This document shows positions 1-41,344 of a stretch of DNA of 41,344 nucleotides, one piece after another (position 1 is the first letter of the stretch; every line of letters starts with the position of its first letter). The notes under the pieces were generated by a model that was given only the letters and a program-made list of their open reading frames with translations, was not told the origin of the DNA and did no database searches. The DNA comes from Anaerolineales bacterium (lineage in GTDB: Bacteria; Chloroflexota; Anaerolineae; Anaerolineales; UBA11858), in NCBI GenBank assembly GCA_021108255.1, contig JAIORG010000265.1:1-41344 (forward strand), read 5' to 3'. A program made the position numbers and the translations under genes.

Positions 1-2
1 AC

Positions 3-524
3 CTCACCTGGGGAATGACCTCATTTGTTGAAATTGATCACTCAAAATCAATAATCCCTCCCCAGTACACTCCAACTCCATCAACTGTACCAGCAAAAAC
101 TGATTCTCCAACCCTGGTTCCTTCCATAACACCCAAGCCGGAAGAAACGAAAGATACAAATGATACAAACGATGCAAGCGAAGAGAGTAGGCCTTCTTCT
201 TATACTGTTCGGGAAGGGGAATTCGTTTATTGTCTTGGGCGGCGATTTGATATCAAGCCTATTGAAATTCTGAATTACAACGGACTTCCCCCCGGGGCAG
301 CTCTCTTTCCGGGACAAATTATCCAAATACCTCAAAACAGTCTTTCATTTCCCCTTCAGAGGGCACTGAGTCCCCATCCCGCAGACTATATAGTAAAGCC
401 TTTCGATACTTTTTATATAATTGCCTGCCAGTTCGGGGATGTTTTTCCTGAGGACATCGCCGAAGCGAATGACCTGGACTTTTCAACCGTTTTGATTCCC
501 GATCAGGTTCTTTATATTCCTTAA
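3..524 (+). CDS. LysM-repeat protein, C-terminal part (frame open to the left window edge)
   Basis: Two LysM-like segments (SYTVREGEFVYCLGRRFDIKPIEILNYNGLPPGAALFPGQIIQIP and DYIVKPFDTFYIIACQFGDVFPEDIAEANDLDFSTVLIPDQVLYIP) after a Pro/Thr-rich linker; no stop upstream in frame within the window. Confidence 0.8.
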   Translation, partial: LTWGMTSFVEIDHSKSIIPPQYTPTPSTVPAKTDSPTLVPSITPKPEETKDTNDTNDASEESRPSSYTVREGEFVYCLGRRFDIKPIEILNYNGLPPGAALFPGQIIQIPQNSLSFPLQRALSPHPADYIVKPFDTFYIIACQFGDVFPEDIAEANDLDFSTVLIPDQVLYIP

Positions 525-535
525 AGTATTTGTTA

Positions 536-928
536 CTAATCCCAATCCAATTCAAAAACGCTGATAGATCTGGGAAATATCCTTTGATCGTTCTTGGCTT
601 CAGTTATAGTGCCAGAATAAGCTACATCATGACCAAGGTTGGGCATAGGGTTAATGCCTGAAACCACTAAATCAAATTCTTGTTCAAAAAAGCCTAAAAT
701 CCATAACGCAGCACAATCAGATGGAGCGCCATCGCTGGTGTAAGCTGTGCCGCCGTCGGGGAGTTGAACTTCTCAAATAAGTAAAGGGCGATCAAATGTT
801 TTCACATGCCCTTTTCCTGACCAGTTGCGATCTGGAGCCATGATAGATACTTTTCCAAGTTTGCGCATAGCCAATAATCCTGGGGCTGTAACACCATCGT
901 CGTTGGTGACGAGAATATGTTTTTCCAT
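536..928 (-). pseudogene. surE: Degraded SurE-type 5'/3'-nucleotidase
   Basis: Minus-strand translation MEKHILVTNDDGVTAPGLLAMRKLGKVSIMAPDRNWSGKGHVKTFDRPLLI*EVQLPDGGTAYTSDGAPSDCAALWILGFFEQEFDLVVSGINPMPNLGHDVAYSGTITEA; SurE hallmarks VTNDDG, APDRN.SG, VSGIN, NLG.D..YSGT; in-frame TGA at 773-775 and loss of the C-terminal half. Confidence 0.85.
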
Positions 929-1333
929 GTTTGCAATTCCTATGTAGGATAAAAAAATCTTCTTAAATTAAACATAACAGGGAGAGGTTAAGATTTTCGA
1001 TGAAAGAATTAACAAGTTGTCAAGAAAACGTAAAGGTTGAGTTAACGCCATTCCGGGCGACATGATGAATTACCCATATCAACTGGGGACGGGTAAGGAC
1101 GGTAGCGAAGTTTTCCCTGAGTTGAGCTCCATTTACAGACAGGTGCCTGAAATCGCTGGGGTTTTATTATCTGCAATCAAGGGAAAATTCTAATCGATAA
1201 AAAGAAAGGAGAAAATTTTAAGAAAAATAGAAATATATTTGCGATTTATATGTTACAATCGAAAATATGTGAGCAAATGTTATAAGCAAATGCACATTCC
1301 TGTTTGATAAGTTTTATCCATAAGAGCGCAAAA

Positions 1334-2671
1334 ATGCCACTGATCATTAGGAATTCATCTTATCTGGTCTCAGACGTGGATCACATTCACCGTGATTATG
1401 ATCTGCTGATAGAAAAAGGACGAATTGTTTCTGTCGGGAAGGATCTCGCAGCGCCAAAAGGGTCTGAGGTCATTGACGCTAGCGGCTGTGCAGTAATCCC
1501 CGGATTGATCAATCCTCACACCCACCTATATCAAAATTTTCTAAAGGGAGTTTCTCCCGGTCTTCCTCTGGTTCCCTGGTGCAACGAGGTGCTTTTCCCA
1601 ACTGTAAATGCCTTGAATGAACAATTTCAAGGGGGAAATAATCGTCCTGCGTATTTATGGTCGGCATGCGCTGCTGTTGAGATGATCAAAGGTGGAATAA
1701 CCTGCTGCTTGGATATGGCTCATGTAAACGAAGAAAGCTTCATTGCCTGGCAGGACATAGGCTTTCGCGGCGTAGCAGGTTTCACTCTTTTCAATCAATG
1801 GATTCCGGAAAACTTAATTATTGATGAGGAAGTACTCAGGGCAAAAACTGTGCAGTTCATTGAGAAATGGCATCAGCCAGACGGTCTGGTGCAGGTTTGT
1901 CTGACGCCTTCGACTGTCTTTATTTGTGACGACAAATTATTGATCTGGACAGGGGAACAAGCTGAAAAATACGATCTGGGTATTCAAATTCATGTTTCGG
2001 AGATTGCCAGTGAAGTACAGGACACTCTGAGCGATCGCGGGATGACACCGGTTGAGCTTCTGGACAATTTGGGAATATTATCGCCGCGACTAAGCGCTGT
2101 GCATTGTGTGCATGTAAGCGGATCAGATATCGAACGACTGGCAAATTCCGGGGGAAACGTGGTCCATTGCCCAAAGAGCAACATGAAATTGGCAGACGGA
2201 ATTGCACCGATTTACGAGATGAAAGAAGCCGGTGTCAATCTTAGCATAGGGACGGACGGCTGCGCTTCCAATGATCTTCTCGATATGTGGGAAGAAATGA
2301 GAGGGGCAGTATTATTAGCCAGGGTTGGGTCAAATAACGCGGAAGCTTTATCCGCGCGGGATGCATTTCGCATGGCAACCATTGAGGCGGCTAGAGTATG
2401 CCGGATCGATGCGGGAGAGATTCTCCCCGGGCGTTTAGCTGACCTGGCAATTGTCGAATTGAGCGGAGCTCACCTGCGCCCATTCCACGCAGATAGATTG
2501 CTGGATATGTTGGTTTTTTGCACGCGCGCGGGGGATGTGAGGGATACGATTATCAATGGCGAAATTGTTATGCGTGACAGGGAAATAAAAACGATCAACG
2601 AGACCGAGATATTGCAGGAAGCTGAAAAAATTGAATCCCTGCTGTATGACCGGCGCGGTAATTTTTCTTAA
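1334..2671 (+). CDS. Metal-dependent amidohydrolase, TrzA/AtzB/SsnA (8-oxoguanine/guanine deaminase-like) family
   Basis: PGLINPHTHLYQNFLKG, IQIHVSEI, VHCVHVSG, LSIGTDGCASNDLLDMWEEMR; ATG at 1334 preferred over the TTG at 1304. Confidence 0.88.
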   Translation: MPLIIRNSSYLVSDVDHIHRDYDLLIEKGRIVSVGKDLAAPKGSEVIDASGCAVIPGLINPHTHLYQNFLKGVSPGLPLVPWCNEVLFPTVNALNEQFQGGNNRPAYLWSACAAVEMIKGGITCCLDMAHVNEESFIAWQDIGFRGVAGFTLFNQWIPENLIIDEEVLRAKTVQFIEKWHQPDGLVQVCLTPSTVFICDDKLLIWTGEQAEKYDLGIQIHVSEIASEVQDTLSDRGMTPVELLDNLGILSPRLSAVHCVHVSGSDIERLANSGGNVVHCPKSNMKLADGIAPIYEMKEAGVNLSIGTDGCASNDLLDMWEEMRGAVLLARVGSNNAEALSARDAFRMATIEAARVCRIDAGEILPGRLADLAIVELSGAHLRPFHADRLLDMLVFCTRAGDVRDTIINGEIVMRDREIKTINETEILQEAEKIESLLYDRRGNFS

Positions 2672-2735
2672 TAGCTGCTTATAGATGCAGGATGTCATAG
2701 TTTGTCATGAGTACTACTGCTAAGGAGGAAACGTA

Positions 2736-3548
2736 GTGAGCAAATCGCTGGTTTCATATTATCCGGGAACCACCTTAATCCACAGGCTTGATCCCAGGGC
2801 AAAGCTCCTTTTTTTGCTTGTGCTCAGCGTAGTTATTTTTTCGATACAGGATTTGACCTTGGCGATTTTTGTATTTTTATCGCTGTGTGTATTGTGGATC
2901 ATCGCCAAGCTGCCTGTTTCGATTATATTGAGTTTCGTGCGAGGACTGCTTCCCGTATTTATTTTCCTGGTTGTGGTTCAAGCTATTCTCTACCCGGGCG
3001 AAAAAATACTGATCGAGCCTCTCATTCCTAACTTTATTCCTGGGATCGGGGGAGCTGGGAACATAACCCTCGAGGGTATTTTGTTTGCAATATTATTGAT
3101 GTTCAGGCTGATTTCGATGATTGTTTTGCTGCCTCTCGTAAGCATGACCACGCCAGTGCAAATTTTGGCATTAGGGTTGGTTAAAATCGGGTTTCCATAT
3201 CAAATTTCTTATACGCTCACATCTGCCTTGAATATGGTGCCGATCTTACAAAGTGAAATATCCTCGATTGTAGACGCTCAAAAATTGAGGGCAATGCAGA
3301 CATTCGAGAAAGGTAAATTGAGGGAAAAGCTGCGCTCTTATCCTGCGTTGGTAACGCCTCTCGTTATTGGAGCCATGAGGCGTGCTCAAGCGATGGCAGT
3401 TGCAATGGATTCTCGTGCTTTTGGCGCTTTCAAAACCCGAACTTATATCGAAGATGTCCAGCTTGTATCGACAGACTGGATATTCATGTTTTGTGTAGTA
3501 CTGTATTCGATTGCTGTTTTCATTTTCAAATCAATGTTTTTATCTTAA
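2736..3548 (+). CDS. ecfT: ECF transporter transmembrane component (EcfT)
   Basis: YYPGTTLIHRLDPRAKLLFLLVLSVVIF N-terminus and A-R-x motifs (KLRAMQTF; GAMRRAQAMAVAMDSRAFG); AGGAGG upstream of a GTG start. Confidence 0.9.
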   Translation: MSKSLVSYYPGTTLIHRLDPRAKLLFLLVLSVVIFSIQDLTLAIFVFLSLCVLWIIAKLPVSIILSFVRGLLPVFIFLVVVQAILYPGEKILIEPLIPNFIPGIGGAGNITLEGILFAILLMFRLISMIVLLPLVSMTTPVQILALGLVKIGFPYQISYTLTSALNMVPILQSEISSIVDAQKLRAMQTFEKGKLREKLRSYPALVTPLVIGAMRRAQAMAVAMDSRAFGAFKTRTYIEDVQLVSTDWIFMFCVVLYSIAVFIFKSMFLS

Positions 3549-3569
3549 GTATGATCACAAGAAGAAAAA

Positions 3570-5354
3570 ATGACAAATAAAGCCATAGAACTAATTGACG
3601 TTTCGTATAGATACCCAAGAACAAAGCGGACTGTAATTAAAAAATTGAACCTGAGCGTTGAGAAAGGTGAATTGCTTGCTGTTATGGGAGAGAACGGGGC
3701 AGGAAAGAGCACCCTTTGCCAGATTCTGAATGGAATTATTCCCCACTCTGCTGGGGGGAAATTGAAAGGCCAGGTTCTTATTGAAGGCATCAATACCCAG
3801 GAGTCAACCATTGGTAAGTTATCAACCATAGTTGGGATAGTGCTTGAAGATCCTGAGACCCAGTTATTCACCACTTCGGTTCTCAATGAGGTTTCGTTTG
3901 GTCCTGAAAACTTGCTAATGCCTGTGGAAGAAATTCTGGAAAGGGCCAGGCGCGTGCTTAAGTTGGTGAGGTTGGATGGCTTCGAAGACCGCCCTCCGAC
4001 CGACCTTTCTGGAGGGCAGAAACAGAGACTGGCCATCGCTGCCGGGTTAGCAATGGAGCCCTCAATTCTTGTCCTGGACGAGTCCACTTCACAAATCGAT
4101 CCTCTCGGTGTGGTAGAGGTCTTGTCGCTGATTCAGAAATTGAACAAAGAATTAAACATGACCATTGTAATGGCTACTGATAAAAGTGAAGAAGTTGCCA
4201 GAATAGCTGATCATATCCTGGTATTAGATGAGGGCCGTGAAGTTGCTTACGGCACCCCCAGAGAGATTTTTGCTGATACTGGATTTTTTAAAAAGTTTAT
4301 GATTCGTGCTCCCCAGGTTTCGCAATTGGGTACTACTCTCCAGGAAAAAGAACACCCTTTGTCAACCTTTCCTATTGTTATCAAAGAAGCTCACGATGGT
4401 ATTGTTGAACTGCTTGACGGCAAATCACCTTCTGCAGTTTCGATAAAAGACGGCCTGGAGACGGGTAACGGATCCGGGAGAGAGGAGATAATTGCCAACG
4501 CAAAAGAAGACAACGAAGCCTCCGGAAGGAAACCAATCATCACAGTTGATCACCTTACCTACGTTTACCAGCCACGGGAAGTGCTGGCTGTTGATGATGT
4601 AAATTTCGAGATCAAGGAAGGCGAATTTGTTGCTATCATCGGACAGAATGGATCGGGAAAAACAACCATCTTAAAAAACCTTTTAGGACTTCTGCATCCA
4701 ACTGAAGGAAAAATAACTGTTGCAGGTCTCGATACCAGCCAAGTCGCAGTTGCAGATTTGGCAAGGCACGTGGGCTTTGTTTTGCAAAATCCAGATCAGC
4801 AGCTTTTTGCGGAAACAGTTGAGCAAGAAATTGCTTTTGGTCCCCAAAATCTTGGTGTCGATGAGGCTGAAGTAGAGAGGCGAGTGGACGAAGCTATTGA
4901 GATGGTTGGCCTGGAATGTGACAAAATGGAATTCCCGCCTGCTTTGTCTAAAGGCGATAGAGCTAAAGTAGTCATCGCCAGCGCCTTGGCTTTGAACCCC
5001 GAGATCATGGTTTTGGATGAACCAACCACTGGCCAGGATTACAAAGGCTGTCATCAAATTTTGCAGATAGCTCGCAAGCTGCATCAGGAGAATCGAACTG
5101 TTGTCTTTGTGACGCACCATATGGCACTGGTGGCAGAATATGCCCAACGAGTGATTATTATGTGTGACGGTAAAATTTTACTCGACAGTAAGACCGAAGA
5201 CGTCTTTGGGCAGCCAGAGGTAATCAGAAAAGCCCACATAATTCCACCTCAAATCACCGAGCTAAGTCAGAATCTGCCTGAGAGTTTAGGTCTGCCCAGG
5301 ACCCCTTTGACGGTAGAACAATTGTCCGATGCGATATTAAGTCGTTTCGATTAA
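3570..5354 (+). CDS. ecfA: ECF transporter ATPase with two fused ABC domains (EcfA-EcfA)
   Basis: Two Walker A motifs (GENGAGKSTL, GQNGSGKTTI), two Walker B motifs (ILVLDEST, IMVLDEPT), signature motifs LSGGQ and LSKGD. Confidence 0.93.
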   Translation: MTNKAIELIDVSYRYPRTKRTVIKKLNLSVEKGELLAVMGENGAGKSTLCQILNGIIPHSAGGKLKGQVLIEGINTQESTIGKLSTIVGIVLEDPETQLFTTSVLNEVSFGPENLLMPVEEILERARRVLKLVRLDGFEDRPPTDLSGGQKQRLAIAAGLAMEPSILVLDESTSQIDPLGVVEVLSLIQKLNKELNMTIVMATDKSEEVARIADHILVLDEGREVAYGTPREIFADTGFFKKFMIRAPQVSQLGTTLQEKEHPLSTFPIVIKEAHDGIVELLDGKSPSAVSIKDGLETGNGSGREEIIANAKEDNEASGRKPIITVDHLTYVYQPREVLAVDDVNFEIKEGEFVAIIGQNGSGKTTILKNLLGLLHPTEGKITVAGLDTSQVAVADLARHVGFVLQNPDQQLFAETVEQEIAFGPQNLGVDEAEVERRVDEAIEMVGLECDKMEFPPALSKGDRAKVVIASALALNPEIMVLDEPTTGQDYKGCHQILQIARKLHQENRTVVFVTHHMALVAEYAQRVIIMCDGKILLDSKTEDVFGQPEVIRKAHIIPPQITELSQNLPESLGLPRTPLTVEQLSDAILSRFD

Positions 5355-5370
5355 TTATTGGAGGCTTTAC

Positions 5371-7986
5371 ATGCAAGAATTATTAACCCGACTGCAGGAG
5401 ATATGCGGCGAGGAACATGTATCAGATGCCCTTGTTGACCGCATGACCTACCGGAGGGATTGCGGCCCTACGCCTGGAGGGCTGCCGGGATACATAACAC
5501 GTCCGGAAAACGTCGAGGAAGTTGTTGAGTTGGTGAAGACCGCCAACGAATTTAAAACACCTCTTTTCATGTGGGGGCGGGCAACTACTTTTGTTGATTT
5601 CGGTATAGGAGAAGGATGTATAGTTTTAGCGCTTGATCTATTGAATAACTTTGAAATCGATTTGCAAAACCAGGTTGTCACAGCTGACGCAGGTGTGATC
5701 TGGCATGCGCTGGATTCTGAAATTAATAAACTTGGCTGGGAATTGGCCTGCCCAGGTGGCGGCGGAATGTTCTCGGCAACTGTGGGCGGCACCGTAGCAT
5801 ATAACGCTGTCCCGCATGCTATTACTGAATATGGAATTACCGCGGATCAAGTCATAGCGCTTGAAGTAGTCATGCCCGACGGCACAATAATCAACACTGG
5901 TTCAGCTGCCAATGACGCTGCTGGAAACATCGCCATCGAAAGAGGAGCTAATGGCCCTGACCTGGCAGGTTTATTCATAGGCTCATGCGGCACCATGGGC
6001 ATTATCACCAAAGCGACTTTACGATTGCGCCGCATCCCCGAAATTGAAAAATTCTTGTTTTATGCCTTTGATGAATTAGAACAAATCGTCGATGCAGTCG
6101 AAGCAATTCAGCAGCAGGAAGCTGCCACCTTTGTGATCGGTATCTTCGGCGGACCAATGCCGGTAGACATTGTCGGAAAATATTTCATGCACGTGATTAT
6201 CCGCGATTCGTATATTAATGCGGAAGCGCGATATCAAGTATGCAAGATTACCAGTGAGGCTTTCAAGGGGCGCGCCCAGGATTCCAAGGCAACTGAACTG
6301 TACTGGACGGGTCATATGTTCTCCTGGTTGAGAAATGTTGGGCCAGATGCATATTACAGCAACCGCCCGTATTACTGTCCAGAGGTAGCCGGTTTCCTGC
6401 CAACTAATGCTCTCAAAGAAGCTATACCTGCGGTGCATAATTACATCGACTCCCACAAAAAGGAATGGGACCAGCATGGTATCAGGACAAAGGGCTTGGA
6501 TGTGTATTTTTCACGAAACGCAGCCTATCTTTGGGTGGATACACTTTATCCTGAAAATGTTCCTGAAGCGCATGAATATGGCTTGAAAGTTCGGGCAGAT
6601 ATTGCTGAGTTGCTTTTCTCTCAGTGGATGTCCCCCGGAGGTATAGTCGCCGGAATTGCTCCCTATATCATGGATAAACTGGGGAATACTTATCTATTGA
6701 TGCAGAAATTAAAGGAATCCCTGGATCCAAATAATATTCTCAACCCTGGAATCTTGTGCCTGGGTGGAGAACCTGCAAAATCTGCAATTCTCAAAATGGT
6801 CGATGGAAAGGATCACCCGGCACTTGATGCAGATGCAAATTTGATATTTCAATGTTTGAGGTGCGCTTTTTGTTTTGATGTCAGTTGGGTTGGTGAGGGA
6901 CATAAATGTCCATCCTACGCATATGGTTCACTGGAATCTCACAGTGCTCGGGGACGAATCTCAATTGCTCGAGCTATCCTCGAAGGTGAATTGGTCTATG
7001 ACGAGGATGTGGCTGACCGTATCTTCAGCTGTACATTATGCGGTGCTTGTTCGGAGCACTGTCTCAAACAGCTCGATATCCAGGATATTTATCAGGCTAT
7101 GCGGGAGGATTTGGCAGCCAAAGGGCTGACGCCAAAAGGCTTGAAGCATGTCGTCGAGTTAACATTGGCAGAGCACAATCCGTTTGACAAGGAAGCTGGG
7201 ACTCGTCTCGATTGGCTCAAAGACAAATCGCGCGTTGACGTGAAAGCAAAAACTGCTTACTTCGTGGGCTGTACTCCCTCATTCTCCAAACGAACAATGG
7301 CAAGAGGTGGTGCCGAATTATTGAATAAGCTGGGAGTAGACTATACGATTTCTTCGGACGAATGGTGCTGCGGCCACCCGCTAATGGCCGCCGGTGAGCG
7401 CCAAAAAGCCGCCGAGCTAATGGCTCATAATATTGAGACCTACCAGGCGCTTGGTGTTGAACGCATTGTTTTCACCTGTACAGGATGTTATGAAACTTTC
7501 AAGAAAGAGATGCCGAAAGTTCTAGGGAAACCTCTGCCTTTTGAAACGATGCATCTTGTTGAATTGGTCGCTGAAGAGATTGAAAAAGGTAGAGTAACTT
7601 TCGAACCAATGCCTGGGGGAGTAGTGATTACCTACCACGACCCTTGTACTCTAGGTCGAGGATTGGGTGTTTATGAAGCGCCACGTAAGATCATCGAGGC
7701 AATCCCGGGCACACGCCTGGCCGAAATGCCGAGAAATCAAGGCGATTCTTTCTGTTGTGGTGCCGGAGCGTTTGTGCGCTACGACTTCCCCGAATTGACT
7801 GAAACCGCAGGGAAGGACAGGTGGGCGGAGGCTGTAGAAACGGAAGCCAACTTGCTGCTTACTTCCTGCCCGGCTTGTCTGGGACAATTTCAATTAATGA
7901 GAACGGGTTCCAAAGACCCGCTCCAGGTGATGGACTTGGTCAACCTGGTTAATAAACAAATTATCGTTGAGGAAACGACAAATTAG
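5371..7986 (+). CDS. FAD-linked oxidase fused to Fe-S/CCG heterodisulfide-reductase-type domain (GlcD-GlpC/D-lactate dehydrogenase-like)
   Basis: N-terminal FAD_binding_4 region (WGRATTFVDFGIGEGC..., TVGGTVAYNA), Fe-S cysteines CLRCAFCFDVSWVGEGHKCP and CTLCGACSEHC, two CCG modules (WCCGHPLMAAG; FCCGAGAFVRY). Confidence 0.92.
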   Translation: MQELLTRLQEICGEEHVSDALVDRMTYRRDCGPTPGGLPGYITRPENVEEVVELVKTANEFKTPLFMWGRATTFVDFGIGEGCIVLALDLLNNFEIDLQNQVVTADAGVIWHALDSEINKLGWELACPGGGGMFSATVGGTVAYNAVPHAITEYGITADQVIALEVVMPDGTIINTGSAANDAAGNIAIERGANGPDLAGLFIGSCGTMGIITKATLRLRRIPEIEKFLFYAFDELEQIVDAVEAIQQQEAATFVIGIFGGPMPVDIVGKYFMHVIIRDSYINAEARYQVCKITSEAFKGRAQDSKATELYWTGHMFSWLRNVGPDAYYSNRPYYCPEVAGFLPTNALKEAIPAVHNYIDSHKKEWDQHGIRTKGLDVYFSRNAAYLWVDTLYPENVPEAHEYGLKVRADIAELLFSQWMSPGGIVAGIAPYIMDKLGNTYLLMQKLKESLDPNNILNPGILCLGGEPAKSAILKMVDGKDHPALDADANLIFQCLRCAFCFDVSWVGEGHKCPSYAYGSLESHSARGRISIARAILEGELVYDEDVADRIFSCTLCGACSEHCLKQLDIQDIYQAMREDLAAKGLTPKGLKHVVELTLAEHNPFDKEAGTRLDWLKDKSRVDVKAKTAYFVGCTPSFSKRTMARGGAELLNKLGVDYTISSDEWCCGHPLMAAGERQKAAELMAHNIETYQALGVERIVFTCTGCYETFKKEMPKVLGKPLPFETMHLVELVAEEIEKGRVTFEPMPGGVVITYHDPCTLGRGLGVYEAPRKIIEAIPGTRLAEMPRNQGDSFCCGAGAFVRYDFPELTETAGKDRWAEAVETEANLLLTSCPACLGQFQLMRTGSKDPLQVMDLVNLVNKQIIVEETTN

Positions 7987-8007
7987 CTTACGAAAGGGAG
8001 ACTTATT

Positions 8008-8748
8008 ATGAAGAAAAAACTTGTAAATACGCATTCCGCCTTGATAGCAGTTTGGGCTGCGATCATTGCAGTATCTACTTTGCTTCCTGCGTTCCCGGTA
8101 ATAGGAACAGGAGCAACTCTAAGTGTTGGTGATGCAATCGTTGTTCTGGGCGGCATTTTATTTGGCCCCTGGGCTGGTGGAATCGCGGCTGGAGTAGGTG
8201 GTTTTATTGGTCAATTAATCGCTCCCCACGGCAATATTTTTGGCCCTCTTCAATTCACAATTGGTATTGCAGCTGCTATTGCCAGCGGATTGGCCATGCA
8301 GAGAAAATGGATTTATCCCATGATTGGCTTGTTGTTTTTAGGCGGAGTATGGTATCTCTTCCCGCTGGGTCGTGAAGCCTGGGCAACACCGATTTTATAC
8401 ATGCTGGGTGTAATTGCTTGTATAATCGGCTGGATCTGGGGAAAAAACTGGCTGACATCAACAAACAGAGCGTCGTTATTTTTAGGAATATTCGTTTGTG
8501 GACTGATCGGAGTTTTGATAGCTCAATCAATTGGAAACTTGTGGGCATTAGTGATGTTTGCGCTTCCTGCGCCGATCTGGTTCAGCGTTCTCTTCATTTC
8601 TCCAATAGAGAGAATTGGTTTTGGATTGATTGCTGCAGCCATCGGAACACCGCTGTTGATCGGGCTGCCAAAGATTTCTGTGCCTGTAGGACCAATATTG
8701 GATGAAGAAGATATTGAAGAAGATGAAATTTGGGAGGATGAAAATTGA
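8008..8748 (+). CDS. ECF transporter S component-like substrate-capture membrane protein
   Basis: Polytopic; LSVGDAIVVLGGILFGPWAGGIAAGVGGFIGQLIAP resembles S-component helices; location inside the ECF operon; acidic C-terminal tail. Confidence 0.75.
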   Translation: MKKKLVNTHSALIAVWAAIIAVSTLLPAFPVIGTGATLSVGDAIVVLGGILFGPWAGGIAAGVGGFIGQLIAPHGNIFGPLQFTIGIAAAIASGLAMQRKWIYPMIGLLFLGGVWYLFPLGREAWATPILYMLGVIACIIGWIWGKNWLTSTNRASLFLGIFVCGLIGVLIAQSIGNLWALVMFALPAPIWFSVLFISPIERIGFGLIAAAIGTPLLIGLPKISVPVGPILDEEDIEEDEIWEDEN

Positions 8749-9809
8749 AAACTCAATCATTAAAAGGCCGCGACTTCTTGAAGGAAACTGATTTCACCAG
8801 GGAAGAGATCGAAACTATCCTTGGTGTAGCGGAAGAGCTAAAGCAAGACTACGTAATGGGAAAATATCACGATAACCTTTTGCGAAGCAAAACCTTGTTT
8901 ATGATCTTCTATAACCAGTCTCTGCGTACGCGTAACTCTTTTGAGGCCGGAATGACGCAGCTGGGTGGACATGCCCATTTCCTGGACCCCACAAAGATTT
9001 ACACTCCCGCCCTTGAAGGAAAGGAAATTGCTTACACGACTGAGCGCGTCTCAGACGTCGCTAGAGTACTTTCCCGCATGGGCAATGCCATTGCCATCCG
9101 ATGTTATGGCGATCCGGTAGAGTGGGAATATGGCGGCGCACATGCCCTGTTGAAAGAATTTGCCCGCTGGTCAGATATTCCCATTTTGAACATGGAAGAT
9201 GATATTTACCATCCATTCCAGGGGCTGGCAGACATCTTTACAGTCAAGGAAAAATTCGGCGGTTTTAAAGATGTTAACTTTACCATGTCCTGGGCTTATT
9301 CTCCCAGTGTCCATAAACCTCGTGCAGTGCCGCAATCTGCAATCCTCTATGCTTCGATGATGGGAATGAATGTGACCCTTGCCCATCCAAAGGGCATGGA
9401 ATTGGATCCGGAGGTCATTGCTCAATGCCAGGAATATGCAGGCACTTCAGATGGGGGCTCATTTAAAATTTCCCATGATTTCGAGGCCAGCGCCAAGGAC
9501 GCGCATGTTTTTTATCCTAAAGCATGGTGTCCTGAAACGTTTTTCAAGCCGCCTGTTGGTGAGGACGATCTTCAGAAATCTCAAGAAATTTTTGATCAGC
9601 ATAAGGATTGGAAATGCACTAGCGAAATTATGGATATGGCGGATAAGAACGCGATATATTTACACTGTCTGCCTGCCGACCGCGGATTTGAAGTGACTAA
9701 CGATGTTATTGACAAAACCTCAGGCAAAGGTTGGACTTCGGCAGTATTTGATGAAGCAGAAAACCGTTTGCATGTTCAAAAAGCAGTCATGTCATTGCTG
9801 ATGAAATAA
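8745..9809 (+). CDS. Knotted transcarbamoylase of the YgeW / N-acetylornithine carbamoyltransferase group
   Basis: Carbamoyl-phosphate loop QSLRTRNSFE, MTQLGGHAHFL, HPFQGLAD, SWAYSPSVHKPRAVPQ, LHCLPADRGFEV, DEAENRLHVQKA; TTG start overlaps the preceding stop (TTGA). Confidence 0.88.
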   Translation: MKTQSLKGRDFLKETDFTREEIETILGVAEELKQDYVMGKYHDNLLRSKTLFMIFYNQSLRTRNSFEAGMTQLGGHAHFLDPTKIYTPALEGKEIAYTTERVSDVARVLSRMGNAIAIRCYGDPVEWEYGGAHALLKEFARWSDIPILNMEDDIYHPFQGLADIFTVKEKFGGFKDVNFTMSWAYSPSVHKPRAVPQSAILYASMMGMNVTLAHPKGMELDPEVIAQCQEYAGTSDGGSFKISHDFEASAKDAHVFYPKAWCPETFFKPPVGEDDLQKSQEIFDQHKDWKCTSEIMDMADKNAIYLHCLPADRGFEVTNDVIDKTSGKGWTSAVFDEAENRLHVQKAVMSLLMK

Positions 9810-9827
9810 AGGTTCACGGAGAAGCTT

Positions 9828-10754
9828 GTGGTATTAAATTTCGACGTAATTGTTTTAGGCGCTGCCGCCATCGACCATATAGCCAGGGTCGCAAGGCTGC
9901 CAGGTGTAGATGAGATAGTTTTTGCCGAAGAATACACTCGTTATGCTGGTGGCAGTGGAGCCAATATTGCTGCAGGTCTCGCCAAACTTGGCCGATCAGT
10001 AGCTTTTCTTGGAAAAACAGGTGACGACGAGGCTGGAGGATGGCTTCTGAAAGAAATGAATGATAGAGGTATTGATACGGGTGCAATGACCACCGTTGAT
10101 GGAGGTAAATCCGCAGCATGTTTTATTGCTCTTGACGATCAGGGGAACCGTGTAATTTATGCACTTGGCGGTTCCGCGCTCCTGGAGAATGTGGACGAAT
10201 TAGAGCTACCCTTAATTACTGGAGGCCGCGTGATATGTATCAGTGATGCGTATATCACCGTGGCTGTTGCGGCAGCTGAAGCAGCCCGCAACAATGGGAA
10301 AACGGTATTTTTCATTCCAGGAGGGTTAATGGTCACTCACGGATTGAACGATTTGGATCCGATATTAAAAAACACCAACGTACTGGTGGTGAGCAGGAAC
10401 GAAGCGAATATTTTAATGGGAGATTGCTCTCCAAGCGAGGCTGGTCTTTCTCTGAGAGAGACAGGGCCTGAGATCGTTGTGGTAACAATGGGAGCAGATG
10501 GAGCAATTTTTGCAAGTGAAAAAGGAACAGAGATGGTTTCTGCGATTAAAACGTCCGTCATGGATACTACTGGAGCTGGAGACGCTTTTACAGCCGGGCT
10601 TATTAACGCTTATCTCGATGACCTGTCAGGGGTTGATGCTGTGGAAATGGGTTGCGCAATGGCTGCCATTAAGATCAGCCACTTTGGAGCAACTGGCGGA
10701 TTGCCGAACAAATTGGAATTGGAGGAGTTCATTGAAATGAGGAATTCATTATGA
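9828..10754 (+). CDS. PfkB-family carbohydrate/nucleoside kinase (ribokinase-like)
   Basis: GGSGANIAAGLAKLG and DTTGAGDAFTAGLINAYL signatures; GTG start. Confidence 0.92.
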   Translation: MVLNFDVIVLGAAAIDHIARVARLPGVDEIVFAEEYTRYAGGSGANIAAGLAKLGRSVAFLGKTGDDEAGGWLLKEMNDRGIDTGAMTTVDGGKSAACFIALDDQGNRVIYALGGSALLENVDELELPLITGGRVICISDAYITVAVAAAEAARNNGKTVFFIPGGLMVTHGLNDLDPILKNTNVLVVSRNEANILMGDCSPSEAGLSLRETGPEIVVVTMGADGAIFASEKGTEMVSAIKTSVMDTTGAGDAFTAGLINAYLDDLSGVDAVEMGCAMAAIKISHFGATGGLPNKLELEEFIEMRNSL

Positions 10755-11776
10755 AAGGCTTAGCAGCAGGTAAACCTGGAGAAGCTCTGTTATTTGATTT
10801 TCCACAGCCGGAATTTAACGATGGCGATTTGATGGTAAAGCCATTGGCGTGTGGGATTTGTTCGACAGATGTAAAGATGGTAAACCGTGGGTCAGGCGGC
10901 AATATCGAGTATGCGCTTGGTCATGAAGTAGCCGCGGAAATCGTTGAGGTTTCAGAGACCGAAAAACGATGGGAAGTGGGGCAAAAAGTAGTTGCTGTGC
11001 CTTATTTACCTTGCGGTGTGTGTTACTACTGCCAGCATTCTCAACCAACCCTGTGCAAAAATCTTTTCAGTGTATTTCTTGAACCAGGCGGACTGGCTGA
11101 ATTAGTGAAAATTCCACGTGAGATTGCCAGCCGGGGTACTTTTATCATTCCGGATGATATGCCTGTTGACATAGCCGCTCTTGCAGAGCCATTTGGATGT
11201 GTGATCAAAGGCATCGAGGACGTGGGGTTAAAAACAGGAGATTCGGTTTTGATTGTCGGTGATGGCCCGATGGGTGCGATCGCCGCGGCTGTAAGCAGTT
11301 ATTATGGAGCCAATATGGTTATGGTTGCCGGACTGACTCCTCATCGATTGGCAGTGGTAGACCAGTATTTCGCTGATGTCGTTATCGATGTCACTAAAAG
11401 CGACCTTCAAGCCGAGGTTAATGAATATACCCATGGTCGCGGAGCGGATATAGTCCTATCTGCCGTTTCCAGCGCAGAAGCTTTGACCAGCGCAATCGAA
11501 TGTGTGCGCCCAGGTGGACGGGTTAACGCCTTCGCCGGGGTGGAGGATGGCACAATAATCTCTCTTGATCTAAAAAAATTGCATTACCAGCAGTACCATA
11601 TGACTGGGTCATTTGGGGTTGGCCCCGAGCACTTGTTTAAGGCGTTAGATATGTTTGCCTCCGGGAAGGTTGATGTAGCTCCTGTCATCTCAGCTCATTT
11701 TCCTTTTGCTCAAGCCGTTGATGCAATTGCGTATGCCAGAGACAGAGTAGGCCTTAAAGCAATGGTCAATTTTTAG
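10751..11776 (+). CDS. Zinc-dependent alcohol/polyol dehydrogenase (GroES-like/MDR)
   Basis: CGICSTD, GHEVAAEI, structural-zinc Cys set CGVCYYCQHSQPTLC, VLIVGDGPMGAIAAA nucleotide-binding region; ATGA overlap with the PfkB gene. Confidence 0.92.
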   Translation: MKGLAAGKPGEALLFDFPQPEFNDGDLMVKPLACGICSTDVKMVNRGSGGNIEYALGHEVAAEIVEVSETEKRWEVGQKVVAVPYLPCGVCYYCQHSQPTLCKNLFSVFLEPGGLAELVKIPREIASRGTFIIPDDMPVDIAALAEPFGCVIKGIEDVGLKTGDSVLIVGDGPMGAIAAAVSSYYGANMVMVAGLTPHRLAVVDQYFADVVIDVTKSDLQAEVNEYTHGRGADIVLSAVSSAEALTSAIECVRPGGRVNAFAGVEDGTIISLDLKKLHYQQYHMTGSFGVGPEHLFKALDMFASGKVDVAPVISAHFPFAQAVDAIAYARDRVGLKAMVNF

Positions 11777-11907
11777 CAGGGTAATATTTTGAGGAGGACT
11801 CTCGTTACAGGGTAGTAAACCTCAAAGTTTGGGAGTCGTTTTGACGATATAAAGCCCAGCACTGGTGGGCATCAAATATATGTAGATGAACTTTAACGAG
11901 GTATATA

Positions 11908-12690
11908 ATGAAAGAACACCGCATACGACGCTTGTTTGCTGAAGATAAACGAATTGTGATTGTTGCTTTTGATCATGCAGCCTTCATGGGGCCAATTAGA
12001 GGATTAGAAAACCCGGGACAACTCATCGATGATATTGTCGACACCGGAATAGATTCGGTATTGACCACAATGGGAATTGCCCGTATGTTTTGTGAAAAAT
12101 TTGGACATCTAGGTTTGATTCTCCGTGTAGATGGTGGAGCAACCATGCGCAGTCCAATTATGGGGGACATCGAGTTGAGTTTCTCTGTTGAGGATGCCCT
12201 CCGCCTGGGAGCTGATGCCGTTGCCTGTATGGGAATGATCGGCTTTGATGAAGAGCCATCCTCGCTGCGCAATCTGGCCGCGCTTTCCTCGCAATCAGCT
12301 GAATGGAATATGCCTCTGTTGGCAGAAATGCTTGTCAAGGGCACAAACGATGGAAAGGTGACCGTCGAAGATGTCGAATTTGCAATGAGGATTGGTGTCG
12401 AGCTGGGAGCTGATCTTATCAAGGCTCCTTATGCTGGTCCGGCTTCTGATTTTGCGACAGCCATCCAGAGCTGCTATCGCCCAGTTGTCGTGCTGGGTGG
12501 GGCAAAAATGGATGAACCAGCTGCGTTGTTGGAGAATATCGCAGAAGCAATAGAAGCCGGCGCCAACGGGGTGGCGATAGGAAGAAATGTTTGGCAGCAC
12601 CCCAATCCTGCCAGTGTGTGCAGGGCTTTAGTCGCTTTAGTTCACGGCGGCGCCAATGTTTCCCAGGCTTTAAAGGAGATAACGGATTGA
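11908..12690 (+). CDS. DhnA/LsrF-type class I aldolase
   Basis: IVAFDHAAFMGPIRGLENP, RVDGGATM, DLIKAPYAG (Schiff-base Lys context), VVLGGAKMDEPAALLENIAEAIEAGANGVAIGRNVWQHPNP. Confidence 0.88.
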   Translation: MKEHRIRRLFAEDKRIVIVAFDHAAFMGPIRGLENPGQLIDDIVDTGIDSVLTTMGIARMFCEKFGHLGLILRVDGGATMRSPIMGDIELSFSVEDALRLGADAVACMGMIGFDEEPSSLRNLAALSSQSAEWNMPLLAEMLVKGTNDGKVTVEDVEFAMRIGVELGADLIKAPYAGPASDFATAIQSCYRPVVVLGGAKMDEPAALLENIAEAIEAGANGVAIGRNVWQHPNPASVCRALVALVHGGANVSQALKEITD

Positions 12691-14189
12691 GTAAGTTGAT
12701 TGTCGGGTTAGATATTGGCACTTCGTCTGTAAAAGCTGGACTGTTCGATCTGAAAGGTCGAGAAGTTGCAATATCACGCGCCAATTACGGAATTTATTCT
12801 CCTCATCCTGAATGGACGGAACAGGACCCGAATGAATGGTGGGAGGGAGCCAAAAAAGTTCTCACCGAAATTATGGAAGGAATCGACCCCGCCAGTGTCG
12901 CAGGAGTGGGATTGAGCGGTCAATGCCCCGGTCATGTGTTGGTAGACGAATCAGACAATGCTATCGGCAAAGCTATCATTTGGAGAGACAGGCGCGCTAA
13001 AAAAGAAGCTAAATGGCTGGCAGAGAATATATCTGGAGCGCAGGCAGTCGAATGGATCGGCACTTCAATAGGGGAAGACCCAGCCATGCCACCCGCCAGG
13101 TTGCTCTGGATCCGTGACAATTTACCAGTCGATTGGGATAAAGCACGGGTTATTCTTCAGCCGAAAGATTATATCGGTTTGAAATTGACTGGTGAAGCGA
13201 AGACAGATATTCACAGTGCGTATAGTCTTGTAAATCCGGATACAGGGAAATACGAAGAAGATTATTTTGTTCTGCTGGGCCTGTCCACGAATCAGATGCC
13301 GGATGCTCTCTCGCTAACTGAACCATTAGGGGTTGTTTCAAAGAGCGCGGGAGAAAAAACAGGGTTGCCATTTGGGATACCTGTTATTGTAGGAACAATA
13401 GATGCCTGGTGCGAAAACCTGGCAGGTGGAGTTACCCAGGCGGGAGGCGCTGTAGATGTTTCCGGAACATCTGAAATGATCTCGATGTACTCGGAAGCAG
13501 AATACCCGGGAGGTCCAGTATTTTTGGCAAGGCTTGGAGATGACCTGCGGTTTCTTTGCGGTCCCACTCAGGCTGGTGGCGATACCCTGAGGTGGCTTTC
13601 GGATGGTTTTCTTCAGCAGAGCAGTACGCACAGCCGGTTCAACCAGCTGCAGTCGCTGGCAGAGGAAGTTTCAGCTGGAAGTGATGGGGTAATTTTCCTT
13701 CCCTATTTGTATGGCGAAAGAGCACCCATCTGGGACCCAAACGCCAGGGCAGGATTCCTCGGTCTCGCAGGGGCGCACGACTTGCGGCATTGTGTCCGGG
13801 CAGTATACGAAGGGGTGGGCTATGCAATCAGAAACGTTCTGGAAATATGCGAGCGGATTAACGCGAAAGAAGCAGAGTATCTAACAATCTGCGGCGGTGG
13901 TTCGCAGAGCAGGTTCTGGAACCAAATTAAAGCAGATATTATCCAGCGGCCTGTAAAACCTGTTGAAATCAAAGAATCGGCATGTTTAGGAGCAGCGATT
14001 TTAGCCAGTGTGGGAGTCGGGATATTCCCGAAAATACAGGAAGCCTGCTCCCATATGCTGCGTTTCAAAGAGACGATCGAGCCAAATATTTTGAATGCGG
14101 CTGTGTATGAAGATTTGTTCCAAAAATACTTGGATATTTACCCGGGTTTGAAGCCAGTGTTTTCCACTAAAGAAGTGAGGGATCAATAA
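12687..14189 (+). CDS. FGGY-family carbohydrate kinase (xylulokinase/LsrK-like)
   Basis: LIVGLDIGTSSVKAGLFD, GVGLSGQCPGHVLVD, AIIWRDRRA, GGGSQSRFWNQIKADI; TTG start overlapping the aldolase TGA, with AAAGGAGAT upstream. Confidence 0.9.
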   Translation: MSKLIVGLDIGTSSVKAGLFDLKGREVAISRANYGIYSPHPEWTEQDPNEWWEGAKKVLTEIMEGIDPASVAGVGLSGQCPGHVLVDESDNAIGKAIIWRDRRAKKEAKWLAENISGAQAVEWIGTSIGEDPAMPPARLLWIRDNLPVDWDKARVILQPKDYIGLKLTGEAKTDIHSAYSLVNPDTGKYEEDYFVLLGLSTNQMPDALSLTEPLGVVSKSAGEKTGLPFGIPVIVGTIDAWCENLAGGVTQAGGAVDVSGTSEMISMYSEAEYPGGPVFLARLGDDLRFLCGPTQAGGDTLRWLSDGFLQQSSTHSRFNQLQSLAEEVSAGSDGVIFLPYLYGERAPIWDPNARAGFLGLAGAHDLRHCVRAVYEGVGYAIRNVLEICERINAKEAEYLTICGGGSQSRFWNQIKADIIQRPVKPVEIKESACLGAAILASVGVGIFPKIQEACSHMLRFKETIEPNILNAAVYEDLFQKYLDIYPGLKPVFSTKEVRDQ

Positions 14190-14203
14190 ATAGTCAACTA
14201 ATT

Positions 14204-15139
14204 GTGCAAGTCGCTCGCTTATATTACGAACATAACCTAACCCAGCAGCAAATTGCGGGAAGGTTAAACATAACCCGGCAGAAAGTATCGCGATTACTTA
14301 TCCAGGGGAGAGATGATGGGATCGTTAATATAGTCATCAATGACCCGACACCTTCAGAGCCAGACCTTGAGGCGGAATTGGTAGAAACCTTTCATCTAAA
14401 CAAAGTTGTCTTGACTGAAGGTGTTGGTTTAGACCAGGAAGGTTTAAGACATAGCGTTGGAGTAGCGGCTTCTGTTTATCTACAGCAAATAGTGAAAGAC
14501 GATGATTGTGTTGGAGTTGGATGGGGAAGAACCCTGTTTTCAGTAGTGAGCAATCTTCAAAATAGCAAAGATATGCGGATTAATGTGGTCCCAATGATTG
14601 GGGGGGCGGGCGATATGGCTCCATCTTTCCAGGTAAATGAGTTGGTTCGACTTCTGGCAGAAGCATTTGGAGGGACTTATCGTCCGATTTATGCCCCAGC
14701 TTTCACTCAAGATATTAATGAATGGAAAGCAATCATGGATACACACGAGGTAAGACAAATTGCCAAGCTCTGGCCGAAGTTGGATATAGCTGTTGTGGGA
14801 ATTGGACATGTAGAGTTCCAGAAAAAGTCATCTATGTTTTTTACCGATCATATGACAGCTGCTTCACTGGCCAAGTTGAAATCGGAAGGTGGAGTTGGTG
14901 ATATATGCGGCAACTTTTTCGATATCCAGGGAAAACCCGTAATGGATGATCCCGGTATAGTGGGGGTAAACCTGGAGCAGCTTCGGAAAATACCGGAGGT
15001 TATTGTTCCTGCTGGCGGAATAGAAAAAACTCAGGCGTTGGTAGGTGCATTACGGGGAGGTTATATCAAAACCTTAGTCACTGATGTAGTCACTGCTAGA
15101 GAGGTGCTAGCAATGCAATGCAAGGAGGTGATACTATGA
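14204..15139 (+). CDS. SorC/DeoR-LsrR family transcriptional regulator (sugar-binding)
   Basis: VARLYYEHNLTQQQIAGRLNITRQKVSRLL helix-turn-helix; GVGWGRTLFSVVSNL and PAGGIEKTQALVGALRGGYIKTLVTD sugar-binding domain motifs. Confidence 0.9.
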   Translation: MQVARLYYEHNLTQQQIAGRLNITRQKVSRLLIQGRDDGIVNIVINDPTPSEPDLEAELVETFHLNKVVLTEGVGLDQEGLRHSVGVAASVYLQQIVKDDDCVGVGWGRTLFSVVSNLQNSKDMRINVVPMIGGAGDMAPSFQVNELVRLLAEAFGGTYRPIYAPAFTQDINEWKAIMDTHEVRQIAKLWPKLDIAVVGIGHVEFQKKSSMFFTDHMTAASLAKLKSEGGVGDICGNFFDIQGKPVMDDPGIVGVNLEQLRKIPEVIVPAGGIEKTQALVGALRGGYIKTLVTDVVTAREVLAMQCKEVIL

Positions 15140-15249
15140 GAAATTCTCGGGTTGGAGCTTGAGTAGTTCTTTCCCGAATAGAAAGCATTCGATACTACAA
15201 TAAACACTGTATCGGAAGATTAATTATCTTATTTAAGAGGAGCACAACA

Positions 15250-15741
15250 ATGAGAAAGAGTATTTTTGTATTAATTATCGTGTTATTGACAGCTGGAATG
15301 CTGGCTGGCTGCGCACAAGAAGGCGAAGTCGGCGATGCGATCTTGACAATCACCGGTGATATCAAAACCACCAATTCTGGCGACAATTATGTCTTTGACG
15401 AAGCCAGATTTGAAGAACATAAAGTGGAATTGGTTATTGATGATGTCTGGATGGGTGAAGGCCAGGAATATGCTGGTATTTTACTCTCTGAAATAATTGA
15501 CATTGTCAAACCCGGATCAGATGCAACCATAATCAGCGTTATCGCGGTTGACGGAAAATCTGCAGAGGTTGCCATCGAAGATGCCAAGAATATGGATATC
15601 TTGATGGTTCACTATCTGAGCGGCGCTCTCCTTGGTGATGACCTTGGCGGCCCGGTGAAGATTGCTTTTGGTGCCGACGCACAAGAAGTATATCCCGACG
15701 ACAGCTGGATGTGGTGGGTAGCCGAACTTAAGTTCAAATAG
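15250..15741 (+). CDS. Lipoprotein with oxidoreductase molybdopterin-binding (sulfite-oxidase) fold, apparently non-catalytic
   Basis: Lipobox LAGC; YAGILLSEIIDIVKPGSDATIISVIAVDGKSAEVAIEDAKNMDILMVHYLSGALLGDDLGGPVKIAFG resembles a SuOx-fold domain. Confidence 0.6.
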   Translation: MRKSIFVLIIVLLTAGMLAGCAQEGEVGDAILTITGDIKTTNSGDNYVFDEARFEEHKVELVIDDVWMGEGQEYAGILLSEIIDIVKPGSDATIISVIAVDGKSAEVAIEDAKNMDILMVHYLSGALLGDDLGGPVKIAFGADAQEVYPDDSWMWWVAELKFK

Positions 15742-15758
15742 GGTAAATCCTATCATTG

Positions 15759-15794
15759 ACATGAGGGGCGTGAATCAATTTGCGCCCCTCATGT
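15759..15794. terminator. 12-bp perfect inverted repeat (hairpin) downstream of the lipoprotein gene
   Basis: ACATGAGGGGCG ... CGCCCCTCATGT with a 12-nt loop, 18 nt after the stop codon; no clear U-tract on the + strand. Confidence 0.6.
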
Positions 15795-15804
15795 AAAAAA
15801 ACTA

Positions 15805-16806
15805 ATGGAAATATTTGAAAAAGCCTTCGCGTGTCTGGCTGGCCTGGCAATTGGGGATGCCATGGGGATGCCAACGGAATTTATGACCCCGGAATTGATC
15901 TCAGAAAATTATGGCTGGGTTCAAGATTTTGTTAAACCTCTGGAGTGGCACCCTCATTCACGAATGGAGCTTGGTTCGATAACTGACGATACTGGACAGG
16001 CCCTGGCAATTATTCATGCCTATACTGGTAAGGGCACATTATCTCCCGAGGATGTTGCCCGGGAGCTTATCGCCTGGGCAGATGGAATCCCCGAAGATGA
16101 GTTAGCAACTTTCATTGGACCGAGCACAAGTAAGGCCCTGAGTTCTATCAAAGATGGCTGCAGTCCAAAGGAAAGTGGTTCTTCAGGTAAAACCAATGGT
16201 GGGTCAATGCGGGTTGCTCCAGTGGGAATCGTAAGATATGGAGACCAGCGCAACGCTGTGGCGGATGCATACACCTCATGTGTTCCCACACACAACACAA
16301 CTGTTGCCGCTGCTGGAGCGGGGGCTGTGGCCGCCGCTATTGCCGTCGCAATGACAACAGACTCGTCAATCGACTCGATAATTGAAGCAGGAAAGTTTGG
16401 CGCCAGGGAAGGAAGCAAGAATGGCAATTGGGCCTGGGGCACCAGACTTGACAAACGCATCGAGCTGGCAGACCGTTTAGTGCAAGATGCTGATGATGAG
16501 AAAATTGCCCTGGAATTACTCTACAATTACGTTGGAGTGGATATGCTGGTAGCTGAGTCGGTAGCCACGGCTTTTGGAATTGTCCGCCTGGCAGGCGGGG
16601 ATCCGATGAAAGCCTGCGCTCTGGGAGCAAATATTGGCGGAGATTCTGACACCATTGCCGCTATTGCTGGCGCTATTTGTGGAGCCTGGAAAGGGATAAG
16701 TCACATCGACAAACAGTTACTGGACGTGGTTTTGGAAGTCAACAAAATGGACCTGGAACTTGAAGCACAGCACCTTGTAGAAATTGCTCGAAATACAAAA
16801 AAATAA
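15805..16806 (+). CDS. ADP-ribosylglycohydrolase (DraG/ARH-like) family protein
   Basis: GLAIGDAMGMPTEF, SITDDTGQALAI, GANIGGDSDTIAAIAGAICGAW metal-binding motifs. Confidence 0.9.
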   Translation: MEIFEKAFACLAGLAIGDAMGMPTEFMTPELISENYGWVQDFVKPLEWHPHSRMELGSITDDTGQALAIIHAYTGKGTLSPEDVARELIAWADGIPEDELATFIGPSTSKALSSIKDGCSPKESGSSGKTNGGSMRVAPVGIVRYGDQRNAVADAYTSCVPTHNTTVAAAGAGAVAAAIAVAMTTDSSIDSIIEAGKFGAREGSKNGNWAWGTRLDKRIELADRLVQDADDEKIALELLYNYVGVDMLVAESVATAFGIVRLAGGDPMKACALGANIGGDSDTIAAIAGAICGAWKGISHIDKQLLDVVLEVNKMDLELEAQHLVEIARNTKK

Positions 16807-16990
16807 ACCTGGTAATCTAAATTTCAAATAACCGGCGGCGACATGTTACGCAAAGTTAAAAAGTTGTGGAGAGATAAAAGCAATCAATACACCTGCCATT
16901 TTTTTGAAAGATTGAAAAACTCTTATCTATCTTTGCAGTTTGGTGATCTTGAGCTAAACCATTCGCTATGCAGCTATAACAAGAATCATA

Positions 16991-17893
16991 ATGAATAACT
17001 TGAAAAAAAATGTACTGATTGGTTTTAACATACACCCACTCTGGTTGTCTGGCACAGACTTGGAATCATTCCTCAGCCCTCTGCGGGATAACGGCTTGAG
17101 ATCCCTGGAATTTGAGGTCGACTCAAATTTACCCGGGTGGGAGCAATTTGAACCCTTGATGGAATCCTGCTCTGACATCGGTATGGAAATTTGCTTCCAT
17201 GCTCCTTACCGGCCCCATTATTCGCTGTACGATTTTTGCGGTATAAGGCGTGACGAAATTTGCAATATCAACAAACCTTTGTGGTCTCTGGCAGATTCCT
17301 GGGGGGTGAGGAATAATTTTCGCACAGAAATCGTCGTTCACGGCGCTACTTTGCATCAATCTCACCCAGATTCCAGTACTTTTAGGAGCCAGGAAGAATC
17401 TCAGGGGAAGGTAACCAAAGAAAAACTGCGTGAAGATACAAAGGGTTTTATTACCTGGGCTCTGGAGACTTTTCCAAATCTTACCATTGCCCTTGAAAAT
17501 CTCGATGTTACCAAGCCAGGAGTTATAAAGTTTGGGCAAAGAAGAGAGGATGTCCTCTCACTCGTGACTGAAATAGATCATCCCCGGCTTGGAATTTGTT
17601 GGGATATGGGTCACGATATTCGTCACGGGGTTACTGAAGACCCTTCCAAGGAATGGTTGGAACATGTAGTTCATGTCCACGTTCATGATATTGATAATAA
17701 CGGCGAGGACCATTTTCCTCTGGTATTTAATAAAGTTCCCAACGAGCATTGGATCCAGCTCCTTATGGATGCTGGAATGGAAGGGACGATTACGCTCGAA
17801 CTCAAAGGCGGCAATCTGATTAATTGGGAGTTGGAAAGAATAAATTATGCTCTTGCACAGAGCATAAAGACAATCAACGAGGTGATCACATGA
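16991..17893 (+). CDS. Sugar phosphate isomerase/epimerase (AP endonuclease 2/xylose isomerase-like TIM barrel)
   Basis: IALENLDV, GICWDMGHDIRHG, HVHVHDID, TITLELKGG metal-ligand motifs. Confidence 0.85.
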   Translation: MNNLKKNVLIGFNIHPLWLSGTDLESFLSPLRDNGLRSLEFEVDSNLPGWEQFEPLMESCSDIGMEICFHAPYRPHYSLYDFCGIRRDEICNINKPLWSLADSWGVRNNFRTEIVVHGATLHQSHPDSSTFRSQEESQGKVTKEKLREDTKGFITWALETFPNLTIALENLDVTKPGVIKFGQRREDVLSLVTEIDHPRLGICWDMGHDIRHGVTEDPSKEWLEHVVHVHVHDIDNNGEDHFPLVFNKVPNEHWIQLLMDAGMEGTITLELKGGNLINWELERINYALAQSIKTINEVIT

Positions 17894-18831
17894 GCAAGAC
17901 TGAATCACTTGCAAAAAATACATTAAGTCCTAGTTTGCAAAGGAAACAACGCCAGAGAAAGGAATCCCTGGCAGCTTACGCGTTTCTGGCTCCAAGTATA
18001 TTGATTTTTGCCGTGTTTACCTTTTTCCCGGCAATATTCTCTATGGTAGCCGGTTTCTTTCGCTGGAATCTGCCTTACGACCCTGTATTCACGGGGCTGA
18101 GTAACTTTGAATTTCTATTTGTAGATGATATTGGAGCGGCTGAATTTGGGAAGTCCGTGTTGAATACGCTCTATTTTATGCTGGGCATTCCAATCAATAT
18201 CTGCGTTTCGCTTTGGATTGCAGTGATGCTGAATCGCAGGTTGCCTGGTGTGGGAATTTTCAGAACAGCTTTCTTCCTGCCCACGTTGACATCAATGGCC
18301 GCTATTTCGGTCGTGTGGATGTGGTTGTACCACCCGGCAGATTACGGTTTGTTTAACACTCTATTGATAAGATTCGGGCTGCCGATTCAGTCCTGGTTGC
18401 GCGACCCGGTGTTAGCTATGCCTTGCCTGATTGTATTGGGTGTATGGCGCGGGATGGGATATAACATCGTAATATTTTTGGCAGGACTTCAATCGATCCC
18501 TCATGATTTATACGAAGCCTCTGAAATTGATGGAGCAAATTGGTGGGGTCAATTCCGACTGATTACGTTACCTTTACTAAGCCCAACTACTTTTTATATC
18601 TTGATTATCGGAGTGATCAACTCACTTAAAGCCTTCGCCGAAATCGACATAATGACTCAGGGTGGTCCTTTAGGAGCCACTACAACCCTGGCGTATTACC
18701 TGTATCAATACGCATTTCAATATTTCCAGATTGGTTTAGCTTCGGCAGTGGCGATCGTATTATTCGTATTTATATTAGTATTGACCCTTATCCAGTTTAA
18801 AGTTGTAGAAAAGAGGGTGCATTATGGATAA
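17890..18831 (+). CDS. Sugar ABC transporter permease (CUT1, MalF/UgpA-like)
   Basis: EAA loop YEASEIDGANWWGQFRLITLPLLSP; ATG at 17890 overlapping the upstream TGA (the tracked start at 17824 lies inside the previous gene). Confidence 0.92.
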   Translation: MSKTESLAKNTLSPSLQRKQRQRKESLAAYAFLAPSILIFAVFTFFPAIFSMVAGFFRWNLPYDPVFTGLSNFEFLFVDDIGAAEFGKSVLNTLYFMLGIPINICVSLWIAVMLNRRLPGVGIFRTAFFLPTLTSMAAISVVWMWLYHPADYGLFNTLLIRFGLPIQSWLRDPVLAMPCLIVLGVWRGMGYNIVIFLAGLQSIPHDLYEASEIDGANWWGQFRLITLPLLSPTTFYILIIGVINSLKAFAEIDIMTQGGPLGATTTLAYYLYQYAFQYFQIGLASAVAIVLFVFILVLTLIQFKVVEKRVHYG

Positions 18832-19705
18832 TATATCTGTCACCAAGGTTAAACCGCATAGTTTTTTCAAATCGAAAAAATTCAAATCGGCAGTGGGGAA
18901 AGGGTCATGGTATCTAGTATTGACCATTAGTGCCATTGTTGTTGTTCTGCCGTTTATTTGGATGGCCTCAACTTCATTAAAAGGCCCCGGGGAAGTCTTT
19001 GCATATCCGCCGAAGTGGTTGCCTCAAGAGTGGCGTTTTCAAAACTACGTGGATGCATTCCAGGCTGCTCCATTTGCTCGCTATTTCTATAACAGCACGA
19101 TAGTTGCACTTTGTGTAACAGTTGGACAACTGGTCTCTTGTTCATTGGCTGCCTTTGCGTTTGCGAGAATGGAATTCAAAGGGAAAGGATTTTTGTTCAG
19201 TCTTTTCCTGAGCACTACAATGATCTCAACCCAGGTAACTCTGGTGCCGTCATACCTGATCATCCAAAAATTACACTGGATCGATACTTATCAGGGATTG
19301 ATTGTGCCATTTATTGCCAACGCTTTTGGCATTTTTATGCTCAGGCAAGCATTTATGACAATCCCTCTTGAATTAGAAGAGGCTTCTAAATTGGACGGCT
19401 GCTCCAGGCTTAGATTCTTATGGCAGATTTGCATTCCTCTGATCAAACCTACTCTGGCGGCCCAGGCTTTGTTTGCCTTTATGGGCAACTGGAATGCCTA
19501 TTTGTGGCCGCTAATCATAACCAACCGAGAGGAGATGAGAACTCTCCAGATTGGTCTGCGTTATTTTGTCAGCCAGGAAGGAGGCACTCAATGGGGTGTC
19601 TATATGGCGGCAGCTATGATAGTGATACTCCCCGTAGTCGCGATTTACTTCACTGTCCAGAAATCATTTGTCGAAGGCATCGCTACCACTGGTTTAAAGG
19701 GATGA
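18824..19705 (+). CDS. Sugar ABC transporter permease (CUT1, MalG/UgpE-like)
   Basis: EEASKLDGCSRLRFLWQICIPLIKP EAA loop; WMASTSLKGPGEVFAYPPKWLP N-terminal motif. Confidence 0.92.
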   Translation: MDNISVTKVKPHSFFKSKKFKSAVGKGSWYLVLTISAIVVVLPFIWMASTSLKGPGEVFAYPPKWLPQEWRFQNYVDAFQAAPFARYFYNSTIVALCVTVGQLVSCSLAAFAFARMEFKGKGFLFSLFLSTTMISTQVTLVPSYLIIQKLHWIDTYQGLIVPFIANAFGIFMLRQAFMTIPLELEEASKLDGCSRLRFLWQICIPLIKPTLAAQALFAFMGNWNAYLWPLIITNREEMRTLQIGLRYFVSQEGGTQWGVYMAAAMIVILPVVAIYFTVQKSFVEGIATTGLKG

Positions 19706-19741
19706 TCGAAAAGAAGTGCAGTAGCTAAAAGGAGCAAGAAA

Positions 19742-21058
19742 ATGACTAAAATATTAAAGGCAATAGTGTTGATCGCAGCTTTATCATCTGTGATGTTGGT
19801 TGGTTGTGGAGGAGATGCTAATAGCAATTCAGCCGGGACTATTGATAAAGATGGTCATATCACGATCGAGTTTTGGTATGCTTTGGGGGGAAATAGCGGG
19901 GAGGTTGTTGAGGAGCTTGTCAACCAGTTCAATCAATCACAAACTGAAATAACGGTTATTGGCACATATCAGGGCGGTTACGCATCGAGCATGGCAAAAT
20001 TATGGAATGCGCTATCTGCTAAAACCCCGCCTGCTGTTGCTCAAATTGGCGGTGCGCCTCTGGTAGGTAATACAGGGGCCATAATCCCCATCACCGATTT
20101 TTTAAATCAATCGGGCGACTTCGACCGCGATGATATCTGGGAAGTATTTTGGGATTATAACTCTGCTGGCGGGCAGATTTGGAGCATGCCGTTCAATCAT
20201 TCTGTGCCGATGCTTTTCTATAACCGCGATCTTTTTATCAGCGCAGGACTTGACCCCGATCAACCACCTGAAACATGGGATGAGGTCATTCAATATGGCC
20301 AGCTTTTAACTACCGATACAGATGATAATGGCGAGATTGATCAATGGGGATTCAATACCAAGGACGATACTCATTGGTATTTGAGCACCATGTTTATGGA
20401 AAATGGAGTGGAGATAGTAAATTCCGATGAAACCGAGGTTTTGTATACCAGTCCTGAAGCTGTAGAGATGTTAACTTTGTGGGGAGATTTTGTACACAAG
20501 CACAAAATTATGCCGCCCAATCAGCACGATGAATCAAAGGGAGACTTCCTGGCAGGTAAGGTTGGTATGTTATTGATGTCCAGTTCTAATGTCCCTGGCA
20601 CCATTCAAGATGCGCCATTTGACGTTGGAGTGGCCATGTTCCCCACTATTGCAGGGAAAGAACGAGTTGTTCCAGTTGGAGGCGCCAGCTTGATCATACT
20701 GGACCATGACAATGAATTAATCAAACAGGCAGCGTGGACCTTTATTAAATATATGGCCAATCAGGAAAGCTCTCTATACCTTTCAACACATACTGGCTAT
20801 TTGCCAATTTATAAAGCAGCTTTGGAGTGGCCTGAAATGCAAAGCTACCTTGAAGATAATCATCGCTCTGAAGAGGCAATATTACAGCTGGAATATGCAG
20901 AATCTATACCATTGTTCTCGGCCCTGGGATCAAGCGACGCGCAATTAAGAGTGGCTATAGAAGCTATCGAGCTTGGAACATCCAGCCCTCAAGAAGTTTT
21001 GGATCACGCCAAGGAAGTTGTCGATGGTGTCCTTTTAGATAACCTGCAAGATCAGTAA
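19742..21058 (+). CDS. Sugar ABC transporter extracellular solute-binding lipoprotein
   Basis: Lipobox MLVGC; ITIEFWYALGGNSGEVVEELVNQFNQSQ, PETWDEVIQYG, AWTFIKYMANQESSLYLSTHTGYLPI. Confidence 0.93.
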   Translation: MTKILKAIVLIAALSSVMLVGCGGDANSNSAGTIDKDGHITIEFWYALGGNSGEVVEELVNQFNQSQTEITVIGTYQGGYASSMAKLWNALSAKTPPAVAQIGGAPLVGNTGAIIPITDFLNQSGDFDRDDIWEVFWDYNSAGGQIWSMPFNHSVPMLFYNRDLFISAGLDPDQPPETWDEVIQYGQLLTTDTDDNGEIDQWGFNTKDDTHWYLSTMFMENGVEIVNSDETEVLYTSPEAVEMLTLWGDFVHKHKIMPPNQHDESKGDFLAGKVGMLLMSSSNVPGTIQDAPFDVGVAMFPTIAGKERVVPVGGASLIILDHDNELIKQAAWTFIKYMANQESSLYLSTHTGYLPIYKAALEWPEMQSYLEDNHRSEEAILQLEYAESIPLFSALGSSDAQLRVAIEAIELGTSSPQEVLDHAKEVVDGVLLDNLQDQ

Positions 21059-21069
21059 GTGCATATTAA

Positions 21070-21108
21070 TTTCATGCTTCGCATAGGCACTATCTGCGAA
21101 GCATGAAA
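21070..21108. terminator. 14-bp perfect hairpin downstream of the solute-binding protein gene
   Basis: TTTCATGCTTCGCA TAGGCACTATC TGCGAAGCATGAAA, 12 nt after the stop codon; no strong U-tract. Confidence 0.65.
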
Positions 21109-21179
21109 GATATGATTTCTCTGGTGTTGGATAAATATCTGTGCTTGTTTAGTAAATAAATTCTCGGAGACTGTAAATC

Positions 21180-23072
21180 ATGCCGTACACTGCATTAATT
21201 GACTTGACTTCATCGAAAATAAAAATCCGGGAAACTGAGGACGCTAAACTTGAAAAGTGGTTAGGCGGACGCGGATTAGGGGCATCGATTCTATTTGACA
21301 GCGTGGATATCTCGATCAACCCCTTTGATCCGGAGAATTATTTAATCTTCACCACTGGGCCGTTGAACGGATCTCCCTGGCCGACCTCCTCACGCTATCA
21401 TGTGACTTTCAAATCCCCAGCTACTGGTGCTTACGGCTATGCCAACGCAGGTGGTCATTTTGGGCCTGAACTGCGTTATGCAGGATATGACGCAGTTGTT
21501 ATCACCGGTAAGGCTCCTGAGCCTGTGATAATCCAACTAATCGACCAGGAGATATCCTTACTTCCTGCTAAGGAATATTGGGGACAAAGCACCTCGTTCG
21601 TAGAAAGGTCGCTGCGGGAGAAATATGGCGGACGCGTGGCTTCAATTGGTCAAGCTGGAGAGAACCTGGTTCCTATGGCCGCTATCATTAATGATGGCGG
21701 CAGGGCTGCTGCGCGCAGCGGCCCGGGGGCGGTGATGGGCAGCAAAAATCTCAAAGCGCTGCACGTACGCTCAGATCAAAAGAAAAAATCCTCTCCATCT
21801 GAGTTCTCAAAATTGGTAAAGGACTACTCGAAATCTTTGATCAACGATGATAACTCTCAGCTACTGAGGGAACAGTCCACCCTGTTCCTCATGTCAATCA
21901 AAAATATCATTGGCGATCTCCCAGCCAAGAATCATCAAACCGCTCAAGTTCCTTTTATCCGTGATATTGACGCTGAATCATTTAGCCGCTACTGGACGAA
22001 AAGACTGGGCTGTGCCATGTGCCCGATGCGCTGCTCGAGGCAATCTACTTTAAAAACTAATGGCAAAGATATCCAAATTGAAGGTCCGGAATACGAAACC
22101 GCGAACGCTTTTGGCCCTATGTGCTGGAACGCGAACCCAGAAGTGGTCATCGAAGCCAACTACCTGTGCAATGAATATGGACTGGACACCATCTCTATTG
22201 GTGTGACAATTGCCTTTGCGCTAGAGTGTCACGAAAAAGGCTTGTTAGATCACCCTGATCATTCTCTGGAATGGGGAGATTCTGAAACCATCCTGGGGCT
22301 TATAAAGGATATTGCCTTTAGAAATGGATTAGGCGAGATGCTCTCAAAAGGAGTGAAGCAAGCTGCGCGTGAGATAGGTAAAGGCGCCGAAAAATATGCC
22401 ATGCATGTTAAAGGGCTTGAGCTTCCCAGGCAGGAGCCGCGGATAGCAAAATCCTTCGGCTTAGGGCATGCTACAAGCAATAGAGGCGCGGACCATCTTT
22501 ATGGAATGCCAGCCCTCGATTTGGCTGGCAACTGGAAAGTGGCCAGGAAACTTTACCCGGAGGAGATTCTCGAAGAACTGATGGAACTATCTAATGAAAA
22601 ATATAAAGCGGATATTGTGTTCTATGGGGAACACTTTTGCGCTGTAGTAGATTCTCTCGGTGTCTGCAAATTCAGTACCTCAGAAACTTACACAGTAATG
22701 CCTGCAGACCTCGCGAAGGGATTGCAAGCGCTTGGATATGATTTTACAGAAGAATCCCTTCTTGAAATTGGTGAAAGAATAGTAAATCTGGAAAGGTTGT
22801 TTAATCAATTGCATGGCTTGAAAAGGGAAGATGACATGCTGCCCCTGAGATTTACCGAGGAACCATTAGATGTGTACGATTTCGAAACTGATTCGGATTC
22901 AGATGAAGTCCACAGGTCTGCATCTCCCATCGCAACTGGCAAAATCCACGATTGGAATGCCATGCTTGATCGTTATTACAAATTGCGCGGCTGGGACGAA
23001 CAGGGACATCCTTCATCTGAAACACTTGTAAGATTGGGTCTGCAAGATATTTCTCTCGGGCAAGGTGACTGA
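21180..23072 (+). CDS. Aldehyde ferredoxin oxidoreductase family (tungsto-bispyranopterin) protein
   Basis: WLGGRGLGASILFD, GPLNGSPWPTSSRYHVTFKSPATGAYGYANAGGHFGPELRYAGYDAVVI, GPGAVMGSKNLKAL, cluster Cys CAMCPMRC plus distal Cys in DSLGVCKF. Confidence 0.95.
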   Translation: MPYTALIDLTSSKIKIRETEDAKLEKWLGGRGLGASILFDSVDISINPFDPENYLIFTTGPLNGSPWPTSSRYHVTFKSPATGAYGYANAGGHFGPELRYAGYDAVVITGKAPEPVIIQLIDQEISLLPAKEYWGQSTSFVERSLREKYGGRVASIGQAGENLVPMAAIINDGGRAAARSGPGAVMGSKNLKALHVRSDQKKKSSPSEFSKLVKDYSKSLINDDNSQLLREQSTLFLMSIKNIIGDLPAKNHQTAQVPFIRDIDAESFSRYWTKRLGCAMCPMRCSRQSTLKTNGKDIQIEGPEYETANAFGPMCWNANPEVVIEANYLCNEYGLDTISIGVTIAFALECHEKGLLDHPDHSLEWGDSETILGLIKDIAFRNGLGEMLSKGVKQAAREIGKGAEKYAMHVKGLELPRQEPRIAKSFGLGHATSNRGADHLYGMPALDLAGNWKVARKLYPEEILEELMELSNEKYKADIVFYGEHFCAVVDSLGVCKFSTSETYTVMPADLAKGLQALGYDFTEESLLEIGERIVNLERLFNQLHGLKREDDMLPLRFTEEPLDVYDFETDSDSDEVHRSASPIATGKIHDWNAMLDRYYKLRGWDEQGHPSSETLVRLGLQDISLGQGD

Positions 23073-25587
23073 TATGCGCCTTGAAATTTCACCAGAAAAA
23101 TGTACAGGATGCCAGGCTTGTGTTGTTTTTTGTTCTTTGAAACAAGAAGGAGAAGTAAATCCCGAACTGGCTCGTATACATGTCTGGGAAGATCATTCCG
23201 AAATCAGCTTTCTGCCAATTACTTGCGCTATCTGCGACGACAAGCCCTGTGTAGAAGTCTGTCCGGAACAAGGTGCAATCAGTGTGAATAACCTGGGAGC
23301 TGTGGTTATAGACGAAAGCTTGTGCACGGGATGCAGCAAATGTGTGGACGCCTGTCAAATTGGAGCAATTCAACTTCATCTCCTGCCTGGCAGAGGCAAA
23401 TTGGGTAAAGCAGTGGTGTTGAAATGCGATCTGTGCGATGGCGATCCCTGGTGTGTGAAAGTATGCCAGCCAGGAGTGATCACGATTAGCGATGACGACG
23501 GCGGGCAGGTGACGCATGACAAGTTATTGACGAAACTCGGAAAAATTCCCGAAAGACAGATCCGCTCTCCTAAAATTAAAACAGCAGAAAGCACTAAAGA
23601 AGATTTTCCCTACCAGGGCTATGCCGGAAAATACTTGCGTGTAGATTTATCCTCTGGCGAAATTAAAACGTTGCCTTTGCCAGTTGAGTGGGTCGAAAAT
23701 TACCTGGGTGGTAATGGAATTGGTGTAAAAATTCTCTGGGATGAGGTTCCGGCAGCTGTTGATCCTCTCGAAAGTGATAATAAGCTGATAGTCTCTGCTG
23801 GTCCGCTGTGTGGTTCTCCGGTTCCAAATTCAGGCCGGGTTGAGTTCATTGCCAAGTCCCCGCTGACAAATATATACGGAGACTCTAATGCTGGCGGGCA
23901 TTTTGGACCTGAATTGAAACACGCAGGGTATGATCTGATAATATTCGAAGGACGGTCACCAAAACCCGTTTACCTTTATCTAATAGATGAGAAAATCGAA
24001 ATACGTTCAGCAGAACATATTTGGGGGCTTGGAACTTTCGAAACGGAAAATCAATTGCGTGATGAAACCAACCAGCCTGATCTAAAAACGGCCATAATCG
24101 GCCCTGCTGGAGAAAACCTGGTCCGTTATGCGGGGATCCAGGTGACATCCCGGAGAAGTGCGGCTCGTTCTGGACTGGGTGCCGTGATGGGATCAAAGAA
24201 CCTGAAAGCCATTGCAATCCGCGGCACGAAGAGCCTCCAGGTTGCAGATCCTGAACGTACTCTAGAAGTTACTTTAAAGCACCATTTGGCAATAAGAGAG
24301 AATGAATTCTTCCCGGGTGCAAGTAAATTTGGCACACCAGGTATTGTTGCTTTAATGGACTATATGGGACGGTTCCCAACACAAAATCACCGTTACGGCA
24401 GTTTTGAGAATTTTGATGAGATTTCAGCAGATACACTTCATGAACAACATTTCATCCGGGATATCTCATGCTACAGCTGTCCTGTTGGATGCGATAAGGT
24501 ATACGCGGTGAAAGAAGGCGAATTCGCCGGCAGTTTGTCTACGAGCGTAGAATATGAAACCTTGAATTCCCTGGGAGCAAGAGTCTGCAACGCTAATCTT
24601 CCGTCGATAATCAAGGCCAATGAGATTTGTGACGACTTAGGAATTGATACAATATCGGTTGGGAGTGCTATTGCGTTTGCGATGGAACTTGCCGAGAAAA
24701 AAATTCTATCAACTGAAGATTGTGATGGGCTAGAACTTGTTTGGGGAAACTATCACACAATGCTTCAATTGCTGGAACGGATTGCATATCGAAAGGGTTA
24801 CCTGGGTGATCTCCTTGCAGAAGGTGCTGCCAGGGCCGCGAAACGGTTGGGCAAGGGCGCTGAGCGATATGCCATGCATGTCAAAGGGCAAGATATTCCT
24901 TCACAAGATGGTAGGGCTCAACAATCTATGGGGCTTGCCCATGCCACATCATCTAGAGGCGCAGATCATCTCAAAGCTTTTCCTGTAGCTGATGAAACTG
25001 GATACCCCGGCGGGGCTGGGGCAAGATATGGAGAGGATAAGCTTCCCGAATTGGTTGACCCGCTGGAAACAAAATATAAAGCCTTCCTGGTAAAGGATGG
25101 TGAAGATTACGGGGCTATAGTAGATTCTAGCGGTAATTGCAAATCTGGTGGCACTTTTGTCATGTTAGAAATTTATTGGCAGGAACAATGCGATGCCCTA
25201 AACGCGATTACAGGTTTGTCTCTCAGCGTGGAAGAGTTGAAACGGATTGGCGAGCGAATCTATAATTTACAACGCTGCTACAATGCCCTTCACGGTATTG
25301 ATAAATCTGATGATGTTCTTCCCTGGCGTATGACCAAAGTGCCTTCGCCATCAGGTAATGCAAAAGGAAGTGTCTGCCATCTATCTGAGATGCTGGAAGA
25401 ATATTACACCTTGAGAGATTGGAATACCGAAACCGGATTGCCCAATGAGAGAAAGCTGCAATATCTGGGTATTGACGAGGTATTTAATCAACTCAAAGAT
25501 GCAATCGAGACAGGAGAACCCCAGGAACTTCGTTCTCGCCTGGGATGGGCCAGGCCATACGATGGTGAGGTGGTGGATCCACTATGA
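23065..25587 (+). CDS. Fusion: N-terminal four-cluster ferredoxin (HycB/DmsB/AorA-like) + aldehyde ferredoxin oxidoreductase
   Basis: Four Cys tetrads (CTGCQACVVFC, CAICDDKPCVEVC, CTGCSKCVDAC, CDLCDGDPWCVKVC) followed by an AOR domain (YLGGNGIGVKILWDE, GDSNAGGHFGPELKHAGYDLII, CYSCPVGC, SSGNCKSGG). Start GTG 23065 or ATG 23074. Confidence 0.95.
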   Translation: MTDMRLEISPEKCTGCQACVVFCSLKQEGEVNPELARIHVWEDHSEISFLPITCAICDDKPCVEVCPEQGAISVNNLGAVVIDESLCTGCSKCVDACQIGAIQLHLLPGRGKLGKAVVLKCDLCDGDPWCVKVCQPGVITISDDDGGQVTHDKLLTKLGKIPERQIRSPKIKTAESTKEDFPYQGYAGKYLRVDLSSGEIKTLPLPVEWVENYLGGNGIGVKILWDEVPAAVDPLESDNKLIVSAGPLCGSPVPNSGRVEFIAKSPLTNIYGDSNAGGHFGPELKHAGYDLIIFEGRSPKPVYLYLIDEKIEIRSAEHIWGLGTFETENQLRDETNQPDLKTAIIGPAGENLVRYAGIQVTSRRSAARSGLGAVMGSKNLKAIAIRGTKSLQVADPERTLEVTLKHHLAIRENEFFPGASKFGTPGIVALMDYMGRFPTQNHRYGSFENFDEISADTLHEQHFIRDISCYSCPVGCDKVYAVKEGEFAGSLSTSVEYETLNSLGARVCNANLPSIIKANEICDDLGIDTISVGSAIAFAMELAEKKILSTEDCDGLELVWGNYHTMLQLLERIAYRKGYLGDLLAEGAARAAKRLGKGAERYAMHVKGQDIPSQDGRAQQSMGLAHATSSRGADHLKAFPVADETGYPGGAGARYGEDKLPELVDPLETKYKAFLVKDGEDYGAIVDSSGNCKSGGTFVMLEIYWQEQCDALNAITGLSLSVEELKRIGERIYNLQRCYNALHGIDKSDDVLPWRMTKVPSPSGNAKGSVCHLSEMLEEYYTLRDWNTETGLPNERKLQYLGIDEVFNQLKDAIETGEPQELRSRLGWARPYDGEVVDPL

Positions 25588-26729
25588 ATGAAGAGTTTGC
25601 TTTTGCCAAGTTGCGCGCTAAATTGTTTGATTGCGAATTGCCAAGTCCACTAGTATTGGCTTCGGGCCCACGATCGTTTAACGCCGCAAGCCTATTAGAA
25701 GCATACAAGGCAGGCGCTGGTGCTGTTGTTACCAAGACTATTCGGTCAACGCTGCCTGATAATCCCACACCGCATCTTATAAAGCCTTCATCGAAAGGCT
25801 CACAAAACACACTTTTTAATGCGGAAGAATGGTCAGATATTTCCTGGGAGCAATGGGTTTACCAGGAAATTCCTCTGCTTGAAGACCATCCTGGTGCTTT
25901 GATTGTCAGTGTTGGACACACTGCTCAGGATATTGAAAAGTTTGTCGAGCCTCTGGTAGCATGCAAAACCGTAGATATGATTGAATGCGTCTCCTATTCA
26001 GGGGATTCAATAATTCCGCTGATCACTGCTATCAGGTCAAAGACTGACCTGCCAATTCTGGCCAAGTTGAGTTTCAACTGGGGAAGTGAATTATTTTCCA
26101 TTGCCGGAGAAGCCTTGAATGCTGGGTGCGACGGGTTCACTGCTATTGATTCTATTGGCCCTGCTCTTTATATCGATATTGAAACTGGCAGCCCAATGTT
26201 GGCAAGTGAAGGCGGCAAGGGATGGATTTCAGGAGCAGCAATCAAACCATTGGCGCTTTCTGTCGTCGCGGAGCTTAAGAAACGTTTTAACAAGCCAGTC
26301 GTTGGTACTGGTGGAGTCTTCTCCGCTGAAGACATTATCGAAATGACCATGGCAGGGGCCGATGCTGTAGGCGTGTGTTCAGCCCCAATACTTTACGGAA
26401 ATGAATGGTTTTCGAAGACTCTGCATAAATTAGATCGATGGCTTGTGGAATTTGAGTACACCAGCCTGGAAGAGATCATTGGATATGCTTTACCCAAGCT
26501 ATACACCAATCAAATCTCAAATGGATTAGAATTTAATTTTGATCCTCTTCTCTGTACTCTTTGCCGCAGATGCGTGGAAGTATGTCCCTATAATGCCCGG
26601 GAAATTTCCGGGATTATGCCGCGCGAGAGGAATATTCAGATGTCACTCATAGAAGAAATTTGCAGGTCCTGCGGGTTGTGTTCATCTGTCTGCAAACCAA
26701 AGTCACTGACGAGTAAAATAATACAGTAG
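25584..26729 (+). CDS. Dihydroorotate dehydrogenase/PreA-like flavoprotein with C-terminal 2x[4Fe-4S] domain
   Basis: FMN TIM-barrel motifs (PLVLASGP, AGAGAVVTKTI, VVGTGGVFSAEDIIEMTMAGADAVGVCSAPILYG) and CTLCRRCVEVCP ... CRSCGLCSSVCKP. Confidence 0.88.
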   Translation: MNEEFAFAKLRAKLFDCELPSPLVLASGPRSFNAASLLEAYKAGAGAVVTKTIRSTLPDNPTPHLIKPSSKGSQNTLFNAEEWSDISWEQWVYQEIPLLEDHPGALIVSVGHTAQDIEKFVEPLVACKTVDMIECVSYSGDSIIPLITAIRSKTDLPILAKLSFNWGSELFSIAGEALNAGCDGFTAIDSIGPALYIDIETGSPMLASEGGKGWISGAAIKPLALSVVAELKKRFNKPVVGTGGVFSAEDIIEMTMAGADAVGVCSAPILYGNEWFSKTLHKLDRWLVEFEYTSLEEIIGYALPKLYTNQISNGLEFNFDPLLCTLCRRCVEVCPYNAREISGIMPRERNIQMSLIEEICRSCGLCSSVCKPKSLTSKIIQ

Positions 26730-26759
26730 TATAAAAGTTTCTGGTAATAGTAAGAATAC

Positions 26760-26816
26760 GGTGAAACTCGAGAGGTGAAGCCTCTGGTATAAACGCAGCC
26801 CGTTTTACATTTCACC
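26760..26816 (+). ncRNA. Candidate three-way-junction RNA in the leader of the dihydropyrimidinase gene
   Basis: Hand-drawn pairings: GGTGAAA(26760-26766)/TTTCACC(26810-26816), AGAGG(26771-26775)/CCTCT(26781-26785), AAACG(26791-26795)/CGTTT(26801-26805). Confidence 0.35.
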
Positions 26817-26872
26817 CAGGAGATGCAACCTGCCGTCTTTTGATCGAAAACGAATTATTCCATGGAGCCCCG

Positions 26873-28267
26873 ATGTCCTTTGACCTGGTAATCCACGATG
26901 GTCTATTAGTAACCTCATCAGATACATTCAAGGCTGATTTGGGGATTAATGCGGGAAAGATTGCTGCCATTGGTCATAAATTATCTGGAAAGAAAACGAT
27001 CGATGCCAGTGGATTGTATGTTCTTCCCGGTGCAGTTGACCCCCACGTTCACCTCGAAATGCCTGTTGGCAAAACAAGGTCAAGTGATGACTGGTTCACT
27101 GGAACACTGGCAGCCGCTTATGGCGGCACTACGACAGTCATTGATTTTGTTGAAGCTTTGCCTCAGCAATCATTGGTTGAGGCATTAATTGACAGAAAAT
27201 CACTGGCAGAAAACCGAGCAGTCATTGATTATGCTTTTCACATGACTTTGGCGGATGCCAAAGAATATACACTGGAAGAGATTCCTGCAGTGATAAATGC
27301 CGGAGTGACCTCATTTAAAACCTACACAACCTATGAAGGCTTTCGTTTATCAGATAGTGAATTCCTGAGGATATTGAAAGCAGTTTCTACTTACAATGGC
27401 CTCGTTATAGTCCACGCCGAAAACGACTCAATAATCAAACATTTTACGCAAGAACTGATCGATAGCGGAAATATGGCTCCACGTTTTCACCCGCTCAGCC
27501 GCCCAGCAATAGCTGAAGGAGAAGCGATAGGGCGAATACTTTCCCTGGCAGAGGCTGTAGACGCGCCAATTTACATTGTTCACATTTCATCAGCTATTGG
27601 AGCCAAGGAGCTGGCAAATGCACAGATCCAGAGGAAGAATGTACTTGGTGAGACTTGTGTCCAATATTTGCTGCTGACGGAAGCCGAATACCAGCAACCT
27701 GGGTTCGAAGCCGCCAAATATGTATGCCAACCTCCTTTGCGAAAAAGCGGAGACTGCGCGGCGTTGTGGAAAGCCCTGGGCGACGGAAGCATTCTAACAA
27801 TTGGCACAGATCACTGTCCATTCAACTTTGTAGGGCAGAAGGATTTAGGGAGCGAACGTTTTACAGATATCCCTGGAGGCCTTCCCGGAATAGAATCCAG
27901 ATTATCCCTTGTTTATTCCTCTGGAGTGGCCAAAGGTTTAATCAGCCTGAATCAATGGGTGTCCCTGTGCTGCACCAATCCTGCTGTCATATTTGGGCTT
28001 CATCCTCAAAAAGGGTCACTCCTCCCGGGAGCTGACGCAGATATCGTTATCTTCGATCCAACGCTGAAAAAGACAATTTCTCATAACATGCTTCACGAGA
28101 ATGTTGACTACACCCCCTATGAAGGTTATGAACTTCAGGGATATCCTGTAAAAACACTGCTGCGCGGCGAAGTTATCATAAATAATGGGAAAGCAATCGA
28201 TATCAAAGGGAAGGGAAAGTATCTGAAATGCGGACCACCCCAGGTAAATTTGCAGCCGCTCCCGTAA
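26873..28267 (+). CDS. hydA: Dihydropyrimidinase/hydantoinase (D-hydantoinase family)
   Basis: PGAVDPHVHLEMP, GVTSFKTYTTYEGF (carbamylated-Lys position), VIVHAENDS, IYIVHISS, TIGTDHCPFN; GGAG before the ATG at 26873. Confidence 0.93.
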   Translation: MSFDLVIHDGLLVTSSDTFKADLGINAGKIAAIGHKLSGKKTIDASGLYVLPGAVDPHVHLEMPVGKTRSSDDWFTGTLAAAYGGTTTVIDFVEALPQQSLVEALIDRKSLAENRAVIDYAFHMTLADAKEYTLEEIPAVINAGVTSFKTYTTYEGFRLSDSEFLRILKAVSTYNGLVIVHAENDSIIKHFTQELIDSGNMAPRFHPLSRPAIAEGEAIGRILSLAEAVDAPIYIVHISSAIGAKELANAQIQRKNVLGETCVQYLLLTEAEYQQPGFEAAKYVCQPPLRKSGDCAALWKALGDGSILTIGTDHCPFNFVGQKDLGSERFTDIPGGLPGIESRLSLVYSSGVAKGLISLNQWVSLCCTNPAVIFGLHPQKGSLLPGADADIVIFDPTLKKTISHNMLHENVDYTPYEGYELQGYPVKTLLRGEVIINNGKAIDIKGKGKYLKCGPPQVNLQPLP

Positions 28268-28353
28268 AGCGCGATTTCGGATATCCAATCGGTAAACCTG
28301 AGATAGTAGGTAAGTGATACTGAACGTATTTTAATTAAGAAAAGGCGTGATAC

Positions 28354-29679
28354 ATGAACGGAATGTTAATTCTCCCAGATTGGTTGATCATTGATGCTCT
28401 TCAGAAGCCAAAGAAAAAATGGGGCATCCGTATCTCCGGGAACATGATTACTGATGTAGACAGCAATGACCAATTGCGAGAAAAATTCAAGGATGACGAA
28501 GTGCTGGAAGCACCCGGTAAAGTGCTGTCGCCAGGTTTCGTAAATGCACACACTCATATTTATGGGGTTTTGGCACACGGCATCCCGCTGGATAAAGCTC
28601 CCTCTGGTTTTTGGCCCTTTCTCGAAGATTTTTGGTGGCCGCTGGTTGAAAACCAGTTGGATCAAGAAATGATTTGCGTTGCGACCGATTTGAGATGTGC
28701 AGATATGCTCAAAAGCGGTGTCACCTCATTTTTTGATTGTACTGAAGCGCCATTTGCTTTACCTGGCTGTTTAGCCGCTCAAAGGGAACGTGTTCTAGGA
28801 AGCGGTATGAGGGGTATATTATCATTTGAAGCGACAGAACGTATAAGCACAAAAAATGGAGAGCTGGGACTGAAAGAAAACGCTGATTTCATTGATACCT
28901 GTAATCAGGAAGGGGGATTGGTATCCGGGTTGATGTGCATTCATACGACCTTCACCTGTTCGCCTGATTTTATTCGCACAGCATTCGGTATGGCAAGTGA
29001 TAGAAACGTGCTTCTTCAAGCCCATGTCTCGGAGGGAACTTACGAACCTGAATACACATCGAGCAAATATGGATTGAAGCCCATACAATTTTATGATTCG
29101 CTTGGCGTAGCAGGCCCGGGTCTGCTGGCTTCGCAATGCGTTCATCTGGATGAAGCCGAGATTCAAATTATTTCCGAAAAAGGGATCAGGGTAAGCCACC
29201 AGCCGTTGTCGAATTGTGAAGTGGGAGGCGGCATCGCTCCAATTCCTCAACTTTCCGCATTAGATATTACGATGGGGTTAGGCAGCGACGGATACATTGA
29301 TGATTTCTTTGAGGTAATGAGAGGAGCTTTCCTGATTCATAAAGCTTACCATCAGGATCCTGGCGTGATGCCGGCTCATGTGGTCTGGCACCTGGCAACT
29401 GAGGGAGGAGCGCGCGCTCTTGACCTGGAAAAAGTTGGAAGACTTGAGCCTGGTTGGAAAGCAGACCTCCAACTGATAGACGGAAATCTTCCCACTTTAT
29501 TGAGCGAGCATAACCTTTTTGAGCAAATGCTCCTATACCGTAATGCAAACGATGTCAGCATGGTGATGGTTGACGGGGTGATAAGAGTCCGGGATTATGA
29601 GGTTTTAGATGTTGATCGGGCATTCCTGCTATCGAGAACAAGATCTGCGGCTGAAAGATTATGGTCGGCAAAAAAATAG
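28354..29679 (+). CDS. Metal-dependent amidohydrolase, SsnA/TrzA-like
   Basis: SPGFVNAHTHIYGVLAHGIPLDKAPSGFWPFLEDFWWPLVE, LLQAHVSEG, QCVHLDEAEI, MGLGSDGYIDDFFEVMRGAFLIHK. Confidence 0.88.
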   Translation: MNGMLILPDWLIIDALQKPKKKWGIRISGNMITDVDSNDQLREKFKDDEVLEAPGKVLSPGFVNAHTHIYGVLAHGIPLDKAPSGFWPFLEDFWWPLVENQLDQEMICVATDLRCADMLKSGVTSFFDCTEAPFALPGCLAAQRERVLGSGMRGILSFEATERISTKNGELGLKENADFIDTCNQEGGLVSGLMCIHTTFTCSPDFIRTAFGMASDRNVLLQAHVSEGTYEPEYTSSKYGLKPIQFYDSLGVAGPGLLASQCVHLDEAEIQIISEKGIRVSHQPLSNCEVGGGIAPIPQLSALDITMGLGSDGYIDDFFEVMRGAFLIHKAYHQDPGVMPAHVVWHLATEGGARALDLEKVGRLEPGWKADLQLIDGNLPTLLSEHNLFEQMLLYRNANDVSMVMVDGVIRVRDYEVLDVDRAFLLSRTRSAAERLWSAKK

Positions 29680-29957
29680 ACCAGGTGATCGTCTTCCAGA
29701 TTTCAATCAATTAATGCTGCTTAATGGTAATTTCAGCTGATACGTTTACGAGGAAGGTTACAGTATCCCTCTTTCAGCTGGTACAAGTTCCCCACTGATA
29801 TCACTATCAACAAATATTTTGTTTTTCCATTCTGCTGGAAATTAAATGGTTCATGGTGTTGATTTTTTAAACGTTTTTTGCTATCTGCGCTCATGGATTG
29901 ACTCAAATTGTTTGTCAGGGTCTCTCTTTTGTTTTTGGAGGATTAAAATAGATAACA

Positions 29958-29987
29958 TTGGTACTTCTTGGATAGGCACGGTAGAAT
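29958..29987 (+). promoter_or_regulatory. Putative sigma70-like promoter placing the start site at or next to the response-regulator ATG
   Basis: TTGGTA (29958-29963) - 18 nt - TAGAAT (29982-29987), only 6 nt before the ATG at 29994; no Shine-Dalgarno seen. Confidence 0.4.
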
Positions 29988-29993
29988 ACGCAT

Positions 29994-30689
29994 ATGGCAA
30001 GAAAAATATTACTAATTGACGATGATGCATTGTTTCGCCGGAGCCTTAGTTTTCATTTGCGACAAGCGGGCTACCAGGTGCAAACGGCCGCAAGTGCCGA
30101 AGACGGATTGTCAATTATTCAAGATAGCCTTCATGATTTAGTTTTATTGGATATCGGCTTGCCTGGTATGGATGGGTTGGATGCTTTGCACTATATAAAA
30201 GACAACACAGAAATTCCAGTAATTTTTATTACTGCCCGCCACCGGGAACTGGATGAGATATTAGGGTTGGAATTAGGAGCTGATGACTATATTACCAAGC
30301 CCTTTGATACAAATATTCTCCTTGCGCGCATCAAAGCCGTGATGCGGCGGTCTCAGCGCCAATCCTTTTCATCATCATCTGACCCCTATTCTATTGGAGA
30401 TATTGATATTAACCCGCGGGCTCATACCGTCAACCTTAGTGGTAAACCAGTTGATCTAACGCCAATTGAGTTTCAGTTGTTAAACACACTTGCACAGCAA
30501 GTGGGGCATGTTTTATCTACTGATGACCTTCTATCCACGGTCTGGGGTGAAGAATATGTAGGCCAACCACAGGTAGTTTATGTTCACATCAGGGCTTTAC
30601 GCACAAAACTTGAGGAAAACGCAAACAGACCCCAGCGAGTTATTACAGTTCGTGGTGTTGGATATAAGCTAATTTCGCAAGGTAACTAA
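29994..30689 (+). CDS. OmpR/PhoB-family response regulator
   Basis: Receiver (LIDDDALFRRSL, LVLLDIGLPGMDGLDAL, FITARHRELDE, DDYITKPFD) plus winged-helix DNA-binding domain (LTPIEFQLLNTLAQQVGHVLSTDDLLSTVWG, VYVHIRALRTKLEE). Confidence 0.96.
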   Translation: MARKILLIDDDALFRRSLSFHLRQAGYQVQTAASAEDGLSIIQDSLHDLVLLDIGLPGMDGLDALHYIKDNTEIPVIFITARHRELDEILGLELGADDYITKPFDTNILLARIKAVMRRSQRQSFSSSSDPYSIGDIDINPRAHTVNLSGKPVDLTPIEFQLLNTLAQQVGHVLSTDDLLSTVWGEEYVGQPQVVYVHIRALRTKLEENANRPQRVITVRGVGYKLISQGN

Positions 30690-30691
30690 AA

Positions 30692-32107
30692 ATGCAATCA
30701 CTGCGAACCCGTTTGCTAATCAGCCATAGCCTTCCACTTATTATTGTTATCCTGCTAGCTGGATTTGCATTAGATTATTTGGTGGAGACTCAAATCTTAC
30801 TGCCTAATATGGCAGATGAATTAACCAATGAAGCTAAGCTGTTAGCAGAATTAGCTGCCATGCAATCTGATATATGGGATGATCCTGAGAATGCTCAAGC
30901 TTATCTCACAAGGCTTAAGCCACTCTTGGGAGCTTTTGTAACAGTGTTTGACTCGCAAGGAAAATATCTGGCTTCAACAGACCCGTATGTCCAAAATTCA
31001 GGAAATCCAGCGGCCATTAACCTTGAAAAAGCGCAGTTAGAAGACTCAATAATACAAACTGCTTATGGCGTAAAACAGGAAGCCAGCATCGTGGATGTCT
31101 TTGTTCCTGTCCGTAAAGAGCCTAAAAACATTATTGGTGTTATTCAGATGACTTATCATCTGGAAAATGTATATGATCAACTACTTGATCTTCGCCGGGG
31201 GATTATTGCTATTCTGACGGTAGGAGTTTTACTGGGCTCTGGTATAGCTCTGCTATTATCAGCCAATTTGAACCGGGCTTTACTACAAATTAACATTTCA
31301 ATTAAAAAGCTCGCAACAGGGCAGGAAATTGAAGTTGTGGACGAGGAAGGACCAGAGGAAATCCGGGAACTAATGCGAACAGTAAATTTATTTGTCTCCC
31401 GGGTACAAACTATGGAGACAACCCGGCGAAAATTGCTCTCTAACCTGGTACACGAAATAGGGCGCCCACTAGGGGCTTTGTTGCCAGCTGTACAGGCCTT
31501 GCAATCAGGAGCATCACAAAACGAAGATCTAAGGCAAGATTTATTAGCGGGAATGGAAGACGAAATCAACATACTGCGGCGGTTGCTCAATGATTTAACA
31601 GGTTTATACGATCAATTTGTGGGTACGTTCGCATTAGAAAAGCAGGCGGTAAACCTGAATGAGTTACTGCCCGGCCTTGTTCTCAGTCAACGTGAAGCCG
31701 CTCAGGCAAAAGGAATAAATTGGGATAGCGATATTCACTCCAATTTGCCAATGATCGATGTTGATCCTGACCGTCTGGCGCAGGCTATCGGAAATCTGGT
31801 AGACAACGCCATAAAATTTACTCCTTCAAAAGGCACAATTACCTTTAGCGCTGGTTTTCAAGGGAGCGAAATCTGGATACGAGTTCAGGATACAGGACCT
31901 GGAATTACAGTTGAAGATCAGGAATTTGTGTTTACTCCATTTTTCCAAAGCCGCGCTGAAACACGCTTTCCTCAGGGGATGGGCTTAGGATTGAGTATTG
32001 CGCATGACCTGGTGACAGCCCATGAGGGGCGGCTAGAATTTGAAAGCCTTCCAGGAGAAGGAAGCAGTTTTGTAATCTGGCTGCCAATAACCCACGAAAG
32101 CATATAA
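30692..32107 (+). CDS. Membrane sensor histidine kinase
   Basis: Two TM segments, HAMP-like region, H-box LVHEIGRPLGALL, HATPase motifs NLVDNAIKFTP, VQDTGPGI, GMGLGLSIAHDLV. Confidence 0.93.
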   Translation: MQSLRTRLLISHSLPLIIVILLAGFALDYLVETQILLPNMADELTNEAKLLAELAAMQSDIWDDPENAQAYLTRLKPLLGAFVTVFDSQGKYLASTDPYVQNSGNPAAINLEKAQLEDSIIQTAYGVKQEASIVDVFVPVRKEPKNIIGVIQMTYHLENVYDQLLDLRRGIIAILTVGVLLGSGIALLLSANLNRALLQINISIKKLATGQEIEVVDEEGPEEIRELMRTVNLFVSRVQTMETTRRKLLSNLVHEIGRPLGALLPAVQALQSGASQNEDLRQDLLAGMEDEINILRRLLNDLTGLYDQFVGTFALEKQAVNLNELLPGLVLSQREAAQAKGINWDSDIHSNLPMIDVDPDRLAQAIGNLVDNAIKFTPSKGTITFSAGFQGSEIWIRVQDTGPGITVEDQEFVFTPFFQSRAETRFPQGMGLGLSIAHDLVTAHEGRLEFESLPGEGSSFVIWLPITHESI

Positions 32108-32136
32108 ACTGAAATAGCAGCAGGAAACAGGCATAA

Positions 32137-32171
32137 AAAAACAACCTTAAGGTGAACTTAAGGTTGTTTTT
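32137..32171. terminator. Bidirectional intrinsic terminator
   Basis: 15-bp perfect stem AAAAACAACCTTAAG - GTGAA - CTTAAGGTTGTTTTT with A-run and T-run, 30 nt after the histidine kinase stop. Confidence 0.92.
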
Positions 32172-32243
32172 AGTTTGGCATAAGGACATCTGGAAAGCAA
32201 AAGAGTATTATTCCATTTAACTGAAAAAAACCAAAGGTGAGTT

Positions 32244-32375
32244 ATGACAAACCTGGTCGAAATATTTTTAATAGTCTGCGCATTAATTGTCTCGGCCGCT
32301 GTAGTAGTTGGTTTCTTTATAGTGCGCAGCAACATCTATAAATTCATGTTGAAAAACCCGAGGACCAATGATTAA
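32244..32375 (+). CDS. Small single-TM protein (43 aa), not in the ORF track
   Basis: MTNLVEIFLIVCALIVSAAVVVGFFIVRSNIYKFMLKNPRTND*; AAGGTGA upstream; stop overlaps the next gene's start (ATGATTAA). Confidence 0.65.
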   Translation: MTNLVEIFLIVCALIVSAAVVVGFFIVRSNIYKFMLKNPRTND

Positions 32376-33651
32376 CTTGTTAGATTTTGAGCCCTGGTGG
32401 CGTTTTGGTGTAGCGTTGCTGATTGGCGCAATGCTCGGAATGGAGCGTGAATTTTTCCAGCAAAAAGAAGGTGCTCCTGACTTTGCAGGTATACGAACAT
32501 TTTCATTGATTGCGTTATTGGGTTCTGTGACTGCTTTTCTAGTCAAAGATTTTGGCATGCTGCCGATAGCAGTTTCACTTGGGGGGTTGATCTTATTAAC
32601 TACGGTGAGTTACCTGGGAGCCATGTTACGGAGCGGGAAGGAGACTGGAATTACTACCGAGGTGGCTGTTTTGTTGACATTCTTATTCGGGGTACTTGTG
32701 ATGGGGGACCAGGGAAAGATAGCCATAGCATTGGCGGTTGTTACCTCGCTATTGCTTGCCCTGAAGGGTAGACTGCATGCTGTTATCCGTCGAATGAACG
32801 ACGAAGACCTGCGGGTGGCAATGCAATTTGCTCTAGTAGCAGCAGTCATTTTACCCTTGCTGCCAGATAGGGCAATTGATCCCTTTGGCTTGCTTAATCC
32901 ATTTCAGATTTGGCTGATGGTTGTGCTGGTGTCTGGAATTGGATTTAGTGGTTATGTGATGATGAAAGTGCTGGGACCTTCTCGGGGCATCAACCTGACT
33001 GGTATTTTGGGTGGTTTGGCGAGCAGTACTGCTACAACGATCAGTTTCTCCTCTGCCAGCCGAGAGCATCCGGAAATGTCAGCTTATTATGCGCGGGCTG
33101 TAGTCATGGCTTCAAGTGTGATGATTCCTCGGGTGCTGTTGTTAATCATAGCAATTTATCCGCCCTTGCTGCGTGTAGTCAGCCTACCTCTCACTGCAAT
33201 GCTGGTTTCTGGATTGACGATCGTTTTTTATCTTCAGCGTAAAAACAAGACCGATGAACACAATCTTGATCGAGCAGTCAAATTGACTCATCCACTAAAG
33301 CTATCAACCGCAATCAAATTTGGGTTAGCTTTTGCGGTAGTTTTGATTGTCTTTGAATTTACTCAGGATTCTTTTGGATCAATTGGAGTTTATTTTACTA
33401 GCGCGATAGCAGGATTGACTGATGTGGATGCGATCACGCTAAGTGTTTCACGGTTGGTTTTAAATGCAAAAATGGATTTTAGGGTAGCTGGCATAGCAAT
33501 TATCATTGCTGTGATCATGAACACAATCTCTAAAGGCGCAATCGTATATTTTACTGGCTCACAAGAATTGCGCCGGACCGTTATTCGTTCTTTTGTAGTG
33601 ATTTTACTCGCTGGGCTTTTCTTCAGTGGGTTCATATTTTGGATGACTTAG
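32368..33651 (+). CDS. MgtC/SapB-DUF4010 family membrane protein
   Basis: MLGMEREFFQQKEGAPDFAGIRTFSLIALLGS MgtC-like N-terminus; long DUF4010-like C-terminal membrane region (LTGILGGLASSTATTISFSSAS, AGLTDVDAITLS). Confidence 0.88.
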   Translation: MINLLDFEPWWRFGVALLIGAMLGMEREFFQQKEGAPDFAGIRTFSLIALLGSVTAFLVKDFGMLPIAVSLGGLILLTTVSYLGAMLRSGKETGITTEVAVLLTFLFGVLVMGDQGKIAIALAVVTSLLLALKGRLHAVIRRMNDEDLRVAMQFALVAAVILPLLPDRAIDPFGLLNPFQIWLMVVLVSGIGFSGYVMMKVLGPSRGINLTGILGGLASSTATTISFSSASREHPEMSAYYARAVVMASSVMIPRVLLLIIAIYPPLLRVVSLPLTAMLVSGLTIVFYLQRKNKTDEHNLDRAVKLTHPLKLSTAIKFGLAFAVVLIVFEFTQDSFGSIGVYFTSAIAGLTDVDAITLSVSRLVLNAKMDFRVAGIAIIIAVIMNTISKGAIVYFTGSQELRRTVIRSFVVILLAGLFFSGFIFWMT

Positions 33652-33793
33652 GAAAGCGAGTAGGGATAAAAGCGCACTTATTTTCCGCTTATGACAAAAC
33701 GAAAGCACTTTGAACAGTTAATTCCTAGTTCCAATTTTAATGAAGAGGTTGAAAGGATATCAAAATACGAATCAGACCTGGAGTGTGAGAGAA

Positions 33794-34246
33794 ATGTATA
33801 AAAGTATTTTACTCCCCCTGGATGGATCGCCTCTAGCGGAAAAGGCTTTGCCGCATGCCGTTGCACTCGCTGAAAAATTTCAGAGTAATTTGATTCTTTT
33901 AAAAGTCATTGTGCCCTTGGACAATAATCTCAACTTGCCACCTGGTGCAGTGAAGAGAGCAGAAGCCGCAACGCGGGAATTGGCAAATGAATATTTGGAT
34001 CGGGTTGCTGTCCGCGTTCAAGGTAAAGGTTTTCCAATCACCAGTGTTACTGTGGTCGGAAGGCCTCATGAGAAAATTGTTCATTTCGCTGAAAAGGAAT
34101 TGGTGGATGTGGTCGTGATGTGCACGCGCGGTCAGTCAGGGATAAGCCGATGGTTAATGGGAAGTGTTGCTGACCGGGTGGCGCGCAGTGTAAAAGTCCC
34201 CGTATTGTTGATACGTGCAGTCAATGGATCTCAGGACAATGAATAA
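33794..34246 (+). CDS. Universal stress protein (UspA family)
   Basis: MYKSILLPLDGSPLAEKALPHAVALA; GQSGISRWLMGSVADRVARSVKVPVLLIR nucleotide-binding motif; ATG at 33794. Confidence 0.94.
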   Translation: MYKSILLPLDGSPLAEKALPHAVALAEKFQSNLILLKVIVPLDNNLNLPPGAVKRAEAATRELANEYLDRVAVRVQGKGFPITSVTVVGRPHEKIVHFAEKELVDVVVMCTRGQSGISRWLMGSVADRVARSVKVPVLLIRAVNGSQDNE

Positions 34247-34433
34247 AATTAAAGATAAGCAGCAGTGTCCTCTTTGCGAAAAAAATGTCAGGTTTGCAGA
34301 GATCAGGACCCGCACGGAGGTAGACACAACTAAAGGGATAAAGTGGGTGCAGGTAATTGTTTCTCGCTGCCCTGAATGTAAACGGGTAGTTGGATCTGGA
34401 ATGCCCATCAATAGTCAGGACGAAGAGATATGA
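34239..34433 (+). CDS. Small zinc-ribbon protein (64 aa)
   Basis: MNKIKDKQQCPLCEKNVRFAEIRTRTEVDTTKGIKWVQVIVSRCPECKRVVGSG: CPLC...CPEC; ATGAATAA overlap with the UspA gene. Confidence 0.65.
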   Translation: MNKIKDKQQCPLCEKNVRFAEIRTRTEVDTTKGIKWVQVIVSRCPECKRVVGSGMPINSQDEEI

Positions 34434-35476
34434 AAGAGGTTTTTATTGATTTTTCAGAGAAATTGGCGGCTCCACCGGTAGTGCCTGATGGGAAATTTCG
34501 TAACTGGTTTTCAATGCCCAGATCTGACCCATTAATTGAGCATTTATCTACCATTCTCTGGAATCAAGAAATCACCCCGAATATTTGGCAGGCTGCCCGT
34601 TTATCGTCAAACGCATATATTTTCCGTGAAAAAACAACTGGTTGGAAAATAGTTGCCAAGTTCTTTGCGACCAAAACAGGAGAAGATGCTTTCCGGCATT
34701 CAGGACATGAATACCAGTGTACCCAGCAAGCCTGGGACTGCCTGGGTCCAGATCAAGAATTACGGTCAGTCCAACCTTTAGGAGTATGGGGTGGGGTACT
34801 ATTTGTGGAATTCATAGATGGCCTTACCTTGGAAGATAAAATTGTTATCCGCCGCAGCCAACCTGGAGAATTGTATCAATCGCTTGAAAACGTCGGCAAA
34901 CTCTTATCGAAATTGCATACTTTCAGAATTCAAAAAAAATCATCACCAGATTTTGGACCAACAGCAGATTACACCTATAAACTAATCGATAACTTGGCCA
35001 AGCATGGTGTACTTCAAAATCACCCTGCTGTTCAATGCGGGTTGGGTAAATTAATCGAAAAATGGGCCAAGGGTCAACTTATGTGGGATTTTCCGCTAGC
35101 CTTGAATCACGGCGATGCTACCACTACGAATTTTATCTTTCCAGCAGATGGAGGTGCTGCAGCCATCGATTGGGAGCGAAGTGAATTCGCTGACCCTGCA
35201 GCTGATTTAGGTCGTTTGATGGCTGAGGTAACACATTGTGTAAATAAATATGGAGGCAATTTTTCAGAAGGCGATTTTTTCGCTAATGAGCTAGCTGCTG
35301 CATATTGCAAAGAAGGAAATTTGAGCAGGAATTTGGATAATCTTGTACACCGGGCTAGATTCTATCAGGCTGCCAGTACTTTGCGGATGGCTCGTAATGG
35401 CTGGTTGTCTCGCAAAGATAGATTAGCCCTGGTCTTGCAGGCTTTTGCCCTATTTTCGCAAGATGTAAATTTATAA
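34430..35476 (+). CDS. Aminoglycoside phosphotransferase (APH)-fold kinase-like protein
   Basis: LNHGDATTTNFIF (Brenner-like HGD....N) and AAIDWERSEFADPAADLGRLM; ATGA overlap with the preceding ORF. Confidence 0.8.
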   Translation: MKEVFIDFSEKLAAPPVVPDGKFRNWFSMPRSDPLIEHLSTILWNQEITPNIWQAARLSSNAYIFREKTTGWKIVAKFFATKTGEDAFRHSGHEYQCTQQAWDCLGPDQELRSVQPLGVWGGVLFVEFIDGLTLEDKIVIRRSQPGELYQSLENVGKLLSKLHTFRIQKKSSPDFGPTADYTYKLIDNLAKHGVLQNHPAVQCGLGKLIEKWAKGQLMWDFPLALNHGDATTTNFIFPADGGAAAIDWERSEFADPAADLGRLMAEVTHCVNKYGGNFSEGDFFANELAAAYCKEGNLSRNLDNLVHRARFYQAASTLRMARNGWLSRKDRLALVLQAFALFSQDVNL

Positions 35477-35489
35477 GTAAGTCCAGTTT

Positions 35490-36194
35490 GTGAATAAGAA
35501 GATATCGGGAGACAGCATGTTAGTTGAGTTGGAAAATTTAATAATAACCAATTTACAAAGTATTTACGATGCGATTGGATGGATTGGAGTGAACGGTTTG
35601 CTGATATTTGAAAATGCTACTGGAATTATCCCAAGTGAGATTATTTTAGGACTGGCTGGGTGGATGCTCCTGGCCGCCCACGGAGAGCCTTTTCACAGTA
35701 TCTTTATCTGGGGAGGGGTTGCTGCTCTAGGGAGTACGATTGGCGCATCCATCACTTACTGGGCAGCAAATCTAGGCGGAAGACCAATTGTGGATATCAT
35801 GGCCAAGTGGTTTCGCATTGACTCGCAACATATAGTGAAAGCCGAGCAGAAATTCCAACGGTGGGGAACAGGGGTAATATTTTTCGGGAGGATGATTCCT
35901 GGCGTTCGTACACTGATCAACATTCCAGCCGGACTGGCGCGTATGCAATTCCTGAAGTTCCTAATTCACACATTGATTGGCACTTATATATGGTGCACGT
36001 TCTTGCTTGGTGCCGGTTATTTATTTGGTCATGAATGGTGGCGCATTAGCGATTTAGTCAAAGGCGCAGCGCCCTGGCTGATAGGTGGAGGGTTTTTGTT
36101 GTGGGCGGGCGTTCTCGCTTACCGAAAATTTGAGCAGAACCGGAAAAATATTGCTGCTTTACCCGTTGCCGGCAAGATTAATCAAGGAAAATAG
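35490..36194 (+). CDS. DedA/SNARE-associated family membrane protein
   Basis: ENATGIIPSEIILGLAGWM, F.R.IPGVRTLINIPAGLARM motif (FFGRMIPGVRTLINIPAGLARMQFLKFLIHTLIG). Start GTG 35490 or ATG 35517. Confidence 0.92.
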   Translation: MNKKISGDSMLVELENLIITNLQSIYDAIGWIGVNGLLIFENATGIIPSEIILGLAGWMLLAAHGEPFHSIFIWGGVAALGSTIGASITYWAANLGGRPIVDIMAKWFRIDSQHIVKAEQKFQRWGTGVIFFGRMIPGVRTLINIPAGLARMQFLKFLIHTLIGTYIWCTFLLGAGYLFGHEWWRISDLVKGAAPWLIGGGFLLWAGVLAYRKFEQNRKNIAALPVAGKINQGK

Positions 36195-36287
36195 CATAAT
36201 TATTATTTTTACTGCACCGGGAATTATTTTACGAACATGTTACAGATAAACTGATTTTCCGGGCACAAAACAAAAGGTTGTAATTAA

Positions 36288-37376
36288 ATGATTGAATTCG
36301 AACACACGATTTTTATTTTATTGTTGTTGAGCGGAGTGCTCAATTCCAAACCACCGCAGCAGCGTTGGGCGGCAGTGATCATAATGATAGGGGTTTTGTT
36401 GGTATTCATACCGCCTGCTCATACGCTGGACATTCCCTGGGATTTGGTTCTAGGCTTGGTGCTTCCATTGCTCCTTTGGCAAAACATCCGTCGAATAATC
36501 AACGCAGATTGGAGAGGCTGGAAAAGTGTTGCACTCTGGGGAATAACGATGCTTGTTTTGGGTTCTGCACTTTGGTTTGGAGGCGCATTGAACTGGACTG
36601 GAGCTTTGCTGCTCGGTATGATCGCAGCCAGCATGATTTGGAGAGCAAGCGAACCCGAATCTGGCACCAGTTATATGAGCCAGGTAGGACCGCTCACGTT
36701 AGTATTCCTGCTCACCGAAGTTGAGGTAGCTATTCAAGCCCCTGATCACTATATGGGAGGAATTTTCAGCGGCGCATTTTTTGGTGTTGTAACTGCATTG
36801 TTTGGGCTTTATCTGGTCCGAAAAGTATCGCCCAGATTGCATTCCTGGATTGGAGTGGGGCAAGTGTATTTTGCATATTGGTTTTCGTATATCTCTGGAG
36901 CTTCGGCAGTAGCAGCAGCGTTAGTAAGCGTGATGATGTTCATGTGGCTAAACCAACATTACAAGCTTGGCTTTCATGAGAAAAAACCACCGGCACCGTT
37001 GAATACCTGGCCTGGTTTTGTTTTAATTCTAACTTTATTCCTGGTGCTGGGTTGGCAAGCTCACCAACCGGTATCAAGTTTTATTGCTTTCGAAGTTATT
37101 GTGGGGACATTGATTGGATTGGTAGTTTCCTGGTTGGGGTGCCGCTGGGAAATACCAGCTTTTCAAAAACAAAAATCATTCTGGGTGATGGCGTTAAGGA
37201 TAGCCGCTCTCCTTTTGCCGGCTCTTCTCATTTGGCCGCGTGATATGTTGCAAACGCCGCTCCAATTAACTGTAGCCATTGGGGTTTCTACCCTGGTGAT
37301 TGGTCTTTCACGCTTGGGGCTTGCTTTTTATTTCCCCAAAGAATCAAGCGCGGAGGATATTAAGACATATTTGTAA
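36288..37376 (+). CDS. Polytopic membrane protein, distantly CPA-type Na+/H+ antiporter-like
   Basis: About 10 hydrophobic segments; antiporter-like PWDLVLGLVLPLLLWQNIRRIINADWRGW and WTGALLLGMIAAS, but no canonical DP/ND motif seen. Confidence 0.5.
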   Translation: MIEFEHTIFILLLLSGVLNSKPPQQRWAAVIIMIGVLLVFIPPAHTLDIPWDLVLGLVLPLLLWQNIRRIINADWRGWKSVALWGITMLVLGSALWFGGALNWTGALLLGMIAASMIWRASEPESGTSYMSQVGPLTLVFLLTEVEVAIQAPDHYMGGIFSGAFFGVVTALFGLYLVRKVSPRLHSWIGVGQVYFAYWFSYISGASAVAAALVSVMMFMWLNQHYKLGFHEKKPPAPLNTWPGFVLILTLFLVLGWQAHQPVSSFIAFEVIVGTLIGLVVSWLGCRWEIPAFQKQKSFWVMALRIAALLLPALLIWPRDMLQTPLQLTVAIGVSTLVIGLSRLGLAFYFPKESSAEDIKTYL

Positions 37377-37452
37377 ATTGTTCGGCACTGTAAAAATATA
37401 ATATTTTCGGGATGCGTTTCTATAGCGCGTATCTGAAATCATAGGAGAAAAA

Positions 37453-38334
37453 ATGACAAAATTGCTACTGATTATATTAAACGATATTAGTGTTTTGCCA
37501 GAATTGTTAGATGTCTGGCGGGAGATTGGCGTCCCAGGGACCACCATACTGAAAAGTGCTGGTGGGCACGCCTCCCGAAACTGGCTCAGCAAGGTTGGTT
37601 TGAGTGCAATAAATAACCTCTTTGAAGCCAAGGAAGTTCAAACTCGCTCGGTGATTGCCGTATTTGAGGATGAAGATTTATTGGCGCGTGCCATTGCTGA
37701 AGCGGAGCGAGTTGTTGGTGGTTTTGACCGGCCAAATAGTGGGGTAGTTTTAGTGCTGCCGGTATCGCAGGCAATTGGGCTGTTCAAGGCAAATCTCCAA
37801 TCACACAAAGAAGTGTCTCCCCCTTCGCTCAGATCAGGCTGGACCGTTTTGCGCGATACCAATATTGAAATTGTGGATTCTTTATTAGATCTCAAGCCAA
37901 CGATCGTTTCAGCCGAGGCTACCTTAGATGAAGTTGCTAGAGCTATGCTAACCCATCCGAATGTGCATGTAGTATCAGTCGTCGCGGAAAATGATCGGCT
38001 GGTTGGGTTGCTGGAACTGAGCACATTGGCCGACGACTTGTTTGTCCATATTTTGCCAGAAGAATTTCTCAGCGAGATCACAGACCTTGAGAAGTTAATG
38101 GACTATGCAAACAAGACCCGTGCGCTCACAGCAAGAGATGCCATGAGACCACCAGTTTGGGTCAAGCCCGAGGAGACTGTAAAAGAAGCTTTCAAGCGAA
38201 TGCATGAGAATAAATTGCCTGGCTTGCCTGTAGTCAACGAACGCTACCAGGTTATTGGGTATATCAATTTACTCGAATTGCTGTCACTGTGCATCCAGAT
38301 CAAGAATGGCGAAGATATCTCGGAGGATAAATAA
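37453..38334 (+). CDS. PII-like domain fused to a CBS-domain pair
   Basis: N-terminus KLLLIILNDISVLPELLDVWREIGVPGTTILKSAGG ... RPNSGVVLVLPVSQAIG resembles a PII-like ferredoxin fold; two CBS repeats (PTIVSAEATLDEVARAMLTHPNVHVVSVV; PPVWVKPEETVKEAFKRMHENKLPGLPVV). Confidence 0.75.
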   Translation: MTKLLLIILNDISVLPELLDVWREIGVPGTTILKSAGGHASRNWLSKVGLSAINNLFEAKEVQTRSVIAVFEDEDLLARAIAEAERVVGGFDRPNSGVVLVLPVSQAIGLFKANLQSHKEVSPPSLRSGWTVLRDTNIEIVDSLLDLKPTIVSAEATLDEVARAMLTHPNVHVVSVVAENDRLVGLLELSTLADDLFVHILPEEFLSEITDLEKLMDYANKTRALTARDAMRPPVWVKPEETVKEAFKRMHENKLPGLPVVNERYQVIGYINLLELLSLCIQIKNGEDISEDK

Positions 38335-39593
38335 TGACCTCTATTTGGTTGGCAGGAAGCATTTTTCTTTTTACTTATGCTCTGATTGTCAGTGAAAAAA
38401 TCCATCGCACAATCTCTGCACTCTTAGGCGGTGTGGCGATGATTTTGTTTGTAATTCCACAAGAAGCTGCATTCCATTCCATAGACTGGAACGTTATATT
38501 TCTTCTAGCAGGCATGATGGTAATCGCCAATGTCCTGAAAGAGACCGGGTTATTTCAATGGATAGCTTTGCAAGCGGTTCGTTTAGGAAAAGGTGATCCT
38601 TTTAAGGTACTCGTAATCCTATCCCTGATTACCGCAGTTACTTCAGCCCTTTTGGATAACGTGACCATTGTTGTTTTGATTGCTCCAGTGACTTTATTTG
38701 TTGCCTCAACATTGCGGGTCAGTCCTGTGCCGTTTTTGATTGCCGAAATTCTGGCCTCTAATATCGGCGGCATGGCCACGTTAGTTGGAGATCCTCCCAA
38801 TATCCTGATTGGCAGTGCGTCGGGACTCGATTTTGTGACGTTTGCTGCAAACATGGGACCAATAGCAGTGATAATTTTGATTGTGTTTATTGGTATGGCC
38901 CGACCTTTGTTCCAAAAGGATTTAACTGTTCTGGATCAAGACAATGTTGATATTACTGAAGTGGATGCTGCTGCTCTTATTACAGATCCCGTGTTGCTTC
39001 GTAAATCACTGATTGTTATGACTGGGGTGATTGTTGGATTTTTACTGCATGGCGCATTACATTTGGAGCCAGCAACCATTGCTTTAGCTGGGGCAACTCT
39101 GCTGATGCTCTGGGGAAAAACGGATCCCCATTATGTATTGCGTGATATTGAGTGGACCACATTGTTCTTTTTCTTTGGTTTATTCATAATGGTTGAAGCC
39201 GTTGTCGAAGTGGGATTAATTGAAATAGTCGCCGATGCGGCTTTGCGCCTAACAGGCGGCAATTTGCAATTGACCTCAATTCTGTTGATCTGGTTTTCCG
39301 CAATCGCATCCGGGATTGTTGATAATATTCCCTATACAGCTACCATGATCCCGATTGTAGAAAGTTTAGGCCAGGTAATGTCTATAGATCCTCTGTGGTG
39401 GTCTTTAGCCCTGGGTGCATGCCTCGGCGGCAACTTGACCCTTGTAGGCGCAGCAGCGAATGTTGTTGTGGTAAGTTTGGCCGAAAAAAGCGGTCACCCC
39501 ATCAGCTTCAAGCACTTCTTTCGTTACGGTTCGATAGTTACAGTGATGTCCCTGATCCTGGCGAGCGGCTATGTTTGGTTACGGTACCTTTAA
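38334..39593 (+). CDS. ArsB/NhaD/SLC13-type ion transporter
   Basis: IDWNVIFLLAGMMVIANVLKETGLFQWIA, SALLDNVTIVVLIAP, ASNIGGMATLVGDPPNILIGSASGL, GIVDNIPYTATMIPIV, GGNLTLVGAAANVV. Confidence 0.93.
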   Translation: MTSIWLAGSIFLFTYALIVSEKIHRTISALLGGVAMILFVIPQEAAFHSIDWNVIFLLAGMMVIANVLKETGLFQWIALQAVRLGKGDPFKVLVILSLITAVTSALLDNVTIVVLIAPVTLFVASTLRVSPVPFLIAEILASNIGGMATLVGDPPNILIGSASGLDFVTFAANMGPIAVIILIVFIGMARPLFQKDLTVLDQDNVDITEVDAAALITDPVLLRKSLIVMTGVIVGFLLHGALHLEPATIALAGATLLMLWGKTDPHYVLRDIEWTTLFFFFGLFIMVEAVVEVGLIEIVADAALRLTGGNLQLTSILLIWFSAIASGIVDNIPYTATMIPIVESLGQVMSIDPLWWSLALGACLGGNLTLVGAAANVVVVSLAEKSGHPISFKHFFRYGSIVTVMSLILASGYVWLRYL

Positions 39594-39616
39594 TTATAGT
39601 GTTTGAGAGACAAGGA

Positions 39617-39672
39617 TTGGTAGGTCAGTCGTTTACTTAAGGTAAATAACAGAGAAAATCATGACCTACCAA
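39617..39672. repeat. 11-bp inverted repeat with nested 5-bp hairpin in a convergent intergenic region
   Basis: TTGGTAGGTCA (39617-39627) ... TGACCTACCAA (39662-39672); the loop contains TTTAC-TTAAG-GTAAA. Confidence 0.6.
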
Positions 39673-39820
39673 GGGGTATCATGCATAGCAGGGAACAAGT
39701 TTAAATATATTTCTGCATCTGAGGGAAGCGACAATCATTCCATAAGTTAGTTATTGTCCTTTGTTTTTTCGCTCAATCGCTGATTATAACCGGCGCGAAG
39801 TCATCAGGAATTGAGCTGTT

Positions 39821-40996
39821 CTATTCGCTGAAATCAAACTCAATTAGTAAAATTCTCCCTTTATCTCTATCGTTTGATTCTGGGTCAGAGGTAATCACTA
39901 GTGCAATTAACTGATCGCCACCAGGTCCCCACGAATTATCCGCTGCAACAGCAATGTCATTCTCGGCTTCTTTAAAATTATGTGGATGACCTTTTTCGTG
40001 GAAATAAGTAAGTCTTCTCTTGTTGTTCCCATCCGCATCCATCAGCCAAAATTCTGTTTGTAGATAAAATGGAGAGCTGTTAAACAGGACATCTTTGCTT
40101 GACATCCAAATTATTTTTGTTCCGTCCGGAGAATACGTTGCGTGCTCATCCCATCCTGTTGGATTAATCGTAAGCCTTTTTACATTATTTGTTGCAACTT
40201 CCAATTCATATATCTCTAACGATCCATCCTGGTTTCCGGTGAACAGAAGTTTAGAATCATCTGGGGAAAACGTATGTGTTTCATAAAAAGAGCTTCTTGA
40301 ACCTGGCTGTAAAGTTTCAATGTTGGATAACCTGGGGCTATCCCCGAAAAATTCAAAGTCCGCGATCTTGATTGCCCATTCTCCAAACGGCCTGCCGTTA
40401 TCTTTGATTCGCTCAGCCCAGGCAAGTTTTTTCCCATCATGAGAGAAATGAGGGTGAAGAATGCCGGAAGAATCATCGCTAATGGTGTCATTCACTCTGT
40501 GAAGCTCCCAGATTTTTTCACCATCTTTGGTAATTAGAAAAAGATCGTTAAGTATTCCTGCACCGAGAGTTGCCAAATTATCATATATCTTGGGAACTAT
40601 AGATTTCTCTACCTGAATTACCAAGTATTCACCAGAGGGATGCCAGGCAGCGTTTCCAATATGCTTGTTTGGAAGGTCTTTATGGTTACAGGTTATGCAT
40701 TTTTCATTGCTTCCGTCAAGGTTTATCAGCCAGACATCGAAATATCTATCACCGCCTAATTTTCCGATAGCAATTTTATTGCTCTCGTGATGCCAGTCAA
40801 TATTTCCGCCGTTTTCTGTAATGGTCCTTATTGTGATATCTGAGGTAGTCTTATCACAATCTTCAGGGCAGCTCTCCCTCCTTTCTTCTCTCGGCTGGCA
40901 GATTCAGTCGCCGCACTGATCTTGAAGACAGCCGCTGATTAAAACCAATATGAACGAAATCGCGATTATGAATCCGATTTTTGTTTTGTTATTCAT
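39821..40996 (-). pseudogene. PD40/TolB-like beta-propeller lipoprotein interrupted by an in-frame TGA
   Basis: Reading from 40996: MNNKTKIGFIIAISFILVLISGCLQDQCGD*ICQPREERRESCPEDC...GGNIDWHHESNKIAIGKLGGDRYFDVWLINLDG... continuing in frame into the tracked ORF (HPHFSHDGKKLAWAE, YSPDGTKIIWMSS); TGA at 40904-40906. Confidence 0.7.
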
Positions 40997-41009
40997 AATT
41001 TTGCCTAAA

Positions 41010-41344
41010 TTACTTGGAATTTCCACATGCTCCCTCAAATGTGAGCATGTATATCATGCTGGTTTCTTCTGCATGATTATCACCTTTGCCGAATGCCAAT
41101 GCTATTTGCTTGCCGTCAGGGCTCCAGGCAAGTTCATTACATCTATGTTTCTCGTCTCTTATTTCATCGCTAAAGTAAGTTATACGAGCAGTATTATTTC
41201 CATCAATATCCATAATATGCAAATCAACAGCTTCTCCCGGTGAACCATCTGAATGGGACCAAACAATTTTAGCGCCATCAGGGGAGACTTCTGAATTTTC
41301 ATCATGTTGATATGGGGTTTTTGTCAGGCGTACTAAATTCTTTC
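41010..41344 (-). CDS. PD40/TolB-like beta-propeller protein, C-terminal part (5' end beyond the window)
   Basis: Minus-strand frame is open from the window edge: KNLVRLTKTPYQHDENSEVSPDGAKIVWSHSDGSPGEAVDLHIMDIDGNNTARITYFSDE...NELAWSPDGKQIALAFGKGDN... Confidence 0.85.
   Translation of the reverse strand, partial: KNLVRLTKTPYQHDENSEVSPDGAKIVWSHSDGSPGEAVDLHIMDIDGNNTARITYFSDEIRDEKHRCNELAWSPDGKQIALAFGKGDNHAEETSMIYMLTFEGACGNSK

Follow-up and report, generated by a model that had tools for sequence, protein, structure and literature searches.

A natural single-chain WorS-WorL protein in a conserved two-AOR locus of Chloroflexota, with a possible link to N-heterocycle breakdown

The 41,344-nucleotide contig from an Anaerolineales bacterium that was analysed here (the window) encodes a fused variant of Class II WOR, in which a four-[4Fe-4S] domain and an AOR catalytic domain form one polypeptide. 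The gene adjoins a second AOR gene, and the conserved neighbourhood of the two, read by analogy with known pathways, suggests that the enzyme pair would act in the breakdown of a nucleobase-like ring compound.

The open reading frame spans 23065..25587 (+), begins with GTG, contains no internal stop and encodes 840 residues. The likely start is ATG 23074 rather than GTG 23065, since the homologous gene of L041, another Anaerolineaceae MAG, begins at the homologous ATG, and since the GTG sits within a Shine-Dalgarno-like AAGGTGA just upstream of the ATG in the window. A true start that excluded the Fer4 part had been raised as a concern; the Fer4 part is retained from either codon. The features of the gene are as follows, with residues numbered from the GTG.

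23074 to 25587, forward strand: fused WorS-WorL protein, 837 aa from ATG 23074 (840 aa if GTG 23065), with four-[4Fe-4S] domain, linker and AOR catalytic domain, from the reading frame, Pfam, and the start and fusion in L041
23101 to 23466, forward strand: sixteen-cysteine four-cluster domain, residues 13-134, from cysteine positions, a shuffle test and PDB relatives
23506 to 23616, forward strand: linker of ~37 residues, open in frame, standing where split orthologues have the S stop and L start
23617 to 25584, forward strand: AOR catalytic domain (AFOR_N and AFOR_C), from Pfam, PDB relatives and cluster ligands; the model matches 9mqx_D, 1aor_A and 8c0z_A

Up to residue 180 the protein contains exactly 16 cysteines, arranged in four tetrads (13/16/19/23, 54/57/62/66, 87/90/93/97 and 121/124/130/134); the four tetrad motifs appeared in 0 of 20,000 shuffles of that segment, where the maximum was two. 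Fer4-type Pfam matches cover residues 7-141 and are followed by AFOR_N at 188-388 (E 9e-81) and AFOR_C at 405-803 (E 6e-123), both above the gathering score, as in the WorL subunit of the AOR/WOR family. The catalytic domain keeps its own ligands for the proximal cluster of that family (C469/C472/C476/C692) and aligns with the E and H positions of 1aor. The best PDB relatives of the small (S) domain are 9mqx_E, 8c0z_C (AorA) and 6x6u_B (WorS), so that its four [4Fe-4S] motifs correspond to a Class II small subunit; those of the large (L) domain among solved structures are 1aor, 9mqx_D, 9g7j and 8c0z_A. In an AlphaFold2 model of the fusion (pTM 0.86) the AOR domain is predicted with confidence, whereas the S domain and the linker are modelled too poorly to yield cluster distances, with pLDDT <50 at linker residues 154-176. 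A Foldseek search with the model is consistent with the sequence-based assignments, and on both grounds we class the S domain as WorS/AorA-like and the L domain as AOR-like. The fused protein does not reach the cut-off of NF007354 (E. coli YdhV; 259.9 vs 868 bits). The original prediction of sixteen N-terminal cysteines in four DmsB/AorA-type tetrads, covalently joined to a full AOR domain, is thus borne out by count, shuffle test, structural relatives and a single open frame. Its statement that the AorA-type subunit is a separate protein in characterised enzymes also agrees with the literature, which describes Fe-S and catalytic subunits as separate proteins (PMC6365974, PMC10413684, PMC13328260).

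A base error that merged two truly overlapping genes could in principle produce such a frame: in split orthologues the S and L genes often overlap out of frame, as at the L039 junction, where one indel could join them. The same fused gene is, however, present in the independent MAG L041 at 81% identity; that copy differs in linker sequence and by an in-frame indel of 3 residues, and its linker is free of stops. The linker is the fastest-evolving segment, with 51% amino acid identity to L041 versus 80-82% for the domains. Because an independent MAG carries the same fusion with an in-frame indel, we conclude that the fusion is real, and consider an assembly or sequencing artefact extremely improbable.

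The Fer4-AOR architecture, whose rarity the original prediction had left to be gauged, is uncommon in the genomes covered. The fusion is found in two of ~22 orthologues, the window and L041; in the ~20 other Chloroflexota orthologues (52-66% identity) S and L are separate, usually overlapping genes. Surveys of the class (396 genomes) and the phylum (400 genomes) returned no further fused hit, and in the plasmid collection AOR and 4Fe-4S genes are annotated separately in the six records with at least 80% query coverage. In a tree built by a quick method the fused pair is nested inside the split clade (SH-aLRT 100), which marks the fusion as derived; it is best read as a single event in one small Anaerolineaceae lineage, where the stop/start overlap of two adjacent genes would have been lost once. 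The fusion itself is a minor local event.

Nesting and split orthologues together identify the fused protein as the two-subunit WorS-WorL arrangement known from Class II, in covalently linked form. As in P. furiosus WOR5/ASOR and C. bescii GOR, an AOR-type large subunit is paired with a four-[4Fe-4S] small subunit; in those enzymes the subunits are separate, which is also how Class II is defined, whereas the window and L041 have one polypeptide, and the window also encodes a second WorL. AorABC of Aromatoleum aromaticum (Class III) likewise pairs an AorA-like four-cluster domain with an AorB-like catalytic domain, but its subunits are separate and it has a filament helix and an NAD-binding AorC; among the genes flanking the window's AOR pair there is no FAD/NAD-binding WorN (AorC) domain, which sets the pair apart from Class III. 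BamBC of class II benzoyl-CoA reductase, an AOR-family catalytic subunit with an Fe-S subunit that acts on an aromatic ring, is a further relative in that the model matches BamB, although this match is weaker than those to aldehyde-type AORs and no Bam partners were found at the window locus. By analogy with the separate subunits of solved WOR enzymes, the 4x[4Fe-4S] domain would dock on its own AOR domain and exchange electrons with the proximal cluster, so that S-to-L transfer is expected within the fused protein. The fusion is not conserved and is therefore not needed for function.

The genes of the surrounding locus are listed here.

1304 to 8748, forward strand: TRZ/ATZ amidohydrolase, ECF transporter (CbiQ, ATPase, S component) and FAD/CCG oxidoreductase; several orthologous loci show these genes in synteny with the AOR genes
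8745 to 9809, forward strand: ornithine/acetylornithine-type carbamoyltransferase, adjoining AOR1/AOR2 in other genomes (77-80% identity)
21180 to 23072, forward strand: AOR1, a second, separate AOR catalytic subunit, from Pfam; own clade with SH-aLRT 100; adjoins S-AOR2 in 17 loci
25584 to 26729, forward strand: DHODH-like flavoprotein carrying two [4Fe-4S] motifs at its C-terminus and no PreA catalytic-loop motif; its start overlaps the stop of the fused gene (ATGA)
26840 to 28267, forward strand: dihydropyrimidinase/D-hydantoinase, passing the TIGR02033 cut-off (537.8 vs 393.25 bits), with orthologues in other loci
28354 to 29679, forward strand: SsnA-like aminohydrolase, below the SsnA cut-off TIGR03314 (252.8 vs 455.5 bits), conserved next to AOR2

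AOR1 and AOR2 (the catalytic domain of the fused protein) form distinct clades, each with SH-aLRT 100 in the quick-method tree, and at 17 loci, the window among them, AOR1 is next to S-AOR2; the two are co-inherited. Together, the fused protein and AOR1 would constitute a single enzyme system with a W- (or Mo-) pterin cofactor. The tungstate transporter WtpA was found in four of nine cluster genomes and was not found in that of the window. A pathway neighbour lies within ~1.5 kb of 11 of 14 AOR2 orthologues, as against 0 of 48 other AOR genes examined as a control. Counting the window, the recurring neighbours are the SsnA-like aminohydrolase (15 loci), dihydropyrimidinase (9) and carbamoyltransferase (6), numbers that depend on how far the contigs extend. 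What we call the reductase position holds a DHODH/Fer4 (PF01180) protein in 11 loci, window included and one of them partial, and a luciferase-like LLM (PF00296) protein in four (L039, L040, L042 and L065); the two types never occur together in the stretches read, and neither lies near the AOR genes in L037, L038, L066 and L068, four loci that were read over long distances. Gene order varies among orthologous loci. In the window a sugar-type block at 9828-21058 (PfkB, ADH, DeoC-like aldolase, FGGY kinase, SorC regulator, ABC transporter) separates the carbamoyltransferase and ECF genes from the AOR genes, and NCBIfam gave no match for the ECF S component. Elsewhere, uninterrupted MtmB-family (monomethylamine methyltransferase) ORFs without an amber codon lie near AOR loci of two genomes (L040:12954-14327 and L067:16299-17702), and in L065 a methenyl-tetrahydromethanopterin cyclohydrolase (MCH) gene (7206-8177) stands between AOR2 and the LLM gene.

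We put at about even the chance that this two-AOR W/Mo enzyme, with its covalently joined WorS-WorL (AorA-AorB type) part, catalyses an oxidoreduction within a pathway that breaks down an N-heterocycle. Aldehyde oxidation is the activity of most characterised AOR members, and this counts against such a role. The pair might instead oxidise an aldehyde that is formed in the pathway substrate or imported along with it, with free ferredoxin receiving the electrons by way of the S domain; the fusion would then alter stoichiometry only. Both AOR1 and AOR2 retain every E/H and cluster-ligand position of aldehyde-type AORs, the closest solved relatives are aldehyde enzymes, and Class II WORs use ferredoxin (PMC13328260). 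On the other hand, the hydrolase/reductase locus has a fixed set of two AOR paralogues dedicated to it, in contrast to the 48 control AOR genes, and no obvious aldehyde-producing enzyme is conserved next to the pair, so that we regard ordinary aldehyde oxidation as possible, though the less probable reading.

The N-heterocycle reading draws on the reductive urate clusters (XdhD, YgfK/UacX or F420-LLM, SsnA, HyuA, YgeW), where SsnA is found together with a PF01180 or PF00296 protein (PMC12507026). The AOR locus shares with them its enzyme types, the PF01180/PF00296 alternation and LLM homology, the LLM proteins of SsnA clusters being 48-49% identical to those of AOR loci. Its logic would be that of reductive purine/urate degradation, with a substrate oxidoreductase, a reductase, ring opening by an aminohydrolase and hydantoinase, and carbamoyl transfer, and the AOR pair would occupy the place of the xanthine-dehydrogenase-type enzymes. 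The differences are equally concrete: an AOR pair stands instead of XDH, the SsnA-like protein is below its family cut-off, and the carbamoyltransferase falls below the YgeW and acetylornithine carbamoyltransferase cut-offs. As the PreA loop is missing as well, the pathway analogy rests on superfamilies; the failed SsnA, YgeW and PreA family tests lower the claim of a urate pathway and leave that of a similar mode of working where it was. A true cluster of SsnA and XDH is present separately in the window's genome (L087, contig 26, 3070-16287), with XDH, its FAD subunit, LLM, CofC, CofD, F420 ligase, F420-dependent NADP oxidoreductase and an SsnA above cut-off, and hence the AOR pair is no simple XdhD replacement. 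Plain replacement of XdhD in Chloroflexota urate clusters was rejected more generally, since 16 of 19 AOR-locus genomes have an above-cut-off SsnA elsewhere; co-occurrence with SsnA was set aside as uninformative, 303 of the 396 class genomes having SsnA anyway. Given the likeness of the neighbours and the separate canonical cluster, the AOR locus resembles a second, parallel system that would handle a related ring compound. A more specific role, in which a two-headed tungsten AOR (AOR1 plus fused S-AOR2) carries out (de)hydroxylation or reduction of a nucleobase-like N-heterocycle, the job of molybdenum xanthine-dehydrogenase-type enzymes in known purine catabolism, is in our judgement unlikely.

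The original prediction further envisaged a defined electron path from the fusion, potentially to a PreA-like product of the gene at 25584; such a path is not supported as an obligate feature. The protein resembles PreA and dihydropyrimidine dehydrogenase in its DHODH barrel and C-terminal ferredoxin domain, but it scores far under the PreA cut-off NF006183 (136 vs 335 bits) and its family lacks the catalytic-loop motif SCPQ seen in the true PreA of L043 and L044. The stretch that follows the IE(C/L/V)VSY strand is shorter in the subfamily formed by 25584-26729 and its orthologues than in PreA. Were the fused wire to pass electrons straight to this flavoprotein in one complex, AOR oxidation would drive ring reduction. 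The overlapping reading frames (ATGA), the two [4Fe-4S] motifs of the DHODH-like protein, the lack of an identified PreT-type gene beside it, and an operon from a distant lineage with genes for PreT, true PreA, an S subunit and two AORs, its S and L being separate (L043 and L044), all speak for such wiring. Against it, the four LLM-bearing orthologous loci have no DHODH/Fer4 gene and their F420-type LLM protein has no Fe-S domain match, gene order is variable, and the fusion is not conserved; we therefore consider a direct hand-off in one complex improbable. The fusion may pass electrons to the 25584 protein, though not as an obligate partner.

Taken alone, the fusion is a small step, although a natural single-chain WorS-WorL could help biochemists to fix stoichiometry. 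The locus matters more. The WOR classification gives a defined physiological role for 5 of 92 clades, and in a text search of it none of purine, pyrimidine, hydantoin and Chloroflexota turned up (PMC13328260); our literature search found no paper tying AOR to purine or hydantoin breakdown, so that breakdown of nucleobase-like rings would be a role not described for the AOR family in the literature searched. A conserved two-AOR system with ring-opening hydrolases and a PF01180/PF00296 reductase position offers a testable substrate class for an uncharacterised WOR group, and Longilinea arvoryzae is a cultivated organism in which the substrate class of the AOR locus would be testable.
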